DNA of 64,000 nt, taken from a bacterium. Its GTDB lineage: Bacteria > Oederibacteriota > CAKKQC01. Positions 1 to 64,000 of the stretch are shown here, in pieces. Location of the stretch: NCBI GenBank assembly GCA_919901855.1, contig CAKKQC010000027.1, forward strand, positions 1 through 64,000, read 5' to 3'. Both the position numbers and the translations under genes were made by a program. The notes beneath the pieces were generated by a model that had not been told where the DNA came from, did no database searches, and saw only the letters and a list, made by a program, of their open reading frames with translations. How positions within the stretch are numbered: position 1 is the stretch's first letter; the number at the start of each line of letters is the position of its first letter.

Positions 1-3000
1 GGCCCACGCACGCGGCGCCGGGCCCGGTCGCCACCGACCCCGCCAGCGCCGCCGGAGTCTGGACCGTCGCCGTAACCACAGAGGCCGCCAGCAGGTTCGT
101 CGACCCGCACGTCGTACCCGTCCCCGTGGCCGTAAACACGGCCAGCCCCGCCCCCGCCGTCGAGTACGTCCACACGAACGTCTGCGAGGTTCCCGCCGTC
201 AGGGTCACCGGCCCCGCCGGAATCGGACCCGTCTCGAGCCCGACGAGGGCGGCGCCCGGCCCGACCGCGAGGTCGGGCAGCATGCCCGTCACGTCCGCCC
301 CACCCGCGTTGGTCACTGTCAGCGCCACGGTCACCCACTGGCCGGCCGACACGACCGGCGGCGAGACGGTCGTGCACGCCACCAGCGCCCCCGCCGCCGT
401 CACCGCGATCGCGCTCGACGGAACCGCCCCCGTCGTCACCACGCCCAGGCTGTTCGCATCCGTCCCCGTCACCGTCGTCGTCAGAATCACGGTCCCCGCC
501 GACGATCCCGAGTACGTCCACGTGAACGTCACCGACGAGTTCCCCGCCACCGTCGCCGGCATCGCGGGCTCGGGCCCCGCCGTCTCCGTCGCGTTCCCGC
601 CCCCGCTCACCCCGAACGGATTGCCCGGCCACTGGACGTTCACCCCCGTCGCGTCCGCCTCGCCCGTGTTGGTCACTGTCAGCGTCACCTGGTAGCTCTG
701 GCCCGTGCAGATCGCGGACGCGTACTGGGCGGCCTGCGCGGTCAACTGCGCAGGCACCTGGACCTGGACCGTGACCGACCCGGCGGCCTCCACCGCCACC
801 AGCACCCCGCCGCAGAGCGTAGTTCCCGCCACCGTCACCGTGAACGTGACCGGCCCCGCCCCGGTAGCCGTATAGCTGAAGACGAACGTCGTTGCCCCGG
901 CCACCGTCAGCGACGCGAGATCGACCGGCACCGGCCCCTGCGCCACGCTCACGAGCCCGCCGCCCGGGCCCGCGTAGATCGTGGCCGAGAGCCCGGTCAC
1001 CGCTGTACCGCCCGTGTTCGTCACCGTGAGCGCGACCGTGAACCACTGGCCGGCTGAGACCGCGGCCGGCGCCGCGATCGCGGACGCAAACGCCCCCGCC
1101 GTCGAGATCGTCGCCGCGCGGTTCAACGCGCCCGTCGTCTCGACCACCCCCGAGTTCGCGTCCATGGCCGTGACCGTAGTCGACAGCGTGAGCACCCCCG
1201 CCGTCAATCCCGTGTAGGTCCACGTGAACACGGCCGTGGCCCCACCCAGAAGCGTCGCAGGAAGGGCCGGGTACGGGCCCGCCGACAGGCTCGCCGTCCC
1301 GCCCCCGGTCATGACGAGCGGCGGCGCCACGACGTCCAGCCCCGTGGCTGTCGCCTGTCCCGAGTTCGTCACCGTCAGCGTGACGACGAAATCCTGGCCC
1401 ACGCACGGCCCCGTCGGGTAGATCCCGATCGTGGCGGAGAGCGCCACCGCCGTCTCCACCGTGGCGGAGACGCTGGCCTTCGCGATCAGCGCCGTCGCCC
1501 CCGAGCACGTCATCCCGACTCCCGAGGCCGTGAACGTAACCACCCCCGCGCCCGTTGCGGTCACCCCGAACATGAAGAGCGCCGAGCCCCCCGGGATCAG
1601 CGTGAATGGTCCCGCCGGGATCGGACTCGACGGGTTGCTCACGAACCCGCCACCCGGGTTCACGTACGCAGTCGCCGTGACTCCCGTGACGATCGCGGCG
1701 CCCATCCCACCCGTGTTTGACACCGTCAATGTCAACGGGAACCATTCCCCGACCGAGACGTGGCCCGGCACGGTTGCCACCACATCGAGCACCCCCGGAT
1801 TATCCACGCTCATCCCCTTCGGCCCCGTGGCACCCCGCAGACCCGAAGTCAGGACCGATAGAGAGTTGGCGTCCACTGCCGTGACGGTCGTGGTGAGGAT
1901 CACCTGCCCCGCGACAGTCCCTGTGTAGGTCCACGTGAATGTCGCCGAGGCCCCACCTACGAGCGACGCCGGCAGCACCGGAGTCGGCCCCACTCCGGTC
2001 GCCGCCCCCCCAAGGCCGCTCAACTCCCACAATGCGTTCACTCCGCTGGCCGTCGCCCCTCCCGTGTTCGTCACAGTCACCGTCACCAGGAAGTTCTGTC
2101 CCGTGCAGACGGAGGCAACATACGCCTTCGCATAGGCCACGAGCGCCGCCGGGGTCTGCACCGTCGCCGTCACCACCGAGGCCGCCAGCAGGTTCGTCGA
2201 CCCGCAGGTCGTCCCCGTGCCCGTGGCGGTGAAGACCGCAAGCCCTGCGCCCGTAGCCGAGTACGACCACACGAACGTCTGCGACGCGCCCGCCGCCAGC
2301 GTCACCGGCCCCGAAGGAGTCGGGCCGGTCTCCAGGCCAACGAGTCCGCTACCCGGCCCCACCGCGAGGTCGGGCAGCACGGCGTCCACATCCGCGCTCC
2401 CCGAGTTCGTCACCGTCAACGCCACCGTGATCCATTGGCCAATTGACACCTGCCCCGGCGTCACCGTCGTCCGCGCTGACAGCGCGCCCGCCGCCGTCAC
2501 CGCGATCGCCGGAGACGGCACCAGCCCCGTCGTCACGCCCGCGAGGCTGTTCGCGTCCGTCCCCGTCACCGTCGTCGTCAGGATCACGCTCCCCACCGCC
2601 GCGCCCAGGTACGTGAACGTGAACGTCTGCGACGCCCCGCCCGCGAGCGTCACCGGCATCGCCGGCACCGGCCCCGCCGTCTTCGTCGCGTTCCCGCCCC
2701 CGCTCACCCCGAACGGATTCCCCGGCCACTGGACGTCAACCCCCGTCGCGTCCGCCTCGCCCGTGTTCGTCACCGTCAGCGTCACCTGGTAGCTCTGGCC
2801 CGTGCAGATCGCGGAAGCATACTGGGCCACCGCCGCCGTGAGCTGCGCGGGCTTCTGGATCGTGACGACCACGGACCGTACAGCCTGCACGGGCGTCGGA
2901 ACGCCCCCGCACAGCGTCGTCCCCGCCACCGTCACCGTGAACGTCACCGGCCCCGCCCCCGTCGCCGTGTAGCTGAAGTAGAACGTCGTCGCCGTCCCCG

Positions 3001-5600
3001 CCGCCAGCGACGCGAGATCCACCGGCACCGGCCCCTCCGCCCCGCTCACCAGCCCGCCGCCCGGGCCCGCGTATACGGTCGCCGTCAGCGCCGTCACCGC
3101 CGTCCCGCCCGTGTTCGTAACCGTCAGCGCGACCGTGAACCACTGGCCCTCCGAAACCGCGACCGGCGCCGCACCGGCCACCGCGAACGCTCCCGGCGTC
3201 GAGATCGTCGCCGCGCGGTTCAACGCGCCCGTCGTCTTCACGACCCCCGAGTTCGCGTCCGTGGCCGTGACCGTGCTCGACAGCGTCAGCACTCCCGCCG
3301 TCAATCCCGTGAAGGTCCACGTGAACACGGCCGTGGCTCCGCCCAGAAGCGTCGCAGGAAGGGCCGGGTACGGGCCCGCCGACAGGCTCGCCGTCCCGCC
3401 CCCGGTCATCACGAGCGGCGGCGCCACGAGGTCCATGCCCCAGGCCGTGGCCTGGCCCGCATTCGTCACCGTCAGCGTCACGACGAAGTCCTGGCCCACG
3501 CAGGGGGCCGCCGGGTAGATCCCGACCGTGGCGGAGAGCGCGATCGCCGACTGCACCGTCGCCGAAACGCTCGCCTTCGCGACGAGCGCCGTGGTCCCGC
3601 CGCACGTCATCCCGACTCCCGAGGCCGTGAACGTGACCACCCCCGCCCCGGTCGCCGTCACCCCGAACATGAAGGTCTGCGACGTCCCGGCCGTGAGCGT
3701 GATCGGTCCCGCCGGAATCGCGTTCCACGGCTTGCTCACGAACCCGCTGCCCGGGTTCACGTACGCGGTCGCCGTGAGCCCCGTGATGTCCGTGCCCCCC
3801 GTGTTCGTCACCGTCAGCTCAACCGGGAACCACTGCCCGACCGAGACGTACGGCGGCACGCTCGAAACAGCCGCCAGCACGCCCGGATCCGTCACCGTCA
3901 CCGGCCCCGCCGCCAGCGGTCCCACCGTAACCGGGAATGTCGAGTTCGCGTCAACGGCCGAGAGCGTCGTCGTGAACGTCACCGGACCCGCCGCCGACCC
4001 CGTATATGTCCACGTGAAGGTCCACGTGGCACCACCCGCCAGCGCGACGGGCAGAACGGGATTGGGTCCCACGCCGGTCGCTGCCCCGCCGCCGTCCAGC
4101 GTCCATGCCGCCGCCGTCAGAGCCGTCGCATCGGCCTGGCCCGTATTGGTCACCGTGAGGGTCACCAGGAACGTCTTTCCCGTGCACGCCGTCGCCGCCA
4201 GCAACTTCACCGTCGCATCGAGCGCCGCCGGAGTCTGGACCGTCGCCGTCACCGTCGAGGCCGCCAGCAAGTTCGTGCTCCCGCAGGTCGTCCCCGTGCC
4301 CGTGCCCGTGAATACCGCGAGTCCGGCCCCGTTCGCCGAGTACGTCCAGACGAACGTCTGGGAGGTCCCCGAGAGGATCGTGACCGGGCCCGCCGGCACC
4401 GGCCCAGACTCGGCCACGACCAGCGCCGCCCCCGGCCCGACGGCGACGTCCGGCAGGACCCCGTTCACGTCGGCCCCGCCGGTGTTCGTGACCGTCAGGG
4501 CGACCGTGATCCACTGCCCGATGGACACTCGCCCCGGCGAGACCGTGGTCCTCGCGACGAGCGCCCCGGCCGCCGCCACCGCGATCGCGTTCGACGGCAC
4601 CGCCCCCGTCGTCACCACCGCAGACGAGTTCGCGTCCGTACCCGTCACCGTCGTCGTCAAGATCACGTTGCCCGCCGCCGACCCCGAGTACGTCCACGTG
4701 AACGTCTGCGACGCCCCGCCCGCCAGCGACACGTTCATCGCCGGCATCGGCCCGTCCGCCTTCGTCGCGTTCCCGCCCCCGCCGACGCCGAACGGATTCG
4801 CCGGCCACTGGACGTTAACCCCGTTTGCATCGGCCTCGCCCGTGTTGGTCACCGTCAGCGTCACCAGGTACGGCTGGCCCGTGCACACGGCCGACGCGTA
4901 CTGGACCACCTGCGCCGCGAGCTGCGCGGGCTTCTGGATGAGCACGTTCACGATCCCGGCGCCTGTGGCGGGCATGGGCACCCCGCCGCAGAGCGTCGAT
5001 CCAACCGCCGTCACCGTGAACGTCACGTTGCCGAGCCCGGTCGCCGTGCAACTGAAGGCGAAGGTCGTGGTTCCCCCGACCCCGAGCAACGCGAGCGCGA
5101 CGGGCACCGGCACCCCGGGCCCGCCGACCAGCCCGCCGCCGGGCCCCGCGAACGCAGTCGCCGTCAGCGCCGTGACCGCCGACCCGCCCGTGTTCGTGAC
5201 CGTCACCCGAATCCCGAACCACTGTCCGAGCGATACCTTGGCCGGCCCCCAGGCCGTGGCCGTCAACTGGCCCGCCGTCGTGATCGTCGCCGCCCGCTTG
5301 ATCACCCCCGTCGTCTTCAGCACGCCCGAGTTCGCGTCGGTCGCGGTCACGGTCGTCGAGAGCGTCAGCACGCCCGCCGTCAGCCCCGTGTAGGTCCAGG
5401 TGAACACGGCCGACGCCCCGCCCGCGAGGTCCACGGGCAGGCCCGGCATCGGGCCGTCCTTGAGGGTGGCGGTGCCTGCCCCCGTCATCACGATCGGCGC
5501 GTTCACGAGGTCCACGCCGGTCGCCGCCGCCCCGCCGGTGTTGGTGACCGTCAGCGTCACGACGAAGTCCTGGCCGACGCAGGGCGCCACCGGATAGATC
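1..5600 (-). repeat. higher-order repeat: six-module unit of ~2.1 kb, about 2.7 copies in the window
   Basis: The module order QDF, QWF, Q(S/P)Y, QW(I/V), Q/K-(N/T)F, (Q/E)WFP repeats three times. Anchor sequences recur at 1201, 3298 and 5377, giving in-frame periods of 2097 and 2079 bases (699 and 693 codons). The first two copies share a 68-base identical block (1245-1312 and 3342-3409), which points to recent tandem duplication. The third copy is more diverged. Further copies may lie beyond the left edge. Confidence 0.85.
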
Positions 5601-8600
5601 CCGATCGTGGCGGAGAGCGCCACCGCCGTCTGCACGGTGGCGGAAACCCACGCCCCCAGCTTCAGCGGCGTTGCCCCGTTGCACGTCATCCCCACTCCCG
5701 ACGCCGTGAACGTGACCACGCCCGCCCCCGTTGCCGTCACCCCGAACGAGAAGGTCTGCCAGTCCCCGGGCACGAGCAGGGGCACCACCACGGGCACCGG
5801 CGGCGACGGCTTGCTAACGAACGCGCTTCCCGGGTTCACGTACACGGTCGCCCCCAGGTTGGTGATGTCGGTTCCGCCCGTGTTCGTGACCGTCAGGAAC
5901 ACCTCGAACCACTGCCCGGCCGACACGTACGGCTGGACCGTCGTGACCACTCCGAACGCCCCCGGCGACCCGACCGTAAGGGCCGGGCTCGAGACGGGCC
6001 CCGCGTACGTGGTCGCCCCCGTGTTGGCCCCGATCCCGGACACCGAGGACGTGAACGTAACGTCGCCGTTGGTTATCCCGGTGTAGGTCCAGGTGAAGGT
6101 CTGCGACAGCCCGCCACCCAGCGTGAACGGCATCGGCGGCAGGGGCCCCGACCCCGCCGACACCCCGCCGGCGCCGGTGATCACCCATCCGGACATCACC
6201 ATCGCGGTCGCGGTCGCGCCGCCCGTGTTCGTAACCGTCAACCGGACCTGGAACGTGCCGGTGGGGCTGCACACGGACAGGGGAACCAGGCTCACGGCGG
6301 CGTCCAACGCGGCGGGGGCCTGGATCAGGACCGTGTTCGACAGCCGCCACCCGAGCGATATCGGGAGGCCGGACGCCACATCGAGCGCGGTCACAGTCGT
6401 CGTGAACCTGACCAGCCCGGGCGACGCCCCCGTGTAGGTCCACGAGAACACGGCCGACGCCCCGGACGCGAGATCCATCGGCAGGACCGGGTCCGGCCCG
6501 GAGGAATAGGCCGCCCCGCCCGGCCCCGTGATCCAGAACGGCTCGATGTTCAACCCCTGCGCCGTCGCGCCGCCCGAGTTCCGGACCCGCAGCGTCACGA
6601 AGAACTCCTGCCCCACGTCCCGGTTCGGCAAGGGCGAGACCATGACCGTCGCCGACAGCACCGCCGGGGTCGAGACCACGGTCGACACCACGGCCTTCAC
6701 GCGCTGAACCGCGCCGCAGGTGGTGCCGGCCACGGACATCGTGAACGTGACCGCGCCCGCCCCCGTCGCCGTGTACGTGAAGATGAACGTCGTCGCGCCG
6801 TTGGCCGCCAACGACGCGAGGTTGATCGGCACCGGCCCGAGCGGACGGCTCACGAACGCGCCGCCCGGCGTGGCGTAGACCGTGGCCGTGAGCGCCGTGA
6901 TGGGCATCCCGCCCGTGTTCGTGACCGTCAGCCGCACCGTGAACGGGGATCCCACCAGCACGCCGGGCGACACCGATCCGGAGACCGAGAACGCGCCGGG
7001 ATCGCCGATCAGGAGCGCGTTCGAGACGTACGGCCCGGCGGACACGGGCTCCCCGGTGCTGCCGTCGGTCGCGTCGGCCGACGCCTGCATCGTCACCGAC
7101 CCGGCCGTGCTCGCCGTGTAGGTCCAAGTGAACGTGATGCGCGCCAACGGATTCAGCGGGCCGTAGGGCTGGGCGGGCCGGGGGCCGGCCACGTAGGTGA
7201 CGCCGCCCGGCCCCACCGTCGACAACGGCGGGGTCACGAGGCCCGTGGCCGCCACGGAGCCGTTGTTCGTAATCGTCAGCGTCACGAGGAAGTTCTGGCC
7301 CGTACAGATCGTGTTCGCGAGGACCTTGAGCGACCCGTCCAGCTTCACGTTGGACGGCGCGCTCGTGTCCCACGTCGACAGGACGAGCCCCCCGCAAGTG
7401 ACGGCGTCGACGCTGCCCGTCCAGATGATGTCCGGGGCCGTCCAGGGAGCGCCGCCCCACACGTAGTATGTCCAGGTGAACATCGCCGATGTGCCCGGCA
7501 TCACCCCGCTCGCCGTTCCGCCGGGCATCGGTCCATTCGCGAAGTCGTGGTAGATGCCGATCCCGTCATCGGTGCTGACCATGTTGACGTTGGTGATGTC
7601 CAGAGGCGCCCCGCCGCTGTTCGTGACCGTGAGCACGACCTCGATGGTTTCGTCGCCCGGCGACGACGTGGGCGCGGACACGACCGCCCGCAGCGCCCCG
7701 GGCCCGGCGATGGTGACCGGATTCGAGATCCGCGTCGCGCTCAGCGCCGCCCCCGAGTTGCCGTCGTTCCCGGTCACCGTGACGGTGAAGTCCAGAACCC
7801 CCGCCCCCGTCGCCGAGAACGTCCACGTGAAGAAGGCGCGGTTGCCTCCGCCCGGGAGCGTCGTCCCGACCGGGTTCATCCACGCGAACGCCGCCTTTCC
7901 CGTGCCCGCGACGAAACATGTCCCGCTGAGGTTGAGGACGGGCGCACCCCCGGAGTTCGTGACCGTCATCGCCACCTGGATGCGGTCCCCGATGCAGACG
8001 GTCGTCGCCCCGTCCGGCCGCTTGGCCGTGACCGGGCTCCCGCGCATGTCGGAACCTACTTGCACGAGCACGCTGTCGGGGCCTCCGTTCACGTACAGCA
8101 GCCCCGTGTCGAGGTAGGCCGAGTTGTTGAAGTCGGTGGCCGTGACCTGCGTGATCATGGTGACCAGCCCCGGCGAGACGCCCGTGAACGTGTACGTGAA
8201 CACGACTCCGGTATGACCCGGCAGGAAGTACGGATACCCCGGTGTCGGATCGAGGAGCGTGGTCACGCTCCCGGCACCCGAGACCGTGATCGGCGTCGCC
8301 GTCAGGCTGAACACGGGCGCGACGGTAAACGGACCCGCGGTACCGCCGCCCGTGTTCGACACGGTCAGGGTCACGAGGAACGGCTGGCCCACGTTCACGA
8401 CCGCTGGGCACTCGAACAGGGCCTCCAGCACCGCCGCCTTGTCGATATAGAAGGTCCCGGTCATTACGGGTCCCGTGGTGAGGACCGCCCCCGACGTGCC
8501 GTCCCTGGCGGTCACCGTCTCCGTGAAGACGATCCATCCCGGTGAGCTGGCGGAGTACGTCCACGTGAACGTGATAGACATCCCGCCCGGAATAGTCCGG

Positions 8601-9500
8601 GTCAGCGTAGGCGAGAGGGAGGGGGTCGGTCCGGCGGAGTAGTTGACCACCCCCGTCCCGGTCACGTCCGGCCGGTACGGCGACGGGATCGTCACGTTGA
8701 GCGCGGTCGCGTCACCCGTGTTGGTTACGGTCAGCGTCAGCCAGACGCCCTGGCCCTCGTTCCGGGACACCGGGATCGTCGTGAACGAAGCCGCGAGCGC
8801 GGCCGGACGCTGAATGACGTACGGCCCGGACGTGGCTGTGTCCGAGATCGCCTTCCCGGAGTAGCTGTCGGTCCCGTTCACGGTCGCCGTAAACCACACC
8901 GTCCCCGGCGCCGACCCCGTATAGGTCCAGGTGAAGGTCTGCGACTGCCCGATGCCGAGCGACGCCCACGGCAGGGCCGGGGTCGGCCCCGGGCCTTTCG
9001 TGGCGGACCCCGTTCCGGACACCCAGAACGGCATCGTCACGAGGTTGAGCAGCGTGTCTCCCGTCGCGGCGGCCCCGCCCGTGTTCGTGATCGTGACGGT
9101 CACGAGGAAGGTCTGCCCGACGTTGCGCGGGCTCAGGTACCCCGTCACGTAAGCGTCCAGGATCGCGGGTCCCGAGATCGTCGAGTAGACGGTAGCCGTG
9201 CCCAGCGCGGGCAGCCCGCCGCACGTGGAACCCGCGCCGCTCGCGGTGAACTGCACGACTCCGCCTCCGGAGGCGGAGTACGTCCACCGGAAGGTCTGAG
9301 CCGCCCCGGGATTGAGGTCCACGGGGCCCGGCGGGATGGGACCGAGTTCCTGGAACACCCGGTAGTCCCCGATCGGCCGGGCGATCGCGGGCATGACGCC
9401 CAGGACCGCGGTCGAGCCCGTGTTGGTCAACGTCAGCGCCACCGTGAACCAGGTGCCGATTACCGGGGCCGGCGGCGAGGTCACGCGCGCGGCCAGCTTC
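1..9500 (-). repeat. tandem array of ~27 CARDB/DUF11-like modules (~350 bp each)
   Basis: About every 350 bases the minus-strand frame returns to a motif of the form GQxFxVTLTVTNTGG, followed by a variable loop, a GPxP segment and an FTWTYTG strand. That is the pattern of CARDB or DUF11-type beta-sandwiches in very large surface proteins. Two module types alternate. One begins C-x-GQ-F/Y and ends near TDANSG. The other begins GQW and ends near TTCGG or TTLCGG. Modules start near 9470, 9120, 8760, 8400, 8010 and so on, down to about 350. Confidence 0.85.
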
Positions 9501-12500
9501 CCGCCGGCATTCGGCGGGCCCGCGAGCCGGAGATTGTCGACGTAGATCCGCCCTCCCGCCTTCGTGTTGGCGATGTCGAGATGGAGGATCAGGGTCGACA
9601 GGGCATCGGTCGACAGAACCGCGCCGCCGGCGGTCGTGAACGTGAGATCCAGCGACACGTTGTTCATGCCGGAGGCCAACAGGACCGTGGACGTGATCTG
9701 GCCCGTGAAGAAGTTGTTGGCGTACAGGCTCAGGTACGCCCCACCCGTCGTCCAGGGAAGGTTCCCCGGGTCGACGTACACATCCGCCGTGAACTTCGTG
9801 TACGGGGTCCACACGCTCGGCGTGAATCCGGTCAGGTTCGCCCACTTATCCTGCGTGTTCTGCGTGCTGGTGATACTGGCTAGCAGGCATCCCGTGCCCT
9901 GCGTGATCGCCGCCGCCGTCGTCCCGTTGACCGTCCGGGTCGCCCAGGCCCCGCTCCACGTCCCGTGGCCGTCTAGCGTCTCGGCGCCGCTGAGCAGCAG
10001 CGGACAGCCCGGGATCGTGTAGACCTCGGCGTTCGGGGACACGATCGGGTCCGAGGTCAGGGGTCCCGTGTCGGTGCCCGTGATCGTGACCGTGAGGTTG
10101 ACAACGCCGAGCTCGACCCCGGTCAGGGTCCACGTCAGCGAGAACAACGCGCCCGGGGCCAGCGAGGCGGGGACACCCGTCGCCGGGCCGTCCACGGGTA
10201 CCAGCCAGCCGCCGGTGCCAGTCTCCCAGAACGGCACGAGGTCGATCCCCGTCACGGTCATGACCCCCGTGTTCGACACCGAGAGCGTGGCGACCACCGT
10301 GCCCTCCTCCGAGAGAGCCGTGGACGAGAGCGTCCACCACCCCAGGAGCCACCCGCCCGCCACCTCGGTCACGGTGACGTCGTTGCTGGTGACCGTCGGC
10401 TGAGGAGAGAACGCGGGATTCTGGAAGTCCGCCTGCGCCGTGTTGGGCCCGACCGTGGACGCCATTCCGGAGACGGACACTGTCATCGTCACAGCCGTAA
10501 TTCCGCCCGGAACGACTTTCGCGATGTTCCAGACAGCCTTGGTCCCATCAAAGACCCCGCCCGGCGCGTTCACGAAGGCAACCCCGCCGGGCACCGTGTC
10601 CCAGACCTGGATATTGTAGGCAGTGTTGGCGCTCGTATTGGATACCGTGATCGTATATACGAGGTTGTCGCCGCGGTACACGGGATCCTTGTCCGCCGTC
10701 TTCACGAGCGCGATCTGAGTGTCCGGCGACATGAACGCGGCCGCCAGCCCGGCCACCTCGCCCTGGTAGGCGACGTCGTTCTCCGTGATCTCCCACGGCA
10801 CGGCCACGGCTCCGGACGCGTCCGGCCCCGTGCAACAGAACGCCCAGTCGCGGTACCAGTAGTGCCGGCCCGTGCCGCCGAGCCCGCCCAGCGGCGGAAC
10901 CACACTGCCGCCGTAATAGACGTTCGCGCCCCCGGGAATGATCCCGGGGAACGGCCCGTAGGTGGACGTGTTGTTGTCGTTAATCCCTATGCTGTCCGTA
11001 CCCGCGTAGTACGGGTATCCGATCTCGGCGACGGCGGCGGGTTTGCCGAGGAAGCTCGCCTTCCCGTCGGCGTCGCCCCAGTTGCCGAACCATCCGTGGT
11101 AGAGCTGCCACGAACTGTGCTCCCCGCCGATCGCGGCCATGTTCGAGGCGTAGACCATGTTCGGCCCGTTGAGACCGTAGAAGTAGTGCAGGATCGCCTG
11201 GGCCCGGTCGCGCGCCTCCTGGACCGTGTGCGTCCCCGTCGCCCCGATCCGGGCCGCGTGCAGCAGGTGGAGTCCACGCCGCCCCTTGTAGGCGTTACTC
11301 CCCCAGTTGAACTCCTCGTCGAGGTCGCACCCGGACATGTACCCGCCGCCCTTGGTGAACGCGTCGTTGACGAGGTTCGAGAAGTTCGCCCGCATCCCGT
11401 TGACGACCGAGCCGGTGGCCCCGGGGGCGAGCGTGTAGGCGGTCATGGCGCGCATGCCCGCCGTGTTCAGGCTCACGTTGTACTGCACCCACACGGAATT
11501 CATGCCCCCGGGGCTAGTCCAAGTGCAGTAGGTGTCCACATACGACTTCGCCGCCACCGCATTCGGACCGGCGTTGTCGAGCCGGTACAACTCGGCCGCG
11601 AACCAGAGCTTGCACTCGTTGCCGGTCAGGGCGGACTCCGCCGCCCACGCGCTGTTCGCGCATGCCGTCAGCGTCGCGGCGTATGCCGCGTCGTAGGGGG
11701 CCCACAATCGGGCCCCGATGCAGAAGCACGCGCCCGCGATCGAGGTCGAGTCGTTCGTGGGGTTGAGGTAGTACCGCGGGGTCCCCGTATCGCCGCTCGG
11801 CGGCGATCCCCCGCTGTAGTCGCCGAGCCTCTTCTTCACGATGGAAAGGACTTTCCCGCCCAGCCCGGGGGCCTGCATCTTGCGGTAGAAATCGAGCTGG
11901 AACCTGATCTCGTCGAGGCAGTCCGGCACGTTGTTCCCGGACTCCGGGATCGCGGTGGCGTCGCTGTTGTACGCCGTCGAGTTCAGCTCGAACCCCATCG
12001 CGATCCCCCAGACCGCGGCTCCCCCGTCGCCGCCCCAGCTTCCGCCGCCCTTGAGTCCCGCCGAGCCCAGGTACTTGTTGTAGTCGCCGGCGTCGTGCCA
12101 CCCGCCCGAGAGGTCGAGCGTGCCGTGGTTCGTCGCGTCCAGGTCGTCCCACTGGTTGTGGGCGCAGGCCGTGTCCGCCGTGTGGCAGGCGCCACCGGGA
12201 TCGGCCCAGACCCCCATGTGGGCCGGGCCGTGTGGAACGCCGCACCGCTGGGCGAAGAACGCCTTCAGGATCGCGTAGCCCGCCCGGTTGTAGACGCTCT
12301 CCTTGATATCGAAGTCGTAGCTCTTCCCCGCAAGAGCGGGCACCTTGAGGTAGTAGGTCCCCTCGGTCTTGAAGTTCGAGAAGTCGACCTGCCAGACGTT
12401 CTCGTTCGCGTCCGGGTCCAGCCCCTTGCTCGTGATGCTCCCGCCGTCGGCCGGGATCCGGTAGACGAGCGACCCGTCGGAGGCCCGGTGGACCTCCGCC

Positions 12501-15500
12501 GTCGCGCCCGGGTTGGCGTTCACGACCCCGATCTTCTGGTCGTTGAGCCGGTAGCCGAAGTGGTCGACCTTGATCGACGGCGCGAACGTGACGGGATCGA
12601 GGATCTGCTCGCCGTTCGACACGATCGGGGTCGTCGAGATCCCGCCCGCCGAGACGCTGTCCAAGGCGTAGACCGTGGCCGTGAAGTATTCGATCCCGGG
12701 GAGCGTCCCAGTGTACGTCCAGGTGAACGTGATCGACGCACCCGCGGCGAGCGTGACCGGCATGGCCGGCCAGGGACCCGCCACGTAGCTCACGCCGCCG
12801 GTACCCGACACCACGAACGGCGACGCGGTGACCCCCGTGGCCTGCGCGGTGCCCGTGTTCGTGACCGTGAGCGTGATCCTGAAGTTCGAACCCGTGTTCA
12901 CGTTCGGGAACGCGACCAGCCGGGCGTCGAGCACGGCATGGTCGACCTGGATCTCGTACCAGAGCGCGGCGTTCGCCTCCGAGATCGCGAACTGGGCTTT
13001 GCCGCCCGAGTTGTTGACCGTGACCGCCGCACCGCGCGCACCGGTGTTGGACAGCGCCCACACCCGCACGTTCGCCGGCGGGAACGGAAGCGTCATGCTC
13101 GCGGGCACGCCTTCGACCAGCGCGGGCGAGGAGCCCCAGTCGTTCCGGCTCGTTAACTGGGTGCCCTCCGGCGGCGGCCAGGCGATGGGCGTGCTCGGAT
13201 AGGTGTAGAAGCCCTGGCCCGTGTTGCGCTGGGCTCCCAGCGCGGTAAGCACGATCTCGCGCGCCTGCGACAGCGCCACCATCCCGTCCATGGCGGTCAA
13301 GGCGACGACGTTGTACCCGCCCTGGAGCCCCATGCCGGGCTGGAACTGGAAGCCCGAGAGCGTGATCGTCTTGCCCCCGCCGTACCCGACGATCCACTTC
13401 GACCGCGGGCTGTCCACGGTGACGAACCCCTTCCCCGCCGTCGAGGTGTCCCACACGAGCTGGCCGGTATCCGACCGGAGGACGTTGCCCGACACGTTCA
13501 CCGAACCGGGCGCCAGCGCGCCGCCGGGCACTACCGGGGTCTTGCCCGTCGCCAGTGCGATCCGGGTCACCAGCGCGACCTTGTCGTCGATCCCGACACT
13601 CCCGGAGCCCGGAATCCACCCGCCGCTGTCGGCGGCGCCGTTTATCTCGGCGTCCTGGCTCATGGACGCGACCATGACGCTGGTGCCGGGCGCGATGTCG
13701 CCCCGCAGGAACGCCGCGGCGGCGGGCACGAACGAGGCCATCTTGACCGGGTTCTGCTGGATGTCGAAGTATCCGTCGATCCTCTGCGAATTCCAGTTCG
13801 AGTTGGTCCCCGCGTAGGAGAACGGGAACAGGCCGTCGAAATCCTGGAGGGATCCGTACGCCGAGATCAATGGGAAGCACTCGGCCTCGAACGTGAGCGG
13901 CGCCGGGTGGTTGTACTCGGTCATGGTCACGGGCTTGCCGTATGTGCGCCAGCCCGCGTTCCCCGGTCCCGCGCCGGCGGGGTTGTTCACCATCGCTTTG
14001 TTGTATTGGTACCAGTCGGTCGCACTCCACGGGATGCCCGGGAAGGTCGGGTGGTTCCAGTACGCGTGGGTGTCCACGAAGTCCATGTCGGCCATGAGGT
14101 TCGCGGTCCCGAACCAGCCGGCGGTGCTCGTGACCAGTCCCTTGTACCCCAGCGTGGTCTTGATGTACGCGTACATGTCCAGCCAGTACGCGCGCTCGGT
14201 GTCCCACAGGAAGCGCTCGAAGTCCCGGCGGGCCGTGACCGTGCGGTCCGTGACCGTTTCCGGCGAGGTCGTGCAGTGCGACGAGCACGGAATGTAAAGC
14301 ATGGAGTTCGTGTCGAGGTTCTCGCCCGCGACCAGCCCGAAGGTGCCGCCGGACTTGAACGAGACCTGGGCGAGGTAGACGTTCCCCGCCTGCGCGCCCA
14401 TGTCGAACGAGATCCGGGCGTTCGCGTCCGTCGCCGTCGCCACGAACGAGAACGTGAAGAGCTGGTACGAGGTCGTCAAGGGGACGGTCTGATAGAGGCC
14501 GAGCGTGCCCCACGGCGAATGGTTCATCGCGATCGAGACAATCACGTCTCTAGCCACGCTCGCCTTGGCGTAGAAGCTCACCGTGTACGGCTGGCCGGCG
14601 GTCACCCCGAACCCGGCCTGCGTGAGCTGGATCTCCCAGGAGTTGGAGCCCGGGTTGGTTATGGTGTTGAGTTCCTGGTTGCTCCCCGCCGGCCCGCCCC
14701 CGATGATCACGCTCGGGACGGCGGCCGCGGCGCCCTGCACACCGAGACTCCACGGCGGCAGGGCCCCGGTCCCGAAGTCCCAGTTCGTCAGGATCTCGGC
14801 GCCCAGCGCCTGGTTGAACGCAAACCCGGCCGCCAGCATCGCCGCGTGGGTTCCGTACTTGGCCTTGAGCCAGAGGTTCCATTGAGACCTGAGCTCGCCG
14901 AGGTACGACGGCGGCAGGCTGTCGAGCATGCAGAGCGTGTATCCCGACACGAGCCCGTTCTCGTTGTTGATCTCGACCATGCCGACCGCCGGCTCGTCCA
15001 CGTACCGGTTCCCGGTGTACGCGTTAGTGTGGGTGAGGAGGTCGCGGGTGAAGTCCTTCTGAAGCGCGAGCGCCTTGGCATCGAACATGGGGATGAGGCC
15101 CCGGGTCTTCCACCCTACCTGCATGATGTCGGCGTTGAGATCCGTCCCGGGAAAGAACGGCCGGGAGACGACGGTGTTGATGTTGACGTAGACCCCGCTC
15201 GCCTTGAGCTGGGAGACGAAATAATCGAACTTGAGGAGCTGGCCCGCGTCGATCGTCCGGTCCGGCTGGGCCTCGCTCGCCGTCGTCCACCATCCGTTCC
15301 CCCACGTGCCGACGGCCTCCGCGTCCGCGTGGTGGATGCGCACCATGTTGACCCCGTACTTGGCGAGTCGTCCGGCCACCGCCTGGGCGTCCGCCTGCGT
15401 CGCCGGGAAGTTCGACCCGTACGTCGTGTTGGTGCCCCAGAACCGGATCCGGCCGTTGGTCGTGGCGAAATGGCCCTGGGGGTCGGCAAAGACGAACCCG

Positions 15501-15649
15501 TACTTGCCCGCGGGCTTGTCCAGATAGACCGAGAGGTCCGTGAGCGTGGGGGTGGAATCGTTCCAGGGGAGCGTGAACGGGATGACGGCGCGGGCGTCCG
15601 GAGCCAGCAGGCACAACAGGAAAAGAGGAATGCGCCGGGCCCAGGTCAT
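1..15649 (-). CDS. giant secreted multidomain glycoside hydrolase (barrel + CBM + GH9 + CARDB-like repeats), 3' end outside window
   Basis: An ATG at 15649 opens a frame with no stop down to base 2, so at least 5216 residues are encoded and the C-terminus is outside the window. Residues 1-20 form a signal peptide (MTWARRIPLFLLCLLAPDARA). Residues ~25-640 look like a GH-A clan TIM barrel: the candidate acid/base is E230 in VEINNENGL and the nucleophile E578 in MTEYNHP. A CBM4/9-like sandwich is inserted at ~285-438. Residues ~905-1015 are CARDB-like, ~1020-1105 a CelD_N-type Ig domain, and ~1110-1640 a GH9 catalytic domain with D1186/D1189 in GGWHDAGDYNKY and acid E1631 in TENDVAYQGEV. A DUF11-like domain (~1645-1745), one sandwich and a CBM-like jelly roll (~1880-2040) follow, then about 27 CARDB-like modules to the window edge. 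It probably degrades beta-glucan polysaccharide outside the cell. GH9 is confident; the first barrel's family is not. Confidence 0.85.
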   Translation of the reverse strand, partial: MTWARRIPLFLLCLLAPDARAVIPFTLPWNDSTPTLTDLSVYLDKPAGKYGFVFADPQGHFATTNGRIRFWGTNTTYGSNFPATQADAQAVAGRLAKYGVNMVRIHHADAEAVGTWGNGWWTTASEAQPDRTIDAGQLLKFDYFVSQLKASGVYVNINTVVSRPFFPGTDLNADIMQVGWKTRGLIPMFDAKALALQKDFTRDLLTHTNAYTGNRYVDEPAVGMVEINNENGLVSGYTLCMLDSLPPSYLGELRSQWNLWLKAKYGTHAAMLAAGFAFNQALGAEILTNWDFGTGALPPWSLGVQGAAAAVPSVIIGGGPAGSNQELNTITNPGSNSWEIQLTQAGFGVTAGQPYTVSFYAKASVARDVIVSIAMNHSPWGTLGLYQTVPLTTSYQLFTFSFVATATDANARISFDMGAQAGNVYLAQVSFKSGGTFGLVAGENLDTNSMLYIPCSSHCTTSPETVTDRTVTARRDFERFLWDTERAYWLDMYAYIKTTLGYKGLVTSTAGWFGTANLMADMDFVDTHAYWNHPTFPGIPWSATDWYQYNKAMVNNPAGAGPGNAGWRTYGKPVTMTEYNHPAPLTFEAECFPLISAYGSLQDFDGLFPFSYAGTNSNWNSQRIDGYFDIQQNPVKMASFVPAAAAFLRGDIAPGTSVMVASMSQDAEINGAADSGGWIPGSGSVGIDDKVALVTRIALATGKTPVVPGGALAPGSVNVSGNVLRSDTGQLVWDTSTAGKGFVTVDSPRSKWIVGYGGGKTITLSGFQFQPGMGLQGGYNVVALTAMDGMVALSQAREIVLTALGAQRNTGQGFYTYPSTPIAWPPPEGTQLTSRNDWGSSPALVEGVPASMTLPFPPANVRVWALSNTGARGAAVTVNNSGGKAQFAISEANAALWYEIQVDHAVLDARLVAFPNVNTGSNFRITLTVTNTGTAQATGVTASPFVVSGTGGVSYVAGPWPAMPVTLAAGASITFTWTYTGTLPGIEYFTATVYALDSVSAGGISTTPIVSNGEQILDPVTFAPSIKVDHFGYRLNDQKIGVVNANPGATAEVHRASDGSLVYRIPADGGSITSKGLDPDANENVWQVDFSNFKTEGTYYLKVPALAGKSYDFDIKESVYNRAGYAILKAFFAQRCGVPHGPAHMGVWADPGGACHTADTACAHNQWDDLDATNHGTLDLSGGWHDAGDYNKYLGSAGLKGGGSWGGDGGAAVWGIAMGFELNSTAYNSDATAIPESGNNVPDCLDEIRFQLDFYRKMQAPGLGGKVLSIVKKRLGDYSGGSPPSGDTGTPRYYLNPTNDSTSIAGACFCIGARLWAPYDAAYAATLTACANSAWAAESALTGNECKLWFAAELYRLDNAGPNAVAAKSYVDTYCTWTSPGGMNSVWVQYNVSLNTAGMRAMTAYTLAPGATGSVVNGMRANFSNLVNDAFTKGGGYMSGCDLDEEFNWGSNAYKGRRGLHLLHAARIGATGTHTVQEARDRAQAILHYFYGLNGPNMVYASNMAAIGGEHSSWQLYHGWFGNWGDADGKASFLGKPAAVAEIGYPYYAGTDSIGINDNNTSTYGPFPGIIPGGANVYYGGSVVPPLGGLGGTGRHYWYRDWAFCCTGPDASGAVAVPWEITENDVAYQGEVAGLAAAFMSPDTQIALVKTADKDPVYRGDNLVYTITVSNTSANTAYNIQVWDTVPGGVAFVNAPGGVFDGTKAVWNIAKVVPGGITAVTMTVSVSGMASTVGPNTAQADFQNPAFSPQPTVTSNDVTVTEVAGGWLLGWWTLSSTALSEEGTVVATLSVSNTGVMTVTGIDLVPFWETGTGGWLVPVDGPATGVPASLAPGALFSLTWTLTGVELGVVNLTVTITGTDTGPLTSDPIVSPNAEVYTIPGCPLLLSGAETLDGHGTWSGAWATRTVNGTTAAAITQGTGCLLASITSTQNTQDKWANLTGFTPSVWTPYTKFTADVYVDPGNLPWTTGGAYLSLYANNFFTGQITSTVLLASGMNNVSLDLTFTTAGGAVLSTDALSTLILHLDIANTKAGGRIYVDNLRLAGPPNAGGKLAARVTSPPAPVIGTWFTVALTLTNTGSTAVLGVMPAIARPIGDYRVFQELGPIPPGPVDLNPGAAQTFRWTYSASGGGVVQFTASGAGSTCGGLPALGTATVYSTISGPAILDAYVTGYLSPRNVGQTFLVTVTITNTGGAAATGDTLLNLVTMPFWVSGTGSATKGPGPTPALPWASLGIGQSQTFTWTYTGSAPGTVWFTATVNGTDSYSGKAISDTATSGPYVIQRPAALAASFTTIPVSRNEGQGVWLTLTVTNTGDATALNVTIPSPYRPDVTGTGVVNYSAGPTPSLSPTLTRTIPGGMSITFTWTYSASSPGWIVFTETVTARDGTSGAVLTTGPVMTGTFYIDKAAVLEALFECPAVVNVGQPFLVTLTVSNTGGGTAGPFTVAPVFSLTATPITVSGAGSVTTLLDPTPGYPYFLPGHTGVVFTYTFTGVSPGLVTMITQVTATDFNNSAYLDTGLLYVNGGPDSVLVQVGSDMRGSPVTAKRPDGATTVCIGDRIQVAMTVTNSGGAPVLNLSGTCFVAGTGKAAFAWMNPVGTTLPGGGNRAFFTWTFSATGAGVLDFTVTVTGNDGNSGAALSATRISNPVTIAGPGALRAVVSAPTSSPGDETIEVVLTVTNSGGAPLDITNVNMVSTDDGIGIYHDFANGPMPGGTASGVMPGTSAMFTWTYYVWGGAPWTAPDIIWTGSVDAVTCGGLVLSTWDTSAPSNVKLDGSLKVLANTICTGQNFLVTLTITNNGSVAATGLVTPPLSTVGPGGVTYVAGPRPAQPYGPLNPLARITFTWTYTASTAGSVTMQASADATDGSTGEPVSAGPYVSNALLIGDPGAFSVSGSVSPGVLVGSPFTVRLTVTNTGGMPITALTATVYATPGGAFVSRPLGPVPINLASLAANGATTFIFTYTATGAGAVTFTMSVAGTTCGAVQRVKAVVSTVVSTPAVLSATVMVSPLPNRDVGQEFFVTLRVRNSGGATAQGLNIEPFWITGPGGAAYSSGPDPVLPMDLASGASAVFSWTYTGASPGLVRFTTTVTALDVASGLPISLGWRLSNTVLIQAPAALDAAVSLVPLSVCSPTGTFQVRLTVTNTGGATATAMVMSGWVITGAGGVSAGSGPLPPMPFTLGGGLSQTFTWTYTGITNGDVTFTSSVSGIGANTGATTYAGPVSSPALTVGSPGAFGVVTTVQPYVSAGQWFEVFLTVTNTGGTDITNLGATVYVNPGSAFVSKPSPPVPVVVPLLVPGDWQTFSFGVTATGAGVVTFTASGVGMTCNGATPLKLGAWVSATVQTAVALSATIGIYPVAPCVGQDFVVTLTVTNTGGAAATGVDLVNAPIVMTGAGTATLKDGPMPGLPVDLAGGASAVFTWTYTGLTAGVLTLSTTVTATDANSGVLKTTGVIKRAATITTAGQLTATAWGPAKVSLGQWFGIRVTVTNTGGSAVTALTATAFAGPGGGLVGGPGVPVPVALALLGVGGTTTFAFSCTATGLGNVTFTVTAVGSTLCGGVPMPATGAGIVNVLIQKPAQLAAQVVQYASAVCTGQPYLVTLTVTNTGEADANGVNVQWPANPFGVGGGGNATKADGPMPAMNVSLAGGASQTFTWTYSGSAAGNVILTTTVTGTDANSSAVVTTGAVPSNAIAVAAAGALVARTTVSPGRVSIGQWITVALTVTNTGGADVNGVLPDVAVGPGAALVVAESGPVPAGPVTILSGTSQTFVWTYSANGAGLAVFTGTGTGTTCGSTNLLAASTVTATVQTPAALDATVKLLAATACTGKTFLVTLTVTNTGQADATALTAAAWTLDGGGAATGVGPNPVLPVALAGGATWTFTWTYTGSAAGPVTFTTTLSAVDANSTFPVTVGPLAAGPVTVTDPGVLAAVSSVPPYVSVGQWFPVELTVTNTGGTDITGLTATAYVNPGSGFVSKPWNAIPAGPITLTAGTSQTFMFGVTATGAGVVTFTASGVGMTCGGTTALVAKASVSATVQSAIALSATVGIYPAAPCVGQDFVVTLTVTNAGQATAWGMDLVAPPLVMTGGGTASLSAGPYPALPATLLGGATAVFTWTFTGLTAGVLTLSSTVTATDANSGVVKTTGALNRAATISTPGAFAVAGAAPVAVSEGQWFTVALTVTNTGGTAVTALTATVYAGPGGGLVSGAEGPVPVDLASLAAGTATTFYFSYTATGAGPVTFTVTVAGTTLCGGVPTPVQAVRSVVVTIQKPAQLTAAVAQYASAICTGQSYQVTLTVTNTGEADATGVDVQWPGNPFGVSGGGNATKTAGPVPAMPVTLAGGASQTFTFTYLGAAVGSVILTTTVTGTDANSLAGVTTGLVPSPAIAVTAAGALSARTTVTPGQVSIGQWITVALTVTNSGSADVDAVLPDLAVGPGSGLVGLETGPTPSGPVTLAAGASQTFVWSYSATGAGLAVFTATGTGTTCGSTNLLAASVVTATVQTPAALVAYAKAYVASVCTGQNFLVTVTVTNTGGATASGVNALWELSGLGGAATGVGPTPVLPASLVGGASATFTWTYTGTVAGQVILTTTVTAVDANSLSVLTSGLRGATGPKGMSVDNPGVLDVVATVPGHVSVGEWFPLTLTVSNTGGMGAAIVTGVTATAYVNPGGGFVSNPSSPIPAGPFTLIPGGSALFMFGVTATGAGVVTFTASGVGMTCSGATALIAKASVSATVETAVALSATIGIYPTGPCVGQDFVVTLTVTNSGQATATGLDVVAPPLVMTGGGTASLSAGPYPALPATLLGGATAVFTWTYTGLTAGVLTLSTTVTAMDANSGVVETTGALNRAATISTAGAFASAIAAPAAVSAGQWFTVALTVTNTGGTAVTGLSATIYAGPGGGLVSVAQGPVPVDLASLTVAGATTFVFSYTATGAGPVTFTVTVAGTTLCGGVLVAVEAAGSVTVQVQVPAQLTAQAAQYASAICTGQSYQVTLTVTNTGEADATGVNVQWPGNPFGVSGGGNATETAGPEPAMPATVAGNSSVTFTWTYSGSSAGTVILTTTVTGTDANSLGVVTTGAVPSSAIAVTAAGALVACTTVSPPVVSAGQWVTVALTVTNAGGADVTGMLPDLAVGPGAALVGLETGPIPAGPVTLTAGTSQTFVWTYSTAGAGLAVFTATGTGTTCGSTNLLAASVVTATVQTPAALAGSVATGPGAACVG

Positions 15650-15703
15650 GGTCCGGCGCGTACCTCTATCTGATACCGGCGTGTGAGTGGTTGAAACGGG
15701 AAT

Positions 15704-15725
15704 CCCCCTGCCCTCCCCTTACCCC
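15704..15725 (-). promoter_or_regulatory. G-quadruplex-type motif in the leader of the giant gene
   Basis: The minus strand carries four G-runs (5'-GGGG TAA GGGG A GGG CA GGGGG-3') about 55 bases upstream of the giant gene's ATG. This fits the consensus for an intramolecular G-quadruplex with very short loops. It lies on the coding strand, so it would be in the mRNA leader if transcription starts upstream of it. A role in expression is inference only. Confidence 0.4.
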
Positions 15726-15764
15726 ACAAGTGTAGGCCCCGGCGGGCCGTTCGGACAACCCGGG

Positions 15765-15785
15765 CAGCCGTGGAAACGACGGCTG
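15765..15785 (-). terminator. hairpin downstream of the PorV-TPR gene
   Basis: A perfect 7-bp stem (CAGCCGT/ACGGCTG, 7-base loop) starts 28 bases past the stop codon of the upstream gene. There is no T-tract, so it may be a weak terminator or an mRNA 3'-end structure separating the PorV gene from the giant glycosidase gene. Confidence 0.35.
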
Positions 15786-15813
15786 GAGCTTGGGTTTGGA
15801 GGAGTTTTCCCCG

Positions 15814-17367
15814 TCAGCGCGCGAGCTGGTCCACGTACGCCTTGAGCGGGGGATTGTCCGGGTGGAGCCGGAGGGATTCGCGGTAGGAGACGAGAGCCGC
15901 GGACTTGTCCCCCTTGGCCAATTGGCAGTTGCCGACGAGCTGCCAGGCCTCCCAGTTGGTCCGGTCCGCGGTCAGGACCGCCGACCCCTTCCGCCACGCG
16001 CCGTCGATGTCGCCGGCCACGTACAGGGCGGTCGCGGACGCGACCGCAGACGAAGCCGAGGACGGCTTCGTCGCGGCGGTCGCCGCGGGCGGGGTCGCGG
16101 GCACGATCCTCGTAAGGAACGTCCTGAGTTCGGGGTTGTCGGGGTGGAGCTCGAGCGACTTCTTGAACGCGGCGACCGCCCCCTGCGTGTCCCCCTGCGC
16201 GTGGAGGGCGTTGCCCTTCATCTGCCAGGCTTCCCAGTAGAACGGGTTGAGCTTGATCGCGTCGGTGGCCTTGGAGACCGCGGTCGCCTGGTCGCCCGCC
16301 GCGAAGGCGGCGGAGGCGTCCCGGAGCGCCTGCGTCGCGTCGCGCTCGAGCTCGGCCGAGATCATGGTCTCGCCCGTGCGCTTGGGCCCGAGCGTGCTGA
16401 GCGCGATGACGTGCGCCTCCTCGAACTCGGCCTCCTGCCGCTCGACGGCGGAGGGGCCGAGCCCGTAGAGGAAGGCGAACCGGTGGCTGACCGCGAGGTC
16501 GCCGAACGGCTGGTAGGCGTAGTCGAGGCCGAACCGGCCGGCCCGCACCCCGGCGCCGACCCCAAAGCCCGTGAGCCCGCCGAGGGACTGGTCCTTGCCG
16601 CGGTGGCCGTAGCCCATCCGGAGGGCGATCGCCTTCACGGGCAGGAGCTCCGCGCCGAGCGAGACGCGCGGCGACTTGTCCGTCAGTCCGTACCCGCCCT
16701 CCGCCGCCACCCGGAGGCGCGGGGACATGAGCCAGGCGAGCCCGGCCCGCACGGACCCGGGCAGCGAGAATCCGGCCGACTTCGTCCCCAGGTGCAGGAC
16801 CGCCCACCCGGCGCGCAGGCCCGGGGCGACGGGCACAAGTCCGCCCGCCGAGACGCCGTAGAGCGCCCCGCCCCCCACGGCCTCGTCCACGCGCTCGATC
16901 GCGACGCCCGTGTAGCCCCCGAGGAACGGGGGGTTGGCGGCCGCGATCGAGAACGAGACCGCGAGATCCCGCGCTTCCCGCGTGCCCGTGATGACGCCGT
17001 CGGCGTCACGGAGCTCGTAGGAGCCGTAGGAGAACGAGGTCAGCGAGAGACCCAAAGTCTGCCGCGCCACCGGGATCGCGACGGCGCCGTAGACGAGCGA
17101 GAGGCCGTTCCCCGCGTTGTCGTACTGCACTTGTCCCTCCGCGTTCCGGCAGAAGCCGAGCCCCCCGGGATTCCACGAGATGGCGGAGGCGTCGTCGGCC
17201 ACGGCCGTGAACGCCTCCCCCATCCCGACCGGCCGCGCGGCCATGCCGCGGGCGAGGAAGGCCGCGCGCCGGAACCCGAACTCGGACGACACCAGGGGCA
17301 GGTTCTCGGCGCGCGCCTGCGCCGCGAGAGCCAGGCACGCGAGGAGGAGAAGTCCCGGTCCCCTCAT
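15814..17367 (-). CDS. PorV/PorQ-like (UPF0164) outer-membrane beta-barrel protein with C-terminal TPR repeats
   Basis: The ATG at 17367 overlaps the stop of the upstream gene (ATGA), and the protein starts with a signal peptide (MRGPGLLLLACLALAAQARA). Residues ~20-320 carry the PorV/UPF0164 signature: an N-terminal segment ARPVGMGEAFTAVADDASAI, then WNPGGLG, then alternating amphipathic beta-strands (e.g. LRVAAEGGYGLTDKSPRVSLGA). Residues ~360-517 contain TPR units ending in the same phrase, SLxLHPDNP, twice. Family members in Bacteroidota carry or bind secreted proteins at the outer membrane. The open frame extends 49 codons upstream, but the signal peptide and the overlap fix this start. 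Translational coupling to a huge secreted protein suggests a partner role in export or surface attachment, which is an inference. Confidence 0.8.
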   Translation of the reverse strand: MRGPGLLLLACLALAAQARAENLPLVSSEFGFRRAAFLARGMAARPVGMGEAFTAVADDASAISWNPGGLGFCRNAEGQVQYDNAGNGLSLVYGAVAIPVARQTLGLSLTSFSYGSYELRDADGVITGTREARDLAVSFSIAAANPPFLGGYTGVAIERVDEAVGGGALYGVSAGGLVPVAPGLRAGWAVLHLGTKSAGFSLPGSVRAGLAWLMSPRLRVAAEGGYGLTDKSPRVSLGAELLPVKAIALRMGYGHRGKDQSLGGLTGFGVGAGVRAGRFGLDYAYQPFGDLAVSHRFAFLYGLGPSAVERQEAEFEEAHVIALSTLGPKRTGETMISAELERDATQALRDASAAFAAGDQATAVSKATDAIKLNPFYWEAWQMKGNALHAQGDTQGAVAAFKKSLELHPDNPELRTFLTRIVPATPPAATAATKPSSASSAVASATALYVAGDIDGAWRKGSAVLTADRTNWEAWQLVGNCQLAKGDKSAALVSYRESLRLHPDNPPLKAYVDQLAR

Positions 17368-20300
17368 CGCTCCACCCGCAGCTTCGCGACCGGGAACGTC
17401 CGGACGACCCCGTTGAGATAAGTCACCGTCGCGCGGATGAGGTACATCCCGGGCGCCCAGTGCCGCAGGTCCTTGATCGTCACGTTGCCGTCGATCGACG
17501 GGATCAACCCCCACGTGCCGGTAAAGACCCGGTGCATGGAGGCGTCGTAGGCGTCGAGCACGATCAGCAGAGTATCACTCCCGAGCGCGAGATAGCACGT
17601 GACCTGGTCCCCCCGCGCGGGGTTCGGGTAAAGGGCGATCTCGCCCGAAGGCCGCGCGGTAACCGCGAGAGTGGCCGAGGCCGAGGTCCCGATCCCGGCC
17701 GTAGTCCACACGGTGCCGGAAAGACCGTCGTAGAACCCGGACAGGAGCCCGGTCAGCTTGACGGACCCGCCGTCTACCGAGGTCATCCGCCAGACCCACT
17801 CCTTCGATTCCCCGTTCGCGAGCGTCGCGCTGAGCTCCGCAGGACCCAGGTCCACGCGCACGAGCCGGGGATCCGACACGCTCAGCGCCGGCCGAACGTC
17901 CCAGACGGTGGCCGCACCCGTGTTCGTGACCGTGAGCCGGAACGTGAAGGGCGTCCCGTACCGCATCGCCGCCGGCGTCGCGCTCGCGCTGGCCACCAGG
18001 GTAGGCGCGGCCGCCACGAACACGGTGTTGGAAGTCACCCCCGTCATGCTGACGGTCCAGAAGGTGGGCTCCGTCCAGAAGACGGACGCGCCGAACGAGA
18101 CCGTCCCCGAAGCCAGGGCGGTCACCGTCCATGTGAACACCTTGGGCGGACAGCCGGTCGTGTCGACGACACAGTTGATCTGGGGACACGCCTCGACCAG
18201 GCTCCAGGAAGCCGGATTCGGGCCGCCCGCTTGCATGGCGAACGACGTGGACGAGATCCGCAGCGACGCCGTCGGCGTGACCGACCAGATCGGGATCGCG
18301 CCCGTGTTCGAGACGGTCATCGTGACGAGGATCGTGCCGCCCTGCGCGACGACGGGCGGACTCGCCGTCAGCCGGGCGGTTAGCTGGCCCACGGGCACGA
18401 GGCAGGCGAACCCGAAGACCGTCGCACTGAACCCGACCCCGTATCCACTGTCGGTGCCGTATGCGATCGTGGCCACCTCGATCCATCCCTCGCCGGACGT
18501 GCTGTACGTCCAGATGAACGCGGTCGCGGACTGGCCGTGGACCATCAACGGGCCCGGCGGTTCCGGCCCGCTCGCGAGCGCGAGGGCCGGGCTGCCCGTA
18601 AACGGCACCGTCACCGGCACCGGCCAGACGGAGACGGCATCCAACGGCATGTCCCCCGTGTTCGTGACCGTTACCCGGACCGTAACCATCTGCCCGGAGG
18701 CTACCACCATGGAAGTGATGGAAATATCCGAGCTCATCACGGCCGGCCGCGCGAGCATGCACGACCCGGAACCGCCCGCCGACGCCACGCCCCCCGCCCC
18801 ATCGTCCCCGGTCACGGTCGCGGTGAGCTGGAGGACGCCGTAGCCCGACACCGAGTACGTCCACGTCAGCACGGTGGAACTCCCCACCGGCAGATTGAGC
18901 ATCGCCACCGGCCCGGACTCGAGGATCAGCGCCCCGGGCGGAACGTAGACCACGCTCGGCACCAGGTTGCGGGCCTCCAGCGCTCCCGTGTTCGTGATCG
19001 TGAGCGTGACCGTTAGCCACTGCCCCACGAGAACTGTCGACGAGGGAGCGGGCATCGCGAGGGCGACGTCGAGCACGGCGATGGGCGCGACGAGGAGGGT
19101 CGCCGAACTCGACGCGGCCAGCGACCCGCCGAGCCCGGTGTCGATTCCGGTTACCGTCGCCGTCCACGTCACCAGCCCGTACCCGGTGACCGAGTAGGTC
19201 CAGATGAACGTACGCGTGGCGCCCGGCGCCATCGTGATGGTCCCGGACGGCGTCGGCCCGACGGAGAGCGTGACCGAGAGGGCGGCCGTGTTGAGCTCGA
19301 TCTCGGGGATGACCATCTCCGCGTCCGCGAGCCCGGTGTTCTTCACCCGGCACCGGACGTCCACGGCCTGGCCGGGGATGGCCTGGTTCGGCACCACCGT
19401 GAGGAGGGCCGTCAGGAACGCGGCCTCGAGCATCGCGTTGGCCGTCAGGCTCGAGGTCGCGGACGCCCCCTGGTCGTCGACCGGGATGATCCGGTACCGG
19501 TACCGGAGCCCGTTGGTCACGTTCGTGTCGGTGAAGGCGTTCGACGCCGCGCCGGTGACGTCCGCGTACCAGTTGTCGAGCGTGATCGCGACCGTCGAGG
19601 TCGTGGCCCGGTACACGCGGTACCCGGACACCGCCCGGGTCCCGGCGGACGCCTGCACCCAGGAGATGCTGATGGCCGCCCCGGCCGCGACCGCGGTAAG
19701 CCCCGCCGCGGGCCGGGGCGGGCTGAACGGGGCGAATCCGTACTTCGCGACCGCCGCGTCCATCTGGCCGTCGGGCATGCCCTCGCCCCCGGCCACGACC
19801 GCGTACCCCGTGCCCGAGATCGCCACCGCGTACAGGACGTCGGACCCCGACGCGAGGCCGTCATGGGTGAACGTGTCCAGGAGGTTCCCGGCGTTATCGA
19901 ACCGCACGACGAGCCAGTTCTCCCCCTGGCCCAGGTCCGCCCGGGTCTCGGAGCCCGCCACGATCACGTTGCCGCCCGCGTCCACGGCGACCCCGCGGGC
20001 GTAGTCGTTGCCGCCGGCGGGCGAGTCGTAGGTCCAGTCCCAGAGGAGGTGCAGACGGGGGTCGTACTTCCGCACGCGCCAGTTGGTCCCCTCGGCGGCC
20101 GTGTCCTCGTAGCCGGCGACGATGAAGTTGCCGACGGGATCGACCGCGACCACGGGCGCGTAGGCGGAGTAGCCCGGCGGGTTGTACGCGGTGGCGCCCA
20201 GGAGGGATCCCAGCGAGGCGTTGTACTCCCGGATGGACCACTTCACCGTCCCGGGGGACACGGTCTCCTGCCCCACCGCGAGGATGTTCCCGCCCGCGTC

Positions 20301-23300
20301 CACGGCCACGGACGTGGCGATGTCGTAGAGGCCCGCCGGACCCGCGTAGGTCGTGGATGCGACCAGGCTCGTGAGGCCGGCGTTGGACTTCGAGATGTCC
20401 CAGGCCGCCTTGGCGAGCAGGGCCGTCTCCCCGTACCCGGCTACGATCACCTCGCCCGCGGCGTTCGCCGCCACCGCCATCGCCTCGTCGACCCCGTTCG
20501 CGGGCCCGTTGAACGTCATGGAGCCCAGCACCGTCCCGACCGTCGAGTCGTACTTACGGACCCGCCAGTCCCACCAGGCGGCGGCGGTCTGTTCCGATCC
20601 GGCCACCAGGACCGATCCCGAATCCCCCAGGGCGATCCCGTAGGCGAAGTCCCAGCCCCCCGCCGGGCCGTCGTAGGTCGGGCTGTTGATCAGCCAGTTC
20701 AGGGCCGGGTTGTACTCCCAGATCCGCCAGTCGGACGACGGACCGGCCGTGGCTTCGGTGCCCGCGGCGTACACGGTGCCGCCGGCCGTCACCGTCACGG
20801 CCCTCGCCAGGTCCCCTCCCCCCGCCGCGCCGCCCCACAGGGCCAGGCCCAGCAGAGGCGACGCGATCCGCTGGCCCGTGGCGGTGACGGACGCCGGCAG
20901 GGCCGCGGGCACCGTGCCCGCGACGTCGCAGGACAATGTCGCGCTAGCGAAGACCTGGACGATCTGGGCAGGCCCGGTGAGGAGGTTGGTCGACCACGAG
21001 ATCGTCCCGTTCCGCCCCGGGTACACGGTCGGGATGACCCAGCGCAGGTACAGGGGATCGGGGGTGGCGTCCGGGGGCTGGAGCAGGGTCCAGGGACCGG
21101 CGAGGCTCGTGGCCCAGCTCGCGGTCTTCGTCATCCCGCCGGTCAGGATCACGCTCTGCGAGGCGCCCACGTACATGCGCTCCTGGAAGGAATCGGGGCC
21201 GGTCGTGATCGTCAGGTTGTACACCGTCGTCGAACCGGCCAGGCTGAAGCCCAGGGTCCATGTCTGGGTGTCGCCGCCGTTCGCGTAGAGCGGCGCCGGG
21301 GGCAGGGCTTTCAGGACCAGCCCGTCCGAGCACGGAACGATCTTCTGCAACGCGGCACTCGCGGCCGTGAGGACGGGAAGACCGGAACCCGTGTCGTCGC
21401 CCGAGGCGGTCGCCGTGAACGTCGCCGAGACGCCCCCCACCGCCGTGTAGTTCCACGTGAACGACTGGGACGCCCCGGCCATGATCGTCACGGGGCCCGC
21501 GGGCAACGGGCCCGAGACGGGCGTGAGATTCGCCGCCCCGGTGTTGATGTCGATCTCGGGGACCACGTTGATCACATCCGCGCTCCCGTTGTTCGTGACC
21601 GTCAACACCACCTGCACCGGGTCGCCCGGCGATGCGCTGTCCGGCGTAACCGCCAGAGATCCGTCGAACAGGACCTTCAGGACCAGGGCGCCGCCCGCCA
21701 CCGCTAGCACGGGCCTTCCGAGGCCGGTATCGTCGCCCGAGGCGGTCGCCGTGAACGTAGCCGAGACACCGCCCACCGCCGTGTAGTCCCACGTGAACGC
21801 CTGCGACGCCCCGGCCGCGATCGTCACGGGGCCCGCCGGAAGGGGACCCGACACAGGAGTGAGGTTCGCGGCCCCCGTGTTGATGTCGATGGAGGGTATG
21901 ACGTTGGTCGCGTCCGCGGTCCCGGCGTTCGTCACCGTCAGAACCACCTGCACCGGGTCGCCCGGCAACGCGCTGGCCGGCGTCACCGCCAGGGACGGGA
22001 TGAACTGGACGGACGGGCTAACGGTCATGACCGCCGAGCTCGCGGCCCCGATCGGGTTCCCCGTCCAGGAATCGGTCCCGGACGCGGTCGCCGTCAAAGC
22101 GATCGACCCGAGACCGGACGCGCTGAAAGTCCACGTGAAGGCGGCCTGCCCGCCGCCCGGGATCGACACCGGCCCCGCCGGCAAGGGCCCGCCCTGAAAC
22201 GCGATCGCGCCGGAGCCGCCATTGATCTCGACCGCGGGCAGCACGCCCGTGGCGGGCAGGCCGCCCGTGTTCGTGACGGTCAGCCGCGCCTCGATCCAGG
22301 TCCCTATTCCGGCGGGGTCGGGGACGAAACTCAACGACGTCTGGAGGGCCGCCGGGCTCTGACCGGTGAAGGCAGCAATGCCCGAGGCCCGAACCGTGAC
22401 CAGCGCGTCGGTGTCGGTCCCGGTCACGGTTGCCGTGAACGTCGTGATCCCCGCCCCCGAACCGCTCCATGTCCACACGAACGTAGTAGCGCCGAAGCCC
22501 TGGATCGTGAGCGGGGCCGCCGGCACCGGGCCCGCGATCAGCTCGGCGATGCCGGAATCCGGCGAGAGATCAGGCGTAACCGCCGTCAGGGAGGCCCCAC
22601 CGTCGTTCGTCACCGTAAGCGAGACCGTGAACCATTGCCCCATCACGGTCGCCGAAGGATCCACGTTGAGAGCGAGGCTGAGACCGAGGAACTTCCCCAC
22701 CTCGTTCACGTCGAACGCCGTGAAAGAGGTGAAATCCACGCCGCCTACCGCGAGGATCTTGTTGCTGACCACATCCGCGGCCAGATACTGCCTCGCGGTG
22801 AGCATGGGATCCATGAGATCCCAGGCATCGGCGACCGGATCGTAGGCCTCCACGGTGTCGACCGGGAAGAAGAACTCATCGAGGCCGCCCAGGACGAAGA
22901 TGCGGCCGTTCACCACGGCGGCCGAAGAACTGCCCCGCGGCGCCGGCATGACCGCCTTCGCGGACCACGCGTTGGTCAGGGGATCGTAGGATTCGACGGT
23001 GTCGACGATATTGGCGCCATCGTACCCGCCAATCGCAAAGATCCTGTTCCCGGTGACGGCGGCGGCGCGGATCTCGCGTGCTGTCGGCATGCCCGCCTTC
23101 GTCACCCAGGTGTTCGTGTCGGGGTCGTATGCCTCGACCGTTGGGTAGTACGCGCCGCTGGCAGCGTCGCGTCCACCGATAGCGTAGACCGTCCCGCCGA
23201 TGGCCACCGCCGCAAGATCGCACCTTGGGGTCGGCATGGGCGCCTTGGTCGCCCACGTGTCCGATCCGGGGTCGTACACTTCCAACGTGGCGAGTTCCGT

Positions 23301-23657
23301 GAACCCATCGTCCCCGCCCACGACGTAGATCTTCCCGCCGGCAACCGCGGCGGCCGCCGCCCACCTTGCGGTCGGCATCGGAGCCTTCGTCGCCCAGGTG
23401 TCGCCGACGGGATCGTAGGCCAGGACCGTGCCCACGTAGGCGAAGGCGGTCATGTCGTAGCCCCCGATCGCGAAGAGCTTACCGGTCGCGGAGCCGACCA
23501 CTTGCCCGAAGATCTGCGACGGCATGGGGGCTTTCGAATTCCATATGGGGACCGCATGGGCCAACCGGGCCGACACAGCCAGAGACATCAGCAATAAGGC
23601 TGCGGGGACTCTCCCCGCGTTGGCACGACTCACTCCCCCGTCCATCCTCGAAGTCAT
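17364..23657 (-). CDS. very large secreted kelch / CARDB / propeller / FN3 protein with YPNP (FlgD-like) C-terminal domain
   Basis: About 2097 residues. I place the start at the ATG at 23657, because an in-frame GTG at 23702 lies inside a hairpin. A signal peptide ends at ARLAHA. Six kelch repeats follow (e.g. FAIGGYDGANIVDTVESYDP), forming a propeller over residues ~35-330. Then come four CARDB-like sandwiches, a linker, a second propeller-like region of repeats such as GGNVIVAGSETRADLG, an FN3 domain and more CARDB-like modules. The last ~90 residues (IALYPNPARG to AKLRVER) match a FlgD-like/T9SS type A-like C-terminal domain. Its modules resemble those of the giant glycosidase, so the two are related surface proteins. 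No catalytic domain is visible; adhesion or scaffold function is likely. Confidence 0.8.
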   Translation of the reverse strand: MTSRMDGGVSRANAGRVPAALLLMSLAVSARLAHAVPIWNSKAPMPSQIFGQVVGSATGKLFAIGGYDMTAFAYVGTVLAYDPVGDTWATKAPMPTARWAAAAAVAGGKIYVVGGDDGFTELATLEVYDPGSDTWATKAPMPTPRCDLAAVAIGGTVYAIGGRDAASGAYYPTVEAYDPDTNTWVTKAGMPTAREIRAAAVTGNRIFAIGGYDGANIVDTVESYDPLTNAWSAKAVMPAPRGSSSAAVVNGRIFVLGGLDEFFFPVDTVEAYDPVADAWDLMDPMLTARQYLAADVVSNKILAVGGVDFTSFTAFDVNEVGKFLGLSLALNVDPSATVMGQWFTVSLTVTNDGGASLTAVTPDLSPDSGIAELIAGPVPAAPLTIQGFGATTFVWTWSGSGAGITTFTATVTGTDTDALVTVRASGIAAFTGQSPAALQTSLSFVPDPAGIGTWIEARLTVTNTGGLPATGVLPAVEINGGSGAIAFQGGPLPAGPVSIPGGGQAAFTWTFSASGLGSIALTATASGTDSWTGNPIGAASSAVMTVSPSVQFIPSLAVTPASALPGDPVQVVLTVTNAGTADATNVIPSIDINTGAANLTPVSGPLPAGPVTIAAGASQAFTWDYTAVGGVSATFTATASGDDTGLGRPVLAVAGGALVLKVLFDGSLAVTPDSASPGDPVQVVLTVTNNGSADVINVVPEIDINTGAANLTPVSGPLPAGPVTIMAGASQSFTWNYTAVGGVSATFTATASGDDTGSGLPVLTAASAALQKIVPCSDGLVLKALPPAPLYANGGDTQTWTLGFSLAGSTTVYNLTITTGPDSFQERMYVGASQSVILTGGMTKTASWATSLAGPWTLLQPPDATPDPLYLRWVIPTVYPGRNGTISWSTNLLTGPAQIVQVFASATLSCDVAGTVPAALPASVTATGQRIASPLLGLALWGGAAGGGDLARAVTVTAGGTVYAAGTEATAGPSSDWRIWEYNPALNWLINSPTYDGPAGGWDFAYGIALGDSGSVLVAGSEQTAAAWWDWRVRKYDSTVGTVLGSMTFNGPANGVDEAMAVAANAAGEVIVAGYGETALLAKAAWDISKSNAGLTSLVASTTYAGPAGLYDIATSVAVDAGGNILAVGQETVSPGTVKWSIREYNASLGSLLGATAYNPPGYSAYAPVVAVDPVGNFIVAGYEDTAAEGTNWRVRKYDPRLHLLWDWTYDSPAGGNDYARGVAVDAGGNVIVAGSETRADLGQGENWLVVRFDNAGNLLDTFTHDGLASGSDVLYAVAISGTGYAVVAGGEGMPDGQMDAAVAKYGFAPFSPPRPAAGLTAVAAGAAISISWVQASAGTRAVSGYRVYRATTSTVAITLDNWYADVTGAASNAFTDTNVTNGLRYRYRIIPVDDQGASATSSLTANAMLEAAFLTALLTVVPNQAIPGQAVDVRCRVKNTGLADAEMVIPEIELNTAALSVTLSVGPTPSGTITMAPGATRTFIWTYSVTGYGLVTWTATVTGIDTGLGGSLAASSSATLLVAPIAVLDVALAMPAPSSTVLVGQWLTVTLTITNTGALEARNLVPSVVYVPPGALILESGPVAMLNLPVGSSTVLTWTYSVSGYGVLQLTATVTGDDGAGGVASAGGSGSCMLARPAVMSSDISITSMVVASGQMVTVRVTVTNTGDMPLDAVSVWPVPVTVPFTGSPALALASGPEPPGPLMVHGQSATAFIWTYSTSGEGWIEVATIAYGTDSGYGVGFSATVFGFACLVPVGQLTARLTASPPVVAQGGTILVTMTVSNTGAIPIWSVTPTASLRISSTSFAMQAGGPNPASWSLVEACPQINCVVDTTGCPPKVFTWTVTALASGTVSFGASVFWTEPTFWTVSMTGVTSNTVFVAAAPTLVASASATPAAMRYGTPFTFRLTVTNTGAATVWDVRPALSVSDPRLVRVDLGPAELSATLANGESKEWVWRMTSVDGGSVKLTGLLSGFYDGLSGTVWTTAGIGTSASATLAVTARPSGEIALYPNPARGDQVTCYLALGSDTLLIVLDAYDASMHRVFTGTWGLIPSIDGNVTIKDLRHWAPGMYLIRATVTYLNGVVRTFPVAKLRVER

Positions 23658-23674
23658 TGTAAGGGAATCGTCAC

Positions 23675-23707
23675 GGCGGGTGCAGTGGTCCGACGAGCGC
23701 ACCCGCC
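23675..23707. terminator. inverted repeat between lipB and the kelch protein gene
   Basis: A 9-bp perfect inverted repeat (GGCGGGTGC/GCACCCGCC, 15-base loop) sits 35 bases after the lipB stop codon. It separates two minus-strand units and lacks a clear T-tract. It covers the GTG at 23702, which argues against that GTG as a start. Confidence 0.4.
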
Positions 23708-23741
23708 CTTTAGTCTCCGCAAGCCTTCTGCAACCGCCCCG

Positions 23742-24431
23742 TCAGTCGGGCAGGACCGCGTACCCGAAGACGCGGGCGAGGTGGTCCGCCACCTCGAAGG
23801 CCACGGCGGCGGGGTCCTCGGACTTGCCCGTCACCGACGCGAGCGAGGCCGCCCGGCCGTCCGGAATCCCGCAGGGCACGATCCACGAGAACGGCTCGAG
23901 GTCGTTCGAGAGGTTGACCGAGAACCCGTGCATGGTGATGTTGCGCTTGACCGAGATCCCCACCGAACCGATCTTGGCGTCGCCCACCCAGACGCCGCGG
24001 TTGACGGGGTCCCGCCGGGCGTCGACGCCGCGGGTCTTCAGGAACCGGATCAGGGTCTCCTCGAGGTTGAACACGAACCGGTGGATGTCCCGGCCCTGGT
24101 GCCAGAGGTCCGCGACCAGGTACCCGACGAGCTGGCCGGGGTTGTGGACCGTCGCCTGGCCGCCGCGCTCGACCCGGTGGATCGAGGCGCCGCGGGCGAG
24201 GATCTCCTCGCGCGGCCGGCGCAGGTGCCCGGCGTCGTACCGGCGTCCGAACGTGATCACGAGCGGATGTTCCATGAGGAGGAGGGTATCGCCGGCCGCG
24301 CCGTCCTTCCGCTTCTGCACGAACTCGTGCTGGAGGTCGAGGCCGTCGCCGTACGGCACGAGCCCCCGCCATTCCACCGAGAGGGCGCGGGCGGCGTCGG
24401 ACTCCGCCGCGTCCTGCCGGCGCCTGCTCAC
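23742..24431 (-). CDS. lipB: lipoyl(octanoyl) transferase LipB
   Basis: This 229-residue enzyme moves octanoyl groups from acyl-ACP to lipoyl domains of 2-oxoacid dehydrogenases. Visible LipB motifs are RGGQATVHNPGQLVGY (usual form RGGQxTxHGPGQ), the lysine K153 in GDAKIGSVGI, and the catalytic cysteine C187 in VPCGIPDG. The start is a GTG at 24431 whose GTGA overlaps the stop of the upstream SDR. It lies last in an operon that encodes an E2 lipoyl protein, so it probably lipoylates that E2. LipA is not in the window. The HNPGQ in place of HGPGQ is a mild departure from consensus. Confidence 0.93.
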   Translation of the reverse strand: MSRRRQDAAESDAARALSVEWRGLVPYGDGLDLQHEFVQKRKDGAAGDTLLLMEHPLVITFGRRYDAGHLRRPREEILARGASIHRVERGGQATVHNPGQLVGYLVADLWHQGRDIHRFVFNLEETLIRFLKTRGVDARRDPVNRGVWVGDAKIGSVGISVKRNITMHGFSVNLSNDLEPFSWIVPCGIPDGRAASLASVTGKSEDPAAVAFEVADHLARVFGYAVLPD

Positions 24432-25273
24432 CGGAGCATCACCTGCCCGCCCGTCACGGGCACCGCCTGCCCCGTCTCGTAGGGCTGGCCGACCACGTAC
24501 AGGATCGCGCGGACGACGTCCGCCCCCGTGCACCCGCGGCCCATGGGGATCTTCGACTCGTAGAAGCGCCGGACGTCCCCGACCGTCCGCGCGCCGGGCA
24601 CCTTGCCCTCCTTGAGATATTGGACGAAGAGCCCTCGCTTGGGGTCCGACCAGAGCGGGCCCTCGAAGTAGTTCCCGGGGCAGATGGCGTTGACCTTGAT
24701 GCCGTCCGCGAGCAGCTCGAGCGCGAAGCTCTGGGTCAGCCCGATCCCGCCGAACTTGGCGCCCGCGTAGGCGGCGTTCCGGTTCGACCCCTCGAGCCCG
24801 GACTTCGAGTTGATCTGGATGATGTCGCCCGTCCAGCCGGGGTTCGCCCGCCGCCGCAGCGTCATCGCCCGGGCCGCGTGCTTCACGCAGAGGAAGTAGC
24901 CGGTGTAGTTGACCTCGGTCACGAACCGGAAGGTCGCGGCCTCCATGGTCTTTACGCTGCCCGCCCGCAGGACGCCGGCGTTGCTCACGAGAAGGTCGAG
25001 GCCGCCGGCCCGCCCGACGACGGTATCCATCAGCCGGGCGACCGAGGGTTCCTTCGTCACATCGACGCGGATCGGTATCGCGGCCTTGCGGCCGCACGCA
25101 CGACCTATCGCCGCGGCGGTGGCGCGGGCGCCCGGCAGGTTCAGGTCCGCGACGAAGACGGTCGCGCCCGCTTCCGCGAGTCCGCGCGCGATCTCGCTCC
25201 CGAATCCCTGCGCCGCGCCCGTGACGACGGCCACCCGCCCCTCCACCGGTCCCCTGCCCCGCCGCGTCCTCAT
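24428..25273 (-). CDS. short-chain dehydrogenase, sorbitol-6-phosphate 2-dehydrogenase (SrlD)-like
   Basis: 281 residues. Rossmann fold with TGAAQGFGSEIA (NAD-binding), SNAG, catalytic serine in INSKSG and YxxxK in YAGAK. Beyond the general SDR pattern it shares SrlD-specific features: GYFLC, IIQINSKSG, AKFGGIGLTQS, the KIPMGRGC stretch and the VTGGQVM C-terminus. This makes a sugar- or polyol-phosphate substrate likely, for example oxidising sorbitol-6-phosphate to fructose-6-phosphate. The ATG at 25273 overlaps the stop of the PHP gene (ATGA) and has a strong GGAGGTG ribosome site. In the operon it lies between a PHP phosphoesterase and lipB. The true substrate is unknown. Confidence 0.85.
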   Translation of the reverse strand: MRTRRGRGPVEGRVAVVTGAAQGFGSEIARGLAEAGATVFVADLNLPGARATAAAIGRACGRKAAIPIRVDVTKEPSVARLMDTVVGRAGGLDLLVSNAGVLRAGSVKTMEAATFRFVTEVNYTGYFLCVKHAARAMTLRRRANPGWTGDIIQINSKSGLEGSNRNAAYAGAKFGGIGLTQSFALELLADGIKVNAICPGNYFEGPLWSDPKRGLFVQYLKEGKVPGARTVGDVRRFYESKIPMGRGCTGADVVRAILYVVGQPYETGQAVPVTGGQVMLR

Positions 25274-26601
25274 CCGAGCACCTCCTTCATGATCCCGATC
25301 GCCCGCTCCGGATGGCGCGGGTCGATCCGCTTCCCAATCCTCGCATACGCCGCAAGCCGGGCGCCCAGGGGGCGTCGATACATCGGATTGCGGGGCGAAA
25401 ACAGCGCGTACCGCTCGTTGCGACTCGCGAGGAGCTCGTGGGCCACGAGCGCCCACGTCGTGTCCACGAGGTGCCGGAACGCGGGATCGAGCAGGATCGG
25501 GCAGTTGAACGACTGCCGGGAGCTGTTTATGTCCACCCCGCTGATCTCGATCAGCCCTTGGCCGCGCGCGAGCCGGCTCACCCGGCGAAGCTGGGCCCGC
25601 GTGTTGCGCGGCGGCATGTACGCGAGGCCCCGGAACCCGATTCGCTTGAGCTCGGGGACGAGGCGGTCGAGGTACGAGTCCTCGAACGCCTCCGCCTTCT
25701 TGTCCCCGGTCGGAGAATCCGCGACGTCCCCGAGGTAGGGGTAGACCGGGAGGGACTGCATGGCGTTGGCCGTCTTCACGGCGTCGTACACCGACGGGCA
25801 CTCGGTCTCGTCGGGGTCGATCGCGAACCGGTCGAGGACCGAACTCTTGAGCACGCCCAGCAGGTCGTAGTCGTAGTGCGGGTTCGCCGGATCCAGCAGG
25901 TACGCGCGCAGCCGCCGCGGCGGTTCCACCCCGAGGTTGGCCCCAAGCAACCGGACCAGCCTTGCACCCCGTCCCGCTTTCCGGATCAGGGCCCGCGCCA
26001 GCGCGAGCAGGAGGTGGCGCTCCGTGACCGACCCGCCTTCGCGCGCCTGCGAGAGGGCCTCGACCTCCCGGTACGAGACCCGCCCGATCCGGTGCCGGGC
26101 CATCATGGCGTCCAGCGCGGTGACCATCCAGCGGTTCCGCCGGTTCCGAGCCTCGCGGAAGGGCTTCAGGAACCGCTCCGCCTCCGCCAGCCGCCCGTGC
26201 GGGATCCCGTGGAACGACATGTAGGAAATGTTCCGCGCGTCGGGATGGTTGGTCTTCCGCCCCTCGACCGCGGTGCCGGTCATGTTCACGCGCATCTCGA
26301 AACCGACCGTGCACGCGATCCCCAGGCGACGGCAGGCCTCGATCATCTCGCCGGCCCCCGCCACCGAATCGTGGTCCATGATCCCAACCACCCGGAGGCC
26401 CGCCCGCCGCGCGAGCCAGGCCGCCGCGGTCGGGAAGTACGGACTGAACGAATACCGAGTGTGGACGTGGTTGTTCGTCTCCTCGGTGCCGGGCGCGGTT
26501 TCGCGCCCATCCGCGATCAGCTTGCCCACCCGGCGGACTGCGGCGAGACGGCCCGCGCGGGACGCCCCGTTCAGGGCGGCGAACAGGGGATCAAAGCCCA
26601 C
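25270..26601 (-). CDS. PHP-domain metal-dependent phosphoesterase
   Basis: 443 residues with a GTG start at 26601, overlapping the stop of the E1 gene by 11 bases. Metal-binding PHP motifs are visible: HVH at 45-47 in [16 protein letters not shown] at 76-78 in [14 protein letters not shown], and a glutamate in TVGFEMRV. This fits the PHP family of two- or three-metal hydrolases acting on phosphate esters. The protein is longer than minimal PHP phosphatases, with an unassigned middle region (~150-300). In this operon it may dephosphorylate or hydrolyse a sugar-phosphate intermediate handled by the SrlD-like enzyme. That link rests on position only. Confidence 0.8.
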
Positions 26602-29041
26602 GGCGGCTCCGCCGGCGCATCTCGGCCGGTGTGCGGTTCGTCGTCACCCGGTGGCCGGGCAGGGGCAGGAGGAGCTCGTGGATCGCGTCCAGAATCCACT
26701 CCTTCTGCGGCGTGAAGAGCGATTCCATCTCGGCGCACGGCGCGATCCAGTTCCGGGCGCCCACGACGACGGGCGGCCCGTCGAGGTCGTCGAACGCGAG
26801 CTGGGTCAGTTTCGCCGCGACGTCGTTGATGAACGATCCCCGCTCGCACGCGTCGGCGACGAGCACGACCCGGCCCGTCTTCCGCAGCGACGCCAGGAGG
26901 GGATCGTAGTCGAGGGGGTTGAGGAATCTAAGGTCGATGACCTCGGCCGTCAGGCCCCACCGGGCCTCGAGCTCGGTCGCCGCCTCCAGCCCCGTGTAGA
27001 GCGCCGGGCCGAGCGTGATGATCGTGAGGTCCCGGCCGGCCCTACGCACGGCGGGTTGGCCTTCGGGCACCTCGTACGGCCCCTCGGGCACGCCGCCCGC
27101 CGCGAACAGCTCGCCAATGTCGTAGACCTTCTGGCTCTCGAAGACGACGACGGGGTCGGTCCCCCGGAGCGCGAGCGCGAGCATCCCCTTGGCGTCATAC
27201 GGCGTCACCGGGTACATGGCCTTGAGCCCGGGCATGTGCGCCACGATCGAGGTCCAGTCCTGGGAGTGCTGGGCCCCGTACTTGGACCCCACCGAGATCC
27301 GGATCACGAGCGGCATGCGGAGGAGCCCGGCGGACATCGCCTGCCACTTGGCCACCTGGTTGAACAGCTCGTCGCCCGCCCGTCCCATGAAGTCGCAGTA
27401 CATGAGCTCGACGACCGCGCGGCCGCCGCAGAGCGCGTAGCCGACGCCCGATCCCACGATCGCGCCCTCCGAGATCGGGGCGTTGAACAGCCGCGGGTAC
27501 GGCAGGGCCTCGGTGAGCCCGCGGTAGACGGCGAACGCGCCGCCCCAGTCCCGGTTCTCCTCGCCCCACGCCGCCATCGTCGGGTCCTCGTAGAACCGGT
27601 CGAGTAGGGCCTCGAAGAGTCCGTCGCGGAGCGTGTAGACCTTGCTCCGCGGGAGGGGCTTGCCGGCCGCGTCCAGCCCGAACCGGGCCTTCCCCGCCAG
27701 CGCCTTCAGCCGCGGGTTGTCCGCTTTCGGGATGAGCACGGCGGGCACGCCGTCGGCCATCCGGTCCGCGCGGCCGTTCGAGTACATGACCGAGTCGATG
27801 AACGCCGCGTCCACTCGTGGTGAGGACACCACGCGCTCGAGCGCGCGCAGCACCCGGGCCGCCGCCGTTTCCCGCAGGGCCGACAACTCCGCCTCGGTCG
27901 CGATCCCGGCCCCCACGAGGTGCGCGCAGTACCCGGCGATGCAGTCGGCCTGCTCCCAGCGCTCGACCTCCTCCTTCGTCCGGTACGACGACGCGTCCGA
28001 CGGCGAGTGGCCCGAGAGCCGGTATGTGACGCAGTCGAGGAGGACCGGCCCCCGGCCCTCGAGCAGGATGGGCTTCTTGCGCTCGATGGCGTCCGCGACC
28101 GCGAGCGGGTTGTAGCCGTCGATGCGCTCGGCGTGGCATTGGTCGGGATTCACGCCGGCGCCGACGCGCGCGAGCTGGCCGAATCCCATCGTCTCCCCCG
28201 CCGTCTGGCCTCCCATGCCGTAAAAGTTGTTAAAGAAGTTGAACAGGATCGGGGGCGCGCCGCCCGCGTCCCCGGGCCAGAGCGTCCGGTACTGGTCCAT
28301 GGCCGCGAGCTGGATGCCCTCCCAGACCGGCCCGCAACCCATCGACGCGTCGCCGATGTTCCCGATCACGATGCCCGGCCGCCGGTTGATGCGCTTGAAG
28401 AGCGCGGCGCCGACGCTGATGTCGCCCGACCCGCCGACGATGGCGTTGTTCGGCATGCTCCCGAACGGGGCGAAGAACGCGTGCATGGAGCCACCGAGAC
28501 CGCGGTTGAACCCCGTGGCGCGGCCCAGGATCTCGGCGAGCAGGCCGTAGACGACAAAGTCGGCAGCGAGGTCGCGGACGCCGGCCCGGTGGCCCGATTC
28601 GACTACCCGCAGGATCGCGCCGTCGAGGTACCTCCGCATGATCCCGTCGAGCGCGGGCTCGTCGAGCTGGTGGACCGCCGACAGGCACTTGGCCAGCACC
28701 TCGCCGTGGCTCCGGTGCGACCCGAACACCAGGTCCTCCACGCCGAGCGCGGCGGCCTGGCCGACGGACGCAGCCTCCTGCCCCGCCGACAGGTGGGCGG
28801 GGCCGCCGTGCGCGCATGAGATGCCGCGCCACGCCCCCGTGGTCTTCAGGCCGCTGAGCATGGTCTCGAACTCGCGGATGACCATCATGTCCGCGGCGAT
28901 GGTGAGGAGCCGGGGCTTCCCCCACCTCTCCACCTCGCGGACGGGATCGGACCGGTACGCGTTCACGGGGATGTCCGCGAACCGGATCGCACCCGGCTTC
29001 CGGACGTCGTCCGGATCGATCATGATCGACTTGGGACTCAT
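26591..29041 (-). CDS. 2-oxoacid dehydrogenase E1 component, fused alpha and beta subunits
   Basis: 816 residues. Residues ~30-400 are an E1-alpha domain: [25 protein letters not shown], and a thiamine-diphosphate motif running from [12 protein letters not shown] to FNFFNNFYG. Residues ~455-790 are an E1-beta transketolase-like pyrimidine-binding and C-terminal domain ([49 protein letters not shown]). The usual two genes are fused in one chain. The ATG at 29041 overlaps the E3 stop (ATGA) and follows GGGAGGAAACGC. It decarboxylates a 2-oxoacid and acylates the E2 lipoyl group. Pyruvate, branched-chain or acetoin-type substrates cannot be told apart here. The neighbouring sugar enzymes leave a sugar-derived 2-oxoacid open. 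Confidence 0.9.
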
Positions 29042-30423
29042 GCGTTTCCTCCCGCCGCGCCGGCTGCGGACGCAGCCGCAATCGCATCGCGGATCCCCTC
29101 GGACACCGTCGGGTGTGGGAAGACGATCTCGCGGACGTCCTTCGCCCGCAGTTCCATCTCCAGCAGGGCCGCGACGCCCCAAATCATCTCCGCGCACCCG
29201 TCGCCGAGGAGGTGCACGCCGAGCACCCGGCCGTCGTCCTTCGCCACCACGGCCTTGACCACCCCGGGAGCGTCGCCGTGCTCGGCCAGGAACCGCCCGA
29301 TCGACCGCATGGGCACCATCGCGGTCCGGACCGGGATTCCCTGCCGCTTCGCCTCGTCCTCGGTCAACCCGCACCCTGCCGCCTCCGGGACCCCGAACAG
29401 GGCCCACGGGATCGCCTGTACGCGGAACCGCTCGCCGGCGCCGTGGCGGGACGCCTCGCCGCCGTGCACGATGGCGTCGGCCGCGACCTCGCCCATGCGC
29501 GCGGCCGAGTGGGCGAACAGCGAGACCCCGTTCACGTCCCCGACCGCCCAGACGTGCGGCAGGTTCGTCCGGCCGTGCGCGTCCACGCGGATTCCCGCCC
29601 TACCGGTCTCGACCCCGAGCCGTTCGAGGCCCAGCCCCTCGACGTTCGGCGCCCGGCCGGTGCAGACGAGGACGAGGTCGGACGCCACGGTCTCCCGAAC
29701 CCCGTCGCGCGAGCACACGACCCCGCCGGGCTCGATCGCCTCGACTCTTGAGCCGAGGTGGAAGGTCACCTGCTTCATCGCGCGGCGCATGGCGGACGCC
29801 AGCGACCCGTCCATGAAGGGCGCGATCTCGGGGAGCATCTCGACGACGTGAACCTCGACGCCGACCGCGGAGAAGAACGAGGCCGCCTCGAGCCCCACCG
29901 CGCCGGCCCCGACGATCGCGACCCGCTTCGGCAGGTCCCCCAGCTCGAGCATCTCGCGGCTCCAGATCACGTTCGGACCGTCCACCCCGGGGACCGGCAG
30001 GGGCGCGAACCGGGATCCGGTCGCGATCACGATGTCGTCCGCCTCCAGCATCCGGTCCCCGACGCGGACGGCGCGGTCCGACACGAACGAGGCTTCGCCG
30101 GCGACGACCTCGACCCCGAGCCTCGCCATGAGGGCGGCCAGCGAGCCCTTCAGCCGGCCCACGACCTCGCGCTTCCAGCTCCTGGCCACTCCGAGATCGA
30201 ACCGGGCGCCCTCGACCGTGACCCCGAACTTCGCGGACTCGCGCGCGTGGGCGTACAGCTTGGCGGAGTTGAGGAGGCACTTCGACGGGATGCAGCCCTC
30301 GTTCAGGCAGACGCCGCCGAACTCGCCGCGCTCGACGATCGTGACCGTCTTGCCCAGCGCCCGGAGCCGGCCGGCGGCCGTGTAGCCGCCCGGGCCGCCG
30401 CCTACGATGACGACGTCAGCCAT
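29038..30423 (-). CDS. lpdA: dihydrolipoamide dehydrogenase (E3)
   Basis: 461 residues. FAD-binding [13 protein letters not shown] at the N-terminus, redox disulfide C39/C44 in [16 protein letters not shown]-binding [16 protein letters not shown]-contact WAVGDVNG, and the C-terminal HPTVSE with the catalytic histidine of the partner subunit. It reoxidises the dihydrolipoyl arm of E2. I chose the ATG at 30423 because it follows GGGAGG and begins the Rossmann strand [13 protein letters not shown]; upstream codons are only the overlap with E2. It overlaps E2 by 8 bases. Confidence 0.95.
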
Positions 30424-31720
30424 GCGAGCCTCCCGCGTCGACCCGCGCGACGGCTTCGCCGATCGCTTCCAGGAAGACCGCGGCGTCATGGCCGTCGAGC
30501 GCCTGGTGGTCGAACGTGAGCGAGAGCCCGAGGTGCGGGACGAGCCGGAGCCCGCCGCGCCCCTCGACCGGGCGCACGACGATGGTGCCGACCCCGAGGA
30601 TCGCGACCTCGGGCGGGTTCAGGAGCGGCGTGAAGAACTCGATCCCCTGGGGACCGAGGTTCGTCATCGTGAACGTGGCCCCGGTCAGCTCCTGCGGCGT
30701 CGCCGTCCCGTCCAGGCAGGCCTGCCGCACGCGTTTGGCCTCCGCCGAGAGCTCGATCAACGAGAGCGCGTCGGCGCGCCGGACCACGGGAGCCATGAGG
30801 CCCCGCGGCGTCTGGACCGCGACCCCGAGGTGCACGTGCTCGAACTGGAGGATCCGTTCGCCGAGGAAGAAAGCGTTGAGCGCCGGGAACTTCGGCAGGA
30901 CCCGCATCGTCGCGTGCATGACGAGGTCGTTGATCGTGATCCCGTAGGTCGCAGCCTCGGTCTTGAGCCTCGCCCGCGCCGTCCGGAGCGCGGAGGCGTC
31001 CGCGGTCGCGTGCAGGGTCACCTGGGCCGTCGTCCGCGCCGAATGCAGGAGCCGCGAGGCGATCGCCTTCCGGACCCCCTTGACCGCGATCTCCTTCGAG
31101 GGGCCGAGGAGTTTGAGGTCGGGGACGGGGAACGTGCCGCCCGCCTCCGGGATGTCGGCTCCGAGGACCCGCCCCCCTATGCCGGTTCCCACGCGCGGCG
31201 CCGCGAGTAGATCCCTGGCGGCCGGCGTCAACGGTTCGCGTCCCGACAGTTCGTCGCGGACATCCCGTTCGATCACCCGGCCGCCCGGCCCGGAACCAGC
31301 GACTACGGAGGGGTCCACCCCCGCCGTCTCTGCCGCATGCCGCGCCCGGGGGGAAACACCGGTTCCCCCTACGCTCTCCGAGAGGGGAAACTCCAGGGAT
31401 CCATCGCGCACCTTCAGGACCTGTATCTTCGGCGCGGATTCCGGCTTCGCCGCTTCCGGCGCGAATCCACTCACATCTTCACCGGGCTGGCCGATGACCG
31501 CAATCGTCGCCCGGACGGGAACATCGTCCCCTTCCTTGAAGAACACCTTGAGCAGGACCCCGGCGGCGGGCGACTCCACCTCGAAGGTCGCCTTGTCCGT
31601 CTCGATCTCGCAGACGGGCTCGCCCTTCGCCACCGTGTCCCCGGCCTGCTTGCGCCACGCCACGATCACGCACGACTCGATCTCGTTGCCGAGTTTCGGC
31701 ATCACGACCTCAACGGCCAT
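30416..31720 (-). CDS. dihydrolipoamide acyltransferase (E2) of a 2-oxoacid dehydrogenase
   Basis: 434 residues. One N-terminal lipoyl domain (lipoyl lysine K43 in ETDKATFEVES), then a peripheral-subunit-binding domain at ~123-155 (VSPRARHAAETAG, GSGPGGRVIERDV). A partial second copy of that domain lies at ~164-190 (LTPAARDLLAA, GGRVLGADI). The CoA-acyltransferase core has catalytic H405 and D409 in DHQALDG, where the family usually has DHRxxDG. Strong AGGAGGAG ribosome site. First enzyme gene of the operon, just after the DeoR-family regulator. The duplicated subunit-binding remnant is unusual. Confidence 0.92.
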   Translation of the reverse strand: MAVEVVMPKLGNEIESCVIVAWRKQAGDTVAKGEPVCEIETDKATFEVESPAAGVLLKVFFKEGDDVPVRATIAVIGQPGEDVSGFAPEAAKPESAPKIQVLKVRDGSLEFPLSESVGGTGVSPRARHAAETAGVDPSVVAGSGPGGRVIERDVRDELSGREPLTPAARDLLAAPRVGTGIGGRVLGADIPEAGGTFPVPDLKLLGPSKEIAVKGVRKAIASRLLHSARTTAQVTLHATADASALRTARARLKTEAATYGITINDLVMHATMRVLPKFPALNAFFLGERILQFEHVHLGVAVQTPRGLMAPVVRRADALSLIELSAEAKRVRQACLDGTATPQELTGATFTMTNLGPQGIEFFTPLLNPPEVAILGVGTIVVRPVEGRGGLRLVPHLGLSLTFDHQALDGHDAAVFLEAIGEAVARVDAGGSHG

Positions 31721-31732
31721 GGCTCCTCCTCT

Positions 31733-32521
31733 TCATACCAGGCATACCTGGATCCTCGCCTTCTCGAGCACCCGGACCGCGTCGCGCCCGAGGCCGCGGT
31801 CGCTGATCACGGTATGGATCTTCGCCAGCGGCAGGACGTGCACGAACCCCCGCCGGCCCCACTTGGACGAATCCGCAACCAGCACCGTGCGCTCCGACTG
31901 CGACGCCATCTTCCGCACGATCTCGGCGCCCTCGACGAGGTGGGTCGTCAGGCCCCCCTCCGGCGAGAACCCGTCGGTTCCGACGAACGCGAGCCGGACG
32001 TGGAACCGGTCGAGCTCCGAGAGCGCGATCGACCCGACGAAGGACTCGGTCGCGGGCCGGAACTCGCCGCCCACGACGGTCAGGTGCAGGGCAGGGCTCA
32101 CGCGCGCGTGCGGGAGGACGAGCGCCGAGTTCGTGACCACGCGGACGTCCCGGATACCAAGGAGATACCGTGCCACAAGCGCCGTGGTCGTGCCCGCCTC
32201 GATCATGATCGTGTCGCCGTCGTGCACGAGCTTCGCCGCCGCCTGCGCGATGGCCTGCTTCTGCTCGAGGTTGTGCCGCTGGCGGAGCAGGATGCCGGGG
32301 TGGAACGCGGGCATCGCGCCGCCCCGCGCGCGGATGATCTGGCCCTTGGCCGCAAGCCCGTTGAGCACCTTGCGCGTCGAGACCGTCGAGACGCCGAGCG
32401 CCTTGGCGAGCTTCGTGACCGTGATCGCCGGGTCGGCGAGCAGGAGGTCCATGACCCGCCGCTCGGAATGCCCCCCCGCCGCCGGATCAGCCGGAATGCG
32501 CCCTTTCGTTTCCCTTTCCAT
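31733..32521 (-). CDS. DeoR-family transcriptional regulator
   Basis: About 262 residues. N-terminal winged helix (ITVTKLAKALGVSTVSTRKVLN, RARGGAMP) and a C-terminal DeoR sensor domain of the isomerase-like fold: IEAGTTTALVARYL, VVGGEFRP, VGTDGFSPEGGLTTH, VADSSKWGRRGF. DeoR regulators usually bind phosphorylated sugars and control sugar-catabolic operons. It is 12 bases upstream of the E2 gene on the same strand, so it probably controls the whole operon and responds to a sugar phosphate. The start is the ATG at 32521; an in-frame TTG at 32533 would add four residues. Confidence 0.9.
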   Translation of the reverse strand: MERETKGRIPADPAAGGHSERRVMDLLLADPAITVTKLAKALGVSTVSTRKVLNGLAAKGQIIRARGGAMPAFHPGILLRQRHNLEQKQAIAQAAAKLVHDGDTIMIEAGTTTALVARYLLGIRDVRVVTNSALVLPHARVSPALHLTVVGGEFRPATESFVGSIALSELDRFHVRLAFVGTDGFSPEGGLTTHLVEGAEIVRKMASQSERTVLVADSSKWGRRGFVHVLPLAKIHTVISDRGLGRDAVRVLEKARIQVCLV

Positions 32522-32532
32522 TATATTTCGCA

Positions 32533-32694
32533 AAGCTTACCATCCCGGAAGCCCCACGGTCAATGCTGGTGGCGGCCGTGATCGGGAGCGCCGTGATCCC
32601 GACCCTGATCGCGGGCCACGTGTTCATCCCGCACCACCTGCTGCCGGCCCGCCGGCGGCCCGCCGCCCCCGCGCACCCGGACCTCGCAGAGTAG
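32533..32694 (+). pseudogene. 3' remnant of a cation:proton antiporter (KefB/CPA2-like)
   Basis: Plus-strand codons up to the TAG at 32692 read as a membrane segment, VAAVIGSAVIPTLIAGHVF, then a basic Pro/Ala-rich tail. This closely resembles the last transmembrane helix of CPA2-type antiporters (SAVIPTLIA followed by an aromatic and P). Only about 43-53 codons remain. The rest is replaced by the start of the divergent DeoR gene. Probably a gene truncated when the operon arrived or rearranged. Assignment rests on a short stretch. Confidence 0.5.
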
Positions 32695-32746
32695 GGGTTA
32701 CGCGTCGCGCCTTGCCCGACTGGACGGTACGGCCTGCAATCAGGGC

Positions 32747-33235
32747 ATGGCACGGGCGAATGTGATGGTCCGCCTGAAGCCCACCGCCGGGAATGGTGCG
32801 TCCTATGAGAACGAGTTCCTCGTGGACACCGGAGCGACGGATTCCATGGCGCCCGCCGGGGAGTTGCGCAGGATCGGCGTCGCGGAAGCGGGGAAGATGG
32901 CCTACGAGCTGGCTGACGGCTCCGTTCACACGTATCCCTTCGGCCTGGCGACGATCGAGTTCATGGGCGAGGTCACGGCGGGCCGGGTCATCTTCGGCCC
33001 GGACGACTCCAAGCCGTTACTCGGCGTAACCGCCCTGGAATCCGTCGGCATCTTCGTTGATCCCGCCCACAAGACCCTCAAGCGCCTGCCGGCCATCCCG
33101 CTGAAGCAGACCGGATCAACCGCCCCGTTTCGCGAGCCGGTGGAGACGGACACGGTCGCCCTTGATCAACGCGAGCTTCTTGGCGCGGGACCAGCCCTTG
33201 AGCTGGAGCTCGCGACGTTCCGCAGCCGACCTTGA
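32747..33235 (+). CDS. clan AA (retroviral-like) aspartic protease family protein
   Basis: 162 residues. The flap/active-site strand FLVDTGATDSMAP has the DTG-A/T aspartic motif, followed by the beta-rich body typical of small retropepsin-like proteins (LADGSVHTYPFG, LLGVTALESVGIFVDP). The family core ends at about residue 123. The remaining ~40 residues run into the 3' end of the convergent GIY-YIG gene, so the original stop has probably been lost. An AGG precedes the ATG by a few bases. Bacterial substrates of this family are mostly unknown. Confidence 0.7.
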   Translation: MARANVMVRLKPTAGNGASYENEFLVDTGATDSMAPAGELRRIGVAEAGKMAYELADGSVHTYPFGLATIEFMGEVTAGRVIFGPDDSKPLLGVTALESVGIFVDPAHKTLKRLPAIPLKQTGSTAPFREPVETDTVALDQRELLGAGPALELELATFRSRP

Positions 33236-33397
33236 GGCCTGCTCTTCAGAGTAGAGGAGTCTCTTGAGGCCTGTGATACGGGTGGTGCGACCGCCGCGAC
33301 CTTCCTTGTGCTCTTTCAACCGCCTGGTGAGATCATCGGTCGAACCGACGTAGAAGTGACCATCGCGGAGCTCGAGGATGTAGACGAAGAATGACAC
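33116..33397 (-). CDS. GIY-YIG nuclease superfamily protein
   Basis: 93 residues. The N-terminus FVYILELRDGHFYVGSTDDLTRR is a GIY-YIG core with YIL and YVG in place of GIY and YIG, then RLKEHKEG and RTTRITGLKRL. It matches the small stand-alone UPF0213 type (E. coli YhbQ-like). Its C-terminal 120 bases overlap the 3' end of the convergent protease-like gene. Small proteins of this type are scattered accessory genes. Confidence 0.8.
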   Translation of the reverse strand: MSFFVYILELRDGHFYVGSTDDLTRRLKEHKEGRGGRTTRITGLKRLLYSEEQASRSAAERRELQLKGWSRAKKLALIKGDRVRLHRLAKRGG

Positions 33398-33412
33398 CGT
33401 GAGTTCGACGGC

Positions 33413-33512
33413 CCCTTCGACTCGGTCGCTTCGCTCCCTCGCTCAGGGCTCCTTCGCCTCGCCCCCTAACGGGGCCCTGAGCGAGCACCCGCTTCGGGGG
33501 CGAGTCGAAGGG
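33413..33512. repeat. nested palindromic element abutting tRNA-Gln
   Basis: Outer arms 33413-33424 (CCCTTCGACTCG) and 33501-33512 (CGAGTCGAAGGG) enclose inner arms 33440-33448 (CGCTCAGGG) and 33475-33483 (CCCTGAGCG). The element ends exactly at the tRNA 3' end. It resembles bacterial REP-like intergenic palindromes and could also end transcription of the tRNA. Confidence 0.6.
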
Positions 33513-33584
33513 CTGCGGGGCTAGGATTCGAACCTAGAGTGACCTGGTTCAGAGCCAGGCATGTTACCGTTACATCACCCCGCA
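33513..33584 (-). tRNA. tRNA-Gln (anticodon CTG)
   Basis: Cloverleaf on the minus strand: acceptor TGCGGGG/CCCCGCA, anticodon stem CCTGG/CCAGG with loop CTCTGAA (anticodon CTG), T-arm AGGTTCGAATCCT. CCA is not encoded. It lies 9 bases past the upstream GT-C gene, so it may be co-transcribed. Confidence 0.93.
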
Positions 33585-33593
33585 ATGATTCAG

Positions 33594-35237
33594 TTAGTGT
33601 AACACGCCTCTCGGGGTCCGGAGGTCCACGACCCAGGCGAGCGGCACGCCCATCCGCGCGACCGCGAAGGCCGGGGCGATGCGAGGAGGACGGCAGGAGC
33701 CGCCCGCGATCACGAAGAAGAAGTCCGCGCGCGCGGGGTCCGTGACCCGGAGGAATGTCGCGGGCAGGTAGTGGAGCGCCGACTCGGCCGGCTCGCAGAC
33801 GAAGACGCGCCACGGACGGGACGCCGACTCCGGCCCCTCCGCCTCCATCCGCGCCAGGAGACCGAGCGCCGCCTCGCGGTAGGGCGAGCCCCAGTAGTCG
33901 AGTTCGTACCGGCCCTGCGCCCCCGCCAGCCCGCCTGCGAACTGGTTATAGGCAACGTGCTCGTAAGGGTGCAGGGCGGCGAGCGTGGCGACATCTAGGG
34001 CCACGAGCACGGCCGCCGACACGAGTACCGTCGCGCGGATCACCGGCCGGGCGCGGCGGAGCCAGGTCACGCCGGCCGCCGCCGCGAGCCCGGCCAGGCA
34101 TGCGAGGGGGGGCAGGATGAAGAGCATATGGCGAAGCCCGTTGAAGAGCACGGACCGGCCCGCGATCACGAGCACGACGGGAACTACCGCCACGGCCGCG
34201 ACCATGACGTGCCCCGGGGACAACGGCGCCGGCATGATCCGCCGCCGGCGCCACGCGGCCACGATCCACCAGACCAGTCCTCCCCCGAGGAGAATGATGA
34301 CGGGCTCCGGGAGCGTGAGGAAGAGCAGACGCGGGACGTAATCCCAGGGCAGGGCGACGGCTCGTACGGCCCGGCCGCCGAACAGGATCGGCCCATCCCA
34401 GTCCGCGAATCGCGAGAACCTGGCCAGGCTCGAGACTGGGACCGTGCACGGGTGCAAGAGTGCCCACGGCCAGCCCGCGAGCATGATCATCCAGCCGCCG
34501 GCGAGCGCGGCCACGAGCGCGATCCCGAGGCGGCCCGCGACGCGCCGAACGCCCGGGGCTCCCCGCCACAGCGCGAACCCGAACGCGGCCACGGCAAGCG
34601 CCCATGTGAGCCCGCCCGCCATCCGGATGCCGAGCGCGATCCCGGTCGCGACGGCCGCCTCCGCGACCCGCCATTGCCGCACCTTCGGCCAGCCGGCCAC
34701 CCACGAGAGCCACGCGGACAGCGCCCACATGCACGCGGCCGCGAACGGAAGATCCTTGGAATTATTGAAGAGGTGCCCCCAGTAGCCGGGCGTGATCGCG
34801 AGCAGGGCGCCCGCGAGGAGTCCCGCCAGCGGCCCCCCGAGGAGCCGGGCCGCGCGCCAGCACGCGGCGATCCCGCCGAGCCCCGCGAGCGCGATCAGGA
34901 GGTGCCGGGCGTCGTAGGCGTCGAATGGCAGAAGCCTTACCCAGACCGCGGCGAGGGCCTCGAAGAGCCCGCCGTAGAGCCGCAGGTATCCGGGCGCGAC
35001 CGCGGCGCGATCGGCCCCCCCGGTCGCATAGAACCTGGCGATGTCGTTTCCATAGGCCGCGAACGCGGGCTCGTCCCACGTCAGCCCATAGTCGCGGAAG
35101 GTGAGAAGCACGAGAACGAGAAGACCGAGGAATCCGGCAATGGCCAGGCGGTCGATCCCGCCCGAATGGCCTCCCCGTGACCGGGGGGACTTCAGGCGGG
35201 AGGGAGCTTCGCCGCGGATGCGAGGCGTGCGAGGCAC
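33594..35237 (-). CDS. GT-C-type membrane glycosyltransferase-like protein (PMT_2/GT39-like)
   Basis: 547 residues with about ten transmembrane helices. After the first helix comes DYGLTWDEPAFAAYGNDIARF, which has the acidic DE pair found in the first periplasmic loop of GT-C enzymes using lipid-phosphate sugars. Further hydrophobic segments follow (LLAGALLAITPGYWGHLFNN, AGGWMIMLAGWPWALLHP), then a C-terminal soluble part. No ATG is available. The GTG at 35237 is the first usable start and overlaps the end of gltX by 46 bases. Sugar and acceptor are unknown. Confidence 0.7.
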   Translation of the reverse strand: MPRTPRIRGEAPSRLKSPRSRGGHSGGIDRLAIAGFLGLLVLVLLTFRDYGLTWDEPAFAAYGNDIARFYATGGADRAAVAPGYLRLYGGLFEALAAVWVRLLPFDAYDARHLLIALAGLGGIAACWRAARLLGGPLAGLLAGALLAITPGYWGHLFNNSKDLPFAAACMWALSAWLSWVAGWPKVRQWRVAEAAVATGIALGIRMAGGLTWALAVAAFGFALWRGAPGVRRVAGRLGIALVAALAGGWMIMLAGWPWALLHPCTVPVSSLARFSRFADWDGPILFGGRAVRAVALPWDYVPRLLFLTLPEPVIILLGGGLVWWIVAAWRRRRIMPAPLSPGHVMVAAVAVVPVVLVIAGRSVLFNGLRHMLFILPPLACLAGLAAAAGVTWLRRARPVIRATVLVSAAVLVALDVATLAALHPYEHVAYNQFAGGLAGAQGRYELDYWGSPYREAALGLLARMEAEGPESASRPWRVFVCEPAESALHYLPATFLRVTDPARADFFFVIAGGSCRPPRIAPAFAVARMGVPLAWVVDLRTPRGVLH

Positions 35238-36652
35238 CGATCGCGCCCGAGCACCTCGAGCGCATGGAAGAGGCTCGGGCCCGCGACGCGGCCCGTCGTC
35301 GCGAACCGGGCCGGGTGGACGAGTTCCTTGAACTTGAGCCCCATGGACTCGGCCTTCGCGCGGAAGGCCGCCTCGAGCGCCTCCGGCGTGAACGGGGACG
35401 TGTCCTTGACGATTCCCGTCACCGCCGCGAGGATCTCGGCCGCGCGGGGCCAGCCCGCGAGCCTGGCCTTCGCCTCGTCCTCCCAGACGACCTCGTCGCG
35501 GAAGAAGAACTCGGAGAGCGGGCCGATCTCGCCGAGCGTCTTGAGCGACTCCCGGAGGAGGGCGATTACCCGGCCCACGTAAGCCGCGTCGCCCGCCGCG
35601 GGGAGCGCGCCGTGGGCAGCCGCGATCCGCGCCCGCAGATCCGCCTCGATCCGCTCCGCGGGCCCGTTGCGGATGTACTGGCCGTTCATCCACAGGAGCT
35701 TCGTCTCGTCGAATACGGCGGGGGCCTTCCCCACCCGGTCCAGGGAGAAGCTCGCCTTGAGCTCCGCCGGCGTGAACAGCTCGGTCTTGTCGTCGTACGA
35801 CCAGCCGAGGAGGGCGAGGAAGTTCAGAACCGCCTCGGGCAGGAACCCCTCGTCGCGCAGTTCCAGCACGCCTTGCGCGCCGTGCCGCTTCGAGAGCCGG
35901 GCCTTGTCGATGCCCAGTATCTGCGGCAGGTGCGCGTACCGCGGAGGCGTGATCCCGAGAGCCTCCATGACCAGCATCTGTTTCGGCGTGTTCGACAGGT
36001 GGTCGTCGCCCCGGATCACGTGCGTGATCCGGTGGTCGGCCTCGTCGAGCGCGGTGCAGAAGTTGTACACGGGCTTGCCGTCGCTGCGGACGATGATGAA
36101 GTGGTCGAGCATCCCGCGCGGCATCTCGACCCGGCCGCGGATCAGGTCGTCCACGATTACGGGCGGGCCTTCCGGCAGACGGAATCGGATCGCGGCCTTC
36201 CTCCCCTCGGACTCGAACTTGGCCCGGTCGGCGTCGGTCAGATTCAGGCACCGGCCGTCGTAACGGGGCGCCTCCTTGCGGCGGGCGGCGGCCTGCCGGC
36301 TCGCCTCGAGCTCCTCGGCCGTGCACCAGCACCGGAAAGCCTTCCCCTCCGCGAGTAAACGCTCCGCCGCCGTCAGGTACCGGTCCATGCGCTCCGACTG
36401 CCGGTAGGGGCCAAACGGTCCCCCGATGTCCGGACCCTCGTCCCAGTCCATGCCGAGCCAGCGGAAGGACGCCTTGATGTTCTCCTCGTATTCGGGCTTC
36501 GACCGGGCGGCGTCGGTGTCGTCGATCCGGAGGATGAACACCCCGCCCATCCGTCGGGCGAAAAGCCAGTTGAAGAGTCCGGCGCGCACGTTCCCGATAT
36601 GGAGCGTGCCGGTCGGAGACGGGGCGATGCGAACGCGGACGGTGTCAGCCAT
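35192..36652 (-). CDS. gltX: glutamyl-tRNA synthetase
   Basis: 486 residues, normal length. Class I signatures: PSPTGTLHIGNVR (HIGH) and ARLSKRHGA (KMSKS-like). Cytosolic enzyme charging tRNA-Glu. A tRNA-Gln gene lies 1.6 kb downstream on the same strand and a tRNA-Glu gene elsewhere in the window. If the genome lacks GlnRS, this enzyme would also misacylate tRNA-Gln for the amidotransferase route, but that cannot be seen here. It follows topA by 9 bases. Confidence 0.96.
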   Translation of the reverse strand: MADTVRVRIAPSPTGTLHIGNVRAGLFNWLFARRMGGVFILRIDDTDAARSKPEYEENIKASFRWLGMDWDEGPDIGGPFGPYRQSERMDRYLTAAERLLAEGKAFRCWCTAEELEASRQAAARRKEAPRYDGRCLNLTDADRAKFESEGRKAAIRFRLPEGPPVIVDDLIRGRVEMPRGMLDHFIIVRSDGKPVYNFCTALDEADHRITHVIRGDDHLSNTPKQMLVMEALGITPPRYAHLPQILGIDKARLSKRHGAQGVLELRDEGFLPEAVLNFLALLGWSYDDKTELFTPAELKASFSLDRVGKAPAVFDETKLLWMNGQYIRNGPAERIEADLRARIAAAHGALPAAGDAAYVGRVIALLRESLKTLGEIGPLSEFFFRDEVVWEDEAKARLAGWPRAAEILAAVTGIVKDTSPFTPEALEAAFRAKAESMGLKFKELVHPARFATTGRVAGPSLFHALEVLGRDRCLARLASAAKLPPA

Positions 36653-36661
36653 CGCGCCTCG

Positions 36662-39223
36662 TCAGCCGGACACGCCGGTGCCGCCCGCGCCGGCCGGCGG
36701 CTCCGGCGGAACGATGTGCGCGGGGGCCAGGCCCCCGGGCGCAGGCGCGGACAGCACGGGCGACCCGGTCGTCTCGGCGCCCACGCCCGCGGCCTCCTCG
36801 CGCTCGTACCCGCAGCCCTCGACGATGCACGACAGGCGCCGGAGCCCCTTGAGCTTCCGCTCAGTCAGGAACGCGGCCCCGCACTTGGGACACGCCTCCT
36901 TGACGGGCGCGTTCCACGTGACGAAGTCGCACTCGGGATACCTGTTGCACCCGATGAAGCTCCGCCCCTTGCGGCTGCGCCGCTGGACGAGCTTACCCTC
37001 GCACCCGGGCTTCGGGCAGTTGAAGTCGAGCGGGATGGACCGCGTGGTCCGGCACTCCGGGTACTTCTGGCACGCCATGAACTTCCCGAACCGGCCCGAC
37101 CGGATGATCATCGGCGAGCCGCACTTGTCGCACTTCTCGTCCGTAACCACGGGATCCGGCACGAAGATCCTGCCCGCCGCGTCGGTCTCGTAGGACTTGG
37201 CGTTCCGGCACTCGGGGTACCCGGAGCACGCGAGGAACTTCCCGTGCCGGCCCCAGCGCACGATCATGGGCTTGCCGCACTTCTCGCAGACGAGATCCGT
37301 GACGACCTCGATCTCGGCCTTCACGTTCCGCATCTCGACCTTGGCCTTCTCCATGTCGATGGCGAACGGCGCGTGGAACGTCCGGAGCGCCTGGATCCAC
37401 GGCAGGCGGCCCTCCGCGACCTCGTCGAGCTGTTCCTCCATCGAGGCCGTGAACGCCACGTTGATGATGTCCGCGAAGTGCTGGACCAGGAGCCCGTTGA
37501 CCAGGAGGCCGAGCTCGGTAGGATGGAACCGGCCCTCCCGCCGCTCGACGTAGGTGCGGTCCATGATCGTGCCGATGATCGGCGCGTACGTGCTCGGCCG
37601 GCCGATCCCGTCCTCCTCGAGCGCCTTCACGAGCGAGGCGTCCGTGAACCGCGGCGGCGGCTGGGTGAAGTGCTGGTGCGGCACGATCTCGACCACGTCG
37701 AGGGTCTGCCCGACCTCGAGCCCGGCCGGGAGCGCGCCTTCCGGTTCCGCATCCTCGGGCGCGTCCTCCTCCTTCGCCTCCTTGTAGAGCGCCATGAACC
37801 CCGGCGCCTTCACGACCACGCCGGTCGCCCGGAAGATCCCCGGGCCGGCCCCGATCTCGACTCCCGTCTGCTCCAGGATTGCGGGGTTCGACTGGCTGGC
37901 CAGGAACCGCTGCCAGATCAGGCGGTAGAGCTTGTACTGGTCGGGCGTCAGGAAACTCTTCACCGCCTCGGGCTCCCTGGTCGCGTGCGACGGCCGGATC
38001 GCCTCGTGCGCGTCCTGCGCGCTCGACCGCCCCTTGTAGACGGGCGGGACCTCGGGCACGATCGCGGACCCGTGGAGCCGCGCGAGCACCTCGCGCGCCT
38101 CGGCCTGGGCCTCGGCGGAGACGCGGACCGAGTCCGTGCGCATGTAGGTGATAAGCCCCTCGCGGGTCCCGGCGCCGAGATCGACGCCCTCGTAGAGGGT
38201 CTGGGCGATCATCATCGTCCGCTTCGCCGTGAACCGGTACCGCTTGGCCGCTTCCTGCTGAAGGGTCGAGGTGATGAACGGCGGGGCCGGCGAGCGTTTC
38301 TGCTCCCGCCGCTCGATGTCCTTGACCGTGAACGGCACGCCCTGGATCCGCGCGACGGCCGCCCGCGTCTCGTCGCCCGTCTTGAGGTCGATCTTCGCCC
38401 CGTCGATCTGCTGGAGCTTCGCCGCGAACGGGCGCCCGCCCTTGAGCGCGAGCTGGGCGTCGACCGTCCAGTACTCGACCGGGAGGAAGGCCAGCACCTC
38501 GGCCTCCCGGTCGCAGATCAGGCGCACGGCCACGGACTGGACGCGGCCCGCGGAGAGGCCCTTGCGGACCTTGGTCCAGAGCAGGGGCGAGAGGCTGTAG
38601 CCGACGAGCCGGTCGAGGACGCGCCGCGCCTGCTGGGCCTCGACGAGCTTGAGGTCGATGTCGACCGTGGCGTTGTCGACGGCGTCCTTCACGACCTTCT
38701 TCGTGATCTCGTTGAAGATCGCGCGGCGGACCTTCTCCGGCGGGAGACGGAGCGCCTCCTTCAGGTGCCAGCAGATGGCCTCGCCCTCGCGGTCGGGGTC
38801 GGCGGCGAGGTAGACGATCTCGGCCTTCGCCGCGTCGCGCTTGAGCTCCTTCAGGAGCGCGCCCTTGCCGCGGACGGTGATGTAGTGCGGCGCGAAGTCG
38901 TTCTCGAGGTCGACGCCCATCCGGTGCTGGGGCAGGTCCCGGACGTGCCCCATGCAGGCCTTGACGATGTATTTCGAGCCGATGAACTTGTTGATCGTCT
39001 TCGCCTTCGCCGGCGACTCCACGATGAGGAGGTTGGGCCCGTGCGGCTTCCCGCCCTTCTTCGCCTTGGACGCCTTCCTGGGCTTCCTCGGCGCTTTCGG
39101 CTTCGCGGGGACCGCCGGAACGTCCGTCACCGGCACGCCTACGGCCGGCGTTTCAACCGCCGGCGTTTTCCCGGCGGACGGATCAGGAGAGATAGATGAG
39201 TCCTTCACGTCGTCTTCCATCAT
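36662..39223 (-). CDS. topA: DNA topoisomerase I
   Basis: 853 residues. Toprim domain NLLIVESPAKAKTINKF with AADPDREGEAICWHL, and active-site tyrosine Y360 in GLITYMRTDSVR. The C-terminal third carries several four-cysteine zinc ribbons (e.g. CEKCGKPMIVRWG, CSGYPEC; CDKCGSPMIIRSG, CQKYPEC). A low-complexity Pro/Lys-rich leader of ~60 residues precedes the Toprim. It relaxes negative supercoils. The start is ATG 39223 (an adjacent ATG at 39220 is possible), one base after the stop of the glycosidase gene. Confidence 0.96.
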   Translation of the reverse strand: MMEDDVKDSSISPDPSAGKTPAVETPAVGVPVTDVPAVPAKPKAPRKPRKASKAKKGGKPHGPNLLIVESPAKAKTINKFIGSKYIVKACMGHVRDLPQHRMGVDLENDFAPHYITVRGKGALLKELKRDAAKAEIVYLAADPDREGEAICWHLKEALRLPPEKVRRAIFNEITKKVVKDAVDNATVDIDLKLVEAQQARRVLDRLVGYSLSPLLWTKVRKGLSAGRVQSVAVRLICDREAEVLAFLPVEYWTVDAQLALKGGRPFAAKLQQIDGAKIDLKTGDETRAAVARIQGVPFTVKDIERREQKRSPAPPFITSTLQQEAAKRYRFTAKRTMMIAQTLYEGVDLGAGTREGLITYMRTDSVRVSAEAQAEAREVLARLHGSAIVPEVPPVYKGRSSAQDAHEAIRPSHATREPEAVKSFLTPDQYKLYRLIWQRFLASQSNPAILEQTGVEIGAGPGIFRATGVVVKAPGFMALYKEAKEEDAPEDAEPEGALPAGLEVGQTLDVVEIVPHQHFTQPPPRFTDASLVKALEEDGIGRPSTYAPIIGTIMDRTYVERREGRFHPTELGLLVNGLLVQHFADIINVAFTASMEEQLDEVAEGRLPWIQALRTFHAPFAIDMEKAKVEMRNVKAEIEVVTDLVCEKCGKPMIVRWGRHGKFLACSGYPECRNAKSYETDAAGRIFVPDPVVTDEKCDKCGSPMIIRSGRFGKFMACQKYPECRTTRSIPLDFNCPKPGCEGKLVQRRSRKGRSFIGCNRYPECDFVTWNAPVKEACPKCGAAFLTERKLKGLRRLSCIVEGCGYEREEAAGVGAETTGSPVLSAPAPGGLAPAHIVPPEPPAGAGGTGVSG

Positions 39224-39224
39224 G

Positions 39225-41369
39225 TCACCGCGCCGGTTTCGGTGCCGAGGGAGCTGCTTTCCTCGCCACGGGCTTTGCAACCGGCTTCGCCACCGGCTTC
39301 TTCGCCGCGGGCTTCGCCGCCGGCTTGGGAGCCGCCACGGGTGCCGACGACACCGTGGCGGCGACGGCCACGGGCGTCGCCAAAGCGGTCGCGACAGCGG
39401 GTTCCGTCCCGGTCGAGGCGGCAGGTTCCGTCCGGCCTCGGGCCATCGACGGCACCGGAACTGCCGACGGCTCCGCCGTCAGTCCGGCGGCATCAAGCAC
39501 GAGCGGCACCCAGTCCTCGCTCGCATCCCACGCGCTGACCTTGAACGGCCGGGGCCAGAACAGCTCCTTCGCGTTCGCGCGCAGGCGCAGGGACACCGTG
39601 GCCCGCAGGATCTCGGCCGGGTCGAGCCGCTCGCGCCGGAACAGGGCGGCGGGCAGGAAGACCTCGACGATCCGGGACATGCCGTGCTGGCCCTGGGCGA
39701 CGAGGAAGCGGCCCTCGGCGGGGAACGGCACGCCCCCGCGCACGGCCAGGACCTCGGGCGTCCGGAACCCGGCCTCCGGCCGGTCAGGGTCCGCGCGCTC
39801 CAGAATCCCCTTGAGCGTGAACACGACGGGTTTCTCGTTGTCGATGCCCGCCCCGATGGTCAGCCGTTCGGTGTCCGCCTCCGGTCCGTCGAGGGACCTC
39901 GGACGAGCCCGGTAGTCCATGTAGACGACGGCCACGCCCAGCCCCTCGGGACGCCAGCAGAGGTAGAGGTCCCCGAAACGCTCGAACGGGGCGGCGGCGG
40001 AGACGCCCGGGACCCAGGAGCGGTCGAGCGGCCATTCGTCGAGCGACCCGTTCACGATCGGCAGGTCGGCCATACCGGGCACCTTGAGCCCCTGCGGCGC
40101 GCGCGTGAGCCCGGCCCCGGCCGGCCAGGTGCCATGGTCGCGTTCCGTGTCGGGCGCGGCCTTCGTGAGGGCCTCCGTCAGCACCGCGTAGGGCGCATCC
40201 TTGAGATCCACGAGCCCCATGTTGAAATCCTCGCCGTCGGCCTCCGGCGGCTGGTCCGCGTACTGGAACCAGTGGACCCCGATGACGGATGGGTATTTCG
40301 CGAGGGACACCATGAGCCGGGCGGCGCCCGCCGCGCGCTCCTCCTGCGTCGGCACCGTCATGTACGGTCCGTGGCGGTTCCGGTCCCCCGACCGGTTCTC
40401 GGCCGCGGCGTAGTAGATCTCGGAAACGAGGACGGGCTTGCGCGTGAGGCGCGCGAGGGAATCGAAGTAGAAGGGCGACGCCCACCCTTGGGGCGCGCAA
40501 CTGTCGTAGGTCGTCGATACGACGTCGACGAACTCCCCGGCCGCCCGCGCCACCGGCTGGCTGTACCAGCCCGCGTACCGGTCGCCGAGGATGAGGTGGT
40601 TCGGGTCCGCCGCCCGGACTTCCTCCGCCACCGTGCGGTAGTAGAGGCCCGCCAGATCCCCGAGGAACTCCTCCACCACCTGGGGCCGGCGCCCGGGCCG
40701 GAACGCCGCCCTCCGCAGCGCCCCCCGGAGCTCGACGAAGGCCTTGGGCTCGGGGTCGACCGAGAAGTCCTCGCTGAATCGCCGGAGGTCCCCGCGGTAC
40801 GTGCGCTCGAGCAACGCCATGAGCTTCTCCTTCAGCGGATCCTTGGCGGAAGCCTGACGAAGGATGTGCAGGACCACGCTCTCGTCCCACCAGCCCAGTT
40901 GGCTGTCGAGGTAATACCCGATCAGGCGCTGGTCCTCCTTCAACTTCAGCAGCGGCGCCAGGAGTTCCCGGAGCTTCGTCCGGGCCGCCAGGGCCGAGGG
41001 ATCCGCGTACGGCACGCCGACCGCGGCGCCCAACGAGAGCCCCATCGTCCAGGGCATCGCCCCGGAGGCGGTCAGGACCGCGTCGGACCCGGCCCCCAGG
41101 GTGTTGAAGCCCCAGAACCCGAGCCGCTCCAGCGCCGCCTTGCGCCACTTGTCCGCCGAGGGATAGAACCGCAGGGCGCAGTACGCGGGAGCCGCGGGAT
41201 CGAACCGGTCGAGGGCGTCGCCCGCGACCACGTTGCAGACGCCGCGGGAGAACATCTTCTTCCCCGCCGGATCCACGAGCCACCAGACGCCGCGTTCCTG
41301 CGTGACCTTGAAGAAGGCGCCCTCCGCCCGCGGCGCCAGCACGAGGAGCAGGAGGAGGACGTGCTTCAC
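39225..41369 (-). CDS. secreted glycosidase-like protein B, acid/base residue replaced, with CBM9-like domain and A/P/K-rich tail
   Basis: 714 residues. Signal peptide MKHVLLLLLVLAPRAEG. Barrel domain to ~400 related to GH-A clan enzymes: FFKVTQERGVWWLVDPAGKK, LGFWGFNTLGAG, IGYYLDSQLGWWDES, LGDRYAGWYSQPVARAAG and nucleophile-like E317 in VLVSEIYY. The acid/base position, E159 in the upstream paralog (DNELGWW), is glutamine Q157 here (DSQLGWW, codon CAA). A DOMON/CBM9-like region follows (VNGSLDEWPLDRSW). The last ~45 residues are KPVAK-type repeats. ATG 41369 overlaps the paralog's stop. It is probably a degenerate partner or binding version of protein A. Confidence 0.75.
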   Translation of the reverse strand: MKHVLLLLLVLAPRAEGAFFKVTQERGVWWLVDPAGKKMFSRGVCNVVAGDALDRFDPAAPAYCALRFYPSADKWRKAALERLGFWGFNTLGAGSDAVLTASGAMPWTMGLSLGAAVGVPYADPSALAARTKLRELLAPLLKLKEDQRLIGYYLDSQLGWWDESVVLHILRQASAKDPLKEKLMALLERTYRGDLRRFSEDFSVDPEPKAFVELRGALRRAAFRPGRRPQVVEEFLGDLAGLYYRTVAEEVRAADPNHLILGDRYAGWYSQPVARAAGEFVDVVSTTYDSCAPQGWASPFYFDSLARLTRKPVLVSEIYYAAAENRSGDRNRHGPYMTVPTQEERAAGAARLMVSLAKYPSVIGVHWFQYADQPPEADGEDFNMGLVDLKDAPYAVLTEALTKAAPDTERDHGTWPAGAGLTRAPQGLKVPGMADLPIVNGSLDEWPLDRSWVPGVSAAAPFERFGDLYLCWRPEGLGVAVVYMDYRARPRSLDGPEADTERLTIGAGIDNEKPVVFTLKGILERADPDRPEAGFRTPEVLAVRGGVPFPAEGRFLVAQGQHGMSRIVEVFLPAALFRRERLDPAEILRATVSLRLRANAKELFWPRPFKVSAWDASEDWVPLVLDAAGLTAEPSAVPVPSMARGRTEPAASTGTEPAVATALATPVAVAATVSSAPVAAPKPAAKPAAKKPVAKPVAKPVARKAAPSAPKPAR

Positions 41370-43288
41370 GGTGCCGCCTCCGCGAGGGTGATGGCGGCCA
41401 GTTTCGCCGCCGCAGGAGTCTTCACGAGCGAGACGGGCCAGAAGGTTTCCTTGACGTCACCCCGCAGGCGGAGCGACAGCCCCACCCGGAGCGTCTCCCC
41501 CGCCGCGAGCGGCTTGCCCCCGAGCGCGGAGACCGGCACGAAGACCTCGGCCAGCGACGTGATGCTGACATGCGACTGTGCCCCGGTAATCCCGTCGACC
41601 CCGGGCGGCAGTTTCCGCCCGGCCGCCCTGAGCACCGTCAGCGGGGCAAGGGGGCGATTGTCGGCCGGCTTCTTGCCATCCGGACCCGCGACCGGCTCGG
41701 GCCCGGTCTTCTCGTGCAACCCTCGCACCTGGACGTCGAGAGCGGGCACTCCCTCGCGACGGACGGTGATGGCAATCCGCTCGAGATCCATGGACCCGGC
41801 GGGCACGCCTCCCCCGTCGGAGAAGTTGCTCATGACGGCCGCGACGAGGATTCCGTCCGGCGACCACGTGAGATGGAAGTCGCCGAAGGGCTCGAAGGGC
41901 GCACGGGAGCCCGGCGCGGGCACCCACGTCGCGGGCAGGTTCCAGTCGTCCAGCTTCCCGTCGACGGACCGCGTCCACGTGGCGCGGGGAACGCGCCAGC
42001 CGCCCGCCGCGGCCGCCAGCCCGTCGGCCCTGGGCCCCTCGCGGTGCAGAGCCTCTGCCTTTCCGTTCACGTCCGCGAACGCCGCCGTCAGCTCCTCGTA
42101 GGGCCGGTCCTGGTTGTCCACGAGTCCGAAGGCGAAGTCCTCGCCGTCGTCCCGGCCGAGGGGCGGCTCGTCGGCGAACTGGAACCAGTGCGCCCCGACG
42201 ACATACGGCAGGCGCCAGAGCCGCTCGGTCATCTCGCGGGCGCCCGCGGCCCGCTCAGCCCGGGTCGGCACCACCATGAAGGGCCCGCTCTGGTTCTTGT
42301 TCCCGGTCAGGTTCTCCATGGAGGCGAAGTAGTATTCGGTCACCATGATCGGCTTGCCCGTGATCCGGTGGAGCGTGTCGAAGTACGACGGCAGGATCCA
42401 CCCCGAGGCGGCGAAGGTGTTGTAGTTGGTCGTGACTACGTCGACGTGGCGCCCCGCCGCGCGCGCGACCGGCTGGGCGTAGAAGCTCAGGTACCGGTCG
42501 CCGAGGATCAGATGGTTCGGGTCGGCCTTCCGGAGCGCCGAGGTCGTCACGTCGTAATAATCGTCCGCGAGGGTCTCGATGAACCGCTCGGCGACGAGGG
42601 GACGGCGGCCCGGCGCCCACCGGCACACCTTGAGTTCCCCCTTGAGGTCGTCGAGCGTCCTGGGCTTCGGCTCGACGGTGAAGTCCTTGAGCACCGCCCG
42701 CAAATCGCCGTGGTAGGCCTCCTTGAGCATCCCCCACAGGACCTGCTTCAGCCGGTCCGTCGCCGGCCGCCCCATCCAGTAGAGGAAGGCGGTCTCGTCC
42801 CACCAGCCCAGCTCGTTGTCGACGAAGTAGCCGATGCAGAGGGGGTCGTCCCGGTACTTGGCGGCCTCGGTCGCGGCGACCTCCTCGAGCTTCTTGACGG
42901 ATTCGGGGTCCCGGATGTCCGCCCACGGGACCGCGAACCAGCCGCCCATGACGAGCGCGACGGTGTAAGGCATGCCCTGCCCCCGCATGATCGACTCGTC
43001 GCTGTACCCCCCGATGGTGTTGAACCCCCAGCCCTTGAGCCGGGTCGCCGTCGCGGCGGCCCACCCCGCGTCGGTCCGGTAGAACTTGAGCGCGCAGTAG
43101 GCGGGGTTCCTGGGGTTGAACTTGTCGGGGGCCACCCCCGCGTCCACGCAGTTGACGGCCCTGGCCAGAAAGGGCTTTCCGTCCTGGTCCAGGAGCCACC
43201 AGCGGCCGTCCCGCTGTTCGACCTTGAAGAACCCGGCCTGCGCCGCCGAGGCCGCAACACAGAGGAATACCGCCGCCAGCCGCCTCAT
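41366..43288 (-). CDS. secreted glycosidase-like protein A (GH-A clan barrel with CBM9-like C-terminal domain)
   Basis: 640 residues. Signal peptide MRRLAAVFLCVAASAAQA. Barrel with GFFKVEQRDGRWWLLDQDGK, LKGWGFNTIGGYSDES, acid/base candidate E159 in FVDNELGWWDET and nucleophile E318 in MVTEYYFASMEN. A loop HWFQFADEPP follows, then a CBM9/DOMON-like region (VDGKLDDWNLPATW). The layout resembles agarase/beta-galactosidase-like GH-A enzymes, but I cannot name the family or substrate. It is in tandem with protein B by an ATGA overlap. I chose the ATG at 43288 for the signal peptide; the open frame extends 25 codons upstream without one. Confidence 0.75.
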   Translation of the reverse strand: MRRLAAVFLCVAASAAQAGFFKVEQRDGRWWLLDQDGKPFLARAVNCVDAGVAPDKFNPRNPAYCALKFYRTDAGWAAATATRLKGWGFNTIGGYSDESIMRGQGMPYTVALVMGGWFAVPWADIRDPESVKKLEEVAATEAAKYRDDPLCIGYFVDNELGWWDETAFLYWMGRPATDRLKQVLWGMLKEAYHGDLRAVLKDFTVEPKPRTLDDLKGELKVCRWAPGRRPLVAERFIETLADDYYDVTTSALRKADPNHLILGDRYLSFYAQPVARAAGRHVDVVTTNYNTFAASGWILPSYFDTLHRITGKPIMVTEYYFASMENLTGNKNQSGPFMVVPTRAERAAGAREMTERLWRLPYVVGAHWFQFADEPPLGRDDGEDFAFGLVDNQDRPYEELTAAFADVNGKAEALHREGPRADGLAAAAGGWRVPRATWTRSVDGKLDDWNLPATWVPAPGSRAPFEPFGDFHLTWSPDGILVAAVMSNFSDGGGVPAGSMDLERIAITVRREGVPALDVQVRGLHEKTGPEPVAGPDGKKPADNRPLAPLTVLRAAGRKLPPGVDGITGAQSHVSITSLAEVFVPVSALGGKPLAAGETLRVGLSLRLRGDVKETFWPVSLVKTPAAAKLAAITLAEAAP

Positions 43289-43359
43289 CGCGGCACCAAG
43301 GGCCGAGCGGAAGCGAGGCCCCGCGGCGGATCCGGCATCGCCCCAACCCCCCCCGCGGC

Positions 43360-43380
43360 GCATCGGGCTTCGCCCGATGC
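43360..43380 (-). terminator. hairpin after the purine permease gene
   Basis: Perfect 9-bp stem GCATCGGGC/GCCCGATGC with a 3-base loop, 33 bases past the permease stop codon. A longer alternative stem pairs CGGGCTTCGCC with GGGCGAAGCCCG. No T-tract, so termination strength is uncertain. Confidence 0.45.
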
Positions 43381-43412
43381 CGAGCGGTAGTGCTGGCGAA
43401 GCCCGGTGCCGC

Positions 43413-44744
43413 TCATCGCGGCACCAGTGGAGAAAATGAAACGGCGAAGACGGCGGCCGTGAGCCAGAGGACGGGATGAATGTCCCGCCACCGGCCGCGG
43501 GCCGCCGGGATGGCGACGGCCGCGAGCACGCCCCAGCCGATGCCCGTCGCGATGTTGAAGGTGAACGGCATCAGGACGATGGTCAGGAACGCGGGCAGGC
43601 CCTCCTCCAGCTTGGACCACGCGATCCGGGCCACGCCCTGCATCATGAAGAACCCGACCACGATCAGGGCGGGCGCGACCGCGCACGGCGGCACGGCGGC
43701 GGCGAGCGGGCTCAGGAAGATCGCGACGAGGAAGAGCGCGGCGACGACGTACCCGGTGACGGCCCGACGGCCGCCCGCCGCGACGCCGCTCGCGCTCTCG
43801 ACGTAGGTCGTGATCGAGCTGCACCCCAGGATCCCGCCGAGGGACGCCGCGATCCCGTCCACGAACAGGACGCGGGTCAACCGCGGCATCCCCCCCTTGC
43901 GGTCCACGAAGCCCGCCTGGGTGCCCACGCCGATCACGGTGCCCATCGTGTCGAAGAAGTCGGACACCGCGAAGGCGAACAGGACCGGGAGCAGGCGCAG
44001 GCTCGCCGCCGCGTCCAGTCCCCGCCAGAACTTCCAGACCGTGGAGAAGTTCGGCGGCGCCACGACGCCTTCGAGCTTCGCCATCCCGAACCCGGCGTCC
44101 GCCAGGACCGCCCCCGCCGCGATCCCGATCAGGAGCGCCCCGGGCACCCGCCACGCCAGGCACGCGGCCGTGACGAGAAGCCCCGCGATCGTGACGACGG
44201 CCTCGGCGGACCCCAGGTCGCCGAGCTTCACGAACGTCCCCGGCGCGGCCGTCACGAGCCCGCCCATCTTGAACCCGATGAAGGCTATGAAGAGCCCTAT
44301 CCCCACGCCGATCGCGTGCTTGAGCGACATGGGCAGGGCCTCCATGACCCAGCGGCGCAGGCCGAGCAGGACCAGTCCGGCGATCAGGAGCCCCTCGAGG
44401 ACGACGACGGCCATCCCGATCTCCCAGTCGACCCCCATCCCCTGGCAGACGGTGAAGGCGAGGAACGCGTTCAGCCCCATGCCCGCCGCGAGCGCGAAGG
44501 GGTAGTCCGTCATCCGGGCCATCAACGCGGTCGCGATCGCCGCCCCCAGGCACGTGGCCGTGGTCGCGCCGGCGAGCGGCACACCCGCCTGGGCCAGGAT
44601 CGCTGGATTCGCGAAGATTATGTAGGACATCGTCATGAAGGTCGTCAGCCCAGCGAAAATCTCGGTTCGAAGGGACGTCCGGGTCATGTTCTTCAGGATA
44701 GCAGGCTCGTCAAACGGGTCAGGAAATGGCGAGTGCGCGGACAT
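43413..44744 (-). CDS. NCS2-family (AzgA-like) purine permease
   Basis: 443 residues, about 12-14 transmembrane segments. Hallmarks of the AzgA branch: SLRTEIFAGLTTFMTMSYII, NPAIL, AAGMGLNAFLAF, DFFDTMGT, GCSSITTYVESASGVAAGGR. It imports adenine, guanine or hypoxanthine with protons. The ATG at 44744 overlaps the end of glyS by 26 bases; an alternative ATG at 44687 would leave a short N-terminus. Linkage to glyS is probably just operon position. Confidence 0.88.
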   Translation of the reverse strand: MSAHSPFPDPFDEPAILKNMTRTSLRTEIFAGLTTFMTMSYIIFANPAILAQAGVPLAGATTATCLGAAIATALMARMTDYPFALAAGMGLNAFLAFTVCQGMGVDWEIGMAVVVLEGLLIAGLVLLGLRRWVMEALPMSLKHAIGVGIGLFIAFIGFKMGGLVTAAPGTFVKLGDLGSAEAVVTIAGLLVTAACLAWRVPGALLIGIAAGAVLADAGFGMAKLEGVVAPPNFSTVWKFWRGLDAAASLRLLPVLFAFAVSDFFDTMGTVIGVGTQAGFVDRKGGMPRLTRVLFVDGIAASLGGILGCSSITTYVESASGVAAGGRRAVTGYVVAALFLVAIFLSPLAAAVPPCAVAPALIVVGFFMMQGVARIAWSKLEEGLPAFLTIVLMPFTFNIATGIGWGVLAAVAIPAARGRWRDIHPVLWLTAAVFAVSFSPLVPR

Positions 44745-46872
44745 CGACGAAGAGCCGGATCGTGCCCTCGACGAGCTTGAGCAGGTCGAGCCGGCGGCGC
44801 CGGACGGCCTCGTCCGGATCCATCACGAGCACGCGGTCGAAGAAGGCGTCGATGGCCGGTTTGAGCGTCGCGAGCGCCGCGTAGAGCGCCTCGAAGTCGC
44901 CCGCCTCCGCCAGTTCGCGGGCCCGCGCCGCTACGGCGCCGTGCGCATCGTACAACTCGCGTTCGGGCTCGTCGAGCGCCTCGCGCGACGCCCCTCCCTC
45001 GCCCTCGACCTTCGTGACGATGTTCGTCACGCGTGAGAGCGCGAGCAGGGTCTCGCGGAATCCGGGGCGCATCTTGAGGGTTACGAGCGCCTTGAGCCGC
45101 CGGGTCGCGTAAAGGACGTCCTCGAAGTCCACGAGCGCGGCCTGGATCTCGTCGTGCTGGAAGCCCTGTTCCTCGAACACGGCCTCCAGCCGCGCCCGGA
45201 TGAACGCGTGCGCCGCGAGCACGACCTTCCGGATCCCGAGGTCGATCAGGGGCAGGGGCTCCGTCGCCTTCGCCGCCCGGAGGATCTCGGCGGCCAGTTG
45301 CTCGCGGTCCACGTGCTCGGACGCCGACACGCTCAGGAGGGCGGACAGCGGCATCGGGAGACGCCACTCCCGCTCGGCCAGGATCCGGATGATCCCGATC
45401 GCGGCCCGGCGGAGCCCGTAAGGGTCCGCGGTGCCCGTCGGCGCGTGCCCGAGCCGGAAATGCCCGGCGAGGTGGTCCACCTTGTCCGCCAGCGCGACGA
45501 GACAGCCCTCGTCGCTGGCCGGGATGTCGTCCCCGGGCCCGGACGGCCGGTAGTGCTCGGCGATCCCGCGGATGACCGCCGGGGACTCCCCCGAGGCCGC
45601 GGCATACAGCCCGCCCACCACGCCCTGGAGGCCCGGGAACTCCCCCACCATCGCCGTCACGAGGTCGGCCTTCGCGAGGAGGCCGGCGCGGCCGACCGCC
45701 TCGTGGTCGATCCCGGGCAGAACCTTGAGGGTCTTGTAGTACATGGCCAGGACGCGCGCCATCCGCTCCACCCGCTTGGCCTTGTCCAGCATGGTCCCAC
45801 CGTTCGCCTGCCACACGACGGTCCCAAGGATCGTCAGCCCGTCCTCGAGCTTCTTCTTCGAGTCCGTCGTCCAGAAGAACCGGGCGTCGGCCAGCCGGGC
45901 CTTGAGCACGCGCTCGTTGCCGGCGACCACGGACCGCGTGGCGACCCCGTTCGCGACGGTGATGAAGTGCGGGAGGAGCCGGCCTTCGGCGTCGACGACC
46001 GGGAAGTAGCGCTGGTGCTCCTGCATCGCCGCCACGATAACGGCCTGCGGCAGCTCCAGCGCCTCCCGGGGGAAGGTTCCCAGCACGGGAGCGGGGGCCT
46101 CGACGAGGTCCGCGACCTCGTTCAGGAGCGCCTCGTCCCAGAGCACGCGGCCCCCCGCTTTCGCCGCCAACCGGTCGGCCTCGCGGCGGATCAGGGCCTT
46201 GCGTTCGGTTTCATCGACCAGGATGCCGGCCTTCTTCAATACTATGAGGTAGTCCGCGGCGGACTTCACCGCCAGCGGCTTGACGTGGACGAACCGGCGT
46301 CCCAGGGTCGCCGGCGCCGCCGCGACCTCGCCGACGGCGACGCGCAGGGCCTTCGTCCCGTGCAGGGCGACGAGCCACCGGATCGGCCGGGCGAAGGTCC
46401 GGCCCGGCGCCTGCGGCCAGCGCATGGCCCGCGGAAACTCGAACCCCTTGAGGACGCCCTCGAGGACCCCGGGCAGGACCTCGGTAGCCGCCCGCCCCCT
46501 CTCGACTCCGGAGACGGCCATCCGCGGCCCCTTCTTGTCCTCGACGACCTTCAGCGCGGACACCGCGACCGAGTGCTTGCGCGCGAACCCCTCGGCCGCC
46601 GGCGTCGGCGCGCCCGAAGGGTCGAAGGCCTGCGTCTTGAGCGGCCCGAGCTCCGTGAACGCCCGGTCGGGCTGGACCAGGGGCACGCCTCCCGCCAGCA
46701 GGGCGATCCGGCGCGGCGTCGCCCAGACTATCAGGCCCCCGTGCGCGAGCGACGCCGCCGCCAGGTGCTTCTCCGCCAGGGCGCGCAACTGGCGCCGGGC
46801 CGACGGCAGGAACCGCGCCGGGATCTCCTCGGTCCCGATCTCGAGGAGGAGGTCAGCGGACCTGGCTGACAC
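44719..46872 (-). CDS. glyS: glycyl-tRNA synthetase beta subunit
   Basis: 717 residues. Begins [18 protein letters not shown], the classic GlyS N-terminus, with [25 protein letters not shown] and a C-terminal helical/DALR-like tRNA-binding part ([15 protein letters not shown]). It forms the alpha2beta2 enzyme with GlyQ, whose gene it overlaps by 20 bases. The two-subunit form is typical of bacteria outside the groups that use the single-chain enzyme. Confidence 0.96.
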
Positions 46873-47752
46873 CGGTCCCGTACCTTTCGTCGTACGCCTT
46901 TGCGACCGCTCTCGTGAGCGACCGCACCCGGAGGATGTACCGCTGGCGCTCGCCGACGCTGATCGCGCCGCGCGCGTCGAGCAGGTTGAACACGTGCGAG
47001 CACTTCATGACGAAGTCATAGGCGGGGAGGACGAGCGGATCCTTGAGCTCCAGGAGCCGCTTGGCCTCGGCCTCGTGGTCGCCGAAGTGCCGGAAGAGCT
47101 TATCGGTATCCGCCGCCTCGAAGTTGTACGCCGAGAACTCGACCTCCGTGCGCTTGTGCACCTCCCCGTACTTCGTGGTCTCGCTCCACGCGAGGTCGTA
47201 GACGTTGTCCACGTTCTGGAGGTACATGGAGATCCGCTCGAGCCCGTAGGTCAGCTCGACCGGCACGGGGTCGAGCACGATCCCGCCGAACTCCTGGAAG
47301 TACGTGAACTGCGTGATCTCCATCCCGTCGCTCCAGACCTCCCAGCCCAGTCCCCACGCGCCGAGCGTCGGCGACTCCCAGTCGTCCTCGACGAACCGGA
47401 GGTCGTGGTCCGCGGGGTCGATGCCGAGCGCGACGAGGCTCCCAAGGTACTGGTCCTGGCAGTCCGCGGGCGCGGGCTTGAGGAGCACCTGGTACTGGTA
47501 GTAGTGCTGGAGCCGGTTCGGGTTCTCGCCGTATCGTCCGTCGACAGGCCGCCGCGAGGGCTCGACGTACGCCGCGCGCCACGGCTTGGGCCCCAGGCAC
47601 CGCAGGGCCGTCGCGGGGTTGAACGTGCCCGCCCCCTTCTCGAGATCGTAGGGCTGGACGAGCAGGCAGCCGCGCGCCGCCCAGTAGGTGTTCAGCCTCT
47701 CGATCACCTGCTGGAAGTTGAGCGGTTGGCGAGCGCGACGGATCGGTATCAT
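46853..47752 (-). CDS. glyQ: glycyl-tRNA synthetase alpha subunit
   Basis: 299 residues of normal length. [72 protein letters not shown] and [13 protein letters not shown] are class II GlyQ signatures. It carries the aminoacylation site. I chose the ATG at 47752 since the 51 codons upstream have no family similarity. It follows recO by 13 bases. Confidence 0.97.
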
Positions 47753-47765
47753 GGCCGGTTCCCCA

Positions 47766-48509
47766 TTATGCCCGATTCCCCCCCTCGAGGAGTTTCCCCG
47801 ACGAGAGCCCCCGGCGGTCCTGGTGCCACGCCAGCAAACGGTCCAACGCGTGCACGGCCGCCTCCGCCTCGGCGTCGGGCGCCGTCCGGGGCGGGTTGGC
47901 CGCAACGGCTCGTAGAGCCGCCAGGACTCCGGGGCTTAGGAGCTCCGCGTCCACGCCGGACGCGCAACGGCCGCACAGGAGCCCGCCCGACCGGACTTCC
48001 AGCCACGCTTCCCGGTCCGGCCGGAGCGGCTCGTGGCACTCCGCGCACTCGTCCAGCGCGAGCCCGTAGCCCAGCAGATCGGCGGCGCGGACGGTGAAGG
48101 CCAGGAGCGCGGGCATCACGTGCTCCGGGCGCTTGAGCGCGCGCAGGAATCGCAGGAAGAGATCATAGAGGCGGGGCTGGGGCTCGTCCTCGGGGAGGCT
48201 CCGGTCCAGGAGCTCGGCGGCGAACTGCGCCGCGGCGAAGGAGGCGAAGTCCTCGGAAAGCCCCCGCTGGGACTCGAGGAGCTCGGCGCTCCGGACGATG
48301 GCCATACCGCCGCCTTCCCGCTTCCAGAACACGAACTCCGCGGGCTGGCACGGCTCCAGGTGGCCCGCCAGCCGGCTCCTGGGGCGGCGACACCCCTTGG
48401 CGATGGCCTTGATCTTCCCGAACCGGCGGGTGAGGAGGGTCAGGATGCGGTCGGCTTCGCCGTAGTCCCGCCGCCGGAGAACGACGCCATGGGACTTCTG
48501 GAGCGCCAC
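47766..48509 (-). CDS. recO: DNA repair protein RecO
   Basis: 247 residues. N-terminal OB-fold ([40 protein letters not shown]) and a helical C-terminal part holding a zinc site: C155, C158, C179 and C182 in CAEC and CGRC. It loads RecA on SSB-coated DNA with RecR. The linkage to glyQS is seen in several bacterial lineages. Confidence 0.93.
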
Positions 48510-48528
48510 GGCGTCAGCCCCTTGCGGC

Positions 48529-49074
48529 TCAGCGCTTCATCTGCAGGGAGGCTGTCTTGTTCCGCTTTATGACGTCGATGTTGAAGTAGGCCTCGGAGCA
48601 CTGGGGGCTGATCTCGATCTCCTTTTCGAACGCCGTGATGGCCTCGTCGAAGACCTGCTTCTGGGCCAGCGAGAAGCCGAGGTTGAAGTGCAGGCGCTCG
48701 GCGCGAGGGAACCTCTCGATCCCGCTGCGGCAGACGGTCACGGCGTTGTCGTACTCGCCCTTGACGATGTACCGCGTCGACAGGAACAGGTACACGAGCT
48801 CCTCGTTCGGGTTCATCTCGAGAACCCTCAGGTACGACCTGATCGCCTCGTCGTGGTAGCCGCCCTTCTCGTAGAGGACGGCGAGGCACATCATCGCCTG
48901 GTCGTTGGTGGAGTCGGCGGTGACGAGCTTGAGGAACTCCTGGATCCCGTCGACGTAGGCCTTCTGCGAGAGATAGGCCATCAGGAGCCAGTGGAGGACG
49001 TAGCGGTCCTTGGGGTTGCGTTCGGCGAGCTCGCGGTAGGCCTCGACCAGCCTCCCCTGTCCGGGTGCGCCCAT
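48529..49074 (-). CDS. TPR-repeat protein
   Basis: 181 residues from the ATG at 49074, which follows AAGGGGCGGC; an in-frame upstream ATG at 49122 has no such site. About five tetratricopeptide units (e.g. DEAIRSYLRVLEMNPNEELV, DEAITAFEKEIEISPQCSEA). No signal peptide or catalytic domain. It probably mediates a protein interaction in the cytosol. First gene of a run leading into recO, 19 bases upstream of it. Function unknown. Confidence 0.75.
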   Translation of the reverse strand: MGAPGQGRLVEAYRELAERNPKDRYVLHWLLMAYLSQKAYVDGIQEFLKLVTADSTNDQAMMCLAVLYEKGGYHDEAIRSYLRVLEMNPNEELVYLFLSTRYIVKGEYDNAVTVCRSGIERFPRAERLHFNLGFSLAQKQVFDEAITAFEKEIEISPQCSEAYFNIDVIKRNKTASLQMKR

Positions 49075-49288
49075 GCCGCCCCTTACGCTCCCCGCCCGAT
49101 CGGGCAGCGACGGGAGGAGCAACCCTCCGGCATGGTCACCGGAATCGACCGGCCGCCGCCCTCCCGGAAGCGACCGTCAGGGGTGACAGAGAATTTCCTG
49201 TCCATCTGACGCTTCCACTCATAGCACATCGCTACGCCCGAGAACAACAGACCGGCGCGCACGGCGAAGATATGGTTCATGATGCCCC

Positions 49289-49330
49289 TGTCCCCAGCGG
49301 GAGTCGAACCCGCATTACCACCTTGAAAGG
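49289..49330 (-). repeat. duplicated 3' end of tRNA-Glu (attachment-site-like)
   Basis: 42 bases identical to 50167-50208, the 3' part of the intact tRNA-Glu from the anticodon loop to the discriminator base. The rest of the tRNA is missing here. A direct copy of a tRNA 3' end downstream of an intact tRNA is the usual footprint of integrase-mediated insertion. Confidence 0.8.
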
Positions 49331-50166
49331 ACTTGGACGCGTTCCAAGGTGTTCTGGCGACTGTGTCCGAAATGCTCGCTCAGTGCTTCACTTTCAGTGT
49401 AACATCCCGTCGTCGATGCGGACCTCGGGGCCTTTTGTCCCCACTTTTGTCCCCACCGATTCAGACCCCGCTCCCGAGAAACTTGTTCATGGCCGCGACT
49501 CCCTTCCGTCTGGCCTCTGCTCATTGACCTCAAAGCGGGCCTTGCCATCGACCGTGGGCCGCCTAAGCATCGTGCGAATGGTAAAGGACTGAGCATTGAA
49601 GTACCCGCGAATGAGATACGCACGTTCACTCGCAAGCGCAACTTCCTCTTTCGCGTCCATTGCAGTGCATCACCGAACCTTTCTAGGGGTCTGTCGCCTA
49701 TCTCGAATCCAGCATATTCCAACCGTCGTGAAGTCAGCTACCGCCTGCAACTAGCACATGTTGCCCTTGCTAGGTCGTGCATGCCTTGTGCCATCACCAA
49801 AGGCGTAGACCGTACGGACTTCCCTTGAATGGCCCCTACGATGCCCCTGCTTCGCACAGGCGAGCCCTACGACGGGCGGGGAATATCCGAACGACTATCC
49901 CCCTTCGCCTGAGCTTGACTATCCGATCACACAGAAGCCGTGGAGATCCTTGGAGCGATTCGCTCTTCATGACCGAACGCGGTTTCTGTCCCCACTCTTG
50001 TCCCCACTTTTGTCCCCACAACCACCCATTGGCACCCGTCGGCTGGTCACAGCCGAACTATCGGTCGGTGATTCGAAGTCGAACACCCCCGAGGACGAGG
50101 AAAGCCTGTGCGAGATATTCTTCTCGCACAGGCCGTTGGCATCCTCACGCGGTTAGGAGCATTTCG
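49331..50166 (-). mobile_element. 836-bp eroded insert between tRNA-Glu direct repeats, with two integrase-tail-like remnants
   Basis: No intact gene. The minus strand has two related short frames, one with WGQKWGQKAPRS (near 49430) and one with WGQEWGQKPRS (near 49990). Both are encoded by tandem copies of an 11-base unit, GTGGGGACAAA. Tandem short repeats like these occur at the extreme C-terminus of some tRNA-targeting tyrosine recombinases. I see no RHRY catalytic residues, so this is at best a scar. Nothing else is recognisable. Confidence 0.45.
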
Positions 50167-50238
50167 TGTCCCCAGCGGGAGTCGAACCCGCATTACCACC
50201 TTGAAAGGGTGATGACCTGACCGTTAGTCGATGGGGAC
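50167..50238 (-). tRNA. tRNA-Glu (anticodon TTC)
   Basis: Cloverleaf on the minus strand: acceptor GTCCCCA pairing with TGGGGAC, anticodon loop CTTTCAA (TTC), T-arm GCGGGTTCGACTCCCGC. Discriminator A; CCA not encoded. Its 3' 42 bases are duplicated at 49289-49330. Confidence 0.93.
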
Positions 50239-50384
50239 GCTTCTTCGTATTCTAGCGCACTGTGCCGTCCACAGAGGAGGATCGGCATGCAGGGCAAGGA
50301 GGCGCATCGTTCCCGAGCCTACGTGCTATTGAGCCTCCGCCATGGCCCAAAAGATCAAGACCCGTCCTCCAACGGTTCCCCACT

Positions 50385-50987
50385 TCATCTCACGTGCTCC
50401 CAGCGCGCCAATCTGCCATCAGCAGGGACATAGACGGAATCACCGGCCAGGAAGTAGGCAGCATTGTGGGGCAGGATCAGGTAGCTCCGCAATGACCCAT
50501 CTCGCCGGTGTTCGGATAGCATCCAGCCGCTCTCCGTCCCCGAGAATGACCCGTCTGCGAATTCCTGCCAAGAACGGCCACGTACATTGATAAGCCGGTG
50601 GAACACGACGCACGAACCGTCAGCGTTCAACCGCACCATCTCCAGAGGTTCCGCCTTTGCCGCCTGGCGCAAGCGACCAAGCGATTCAGGTCTGCCGAAG
50701 AATGGGAGTTGGCCAACCGCCAAGCGTCTTCCAGCCCATCCGCGGGCTCTGGATTGCCGCTTTGATGAAGCATGGGCTGTCAACCGAGGCTCCGGTGTTA
50801 TGCCCCCGAGATCTTCGAGCCACGGAATGCGCGGATCGAGATCGGCGGGGCGGCCCGTGAAGGTGCGCGTGGGAGATGAAGGCGTCGCCGTCCTACTCGA
50901 CATTGCCAAGGTAGATGCCGGCTCGGCCCCCGCCGCGAGACCGGCCAGCAGGAGCCATGACGCCGCCACACCAACATCCATGCGCAT
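50385..50987 (-). CDS. hypothetical secreted protein
   Basis: 200 residues. ATG 50987 follows GAGGAAGG, and an N-terminal signal peptide ends near GLAAGAEP. The mature part has no family I recognise; it contains DPRIPWLEDLGGI and a C-terminal beta-rich stretch (SCVVFHRLINVRGRSWQEF, SYLILPHNAAYF). It lies 8 bases after the RHH gene on the same strand, so the two are probably co-transcribed. Confidence 0.5.
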   Translation of the reverse strand: MRMDVGVAASWLLLAGLAAGAEPASTLAMSSRTATPSSPTRTFTGRPADLDPRIPWLEDLGGITPEPRLTAHASSKRQSRARGWAGRRLAVGQLPFFGRPESLGRLRQAAKAEPLEMVRLNADGSCVVFHRLINVRGRSWQEFADGSFSGTESGWMLSEHRRDGSLRSYLILPHNAAYFLAGDSVYVPADGRLARWEHVR

Positions 50988-50995
50988 CGCCTTCC

Positions 50996-51301
50996 TCACA
51001 GGGAACGCCGACCCGGGGAACCGATACGCGTATCGAGCGATCTTCCCACACCCTCTAGGTAGCGGTCGTGACGGCGCGCGACGTTGGAAGCTCCACGGCG
51101 GTCGCGCAGCGAATCCACGGCGCGATTGAGCCTGACCCAGCGATCCTCGCCGCCCTCGGATGTCATCAGCTTGTCGATGCCTTCCCTGATCAGACAGGCC
51201 AGCGACAACCTGCGGCGCGCGGCGAGGGAATGCAGTTCCCGGCTCTGGCGTGCGGTCAGCCATACCTGCATGTGGACCAGCCCCCGGGCACTCGTCGCCA
51301 T
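50996..51301 (-). CDS. ribbon-helix-helix (CopG-like) DNA-binding protein, antitoxin-like
   Basis: 101 residues. MQVWLTARQSRELHSLAARR is a ribbon-helix-helix strand and first helix, then LSLACLIREGIDKLM. The C-terminal NVARRHDRYLEG resembles the toxin-binding tail of RHH antitoxins that pair with PIN toxins. No PIN gene follows on this strand; the nearest is divergent at 51410. ATG 51301 follows GAGGTG. It may be an orphan antitoxin or a regulator of the divergent pair. Confidence 0.65.
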   Translation of the reverse strand: MATSARGLVHMQVWLTARQSRELHSLAARRRLSLACLIREGIDKLMTSEGGEDRWVRLNRAVDSLRDRRGASNVARRHDRYLEGVGRSLDTRIGSPGRRSL

Positions 51302-51353
51302 CGCTTCACCTCTTGCCCGCATTATCGCAGTCTGCACAGGGAGACCGCTCAAG

Positions 51354-51369
51354 ACAGGCTTCAGCCTGT
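51354..51369. promoter_or_regulatory. inverted repeat between the RHH gene and the PIN toxin gene
   Basis: ACAGGC-TTCA-GCCTGT, a perfect 6-base inverted repeat in the 108-base divergent intergenic region. A TACGCT just downstream could be a -10 box for the PIN toxin gene. This is the expected place for an RHH operator. It could equally be a small hairpin. Confidence 0.35.
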
Positions 51370-51409
51370 GCTACGCTAGACTCGTCATGCACGAACGCGA
51401 GTCCAACCC

Positions 51410-51880
51410 ATGAAGCGGCTCGTGATCTACACCGATGCGTCCGTCATCGGCGGCTGCGAGGACTCGGAGTATCAGGCCGCGAGCCTGGCCTTGTGGCAGC
51501 GATTCATCCAGGGCACGCACACGCTGGCCTTGTCGGCGCACACGTTGCGAGAGATTCAGGGCGCTCCCGAGGCCGTCCGGAAGCATCTTCGCGACGTGCC
51601 CGAGCAACACCAGCTTGTGTTCCCGGACAGCCAGGAAGCCTCTGACCTGGCCGAAGCGTACCTGAGGCATGGAGTGGTGGGACCGGGTTCGCGGGCAGAC
51701 GCCCTGCATGTCGCGCTCGCAAGCGCGGGCCGCACAGATGTTTTGGTCAGCTGGAATTTCAAGCATATCGTGAACCTGGGTCGGATCCGGCTGTTCCAGG
51801 CCGTCAATATCGAGAACGGCTACGGCTCGATCGAGATTCGGACACCGAGGGAGGTGATCGGCGATGAAGAAGGGGTTTGA
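51410..51880 (+). CDS. PIN-domain toxin (type II toxin-antitoxin)
   Basis: 156 residues. PIN nuclease signatures: first acid in IYTDASVIGGCEDSEY, then LSAHTLREIQGAP, RADALHVALASAGRTDVLVSWNF and KHIVN. The spacing of acids fits a Mg-dependent ribonuclease fold. A small gene follows with a 17-base overlap, the normal layout for this toxin branch. The most likely role is RNA cleavage when free of its antitoxin. Confidence 0.85.
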   Translation: MKRLVIYTDASVIGGCEDSEYQAASLALWQRFIQGTHTLALSAHTLREIQGAPEAVRKHLRDVPEQHQLVFPDSQEASDLAEAYLRHGVVGPGSRADALHVALASAGRTDVLVSWNFKHIVNLGRIRLFQAVNIENGYGSIEIRTPREVIGDEEGV

Positions 51881-52058
51881 CGCCGTCGAATGGATGCGCG
51901 CCCGCCGTGAAGCGATCGATCGAGAGGATGCCGGACTCAGTTGGAAAGCCAAGGCCCAGCGGACGCTCGACTTGCTGAAGGACGACCCCCTGTGGGAACG
52001 CCTGAAGCACCGCACCGCTGAGCCCGCTCGGGGCCCCTCAGCCCACACGACCGGCTAG
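51864..52058 (+). CDS. small antitoxin partner of the PIN toxin
   Basis: 64 residues, charged: MKKGFDAVEWMRARREAIDR then GLSWKAKAQRTLDLLKDDPL. This fits the short helical antitoxins (MKKxFDxVE type) that follow PIN toxins of this branch. Its start lies inside the toxin gene, so translation is coupled. No DNA-binding domain is visible; autoregulation may rely on another protein. Confidence 0.7.
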   Translation: MKKGFDAVEWMRARREAIDREDAGLSWKAKAQRTLDLLKDDPLWERLKHRTAEPARGPSAHTTG

Positions 52059-52081
52059 GAACCCCGCGCCGGGCTCCGCGG

Positions 52082-53677
52082 TCAAGCGGACCAGGCCCGG
52101 ACATCCACCTCGGGAAAGACATTGTCGCGGGCCTCGATCAAGGCCAGCCAGCCTTCGTCGACGGCGCCGCGGTTCACCTCGTCGTAGATGCGCGTGAACC
52201 GGCCGAGGTGGTTGACCGTGCGGTTCACGGCGTATCCGACGTGGGTCCCCGTCTTCATGATGAACGCCCAATCGCTGGACTGCGCGAGCAGGAGCTCGCG
52301 GGCCGCCTGCCTGACCGCGCGCCCCGCGGGCCCGCCCGCGCCCGCGGGCCGCCCCGCGAGCTCGGTCATCCGCTCGGCCGCCTTGTGCAGGTGGCGGTAG
52401 ATCCAGTCGTTGCTGCCCTCGAGCCAGACCTCGTTGTAGCCCTTGTGGCCCCACGAGGACATCGACGGGGTCGAGACCTGGCACACCGGGTACTCGGCCA
52501 GATACTCGCGCGCCGTGACCGGCTTCACGATGTCCTGGTCGAAGTGCATCTTCCGGAAGAGCATGTCCAGCCAGTCGGGCCCCTCGTACCACCAGTGCCC
52601 GAACAGCTCGGCGTCGTACGGCGAGACGATCAGGGGCTTGCGGTCCATGAGCCCGGCGAGGTACTCGACCTGCTTCCCCCGGTTGAACAGGAAGTTCCCG
52701 GCATGCTGTGCCGCCTTCTCGCGCGCCCGGGCGGGGTCGTACGGCGCCTTGTCGAGGGTATCTCCCGTGATCCGGTGGTACTTGATACCCGTGAACGTCC
52801 GCACGCCGTCCCCGTTGATGTACGGCCGGACGTAGTCCTCGTCGAGGTCGTAACCGATGTCGCGGTAGAAGTCCCGGTACTCGAAGTCGCCGGGGTACCC
52901 CTCAAGGGCGCTCCAGACCTGCTTCGACGACTCCAGGTCGCGGCCGAACGCGGCCACGCCCGACCGGCAAAACACGGGGGCGTATGTTCCATATTTGGGT
53001 CTCGGAGAGCCGAGCAGGATCCCATGCGCGTCCATGAAGAAGTACCGGATCCCGTGGCGGCGGAGCACCTCGTCGTGGCCGGGCTGGAACCCGCACTCGG
53101 GCAACCAGATTCCCGTGGGCGCCCTACCCAGGTGCCTCGCGTGGCAATCCACGGCAACCTGCACCTGCGCGTTCACGGCTTCGGGGCGCGTCTCCATGAG
53201 CGGCAGGAATCCGTGCGTCGCCCCGCAGGTGACGATCTCGAGCTGTCCCGAATCCTGGAACCGCCGGAACCCGTTCGCGAGGTTCCGCCCGTATTGATCC
53301 GAAAACAGCGCGCGCGCGTGCCGGAACTTGGCCTCGTACATCCGCGCCGTCCGCTGGAATTCGGGGTGAGGCGCGGTCCGGCGCACCTCCTTCTCCGAGA
53401 GCTCGACCAGCCGGTCGATGTGCGCAAACGCGCGCTCCTGGAGGAGCGGGTCGGCGAACATGCTCAGCAGGGGCGGGCTGAGGGACATCGTCAGCCGCCA
53501 GTCGACGCCGTCGCGGACGAGGCCCTCGAAGACCGTCAAGAGGGGGATGTACGTCTCGACGATGGCCTCGTAGAACCACTTCTCCTCGAGGAAGTTCGGG
53601 TACTCGGGATGGCGCACGAAGGGCAGGTGCCCGTGCAGGACCATGCAGAGGTAGCCCCGCGTCCGGTCCCGAACCAT
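52082..53677 (-). CDS. GH57 1,4-alpha-glucan branching enzyme (DUF1957 type)
   Basis: 531 residues. N-terminal LCMVLHGHLPFVRHPE, nucleophile E194 in GIWLPECGFQPG, and acid/base D355 in VSPYDAELFGHWWYEGP are hallmarks of GH57 branching enzymes. It makes alpha-1,6 branches in glycogen-like storage polymer in the cytosol. The ATG shares one base with the stop of the DUF4912 gene upstream, so the two are coupled. GH57/DUF4912 pairs recur in several candidate phyla. No glycogen synthase is in the window. Confidence 0.92.
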   Translation of the reverse strand: MVRDRTRGYLCMVLHGHLPFVRHPEYPNFLEEKWFYEAIVETYIPLLTVFEGLVRDGVDWRLTMSLSPPLLSMFADPLLQERAFAHIDRLVELSEKEVRRTAPHPEFQRTARMYEAKFRHARALFSDQYGRNLANGFRRFQDSGQLEIVTCGATHGFLPLMETRPEAVNAQVQVAVDCHARHLGRAPTGIWLPECGFQPGHDEVLRRHGIRYFFMDAHGILLGSPRPKYGTYAPVFCRSGVAAFGRDLESSKQVWSALEGYPGDFEYRDFYRDIGYDLDEDYVRPYINGDGVRTFTGIKYHRITGDTLDKAPYDPARAREKAAQHAGNFLFNRGKQVEYLAGLMDRKPLIVSPYDAELFGHWWYEGPDWLDMLFRKMHFDQDIVKPVTAREYLAEYPVCQVSTPSMSSWGHKGYNEVWLEGSNDWIYRHLHKAAERMTELAGRPAGAGGPAGRAVRQAARELLLAQSSDWAFIMKTGTHVGYAVNRTVNHLGRFTRIYDEVNRGAVDEGWLALIEARDNVFPEVDVRAWSA

Positions 53678-54537
53678 CAGGGTTGTTTCGATCCGGCAGC
53701 TCTCCGCACCGGACTAGTCAGGCTGGTCAGCCCTTCGGAGGACATGCGCGCGATCATGCGCTTGCGCATAAGCTCGGCGAGGTTCGTCGAGGCCCCGGGC
53801 CGCAGGGTCCCCGCCACCCCCGCCAGCTTCTGGAAGACCTCGTCCTGGACCATCCATTCCTCGTCGATGACCGGCGAAACCGTGTCCCGCGGCGTGGTGA
53901 CGACGTTCGACCGCGCTAGAACGAAGAACCGGCCGTCGGCGGTCAGGATGCCGATCTCGACGCACCAGGACCGGCCGGGAACGCCGACCTCGACGTACCA
54001 TGCGCTCGCCCCGCCTTCAATCGTGATGTCGTGGAAGCGGCGCGCGTTGGTCCCGTCGAACGTGACGCCGGTGACGTCGTGGACGCGTAGGACGGAGCGG
54101 ACCGTCCGCCACGCCCCGTCCCCGACCTTCCTCCGAACCTCGTCGATCTTCGCCGGCTGGATCTCCCAGTACGCGTAGATCCACCATGGGTCCCGGACCA
54201 TGGCCACGATCCGGGTGTCCCCGTAGGAATCGGGCAGGCTCCAGGCCTCCACGGGTGGGAGCGGAAACGGCGCCTTCTTCCCAGCCGCCAACTCGCCAGC
54301 CAGAGGATGTGGCGCCGGCCTGGCTGCGGGAAGATCGACCGGAGAGTCCCGGCGGACGGTAGTCGTGACGGCGCCGACCGCCCGGTTGACGTGGCGGGGA
54401 GCAACCCGCGGCTTCGCCTCGGATGCTGGCGGTGCCGCGGAGACCCTGGGCGGGGATTTCCGGCGCGGGATGTCCGCGGAGCTCGTCGCGGGCTTCGTAC
54501 GCTTGCGGGACCCGCTCGGTACATTCCCCATACGCAT
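53677..54537 (-). CDS. DUF4912 domain protein
   Basis: 286 residues. A basic, Pro/Ala-rich N-terminus of ~85 residues is followed by the DUF4912 domain: ALxRDPWWIYAYWEI-like (here VRDPWWIYAYWEI), SVLRVHDVTG, HDITIEGGASAWYVEVGVP, EIGILTADGRFFVLARSN. The domain is probably a beta-sandwich that may bind glucan; its function is not established. It is coupled to the branching enzyme gene. Confidence 0.85.
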   Translation of the reverse strand: MRMGNVPSGSRKRTKPATSSADIPRRKSPPRVSAAPPASEAKPRVAPRHVNRAVGAVTTTVRRDSPVDLPAARPAPHPLAGELAAGKKAPFPLPPVEAWSLPDSYGDTRIVAMVRDPWWIYAYWEIQPAKIDEVRRKVGDGAWRTVRSVLRVHDVTGVTFDGTNARRFHDITIEGGASAWYVEVGVPGRSWCVEIGILTADGRFFVLARSNVVTTPRDTVSPVIDEEWMVQDEVFQKLAGVAGTLRPGASTNLAELMRKRMIARMSSEGLTSLTSPVRRAAGSKQP

Positions 54538-54585
54538 GGTTTAACGGGAATTCCACTCCCTTATTGCGGAGTCCGGCCCGCTACC

Positions 54586-54604
54586 GGCCGGGCTTCAGCC
54601 GGCC
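54586..54604 (-). terminator. small GC hairpin after the methyltransferase gene
   Basis: GGCCGG/CCGGCC with a 7-base loop, about 30 bases past the methyltransferase stop and before the DUF4912 start. No T-tract. Confidence 0.3.
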
Positions 54605-54632
54605 CTTGAAGACCTTGCGGAACTTCTCCATC

Positions 54633-55259
54633 TCATTTCTCGCACCGGTAGACGAACGCGGGCGGGATATTCCGGAGCACGACAGGCGTGCGCCGGACCT
54701 TCCGGAAGGTGCGGCGGAGCAGCCGCCGGAACCGGGCGGCGCCCGGCATCCAGGCCGAATGCACGTAGACGTAGGTCGAGAACCGGGCGCCGGGCCGCAT
54801 CGAGCCGGCGATCGCGCGCAGGAGCTTCTCCTGCAAGGGCCGGGTCAGGGTCGTCCAGGGCAGGCTCGACACCACGGCGTCCGCGGCCGGGCACCCGCGG
54901 GCGGAGAGGAACCTCGGCAGGTGCTCGACGGAACCACGGATGACGTCGGCCCGGCGGAACCGGGCGCGGAGCCGGCCGGCGAGTTCGCGGTTCAGCTCCA
55001 CGACCAGCAGCCGCGCGCGCGGACGCATGGCGCGCAGGATCGAGGGCGTGAACGACCCCGTGCCCGCCCCGACCTCGACCACGCAGGTAGCGGCCCCGAG
55101 GCGCATGCCCTCCGTCATCCGGGCCGCGAGCCAGCGGGAACTGGGGGCGACGGCGCCCGTCCGGCGCGGATCGCGAACATACGCCCGAAGCAGGTGTACG
55201 TGGTCCGCGACGCGGGAAGCGGTCGAACGGCCGCGGCGGCCGGGCTGGGAGTTGTGCAT
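54633..55259 (-). CDS. class I SAM-dependent methyltransferase, PmtA-like (phospholipid N-methyltransferase type)
   Basis: 208 residues. YVRDPRRTGAVAPSSRWLA is the characteristic start of PmtA-like enzymes; SAM-binding motif I is VVEVGAGTGSFTPSIL and motif IV is AVVSSLPWTTL. The family methylates phosphatidylethanolamine or related lipids, with rRNA-adenine methylases as distant kin. The start lies 28 bases from the divergent GT2 gene, so the two share a very short regulatory region. Confidence 0.8.
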   Translation of the reverse strand: MHNSQPGRRGRSTASRVADHVHLLRAYVRDPRRTGAVAPSSRWLAARMTEGMRLGAATCVVEVGAGTGSFTPSILRAMRPRARLLVVELNRELAGRLRARFRRADVIRGSVEHLPRFLSARGCPAADAVVSSLPWTTLTRPLQEKLLRAIAGSMRPGARFSTYVYVHSAWMPGAARFRRLLRRTFRKVRRTPVVLRNIPPAFVYRCEK

Positions 55260-55287
55260 GCGTGTTCCACAGTATAGTATTCAACGG

Positions 55288-55971
55288 ATGAGACTTGCCA
55301 TAATCGTGCCCGTATACAACGAAGCCGCCACGATAGCCGAGATCGTGGGGCGCCTGCGCGCGGTGCCGCTGGACAAGGAGATCCTCGTCGTCGACGACGG
55401 CTCCACCGACGGCACGTGGGAGGCGCTCGCCCCGATGAAGGGGGGCGAGGTCCGGGTACTGCGGCACGAGCGCAACCGGGGCAAGGGCGCCGCGATCCGC
55501 ACCGCCCTCGCGGCCGTCACCGCGCCAGCGGTCGTGATCCAGGACGCCGACCTCGAGTACCAGCCGGAGGAGCTCCCGGGCCTGCTCGCGCCCATCGCCG
55601 CGGCCCAAGCCGACGTCGTCTACGGGTCCCGGTTCAAGGGAACGCTCGAGGGGATGCGGTTCGCGAACTACCTCGCCAACAAGGTCCTGGCCTGGACCGC
55701 GACCATCTTCTTTGGTCAGCGCATCACGGACGAGGCGACCTGCTACAAGCTCTTCCGCACGAGCGTGATCCGCTCCGTCCCACTCGTGAGCGAGCGGTTC
55801 GAGTTCTGCCCCGAGGTTACCGCCCGGCTGCGCCGCCGGGGCATCCGGATCCACGAGCTGCCGATCACGTACCGGGGCCGGACGGAGGCCCAGGGCAAGA
55901 AGATCAGGCTCGCCGACGCCTGGGAAGCCTTCTTTACGCTCGTGCGGTGGCGGCTCGCGAGGAAAGCGTAG
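55288..55971 (+). CDS. family 2 glycosyltransferase (dolichyl/polyprenyl-phosphate sugar synthase-like)
   Basis: 227 residues. GT-A fold with IIVPVYNEAATIAEIV, DDGSTDGTWEAL, metal-site VIQDADLEYQPEE and C-terminal KLFRT, RFEFCPEVTARL, ITYRGRTEAQGKK. It probably moves a sugar from a nucleotide donor to a lipid phosphate, or adds a sugar to an envelope glycan. It ends directly before PBP1A (TAG then ATG), so it is part of an envelope operon. The open frame extends upstream past 55288, but this ATG matches the family start. Confidence 0.88.
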   Translation: MRLAIIVPVYNEAATIAEIVGRLRAVPLDKEILVVDDGSTDGTWEALAPMKGGEVRVLRHERNRGKGAAIRTALAAVTAPAVVIQDADLEYQPEELPGLLAPIAAAQADVVYGSRFKGTLEGMRFANYLANKVLAWTATIFFGQRITDEATCYKLFRTSVIRSVPLVSERFEFCPEVTARLRRRGIRIHELPITYRGRTEAQGKKIRLADAWEAFFTLVRWRLARKA

Positions 55972-58110
55972 ATGCCGTCCGCCGCCCAGGACGCCCTCCG
56001 CCGCCTGGCCCGGCGGCCCCTCGTCCTCCTCGGGTTCGCCATCGCGGCCGCGGCCGGCGCCGCGGGCGGCGTGCTCGTACTCTCGCTCGAGGACCTGCCC
56101 GACATCGAGGACCTCATGCACGTGACGCCGACCGCGGGGGCCCGGCTCTACGACAGCGGCGACCCGCCCGAGATGTTCTCCCAGCTCGCGATCGAGCAGC
56201 GGACATTCGTGCCGCTGGCCAAGATGCCGCGGGGCCTGCTGGACGCCGTCGTGTCCATCGAGGACGAGCGGTTCTTCCGCCACTGGGGCATCGACCTGTG
56301 GGGCATCGCCCGGGCGATGGCCGTGAACACGATCCGGGGCCGGACCCGGCAGGGCGGGAGCACGATCACGCAGCAGCTCGCCCGCACGCTGTTCCTGACG
56401 CGGGAGCGCACGATCCAGCGCAAAATCAAGGAAGCGATCCTCGCGATCAAGATCGAGCGCCGGTACCGGAAGGACGAGATCCTGGAGATGTACCTCAACC
56501 AGCACTACTTCGGCCACGGGGCCTGGGGCGTGGAGCAGGCGGCGCGCGCGTATTTCGGCAAGCACGTCGAGGAGCTCACCCTCCCCGAGTGCGCGCTCCT
56601 CGCCGGCCTCCCCCAGGCGCCGAACGCGTACTCGCCTCGGCAGGACCCCGAGAAGGCGAAGACCCGGCGGAATCTCGTCCTGGCGGCGATGGTCCGGAAC
56701 GGGTACGTGGAGAAGGCCGAGGCCGAGGAAGCCTCCGCCTCCCCGATCCAGCTCCGGGCGACCGAGCCGACGAACGCCCCGTACTTCGCCGCCCACGTGC
56801 GCAAGTACCTCGAGGAATCCTACGGCGACCAGGCCGTCGCCCGCGGGGGCCTGTCCGCCTTCACGACGCTGAACCTGAGGTACCAGACGATCGCGCAGGC
56901 CGCGCTCGACCAGGGACTGGCCGCCGCCGAGACGCTCGTCGCCGCGAGCCGCCGGGGCGGCGCCTCGAGCAGCCTGCGCCTGCAGGGAGCGCTCATCGCG
57001 ATCGACGCGCGGACCGGCGCCATCCTGGCCCTCGTCGGCGGCCGGAGCTTCCGCGAGAACGAGTTCAACCGGGCCACGCAGGCCCGGCGCCAGCCCGGCT
57101 CGTCCTTCAAGCCGGTCATCTACACGACGGCGCTTCTCAGCGGGTTCCAGCCGGCCGACCTCGTGGACGACACGGCGGTGGCGTTCCCCGGACGGGACGG
57201 CAAGACGTGGACCCCGGTCAACTTCGACCGGAAGAACCTGGGGATGATGCCCCTGCGGCGCGCGCTCGCCCTCTCGCGGAACGTCGTGACGACGCGGCTC
57301 CTGAACCAGGTCGGCGTCCGCACCGTGATCGGCACCGCGAAGAAGTTCGGGTACGCGGGGCCGTTCCGCGACGATCTCACGCTCGCGATGGGCACCTCGG
57401 AGGTCAGCCTCCTCGAGATGGTTTCGGCCTTCTCCGTGTTCGCCAACGGGGGGGTCAGGGCCACCCCTTACGCGATCCGGCTCGTCAAGGACAGCCAGGG
57501 CACGGTCCTGGAGCAGCAGAAGCCCGAGCTCGTCTCCGTCATCTCGCCGCAGATTTCCTACCTCATGCTGTCGATGCTCCAGGACGTCATCGACCACGGG
57601 ACCGGGCACCTCGTGCGCAAGCACGGGTTCACGCGGCCCTGCGCGGGCAAGACCGGCTCGACCAACGACTACACGGACGCGTGGTTCGTCGGGTTCACCC
57701 CCTCCGTCGTCTGCGGCATCTGGCTCGGATACGACGACCGCCGCACGCTGGGCAAGATGATGACGGGCGGCGTGATCGCGGCCCCGATCTGGGCCTCGTT
57801 CATGTCGGAGGCGCTTGAGGGGGCCCCCATCGAGGATTTCGTGCGTCCGTCCGGCATCGTGACCGCGATGATCGATCCCGGGAGCGGCCTCCTGGCCACC
57901 AAGGCCTGCAAGCGGGTGAAGGCCGAGGTGTTCCTCGAGGGCCAGGCCCCCACGCGGGTCTGCGACCGGGAGGCCAAGGCCCCGGATTTCCGCGACCAGG
58001 AATACACCTATGTCGAAGGCTCCCAGACCATCACCGGCGGTCCCGGCGACTTCCCCGCGCCCGGACCGGTCCAGCCCGAGGACACCTCGGGACAGGAGGA
58101 AGGATTCTGA
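55972..58110 (+). CDS. class A penicillin-binding protein (PBP1A-like)
   Basis: 712 residues. Signal-anchor helix (~15-38). GT51 transglycosylase motifs: SIEDERFFRHWGID, RQGGSTITQQLARTLFL, RKIKEAILAIKIE, YRKDEILEMYLNQHYFGHGA. Transpeptidase: S377-x-x-K380 in PGSSFKP, SRN near 437, KTG near 560 in GKTGSTNDYTDAWFVG. It polymerises and cross-links peptidoglycan. The C-terminus is Pro/Gln-rich. It sits between GT2 and GH20 genes with no gap. Confidence 0.95.
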   Translation: MPSAAQDALRRLARRPLVLLGFAIAAAAGAAGGVLVLSLEDLPDIEDLMHVTPTAGARLYDSGDPPEMFSQLAIEQRTFVPLAKMPRGLLDAVVSIEDERFFRHWGIDLWGIARAMAVNTIRGRTRQGGSTITQQLARTLFLTRERTIQRKIKEAILAIKIERRYRKDEILEMYLNQHYFGHGAWGVEQAARAYFGKHVEELTLPECALLAGLPQAPNAYSPRQDPEKAKTRRNLVLAAMVRNGYVEKAEAEEASASPIQLRATEPTNAPYFAAHVRKYLEESYGDQAVARGGLSAFTTLNLRYQTIAQAALDQGLAAAETLVAASRRGGASSSLRLQGALIAIDARTGAILALVGGRSFRENEFNRATQARRQPGSSFKPVIYTTALLSGFQPADLVDDTAVAFPGRDGKTWTPVNFDRKNLGMMPLRRALALSRNVVTTRLLNQVGVRTVIGTAKKFGYAGPFRDDLTLAMGTSEVSLLEMVSAFSVFANGGVRATPYAIRLVKDSQGTVLEQQKPELVSVISPQISYLMLSMLQDVIDHGTGHLVRKHGFTRPCAGKTGSTNDYTDAWFVGFTPSVVCGIWLGYDDRRTLGKMMTGGVIAAPIWASFMSEALEGAPIEDFVRPSGIVTAMIDPGSGLLATKACKRVKAEVFLEGQAPTRVCDREAKAPDFRDQEYTYVEGSQTITGGPGDFPAPGPVQPEDTSGQEEGF

Positions 58111-59957
58111 TGTCCAAGGACCTCGTGCTGCTGCCCCGCCCAAAGACGATGCGCCGCATTCCCGGCTCTTTCGCGGTGGAGCCAGGCCGCCGGATCGCCC
58201 TGCTCGGCGCACCCGCCCAGGACCTCCTGTTCGCGGGCCGGAGTCTCGCGGACGCCTTTCGCGCGTCTGCGCGGGTGGACTGGTCGCTATCCGCGGTCGC
58301 GGGCGGCTCCGGCGATGCGGTCGTCCTCGAGGCGGGCGTGGACCGGATCAGGCACGCCGAGGGGTACGAACTGACAATACGGAAGGATGGCATCCGGATC
58401 GCCGCCCGCACCCGGCGCGGCGTCCTCCAGGGCGTCCGCACGCTGGTCCAGATCCTCCGGCAGGCCGGCCCGAAACTGCCGTGTCTCGCGATCACGGACG
58501 AGCCGGACTTCCCGAACCGGGGCGTCATGCTGGACGTGAGCCGGGACAAGGTCCCGACGATGGACACGCTCAAGGACCTGATCGACCGGCTGGCGTCCTG
58601 GAAGCTCAACCAGATCCAGCTCTACGTCGAGCACACGTTCGCCTACCGGAACCACCGGGACGTCTGGCAGGACGCCTCCCCGTTCACGGGCGGCGAGATC
58701 CTGGAGCTGGACGCCTTCTGCCGCGAGCGCCTGGTCGAGCTGGTCCCGAACCAGAACTCGTTCGGCCACATGACCCGGTGGTTGACGAAGCCCCGGTACC
58801 GGGACCTCGCGGACGCGCCGAACGGCTGCGACACCGAGTGGGGGCCGTTCAAGGAGCCCTTCACGCTCAACCCCGGGGACCCGCGGTGCCTCGAGCTCCT
58901 GCGCGAGCTGTACGACGAGCTCCTGCCGCACTTCTCCTCCCGGCAGTTCAACGTCGGGTGCGACGAGACCGTCGATCTCGGCAAGGTCCGGTCGAAGGAG
59001 CAGGTGGAAAAGCTCGGAGTGGGGCGCGTCTACCTGGACTTCCTGCTCAAGATCCAGCGCGAGGTGAAGACGCGCGGCCGCACGATGCAGTTCTGGGGCG
59101 ACATCATCATGAAGCACCCGGAGCTCGTGCCGGAACTCCCGTCCGATGTCGTCGCGCTGGAGTGGGGCTACGAGGCCGACCATCCGTTCGCGGCCGAGTG
59201 CGCGAAGTTCGCGAAGGCGGGCATCCCGTTCTACGTCTGCCCGGGCACATCGTCCTGGACCTCGATCCTGGGCCGGACCACGAACATGAAGGGCAACTGC
59301 CTGTCGGCCGCGGAAAGCGGGCACCGGCACGGGGCCCTCGGGTACCTGAACACGGACTGGGGCGACCAGGGCCACTGGCAGTACCAGCCGGTCTCCTACG
59401 CGGGCTACGCCTACGGGGCGGCGGTGAGCTGGTCGGTGGGCGCGAACAAGTCCCTCGACCTCGCCGCCGCGCTCGACGCCCACGCGTTCGAGGACCGGAC
59501 CGGCGTCATGGGGAAGCTGGCCCTCGCCCTCGGCGACGCCGGGCTCGCGCTCGGCCCCCGCTACTTCAACGCGACCGGTTACGCGCGGGCCATGCTCTCG
59601 AGCCTCGAAGGCATCAAGGGGTTCAAGAACCAGCGGGCTGCGGGCTGGCGAAGGGCGATCGCGGCGTTGCAGCGGGCAGCGGCGCCGCTTCGGAAGGCGA
59701 AGATGGCCATCCCCGACGCCGCGCTCGTGACCGCCGAGTTCGAGGCGGGCGTCCGGCTCGCGACCCACGGCTGCCGCCGGGGCCTCCTGGCGCTCGAGAC
59801 CTCGTCACGGCGCATCCGGGCCGGGAAGCGGGACCTCGACCGCGACCTCGCGGGGATCATCGCTTCGCACCGGAAATTGTGGCATACCCGCAACCGTCCG
59901 GGCGGCTTCCGCGAGAGCGTGGAACGGATGGAGAACGCCCGCAAGGCGTACCGCTGA
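58110..59957 (+). CDS. GH20 beta-N-acetylhexosaminidase
   Basis: 615 residues. N-terminal beta/alpha domain (VVLEAGVDRIRHAEGYELTI) and a barrel whose catalytic pair is D285-E286 in FNVGCDET, with the family's NRGVMLDVSRDKVPTMDTLK and LYVEHTFAYR. It releases terminal GlcNAc or GalNAc with substrate-assisted catalysis. No signal peptide, so likely cytosolic and acting on recycled muropeptides or imported sugars. The ATG shares one base with the PBP1A stop. The C-terminal ~150 residues are helical. Confidence 0.88.
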   Translation: MSKDLVLLPRPKTMRRIPGSFAVEPGRRIALLGAPAQDLLFAGRSLADAFRASARVDWSLSAVAGGSGDAVVLEAGVDRIRHAEGYELTIRKDGIRIAARTRRGVLQGVRTLVQILRQAGPKLPCLAITDEPDFPNRGVMLDVSRDKVPTMDTLKDLIDRLASWKLNQIQLYVEHTFAYRNHRDVWQDASPFTGGEILELDAFCRERLVELVPNQNSFGHMTRWLTKPRYRDLADAPNGCDTEWGPFKEPFTLNPGDPRCLELLRELYDELLPHFSSRQFNVGCDETVDLGKVRSKEQVEKLGVGRVYLDFLLKIQREVKTRGRTMQFWGDIIMKHPELVPELPSDVVALEWGYEADHPFAAECAKFAKAGIPFYVCPGTSSWTSILGRTTNMKGNCLSAAESGHRHGALGYLNTDWGDQGHWQYQPVSYAGYAYGAAVSWSVGANKSLDLAAALDAHAFEDRTGVMGKLALALGDAGLALGPRYFNATGYARAMLSSLEGIKGFKNQRAAGWRRAIAALQRAAAPLRKAKMAIPDAALVTAEFEAGVRLATHGCRRGLLALETSSRRIRAGKRDLDRDLAGIIASHRKLWHTRNRPGGFRESVERMENARKAYR

Positions 59958-59962
59958 CGCCG

Positions 59963-60009
59963 GGGGGACACCCGTTCGGTTCTTCAGGATCACCGAACGC
60001 GTGTCCCCC
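59963..60009. terminator. strong bidirectional terminator-type hairpin
   Basis: GGGGGACAC-C-CGTTCGGT pairs with ACCGAACG-C-GTGTCCCCC over 18 positions with one mismatch and an 11-base loop. It fills the gap between two convergent genes. Confidence 0.75.
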
Positions 60010-60010
60010 T

Positions 60011-62437
60011 CTACCGGGCCGGGAAGAGCCCCGGGACGGCGTCGGCCGCGGCCGCCCGCTTGTCCTTGAACGTGCGGATGCGCTGGCGCAGTTCGTCCGC
60101 CGCCTTCCGGATCTCGGGCTTGACCTCGACGGCCCGGACCGTCATTCGCTCGGATTCCTCGAACCGGCCCATGACCGCGAGCACGACCGCCGCGTGCCAG
60201 TAGTTGGCGTCGTCGATCGTCCCGTGCGCGAGGCTCGGCTGGAGATACTCCCAGACGTGGGGCCAGTCCTGGAGCACGTAGTAGGACTGGACGATCCGGT
60301 CGGTGATGAAGTCGACCCGGGGCACGCGCTTGTTCACCTCGAGCGCGATCGAGAGCCACTCCGTCACGATCCGACGGCTGACGAACGAGTTGTTGAGTGA
60401 GTCGAGGCCCGGCAGGTACGGCAGGTACGCGGGCCGGCGCGTCGCCGGGACCGGCCGGAGCCGCCAGAAGCAGAACCCACCGTTGAGGTTGTCCACGCCG
60501 ACCGGCGGGACCGCGAGCTCGAGGTCCAGCTCCACGAATCCGCGCCAAACCCGGATCATGCGGTCGTCCCAGAGGTACGGGGTGACGGGAGGATGGGGGT
60601 AGCCCTCGGTGATGAAGTTGTGCATGATCCAGCGGATGTTGAGCTGACGAAACCGCACGCGGATCCGGGCGCTTGACGACTCCACCTTCGCCATCTCCCA
60701 GCCCCAGGTCGAGCCCCAGGTCCTGACGGAAAGGACCCGGGCGGGCACGCCGAGGATCCGGATGTCGCCCATGACGAGCATGCGACCGGAGGGATTCGGC
60801 AGGTCGCGGGCCTTCCGGACGGCCCAGTCGAGGAGGGTCAGCCGCTGGGCGCGACACTCCTCCCGGGAGATGACGCCCGCGAGGTAGGGGGCCGTCGGCA
60901 GGGACGGCACCCAGGCGCCGAGGAAGTAGCCCAGCGGGAGCCAGCAGGACACCGCCGCCGCTGCCACCGCCCCGCGGCGGAGCCAGGGCCGCCAGCCGCC
61001 CACCGCCCGGGTCGCCTCGATCGCGGCCAGCGCCGCGAGGAGGAAGAACGCGGGGGCCGCGAGGCGGCTCCACTCCGCCCACATGACGAGCGCGCAGGCG
61101 GCCGCTGAGGTCGCGACGAACGCGAGCAGCCACCGGCCCGGCGTGCCCAGCCCGGCCTGCCCGAAGAGGAGGAAGGGCAGGGCGAGCGCCACCGGCGGCA
61201 GGTCCCGCCAGACGATCCCCCCCACATCGCCGACGAGGGCCCGGAAGGACGCCGCGGGTCCGCCGGCGCCGCGCGAGATCGCGATCGACTGCGCGTCCTC
61301 CGGACGCCACCACGCCCCGGGCCACCAGCTCGAGAGGGCCGGCCAGAGCGGATCGCCGAACCACATCCAGTTCCGGACCAGCCACGGCAGGGCCGGGAGC
61401 GCCGCGAGGACGAGCCACATAGGGGCCCGGCGGCGAAGCCGCGCGACCGGGAGGAGACTGACGAGCGCGGTGGCCGCGAAGATCTCGGCGTTGACCTTGA
61501 CGCCGCACCCGAACCCGAACAGGAGTCCGCTCAGCGCCATCCAGGACCCGCCCTCTTCCAGCGCGCGCGCGAGTCCGAGCGCGCCCGTCATCGCGAACGC
61601 CGCGGCCGCGAGGTCGTTCTTGGCCACCGTCAACTGCTGGCCGGCGGCGGCGCAGGTCAGGATCGCAATCCCGGCCGCCCAGCCTGCTCCGGTCCCGGCG
61701 CGTCGCGCCGTCCAGCCCGCGAGGAGCAGGACCGAAGCAAGGAAGGGGGCGGCCTGGAGCCAGTGCGCGTACTCGTCCCGCCCGATCACAATCGCGATGG
61801 CGTACACAAACTCGGCCGTGAGCGGACTGCCGGAGGTCAGGGGGGCCCCCTCCGCCGTGAACTTGTGCACCCGAAGGATCTGGTCCGGAATCGCGAGGTG
61901 GTACGTCAGGACATCGACATGGCCGTCGGGCATCAGCATGGCCGCCGCGACCGGGACGAGGGGCGCGAGGCCGAGCACCCACCACCATCCACCCGGCGGC
62001 CCGAACGCCCGGGACGCGGCGGCCTGCCTCAGCAGGCCGCGGGCCCCCGGAAGCGCCAGGCCCGCCACGATCGTGGCCACGAACAGGGGCCCGAACCCGA
62101 GCCCGCAGAGCGCGAGCCCGAAGTTGGCCGACCCGAGGCAGGCGAACCCGAAGAGCACGGCGAGTGCGTGGCGCTCCCACGGCCGGATCCGGCGCGGCCG
62201 GACGAGGGCCACGAGCGAACCACCCAGGCCGGCGAACGCGAGCGCCCCCGCCGCCGCCAGGACGAGCAGGATCGCGTGGCGTCCCGCGGCGCCGGTGAGT
62301 GCCGGGGTGAGCATCGCGCGCCACGCGGGCATGCGCCAGAGCTCCCCGGCCCGCCGCCACCACATCACGATGTCGTCCGCCTGGCCAAGGCACACGCCCC
62401 ACCACGCGACCGTGATCAGGATCGGCAGGCGGAGCAT
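60011..62437 (-). CDS. large GT-C-type membrane glycosyltransferase-like protein
   Basis: 808 residues. About ten or more transmembrane helices in residues 1-510. An acidic/aromatic loop near the first periplasmic segment (DGHVDVLTYHLAIPDQILR) fits GT-C enzymes of the PMT_2/Dol-P-Man type. A soluble C-terminal part of ~270 residues with TPR-like helices follows (e.g. NYWHAAVVLAVMGRFEESER). Substrate unknown. It is unrelated in detail to the other GT-C-like gene (33594). Lipid-linked sugar could come from a GT2 enzyme of the kind at 55288, but that is inference. Confidence 0.65.
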   Translation of the reverse strand: MLRLPILITVAWWGVCLGQADDIVMWWRRAGELWRMPAWRAMLTPALTGAAGRHAILLVLAAAGALAFAGLGGSLVALVRPRRIRPWERHALAVLFGFACLGSANFGLALCGLGFGPLFVATIVAGLALPGARGLLRQAAASRAFGPPGGWWWVLGLAPLVPVAAAMLMPDGHVDVLTYHLAIPDQILRVHKFTAEGAPLTSGSPLTAEFVYAIAIVIGRDEYAHWLQAAPFLASVLLLAGWTARRAGTGAGWAAGIAILTCAAAGQQLTVAKNDLAAAAFAMTGALGLARALEEGGSWMALSGLLFGFGCGVKVNAEIFAATALVSLLPVARLRRRAPMWLVLAALPALPWLVRNWMWFGDPLWPALSSWWPGAWWRPEDAQSIAISRGAGGPAASFRALVGDVGGIVWRDLPPVALALPFLLFGQAGLGTPGRWLLAFVATSAAACALVMWAEWSRLAAPAFFLLAALAAIEATRAVGGWRPWLRRGAVAAAAVSCWLPLGYFLGAWVPSLPTAPYLAGVISREECRAQRLTLLDWAVRKARDLPNPSGRMLVMGDIRILGVPARVLSVRTWGSTWGWEMAKVESSSARIRVRFRQLNIRWIMHNFITEGYPHPPVTPYLWDDRMIRVWRGFVELDLELAVPPVGVDNLNGGFCFWRLRPVPATRRPAYLPYLPGLDSLNNSFVSRRIVTEWLSIALEVNKRVPRVDFITDRIVQSYYVLQDWPHVWEYLQPSLAHGTIDDANYWHAAVVLAVMGRFEESERMTVRAVEVKPEIRKAADELRQRIRTFKDKRAAAADAVPGLFPAR

Positions 62438-62474
62438 CCGTTCCCTCGTGCCACCGGCACCGGCCGGTGGACGC

Positions 62475-63050
62475 TCATCGCGGTCTGGTCGACCAGTCCC
62501 GGTAGACGGAGGAATCCTCGAGCCGCGGCAGTTCCTGCTCGGGGGTGGTCTTGGTCATCTGGCCCGGGGAAAGCCGGAAGGAGAAACTCCAGGTTGCGAG
62601 GCCGGCCAGCGTGCCGATGGCGATCGAGGACCCGAAGTCGCCTCCGCTCACGCCCTGCGCGCCGGCGCCCTGGTAGGCGCCGTACGCCAGCCGCGCCATG
62701 AACCCGGCCACGAAACCGGACAGGAAGAACCGTCCGCGTTTCGGCTTCCCGGCCATCGGGCTCTCCGCCTGCCAGGAGTGGTGCTGCCCCCCCGAGGCCG
62801 TCACCGGGTCCTCGGCCTTCACCTCGGCGATATAGCCCGTCTCGTCGGCCTGCGTTAGGAGACGCCAATCCTGGATCTCCGCGAGGGGAGCGGACCCCGG
62901 ATACCGGTTCCCGGGCATCAGCCCGAACGAGGTGTCGTCGAACCGGGTGACCGGCGCGGTAACCGAAGTGGAGGCGCATCCGCCCAGGAGGATCCCCGCG
63001 GCGCAGGCACTCAGGAGGACGCGGACGGCGCGTATGACACGGCGGCTCAT
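62475..63050 (-). CDS. hypothetical lipoprotein
   Basis: 191 residues. Lipobox at AGILLGGCASTS: cleavage before the cysteine and lipidation are expected. A central hydrophobic stretch (FFLSGFVAGFMARLAYGAY, IAIGTLAGLATWSF) may be membrane-associated. No family recognised. It lies upstream of the GT-C-like gene by 37 bases on the same strand. Confidence 0.6.
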   Translation of the reverse strand: MSRRVIRAVRVLLSACAAGILLGGCASTSVTAPVTRFDDTSFGLMPGNRYPGSAPLAEIQDWRLLTQADETGYIAEVKAEDPVTASGGQHHSWQAESPMAGKPKRGRFFLSGFVAGFMARLAYGAYQGAGAQGVSGGDFGSSIAIGTLAGLATWSFSFRLSPGQMTKTTPEQELPRLEDSSVYRDWSTRPR

Positions 63051-63123
63051 CTCTTCGTCATCTTAGCATTGCCCGTGATATGCTCGGCTGGACCGATAGA
63101 GCGGCGGAACAGGGAGGCTTCAC

Positions 63124-63837
63124 ATGGCAACGGCACAGAGCAGGCTGGCGGGCAGGCGGGTCGTGATCACGGGCGTAAGCCGCGGCGTGGGATTTGAAGT
63201 CGCGAAGCGGTTCCTGGCCGAGGGCGCCGAGGTGTTGGGCGTCGCGCGCAGCCGGGCCAACCTCGCGCGCGCCGGCCGCGCCCTGCGGGCGTACGGCCGG
63301 GCCTACACGTCCCTGCTCGCGGACGTGGCCCTCCCGACCTCGGCCGCCCGGGTCGCGGCCGCGGTCAAGCGGCGCTGGGGCGCCCTCGACCTCCTCCTGA
63401 ACAACGCCGCCGTCAATCCGGGATCGGCCGCTTTCGAGGCGGACCGGGATCTCGAGGCCACCCTCCGGGTCAACGTCCTCGGCCCCCACCGCATGATGAA
63501 GGCGCTCCTCCCGCTCCTGCGCAAGGGGCATTACCCCCGGGTCGTGAACGTCTCCTCGGGCGCGGGCGACCGCCACTCGATCGAGACCGGGAAGGACATG
63601 TCCGCCTACCGGCTCTCGAAATGGTCGCTCAACGGGCTCACGAGGCTCTGGGCCAACGAGCTCAAGGGCCAGGTCTCGGTCGTCGGCATGGACCCCGGCT
63701 GGGTCAAAACCGACATGGGGGGCCCGCAGGCCCCGGACTCCCCCACGCTCTCGGCGCAACGCGCGCTCGAGATCGCGCTGCTGCCCCCTCATGTCACCGG
63801 CTCGTACCTGTGCGGCGCGAGGGAAGGGAGCTGGTAA
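63124..63837 (+). CDS. short-chain dehydrogenase/reductase
   Basis: 237 residues. TGVSRGVGFEVAKRF (nucleotide binding), NNAAVN, VNVSSGAG (catalytic serine), YRLSK (YxxxK) and PGWVKTDMGG. A classical NAD(P)-dependent SDR; substrate unknown. A good AGGGAGG ribosome site precedes the ATG. It is divergent from the lipoprotein gene across 73 bases. Confidence 0.85.
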   Translation: MATAQSRLAGRRVVITGVSRGVGFEVAKRFLAEGAEVLGVARSRANLARAGRALRAYGRAYTSLLADVALPTSAARVAAAVKRRWGALDLLLNNAAVNPGSAAFEADRDLEATLRVNVLGPHRMMKALLPLLRKGHYPRVVNVSSGAGDRHSIETGKDMSAYRLSKWSLNGLTRLWANELKGQVSVVGMDPGWVKTDMGGPQAPDSPTLSAQRALEIALLPPHVTGSYLCGAREGSW

Positions 63838-63849
63838 GGAGTCGCGGCG

Positions 63850-64000
63850 TCAGCGGCGTTTGGCGGTGACCGTGACGTAGATCGTGCGACCCGTGACGCC
63901 GATGATCATCATGTACGGCACATCGATCGTCGCCGGCCGGTCGTACTGCAGGAGGCCGTTCCACTCCACCTCCCAGAGGTCCGGGCCCACGGACACCGGC
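63850..64000 (-). CDS. partial CDS at right edge, C-terminal 49 residues
   Basis: Reading in from the right edge on the minus strand, 49 codons end in the TGA at 63852-63850 (SVGPDLWEVEWNGLLQYDRP, then TIYVTVTAKRR). No family recognised. It is convergent with the SDR, 12 bases apart. Confidence 0.5.
   Translation of the reverse strand, partial: PVSVGPDLWEVEWNGLLQYDRPATIDVPYMMIIGVTGRTIYVTVTAKRR

Follow-up and report, generated by a model that had tools for sequence, protein, structure and literature searches.

A giant gene coding for two glycosidase heads and a CARDB-like stalk in the phylum of Goldbacteria

Introduction

The closest described enzymes to the protein reported here are the GH9 cellulases with a CelD_N domain, such as Clostridium CelD, CbhA/CelK, and the GH9 enzymes of Goldbacteria (PMC7031533), with which it shares CelD_N, the GH9 domain, and the catalytic residues, as well as, in the case of CbhA/CelK, a CBM4. 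These cellulases have few accessory domains, whereas the giant protein has another catalytic head and some 50 Ig modules besides. Goldbacteria include a member that was captured while attached to cellulose; activity has been shown for three of its GH9 enzymes (PMC7031533). The second head has its nearest counterpart in the GH5_7 beta-mannanases, which agree with it in barrel fold and in a pair of conserved Glu residues.

With respect to length and export, the best precedents are the giants of the type IX secretion system (T9SS), typified by SprB of Flavobacterium, which likewise combine a Sec signal, a very long chain, and a C-terminal sorting domain; there, as in the genome studied here, many cargo genes have a shuttle gene immediately downstream. 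Flavobacterium often places a dedicated PorP/SprF shuttle gene after a cargo gene with a type B tail, and a single PorV serves every type A tail (PMC12618676). The dedicated shuttles of Flavobacterium are PorP/SprF-like and accompany type B C-terminal domains (CTDs) (PMC12618676), whereas the present genome, from a phylum outside Bacteroidota, has PorV-family genes and a PorZ-like CTD. A recent review-type statement places T9SS genes as absent outside the FCB phyla (PMC11285876). Finally, giant ORFs of Omnitrophota, Elusimicrobiota, and Planctomycetota (PMC10066038, PMC11573180) also code for surface-type proteins of great length in little-studied bacteria, but most have few annotated domains, in contrast to the two clear glycosidase heads seen here. 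Our literature searches recovered no report combining GH9, CARDB, and a giant protein, and those on CARDB or stalks returned only unrelated papers.

Here we analyze a stretch of 64,000 nucleotides (the window) from a genome of 4.68 Mb in 91 contigs (93% complete), which belongs to the phylum holding Goldbacteria, FCPU426, and Firestonebacteria. The giant protein encoded in it is an extreme version of known multimodular cellulases, not a new kind of system.

Results

A giant gene split between two contigs

The minus strand of the window contains a frame that opens with ATG at position 15649 and continues without a stop for 5216 codons to the contig edge (2..15649). Since the window opens with the first base of its contig (C27), the end of the frame is only the end of the contig. 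By codon position, the GC content of the heads is 58/51/92% and that of the stalk 60/61/92%; among the repeat copies of the stalk, divergence is highest at third codon positions, and synonymous single-base codon differences outnumber nonsynonymous ones (151 versus 66 and 102 versus 37). This signature distinguishes it from both a chance and a functionless GC-rich open frame: it is a real coding gene, cut in two by the assembly.

The missing 3' part was found on contig C10, which begins within a plus-strand frame of 2650 codons plus stop (L019:3-7955) built of the same CARDB-like modules and ending in a domain that carries the motif IVYPNPFRP. The two contig ends have no exact overlap; the first 1.2 kb of C10 and the last 1.2 kb of the C27 frame match at 76%. 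The ends of two further contigs, C33 and C63, also break within CARDB frames, and the choice of partner therefore needed testing. The last 700 residues encoded on C27 are 64% and 72% similar to C10 and at most 40% similar to C63, and we accordingly rejected a C27-C63 join on account of this weak similarity; C63 pairs with C33 at 83%. The right ends of these two contigs (L025 on C33; L028 on C63) seemingly represent, in their matching repeats, a second giant gene split likewise by the assembly. The register of the repeats places a gap of ~287 residues between C27 and C10, or of ~287 plus whole super-repeats of 690, so that the protein has at least 7866 residues (5216 + 2650) and ~8,150 by repeat register, with the gap sequence itself unread. 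It is this register, together with a gene order conserved in a sister genus (see below), that identifies C27 and C10 as the flanks of one gene. The preliminary description of this DNA, which reported a stop-free frame of more than 5216 codons running off the edge and proposed that the C terminus be sought beyond the left edge, is thus borne out, with a YPNPF (YPNP/FlgD-like) domain found on C10.

In a draft assembly, with the break inside a repeat and a genome rich in similar CARDB arrays, the frame or the C27-C10 join might be a chimera of several repeat proteins. We consider this very improbable, as the coding signature extends throughout, the two contig ends are reciprocal best fits, the sister genus has a single gene with the same neighbors, and the 5216 codons in the window are independent of the join.

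A GH5_7-like barrel and a GH9 domain at the N terminus

All domains of the 5' part are encoded on the minus strand. Residues 1-21 (MTWARRIPLFLLCLLAPDARA; 15587..15649) were recognized by eye in the translation as a Sec-type signal peptide. They are followed by a GH-A barrel whose first half (residues 22-284; 14798..15586) and second half (residues 419-660; 13670..14395) are separated by a CBM_4_9 domain (residues 285-418; 14396..14797), inserted after the fourth barrel strand. The inserted domain matches the CBM4/CBM9 model (PF02018) with 39.5 bits (cutoff, 25.9; Pfam E = 9e-10) and the CBM4 of laminarinase 16A (1gui) with a Z score of 20.8. Structure comparison of an AF2 model of the barrel (pLDDT, 89.6; pTM, 0.88), which reaches residue 721 only, recovered GH5_7-type mannanases with a Z score of 30 over 323 residues. 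The model has the features of GH clan A, namely, a TIM barrel in which strand 4 ends with the Glu of an NE motif and strand 7 likewise ends with Glu. These Glu residues correspond to the predicted acid/base E230 (codon 14960-14962; E209 of the model, after strand 201-207) and the predicted nucleophile E578 (codon 13916-13918; E557, in strand 553-559), both of which are invariant across 32 barrel sequences. Searches against Pfam gave scores below the cutoffs for both GH5 (PF00150; 15.6 bits versus 23.5) and GH42 (PF02449; 16 bits versus 21), and we therefore call the barrel GH5_7-like rather than a member of GH5; judged by the model, it is a GH-A fold closest to the GH5_7 mannanases. A beta-rich extension (residues 661-905; 12935..13669) completes this head, and similar sequence was seen by eye after the barrel in translations from relatives too.

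The barrel with its inserted CBM4 constitutes a family of its own, with matches in 23 of 40 relatives, many of them full-length, at up to 49% identity. An alignment-based scan of named genomes found members encoded on at least 535 contigs, among them contigs of Armatimonadota, Planctomycetota, Verrucomicrobiota, Goldiibacteriota, Firestonebacteria, and some archaea. Unlike in the giant, the family occurs in relatives as a stand-alone protein: none of 80 named barrel loci shows a fusion to GH9, and their median open frame is 911 aa. With both heads as a single query, the named genomes yielded no relatives in a scan that may leave out the source genome itself.

A single CARDB-like module (residues 914-1021; 12587..12910) lies between the barrel head and the GH9 enzyme. 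The latter spans residues 1023-1645 and comprises a CelD_N Ig-like domain (12335..12583; Pfam E = 1e-15) and the catalytic domain (residues 1120-1645; 10715..12292), which matches PF00759 with 96.8 bits (cutoff, 27.7; Pfam E = 2e-27; PDB profile E = 2e-64). Its D1186 and D1189, in a DAGD motif, and the C-terminal acid E1623 align with the catalytic residues of solved GH9 enzymes. Downstream are a DUF11 module (10433..10714; Pfam E = 8e-15), a further single CARDB-like module (residues 1776-1876; 10022..10324), and a domain at residues ~1880-2050 (9500..10012) that is conserved in the sister genus at 37% identity. The signal peptide, the GH-A-like barrel with an inserted CBM, and the GH9 domain had all been proposed beforehand and are upheld by these results; the second CBM-like domain proposed there is present at ~1880-2050, but its CBM label, given by eye, is unproven because searches against Pfam and PDB found no match.

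A stalk of CARDB-like modules, a recurrent theme in the genome

From residue 2058 onward, the frame consists of 27 tandem CARDB-like Ig modules (44..9478; PF07705, 151 bits; cutoff, 22.7; Pfam E = 1e-44), in agreement with the count of at least 27 given earlier, to which the single modules at residues 914 and 1776 are to be added. C10 contributes another 22 and one partial module. The modules recur with a period of ~111-117 residues and, near the contig break, are organized in six-module super-repeats of about 690-700 aa. Modules of this region have a single cysteine each, whose place alternates between about position 86 and about position 6, such that cysteines face each other in pairs at 14 module junctions. 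With one cysteine per module, pairing is possible only between modules, and we infer inter-module disulfides that would stiffen the stalk. An AF2 model of four modules is all-beta and Ig-like, but just one of five models is confident (87, versus 39-61 for the other four), and hence we make no claim from it on disulfide geometry or stalk length. An Ig module is ~4 nm long; ~50 modules would thus give the stalk a reach in the order of 200 nm.

Several further CARDB/DUF11 giants are encoded in the genome, their frames measuring 4,709 to 10,753 aa and their heads including subtilase and propeller domains; Kelch, beta-propeller, or fn3 domains are found among them. The 10,753-aa frame (on C40, containing position 182385) has CARDB modules and an FlgD-like tail ending at about C40:188714, and a minus-strand frame of 5112 aa (L023, on C8) has a subtilase head, a DUF11/CARDB-type stalk, and a YPNP-type tail. 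At C6:93790-94400 (L137), two long CARDB frames overlap and GC3 drops at the end of the first; this looks like one giant gene split by a frameshift, either true or arising from assembly. Length is therefore a habit of this genome. Conversely, the best relatives of the GH9 domain among 45 genomes of the phylum lie in frames of 485-2252 aa, the giant frame being confined to the window. The earlier view that a GH9 enzyme with such a stalk is unusual holds across the 45 genomes; what is special is the two-enzyme head and not the length.

The company of these giants raises the question of whether the protein is chiefly an adhesin, its glycosidase domains being carbohydrate-binding tips on a stalk that holds the cell on a polymer or on other cells. 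Long T9SS adhesins provide a precedent, adhesins typically have long Ig stalks, the chain includes a CBM4, and other giants of the genome carry Kelch, beta-propeller, or fn3 domains. The catalytic residues of both heads are nevertheless all retained, and the barrel with its CBM4 is found in ordinary-size proteins of relatives, which leads us to regard a chiefly adhesive role as unlikely, if the most serious competitor of a polysaccharidase function.

Gene neighborhood and the ortholog in a sister genus

The giant gene belongs to a row of genes on the minus strand. Directly upstream, at a spacing of ~165 bp, is a gene for a PorV/PorQ-family protein with C-terminal TPRs (15814..17514; NF033709, 91.7 bits; cutoff, 90), a putative shuttle. 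The row opens with a second giant of 2112 aa (17364..23702), in which Pfam searches identified a Kelch propeller and CARDB/DUF11 modules; it also has a delta-60 repeat. Conservation in the sister genus (genome G001) covers the C-terminal part of this protein as well as the row.

On contig C423 of G001, we found an intact gene of 1737 aa that is 39% identical to residues 1021-2650 of the C27 part and 42% identical to the last 635 residues of C10, the best value among the tails compared. Before it lie a PorV-TPR gene (51% to window 15817-17574) and the end of a CARDB giant. After it come an Fn3-like gene (52%) and HolA (52%), and the C10 tail has these two behind it as well. Like the giant, it combines GH9, DUF11, the domain of unknown family, CARDB modules, and a YPNPF-type tail; unlike the giant, it lacks the barrel/CBM4 head, GH9 coming straight after a signal peptide of its own, and its modules number 6-7. 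As both the N-terminal head and most of the stalk are wanting in G001, the giant form is lineage-specific. Most simply read, the sequences indicate gain of the barrel head in the window lineage, along with stalk growth by six-module duplications; the alternative would be loss of the barrel head in G001. As a source of the two heads, we also considered fusion of neighboring genes and rejected it: genome G037 has GH9 and barrel genes on one contig, but in reversed order.

The C-terminal domain and a candidate export route

The CTD on C10 matches the structure of the CTD of PorZ, a T9SS protein (E = 1.5e-4), and scores below the cutoffs of TIGR04183 for type A T9SS cargo (15.8 bits versus 23) and of CHU_C (21 versus 27). 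The genome encodes a homolog of the Sov/SprA translocon (1954 aa; L135:5248-11109 on C23, minus strand), identified by TIGR04189 (263.6 bits; cutoff, 200) and by SprA structures (E = 8e-19); a match to it is present in 19 of 21 genomes searched. The translocon homolog thus occurs in a phylum that does not belong to the FCB group. Its gene adjoins a Peptidase M17 gene and one whose fn3 product ends in a weakly FlgD_ig-like tail. PorV-family (NF033709) matches number 66 in the genome (best, 167 bits; cutoff, 90), with one at C23:22024-22947 and many immediately following a giant or YPNP-tailed gene, and occur in all 40 relatives searched, several in each (7 to 44 among the matches listed). Searches for the GldM/PorM motor in 21 genomes and for a PorU-type C25 peptidase in the source genome returned nothing, but the controls were equally silent for both, and these misses are therefore no proof of absence. 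The SprA homolog and the 66 PorV-family matches point to a T9SS-like export route, by which the giant is likely to be exported.

For 10 of 18 YPNP-type tails, a PorV-family gene lies on the same strand within 400 bp downstream (chance expectation, ~0.05). By analogy, a cargo-shuttle pairing like that of Flavobacterium seems to exist here, with PorV-family genes. Behind the tail of the window giant itself there is no PorV gene; the closest such gene is the one immediately upstream of the giant gene.

Many type A cargo proteins of the T9SS in Bacteroidota are processed at the CTD. By that precedent, the giant chain could be exported and then cut from the surface as a released enzyme, its stalk being a spacer or trimmed, and the subtilase-headed giant of the genome lends this some credence. 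However, a stalk of ~5,700 aa would be of little use once released, and we identified no cleavage signal, which makes release improbable, more so than adhesion.

Discussion

On balance, we favor, with reasonable though not full confidence, the view that one gene codes for a secreted and probably cell-attached polysaccharidase with two heads on a stalk and T9SS-like export. If expressed, the giant would be exported by Sec via its signal peptide; a T9SS-like outer membrane route, with the Sov/SprA homolog and a PorV-family shuttle, would then recognize the C-terminal YPNPF domain, move the chain to the surface, and hold its C terminus at the cell. Some 50 Ig-like CARDB modules, perhaps partly stapled in pairs by disulfides, would form the stalk, at whose end the GH5_7-like barrel with its built-in CBM4 and the GH9 domain may bind plant-type beta-glycans and cleave them at a distance from the cell. 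The substrates may include mannan or mixed glucan besides cellulose. The preliminary description had pictured two catalytic heads on a long surface stalk; heads and stalk are indeed in the sequence, and attachment to the cell is our reading of the CTD and the translocon and shuttle homologs.

A broader proposal, which we put forward tentatively and hold to be somewhat less probable than its opposite, is that a phylum outside Bacteroidota possesses T9SS-like export with dozens of PorV-family shuttles, each for its own giant, and interchangeable heads on Ig stalks. If true, two-glycosidase, subtilase, Kelch, and propeller heads would be interchanged on stalks of some hundreds of nanometers, furnishing a one-chain alternative to the cellulosome.

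The giant gene and the genome around it speak for a T9SS-like route in a candidate phylum of cellulose degraders, where many giant cargo genes are followed by a PorV-family gene. The giant itself shows how an enzyme of 1,737 residues and a two-headed one of ~8,000 can be orthologs, set apart by gain or loss of a head and by six-module duplications, and it offers a model, open to testing, in which enzymes are kept well away from the cell. In the end, the pairing of PorV-family genes with cargo in a T9SS-like system outside Bacteroidota may outweigh the single gene in interest.

Follow-up and report, generated by a model that had tools for sequence, protein, structure and literature searches.

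In the type IX secretion system (T9SS) of F. johnsoniae, the C-terminal sorting domain (CTD) of a substrate is bound within the SprA pore by SprA and the extracellular loops of PorV, and the substrate is thought to exit SprA sideways together with PorV (PMC10994853). A single PorV serves every type A CTD, whereas each type B cargo has a private PorP/SprF barrel, whose gene usually lies immediately downstream of the cargo gene (PMC12618676); examples are the pairs SprB-SprF of F. johnsoniae and PG1035-PorP-PorE of P. gingivalis. The type B shuttle may also be a surface anchor, tied to peptidoglycan by PorE, which has TPR and OmpA-like domains (PMC9143113). PorQ, a PorV-family barrel, keeps one CTD protein, PorZ, whose CTD is left uncut (PMC10202324). 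In recent papers the T9SS is confined to Bacteroidota or to the FCB group, with its genes absent elsewhere (PMC11285876).

The locus described here belongs to an uncultured bacterium, distant from Bacteroidota, that by its label lies outside the FCB group. It was found in a 64,000-nt stretch of DNA, referred to as the window, with the following features:

15814..17367, minus strand: PorV-family 14-strand barrel with C-terminal TPRs, 517 aa (family profiles, AlphaFold2 model, fold matches); proposed private carrier/anchor
16450..17307, minus strand: N-terminal hatch plus 14 strands of the mature barrel (residues 1-286 of the mature protein in the AlphaFold2 model; PorV aligned over 5-289)
15817..16356, minus strand: predicted periplasmic tail, two TPR blocks (TPR matches and model)
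17364..17367, minus strand: ATGA overlap of cargo stop and barrel start (junction read from the sequence)
17364..23657 (ATG start) or 23702 (GTG start), minus strand: cargo gene, ~2100 aa (domain matches)
17367..17663, minus strand: CTD, type-A-like, class b of the genome (CTD profile, CTD model, fold match)
2..15718, minus strand: GH9 giant with CBM4_9 and CARDB, the adjoining gene downstream (domain matches)

The stop codon of the cargo gene and the start codon of the barrel gene had 4 nt in common (..gagcgATGAgg..), and high GC at third codon positions supported both genes as real (GC by codon position 0.61/0.57/0.90 in the barrel gene and 0.73/0.55/0.89 in the cargo gene). The cargo possessed a signal peptide, a Kelch propeller, CARDB/DUF11 repeats, a delta-60 repeat, a weak fn3 match and, at its C-terminus, the CTD (a ..YPNPARGD..WAPGMYLIRATVTYLNGVVRTFPVAKLRVER domain). 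The barrel protein also carried a signal peptide, with TPR matches at residues 340-420 and 431-510. These coordinates and the junction agree with the first-pass annotation, which had described a PorV-like barrel with TPRs overlapping by four bases a secreted CTD protein of ~2100 residues; the giant glycosidase that it had placed just beyond is the adjoining GH9 protein. The C-terminus of this GH9 giant falls past the contig end, where the presence of a CTD cannot be read. Upstream of the cargo, a gene at 23742-24600 (minus strand) was LipB-like, a lipoyl(octanoyl) transferase as judged by eye from its translation, so a separate unit seems to begin with the cargo-barrel pair.

Against the NCBIfam family PorV_fam (NF033709) the window barrel scored 86.4 bits (E 2.5e-24), just under the cut-off of 90, and 94.4 bits in the genome search with neighbouring pieces. 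Its AlphaFold2 model (pLDDT 86.5) had 14 strands followed by TPR helices. The best fold matches in the PDB were F. johnsoniae PorV alone (6h3i_F; E 3.9e-11, Z 31.8, rmsd 3.0, 274 aligned) and PorV with substrate (8gl6_F; E 7.3e-11, Z 31.7, rmsd 3.5, 279 aligned), which answered the concern of the first-pass annotation that the barrel fold might be unrelated to PorV. FadL channels (Z up to 30.0) and BamG (Z 24.9) matched the model as well, and the modelled fold alone would set PorV apart from FadL only by a little. When PDB sequences were compared with the barrel profile, PorV was the best match (E 1.4e-11), and the next had an E of 0.0023. Assignment of the window barrel to PorQ was rejected (59 bits against an equivalog cut-off of 220), as was assignment to PorP/SprF, which was absent among the 19 NCBIfam families matched at E up to 1, a set that included the PorV and PorQ families.

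The window locus was one case of a pairing that extended across the genome (4.68 Mb in 91 contigs, 93% complete), from which the stretches around matches were taken for analysis. PorV_fam had 66 matches in the genome, and a profile iterated from the window barrel yielded 60 distinct barrel genes. Genes upstream of these barrels encoded C-termini of a single family (single linkage joined 49 of the 58), and a profile built from these C-termini detected 97 CTDs genome-wide (E up to 0.01), so that other proteins with the same type of C-terminal domain, which the first-pass annotation had suggested counting, proved plentiful. A CTD was situated directly upstream and on the same strand in 52 of the 60 barrels, bearing out genome-wide the earlier proposal that a PorV-type putative carrier is coupled to a CTD cargo. 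In 49 of these pairs the CTD was at most 150 nt from the barrel domain, compared to a chance expectation of about 0.09-0.1 (97 x 150 / (2 x 4.68 Mb) per barrel, x 60). Gene overlaps of 4 nt (NTGA) occurred in 30 of the 49 pairs, with one-base overlaps in 6 more (raw counts). The ~50 paired cargos were mostly large secreted proteins, comprising CARDB/DUF11 proteins, propellers of the Kelch, SBBP and NHL types and S8 peptidases, with the GH9 enzyme adjoining the window pair. There were 45 CTDs without an adjoining barrel and 8 barrels without an adjoining CTD, and several of the barrel-less CTD genes stood in rows of two to four before one pair (contigs C23, C27, C7 and C6). Near contig starts there were two near-identical CTD/barrel pairs (C12:1782-2977 and C37:794-1989) and two CTD matches at equal offsets (C2:504-752 and C34:504-752); these are perhaps recent duplicates where the assembly broke, and copy numbers are therefore approximate.

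The curated type A CTD model (TIGR04183) had 18 matches in the genome, 15 of them above its cut-off, and made no call on the window cargo. The window CTD was linked to type A by its fold and by the profile of the genome's own CTDs (E 1.8e-18, with the window CTD included in the profile). Its structural model (pLDDT 94) was most similar in fold to the CTD of P. gingivalis PorU, and the CTD profile matched PorZ (2e-10), PorU (2.5e-8) and also FlgD. A Lys near the C-terminus is near-invariant in type A CTDs (PMC10994853) and was present in 44 of the 49 paired CTDs. A search of the window cargo for the type B CTD (TIGR04131/CHU_C) was negative at E up to 1.

The trees of barrels and CTDs agreed (Mantel Spearman 0.58; p < 1/2000, with a mean of 0 and a maximum of 0.16 in 2000 permutations), and of 49 pairs, 48 fitted a correspondence between three CTD types and three barrel clades. 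The agreement also held within classes, being reached by 9 of 2000 stratified permutations, and by 2, 15 and 47 of 2000 in classes a, b and c, respectively. Cargo bodies (the part between signal peptide and CTD), which are repeat-rich and were compared by BLAST scores, did not follow the barrels (0.009, inside the null), which argues against simple whole-operon copying, as this would have brought the bodies too; among locus pairs without body homology the barrel-CTD agreement was 0.55. Partial correlations with CTD distance were 0.24 for the outer loops, 0.17 for the periplasmic turns and 0.34 for the N-terminal hatch. The outer loops explained CTD distance no better than other barrel parts did, and we make no claim about individual sites.

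The genome encoded SprA (C23:68244-74108), with 204.8 bits for TIGR04189 (cut-off 200) and an E of 8e-19 against SprA in the PDB. The protein is divergent and its match to Pfam SprA_N was marginal, leaving TIGR04189 and the PDB match as the basis of the assignment. A CTD gene and then a barrel gene followed sprA, and across the phylum a CTD gene lay directly 3' of sprA in 6 of 13 loci examined. SprA matches were found in 40 of 45 phylum genomes, and in 24 of 25 good genomes, most of them below the NCBIfam cut-off. The view that PorV-like proteins occur here without a recognised T9SS was therefore not upheld, and the search for T9SS components advised in the first-pass annotation gave a divided result, with SprA recovered and PorU not. 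PorU (peptidase C25), which cuts off the CTD in P. gingivalis and F. johnsoniae, was not found in this genome, where at 93% completeness the gene may be missing from the assembly, nor in five other phylum genomes, nzgw597 among them. The same search was positive in five Ignavibacteria-type genomes, and one genome of the phylum (G012) had a single PorU-family match. GldM and GldL, also part of the described T9SS, had no match in the genome, an absence that is weak as the search had no positive-control genome. Elusimicrobia are reported to lack T9SS genes (PMC11285876), whereas two Elusimicrobia MAGs (G047 and G048, which carry loci L073 and L074) had SprA matches of E ~1e-20, in frames of 1794 and 1824 aa.

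The closest named genome was the MAG Candidatus Coatesbacteria nzgw597, placed in the same family because G001 and G045 had identical SprA matches. Identical matches likewise placed in the phylum two MAGs whose labels read candidate division FCPU426 (CSMAG_228) and 'bacterium RS_6_11', all labels being those of the submitters. The order of giant, barrel with tail and GH9 protein was kept in nzgw597 (locus L067), where the GH9 protein at the same place ended in a CTD. Barrel matches ranged from 7 to 61 per phylum genome, and many were also present in Elusimicrobia, Firestonebacteria and Ignavibacteria-type MAGs. In non-random samples, a CTD gene lay upstream of 7 of 20 high-scoring barrels from other families of the phylum and of 17 of 20 from Ignavibacteria-type MAGs. 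At four loci (L073, L080, L083 and L087, from MAGs of Elusimicrobia and Firestonebacteria and MAGs labelled FCPU426 or RS_6_11), the sequence following the barrel in barrel proteins of ~650 aa gave weak CTD-like matches (E 7e-5 to 3e-3), as if carrier and CTD-like domain were fused. A barrel 50% identical to that of the window was found at a contig start in a Proteobacteria-labelled MAG (L068, JADFIG010000039.1); it was the only PorV-family match in that genome, no SprA was found there, and the contig is possibly misbinned. We found no report of such cargo-carrier pairs in the open-access literature; closed papers and preprints were outside the scope of this search, and we do not claim priority.

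The system consists of type A parts in a type B arrangement. It shares with the PorV/type A branch of P. gingivalis and F. johnsoniae the presence of SprA, the PorV-family fold and an Ig-like CTD with a Lys near its end, and differs from it in having ~50 barrels, each with one CTD gene, rather than one PorV for all cargos. As SprA, PorV-family barrels and type-A-like CTDs were present, yet PorU was not found, we call the system type IX-like. Like the type B pairs, it has a large cargo gene with a barrel gene directly downstream, and the private carrier/anchor proposed here would parallel the type B shuttle; TPR and OmpA parts, assigned to the periplasm, occur in both, in a separate PorE there and in tails fused to the barrel here. 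The barrel is PorV-family and the CTD type-A-like, in contrast to the PorP/SprF barrel and type B CTD of those pairs, so the system resembles the type B/SprF family without being a member of it. PorQ-PorZ is similar in joining a PorV-family barrel to one CTD protein, but is one housekeeping pair, whereas the present genome has tens of pairs whose cargos vary.

We consider it probable (roughly 0.7) that the window locus is one of ~50 cargo-carrier gene pairs in a type IX-like, SprA-based system, with a private PorV-family carrier/anchor for each cargo. By analogy with the described systems, we infer that the signal peptide would take the cargo across the inner membrane and that the folded CTD would bring it to the outer-membrane translocon SprA, where the barrel encoded directly downstream would take up the CTD by its outer loops and carry the cargo out via the SprA side opening. 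The first-pass annotation had instead suggested testing for CTD binding in the barrel lumen, a site that is at odds with solved T9SS structures, where extracellular loops of PorV hold the CTD in the SprA pore (PMC10994853). Coupled translation from the overlapping genes would supply one barrel per cargo. As no PorU was recognisable that could remove the CTD, each cargo probably remains held by its barrel, which would act as a non-covalent surface anchor.

Some members carry a TPR, CsgG/LpoB-like or OmpA tail that would reach into the periplasm, and such tails would fit an anchor role for the barrels. Among 33 tails, 5 were TPR, 11 CsgG/LpoB-like (most of class c), 2 OmpA and 4 fn3, and many of the 60 barrels had no tail. 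A general role for TPRs as a periplasmic docking arm, as first proposed, was rejected, with TPRs on only 5 of 60 barrels and other tails or none elsewhere. The CsgG/LpoB-like domain is known from curli export and from activation of peptidoglycan synthases. Here, the domain (TolB_N-like) was observed behind the barrel at seven class c loci (L062, L029, L044, L037, L042, L040 and L028) and one class b locus (L060). A more far-reaching version of the private-carrier reading, which we advance only tentatively, is a type IX-like system outside the FCB group that lacks the sortase and perhaps also GldLM: its CTDs would stay uncut, and each cargo would have a stoichiometric barrel of its own for both export and anchoring. 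One divergent SprA would then be used in turn by tens of carrier-anchors, and the TPR, CsgG/LpoB-like and OmpA tails would replace PorE/SprE scaffolds.

The unpaired 45 CTDs and 8 barrels, together with the weaker pairing in other families of the phylum, count against private carriers, and the lack of GldL and GldM matches and the divergence of SprA count against the type IX-like reading. The unpaired genes also bear on the alternative that the paired barrels serve only in surface anchoring or display, with SprA and one general PorV exporting all CTD proteins: CTDs without an adjoining barrel must use some other carrier, the unpaired barrels could be general carriers, and one barrel lies within the sprA gene cluster. 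The uncut CTD of PorZ stays on PorQ (PMC10202324), for which the same role has been proposed. We nevertheless regard this alternative as rather unlikely. The best PorV_fam score in the genome was 167 bits, compared to 308-323 bits in Ignavibacteria-type genomes, so none of its barrels reaches the score of a general PorV orthologue, and the shuttles of type B cargos export and may also anchor them (PMC12618676, PMC9143113).

The pairs might also be a by-product of descent, in which cargo and barrel were duplicated as a unit and the barrels are interchangeable, with no specific recognition. Paralogous pairs do arise by duplication, agreement between trees alone cannot show binding, and the loop comparison was not specific to the outer loops; yet cargo bodies did not follow the barrels, the barrel-CTD agreement held where bodies shared no homology, and adjacency and 4-nt overlaps were kept in very divergent pairs, making this explanation quite improbable. 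Finally, the locus would encode no secretion pair at all if the barrel were a FadL-like channel or BamG-like assembly factor and the CTD an ordinary FlgD-like Ig domain, as their shared barrel fold and the FlgD match of the CTD profile would allow. This is very hard to reconcile with best matches that were all T9SS proteins (PorV for the barrel, PorZ for the CTD profile and PorU for the CTD fold), with the position of the domain at the extreme C-terminus and with the presence of SprA.

The phylum has SprA together with many PorV-family barrels, most of which, in this genome, are tied to one CTD by gene order and shared descent. If the private-carrier reading is true, private carriers are not a speciality of type B cargos, and the paired arrangement could be ancestral, with a shared PorV evolving from it later. 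What a carrier reads in a CTD would then be testable on ~50 natural pairs, in three classes, within one genome.

Follow-up and report, generated by a model that had tools for sequence, protein, structure and literature searches.

A conserved seven-gene operon links a fused E1-type dehydrogenase complex to a possible 6-deoxyhexose catabolic module

We examined a 64,000-nucleotide stretch of DNA (the window) carrying an operon in which a 2-oxoacid dehydrogenase-type complex is encoded together with a short-chain dehydrogenase (SDR) and a PHP-fold enzyme. At a probability of about one half, we propose from sequence comparison that this operon forms the centre of a module degrading 6-deoxyhexoses, namely L-rhamnose and, in other bacteria, L-fucose too, whose lipoamide complex would yield acetyl-CoA from the methyl-bearing fragment of the sugar. 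A preliminary description had linked the genes in a route of sugar catabolism with acyl-CoA at its end, a suggestion that the conserved gene content supports. It had also stated that no pathway with this set was described, which agrees with our finding no description in print; the literature, as far as it is searchable, holds no account of such a rhamnose/fucose route with a pyruvate dehydrogenase-like complex.

The operon and its genes

The operon lies on the minus strand at window positions 23742-32521, with a gap of 12 bases between the DeoR and E2 genes and overlaps of 8, 4, 11, 4 and 4 bases along the remaining gene order. All seven gene names are backed by Pfam matches above the gathering score, and the gene coordinates bear out the gap and overlaps first described. 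In order of transcription the genes are:

31733..32521, minus strand, DeoR-family regulator, gene 1 of the operon (Pfam DeoRC 171 bits, HTH_DeoR 26 bits)
30416..31720, minus strand, E2 acyltransferase (Pfam Biotin_lipoyl, E3_binding and 2-oxoacid_dh, 217 bits)
29038..30423, minus strand, E3 dihydrolipoyl dehydrogenase (Pyr_redox_2 217 bits, Pyr_redox_dim; CxxxxC redox motif in the translation)
26591..29041, minus strand, E1 with fused alpha and beta parts, 816 amino acids (Pfam E1_dh 134 bits, Transket_pyr, Transketolase_C; member of a separate E1 clade)
25270..26601, minus strand, PHP-fold metal enzyme, 443 amino acids, GTG start (PF02811 27.9 bits, cut-off 26.4)
24428..25273, minus strand, SrlD-like SDR (adh_short 160 bits; NF009050 237 bits)
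23742..24431, minus strand, LipB lipoyl(octanoyl) transferase, GTG start (LplA-B_cat 133 bits; TIGR00214 132 bits, cut-off 83.55)

The E3 scores 403.7 bits against TIGR01350, below the cut-off of 408.8. The PHP domain score is just over its cut-off, and an AlphaFold2 model of the protein (pLDDT 94.5) has 3e0f, 2yb1 and RNase AM as its nearest solved folds. Residues H45, H47, D76, H77, E102, H196 and D357 are kept in 30 of 30 sequences and N359, at a position where the common PHP motif presumably has a histidine, in 29 of 30. A PF21948 search of the genome of the window gave a single LipB/LplA-family match, the LipB of the operon, and, because there is no second such gene, the earlier idea of dedicated lipoylation is unsupported.

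Conservation of the gene set

A survey starting from E1 covered one phylum other than that of the window, with matches in 42 of 392 genomes, of which 35 reached at least 56 % identity. Longer flanks were examined for 33 of these 35 loci (32 plus L073; G659 and G759 were left out). PHP and SDR genes both stand beside the fused E1 in 25 of the 33 (24/32 plus L073), as had been predicted for homologous operons, and PHP is present in one locus more, L305, where it lies at the contig end, making 26 with PHP in all. The seven loci from which PHP is missing, which tell against the proposed module, comprise six on stretches of 9-20 kb and one on a 5-kb contig. A DeoR relative is found in 27 of 32 E1-first loci.

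Scanning genome contigs from the SDR instead, within the best 80 of at least 578 confirmed matches, placed the gene set in at least eight phyla, with the cultured Schaalia, Arachnia and Tessaracoccus among its carriers; many of these contigs end near the SDR. PHP, MDR2 (the sorbitol-dehydrogenase-like MDR of the set) and E1 are all absent from 7 of the 33 SDR loci of at least 18 kb within those best 80, a further point against the module. The PHP family was found in 19 of 384 diverse genomes, and an SDR of the window kind adjoins it in 9 of the 19. Since the gene order recurs across phyla while the PHP family is so sparsely distributed, the adjacency of the seven genes is far beyond chance. 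The neighbours in Lentisphaeria gave no functional clue.

A separate clade of fused E1 proteins

The window E1 belongs to the 2-oxoacid dehydrogenase E1 superfamily, having E1_dh, transketolase pyrimidine and C-terminal domains, and its GD(x)nNN thiamine motif aligns with that of human pyruvate dehydrogenase E1 alpha. In a careful tree its clade is separate (support 100/100, stem 1.89 changes per column), with the pyruvate, branched-chain and acetoin dehydrogenase references, the last represented by L180 and L187, all outside and none grouping with it. Its score against the pyruvate dehydrogenase model TIGR03182 is 164.7 bits (cut-off 393.85), and it falls below the cut-offs of all such models, so that the view of this E1 as something other than an ordinary pyruvate or branched-chain enzyme was upheld. 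The tree and the neighbourhood survey thus went the way of the preliminary description on both points where it was exposed: the E1 does not group with known enzymes and the PHP and SDR genes are not absent elsewhere. An alpha-hydroxy ketone is, we infer, at least as likely a substrate as a 2-oxoacid.

One clade member at a locus without PHP (L295) adjoins DeoC, a kinase resembling xylulokinase and an importer of the xylose type, and therefore the clade is not confined to deoxyhexoses. Rhizobial relatives of the window E1 are accompanied by an AcoC-like alpha/beta-hydrolase.

The SDR and its relation to RhaE-type aldolases

The best NCBIfam model for the SDR is sorbitol-6-phosphate dehydrogenase (NF009050), at 237.4 bits against a cut-off of 307; the earlier label SrlD-like is thus apt as a statement of similarity and fails as an assignment to SrlD proper, which we rejected on this score and because the operon is without glucitol PTS neighbours. 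In a quick tree with several long branches the SDR falls with SrlD in a well-supported set and canonical RhaW sequences, to which it is 28-37 % identical, lie outside. The SDR is fused to a RhaE-type class II aldolase in 37 of the best 80 of at least 578 confirmed matches; that of the window is a separate gene without aldolase fusion. A true RhaW, or a canonical RhaEW system, was rejected on the tree and the lack of fusion. An insertion in the window SDR recurs in G347 and is missing from three other operon-linked SDRs.

Rhamnose and fucose genes in related loci

In related loci isomerases and kinases recognised by curated models are linked to the SDR, PHP and E1 genes (RhaA 601 bits, cut-off 572; FucI 1077 bits, cut-off 775; rhamnulokinase 528.4 bits, cut-off 527.95). 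Taking the best 80 of at least 578 SDR matches, RhaA or FucI occurs in 18 loci and a kinase in 19. A single 10-kb contig (L128) carries RhaA, RhaE, RhaB, SDR, PHP, MDR2, E2, E3 and E1 together, and in G347 the rhamnose-binding protein RhaS lies downstream (452 bits, cut-off 342). The MDR2 of the set matches sorbitol dehydrogenase and ketose reductase. Because related loci carry isomerases at curated level, a rhamnulokinase, a RhaE-type aldolase and a sorbitol-dehydrogenase-like enzyme, the sugar is probably L-rhamnose or L-fucose. The substrate envisaged earlier, derived from a sugar or polyol, thus stands as regards a sugar-catabolic route and falls as regards a hexitol, since the isomerases and kinases are of the rhamnose/fucose type.

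As a counterpoint to the module, the genome of the window has its isomerase, kinase, aldolase and MDR2 off the operon contig: RhaA (621 bits, cut-off 572) and MDR2 are each on another contig, and a RhaB-like gene adjoins a RhaE-like gene, both likewise on contigs other than that of the operon. The stronger class II aldolase of this genome is AraD. A second MDR cluster in it (C22), where an FBA-like aldolase stands with a kinase and an ORF resembling an isomerase, may belong to a different pathway.

Proposed pathway and alternatives

Judging by gene content and context, an isomerase (RhaA or FucI) and a kinase would form a 6-deoxyulose-1-phosphate, and the RhaE-type class II aldolase, SrlD-like SDR, PHP, sorbitol-dehydrogenase-like MDR and E1/E2/E3 complex are members of one gene set with them. 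The SDR may oxidise carbon 5 of the sugar, turning CH3-CHOH- into CH3-CO-, before or after the aldolase cut. The thiamine diphosphate of E1 would then attack the methyl ketone, as acetoin dehydrogenase does acetoin, and the acetyl group would pass from E1 to the lipoyl-E2, with lipoylation supplied by LipB, and on to CoA as acetyl-CoA. As to the chemistry, pyruvate dehydrogenase and acetoin dehydrogenase, working in the reverse sense, make 1-deoxyketoses (work cited within PMC3424233). PHP and MDR would act on neighbouring intermediates, and the DeoR protein, judging by its family, may sense a sugar phosphate of the pathway. L-Rhamnulose-1-phosphate and L-fuculose-1-phosphate differ at carbon 4 only, and therefore enzymes acting at carbon 5 and the adjoining bond could serve both.

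The presence of a RhaE-type aldolase with the set makes the classical cut to dihydroxyacetone phosphate and L-lactaldehyde possible instead. The SDR and MDR would then carry lactaldehyde through lactate to pyruvate, and the complex would be a plain pyruvate dehydrogenase for that pyruvate, an alternative that we regard as possible if somewhat unlikely. The frequent SDR-aldolase fusions argue for it, as do L-lactaldehyde being common to rhamnose and fucose, the LutABC genes in a Deinococcus RhaEW cluster and the RhaEW of Bacillus and Chloroflexus, which PMC3870299 gives as aldolase plus lactaldehyde dehydrogenase. However, the low identity of the window SDR to RhaW and its grouping with SrlD speak against this route, the E1 lies outside the pyruvate dehydrogenase reference, the partial annotation of window-type loci includes no lactate dehydrogenase, and PHP and MDR are left unexplained.

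Within the proposed acetyl-CoA route, an unlikely extension would make the fused E1, together with E2 and E3, a sugar lyase of a new type, cleaving a methyl-ketone sugar phosphate to acetyl-CoA and a phosphorylated aldehyde without L-lactaldehyde ever being formed. The SDR would make this ketone from rhamnulose-1-phosphate or fuculose-1-phosphate, with the MDR perhaps shifting a carbonyl. Such a reaction would run 1-deoxyketose synthesis backwards, as an oxidation that depends on CoA. We have withdrawn as a firm claim that the aldolase is bypassed, because class II aldolases match in 17 of 17 genomes tested, RhaE-like genes adjoin RhaA/RhaB and RhaE is fused to the SDR.

The version of the preliminary description, in which a hexitol or other polyol phosphate is oxidised to a sugar-derived 2-oxoacid that the complex decarboxylates, is improbable: the closeness of the SDR to SrlD and of MDR2 to sorbitol dehydrogenase is in its favour, but we dropped it on the rhamnose/fucose-type isomerases and kinases, and the partially annotated neighbours include neither a hexitol PTS nor a sugar-acid dehydratase. 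That this is the ordinary pyruvate dehydrogenase of the organism beside unrelated neighbours is very improbable and was dropped on the E1 tree; the operon E1 is the sole E1 match in the genome (E <= 1e-40) and its LipB likewise the only one, so it could be a general complex, but its own clade, its scores under every pyruvate dehydrogenase cut-off and the DeoR/PHP/SDR/MDR2/kinase neighbours conserved across phyla argue otherwise.

Relation to known systems

In plant walls, algae and gut mucus, rhamnose and fucose rank among the major sugars. Textbook accounts of how they are degraded recognise two routes, one by way of an aldolase to lactaldehyde and the other through non-phosphorylated acids. 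The present genes would form a third rhamnose/fucose gene set, in at least eight phyla, adding a lipoamide complex. Should the E1 cleave a deoxysugar phosphate to acetyl-CoA, thiamine and lipoyl chemistry would have gained a new role in the degradation of sugars, and the enzyme would offer a means of converting deoxysugars without lactaldehyde; were the sugar-lyase reading true, the settings of the E1 clade in rhizobia and beside xylose-type genes would represent further 1-deoxysugar routes. The proposal, if true, would also correct 'pyruvate dehydrogenase', 'sorbitol-6-phosphate dehydrogenase' and 'PHP phosphatase' annotations in many genomes.

The nearest described system is the RhaEW L-rhamnose pathway (PMC3870299), which shares RhaI/RhaA, RhaB, a RhaE-type class II aldolase often fused to an SDR and a DeoR regulator; in contrast, the new set has an SrlD-like SDR rather than RhaW and adds PHP, MDR and the lipoamide complex, and the one canonical RhaEW cluster looked at, in Deinococcus deserti, has LutABC in place of the added genes. 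Acetoin dehydrogenase (AcoABC) resembles the operon complex in the superfamily of its E1 alpha and beta and, as proposed here, in an acyl-CoA-forming cleavage, whereas the window E1 is in a separate clade, its E2 has an ordinary 2-oxoacid_dh domain and its neighbours are sugar genes. The pyruvate dehydrogenase complex of the E1 alpha/beta type resembles the operon in its three components, lipoyl E2, E3 and LipB, but differs in E1 lineage and model scores. SrlD is the closest SDR family and has different gene neighbours. The AI-2 thiolase LsrF, whose route uses neither thiamine nor lipoyl chemistry, was rejected as a general stand-in for the complex, being seen in one genome only (G260) and matching in the genome of the window at 91 bits, below the cut-off. 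In G260 the LsrF gene, which scores 503 bits against a cut-off of 297, comes after kinase, MDR, SDR, PHP and aldolase genes, in the place where other genomes carry E1/E2/E3.

Organization of the operon

The operon forms a single block of genes in the window:

32521 down to 23742, minus strand: uninterrupted run of seven genes, in the order DeoR, E2, E3, fused E1, PHP, SrlD-like SDR and LipB

A gap of 12 bases follows the DeoR gene, after which successive genes overlap by 8, 4, 11, 4 and 4 bases. The alpha and beta parts of E1 are joined in a single protein of 816 residues. All domain names assigned in the preliminary description exceed their Pfam gathering scores, although PHP does so by a narrow margin. 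Upstream on the same strand lies a tRNA-Gln (ctg) gene (33510-33585), separated from the operon by what we take to be a GIY-YIG endonuclease fragment; a tRNA-Glu is located at 50166-50238. Downstream, the operon is adjoined by an ORF of 2112 amino acids (17364-23702) displaying, by eye, kelch-like and repeated extracellular-type stretches.

Conservation of the gene set

Conservation of the gene set was consistent across three surveys, each begun from a different gene. Starting from PHP, relatives were identified in 19 of 384 diverse genomes (E <= 1e-20), with an SDR of the operon type adjoining PHP in 9 of the 19. Starting from the SDR, we retained the best 80 of 578 confirmed relatives from a contig search, in which contigs often end early; among these 80, PHP was nearby in 58, the sorbitol-dehydrogenase-like enzyme MDR2 in 57, fused E1 in 36, E2 in 32, E3 in 27 and DeoR in 22. 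Loci combining SDR, PHP and E1 within this best 80 of 578 came from Spirochaetota (11), Actinomycetota (8), Bacteroidota (7), Bacillota (3), Chloroflexota (2) and, once each, Atribacterota, Armatimonadota and Planctomycetota. Starting from E1 in the phylum of genome G347, matches were present in 42 of 392 genomes at E <= 1e-110, 35 of them with at least 56% identity; longer flanks, inspected for 33 of these 35, contained PHP in 26 and both PHP and SDR in 25. The window order DeoR-E2-E3-E1-PHP-SDR was often repeated exactly in the E1-first loci, followed by a kinase and MDR2, and at one locus (L274) LipB follows MDR2.

Lineage of the fused E1

Careful maximum-likelihood analysis of 90 E1-beta rows places the window E1 within a clade of 39 rows (support 100/100, stem 1.89 changes per column) that excludes reference pyruvate (L182), branched-chain (L183) and acetoin (L180, L187) dehydrogenases. 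Besides the SDR-linked E1s, the clade takes in four E1s from plasmids of rhizobia and Pleomorphomonas (L094-L097), whose neighbours are sugar importers, sugar kinases and SorC-type regulators; at these plasmid loci the fused E1 is accompanied by a free lipoyl domain, and an AcoC-like alpha/beta-hydrolase replaces an ordinary E2. These SDR, PHP and MDR genes are also linked to a separate second E1 lineage (genomes G050, G003 and relatives), suggesting two or more independent origins of the association. The window E1 is the only E1 match in its own genome at E <= 1e-40. A further clade member (L295, 867-11852; 60% identity) lies near deoC, a xylulokinase-like kinase, an iron alcohol dehydrogenase and a xylose-type importer.

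Sugar context and proposed cleavage

We read the gene set as a probable system for deoxyhexose catabolism in which the lipoamide complex is unusual. L-rhamnose isomerase, L-fucose isomerase and rhamnulokinase occur at or above curated cut-offs in related loci, the rhamnose-binding protein RhaS is present in G347, and a single contig (L128) carries RhaA, RhaE, RhaB, SDR, PHP, MDR2, E2, E3 and E1 inside 10 kb. Among the best 80 of 578 SDR loci, RhaA or FucI was found in 18 and a rhamnulokinase-like or FGGY kinase in 19. On contigs other than that of the window, the source genome encodes RhaA (621 bits, cut-off 572), a RhaB-like kinase below its cut-off (485 bits, cut-off 528) adjoining a RhaE-like gene, and MDR2. 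Separately, a second sugar cluster of this genome (L240, 3558-12338) contains an SDR, an FBA-like aldolase, an isomerase-like ORF, an FGGY kinase, MDR2 (58%) and another MDR.

We found no account of the gene set in the literature searched, which reached few subscription journals, and 'PHP', 'pyruvate dehydrogenase', 'acetyl-CoA' and 'dihydrolipoamide' are absent from the main text of a wide-ranging study of rhamnose pathways in bacteria (PMC3870299).

In 37 of the best 80 of 578 SDR relatives, an N-terminal RhaE-type class II aldolase is fused to the SDR, which makes up the C-terminal part. These fusions favour the main rival reading, in which the classical aldolase cut is retained and the complex is a pyruvate dehydrogenase serving the lactaldehyde arm. 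We consider oxidation by the SDR with acetyl-forming cleavage by E1 the most likely working of the complex. The SDR would oxidise the CH3-CHOH- end to CH3-CO-, and E1 would add to the resulting ketone, cleave the next bond and pass the acetyl group to the lipoyl arm. Pyruvate dehydrogenase and acetoin dehydrogenase are reported, in work cited by PMC3424233, to form 1-deoxyketoses in the opposite direction. Because L-rhamnulose and L-fuculose are carbon-4 epimers, they would no longer differ once the bond from carbon 4 to carbon 5 was cut. In one genome (G260, locus L069) a RhaB-MDR-SDR-PHP-aldolase operon that lacks E1 encodes an LsrF-type AI-2 thiolase (10882-11778; 503 bits, cut-off 297) at the place taken by the E1/E2/E3 complex in others, which fits an acyl-CoA-forming cleavage.

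Accessory enzymes

SrlD is the closest family to the SDR (237 bits, cut-off 307), and in a tree the SDR groups with SrlD, apart from the canonical RhaW domains. At locus L168 (7140-10556) PHP, a RhaE-type aldolase and SDR share a single reading frame of 1139 residues. MDR2 is similar both to sorbitol dehydrogenase and to NADP(H)-dependent ketose reductase, and its alignment retains residues that, by sorbitol dehydrogenase, are presumably zinc ligands. The predicted structure of PHP (pLDDT 94.5) has 3e0f, 2yb1 and RNase AM as its nearest folds. Its metal-type residues are kept, and position 359 is asparagine in 29 of 30 aligned rows, where the common motif presumably has histidine; a simple phosphatase role is therefore not assured. 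LipB is the sole LipB/LplA-family match in the source genome.
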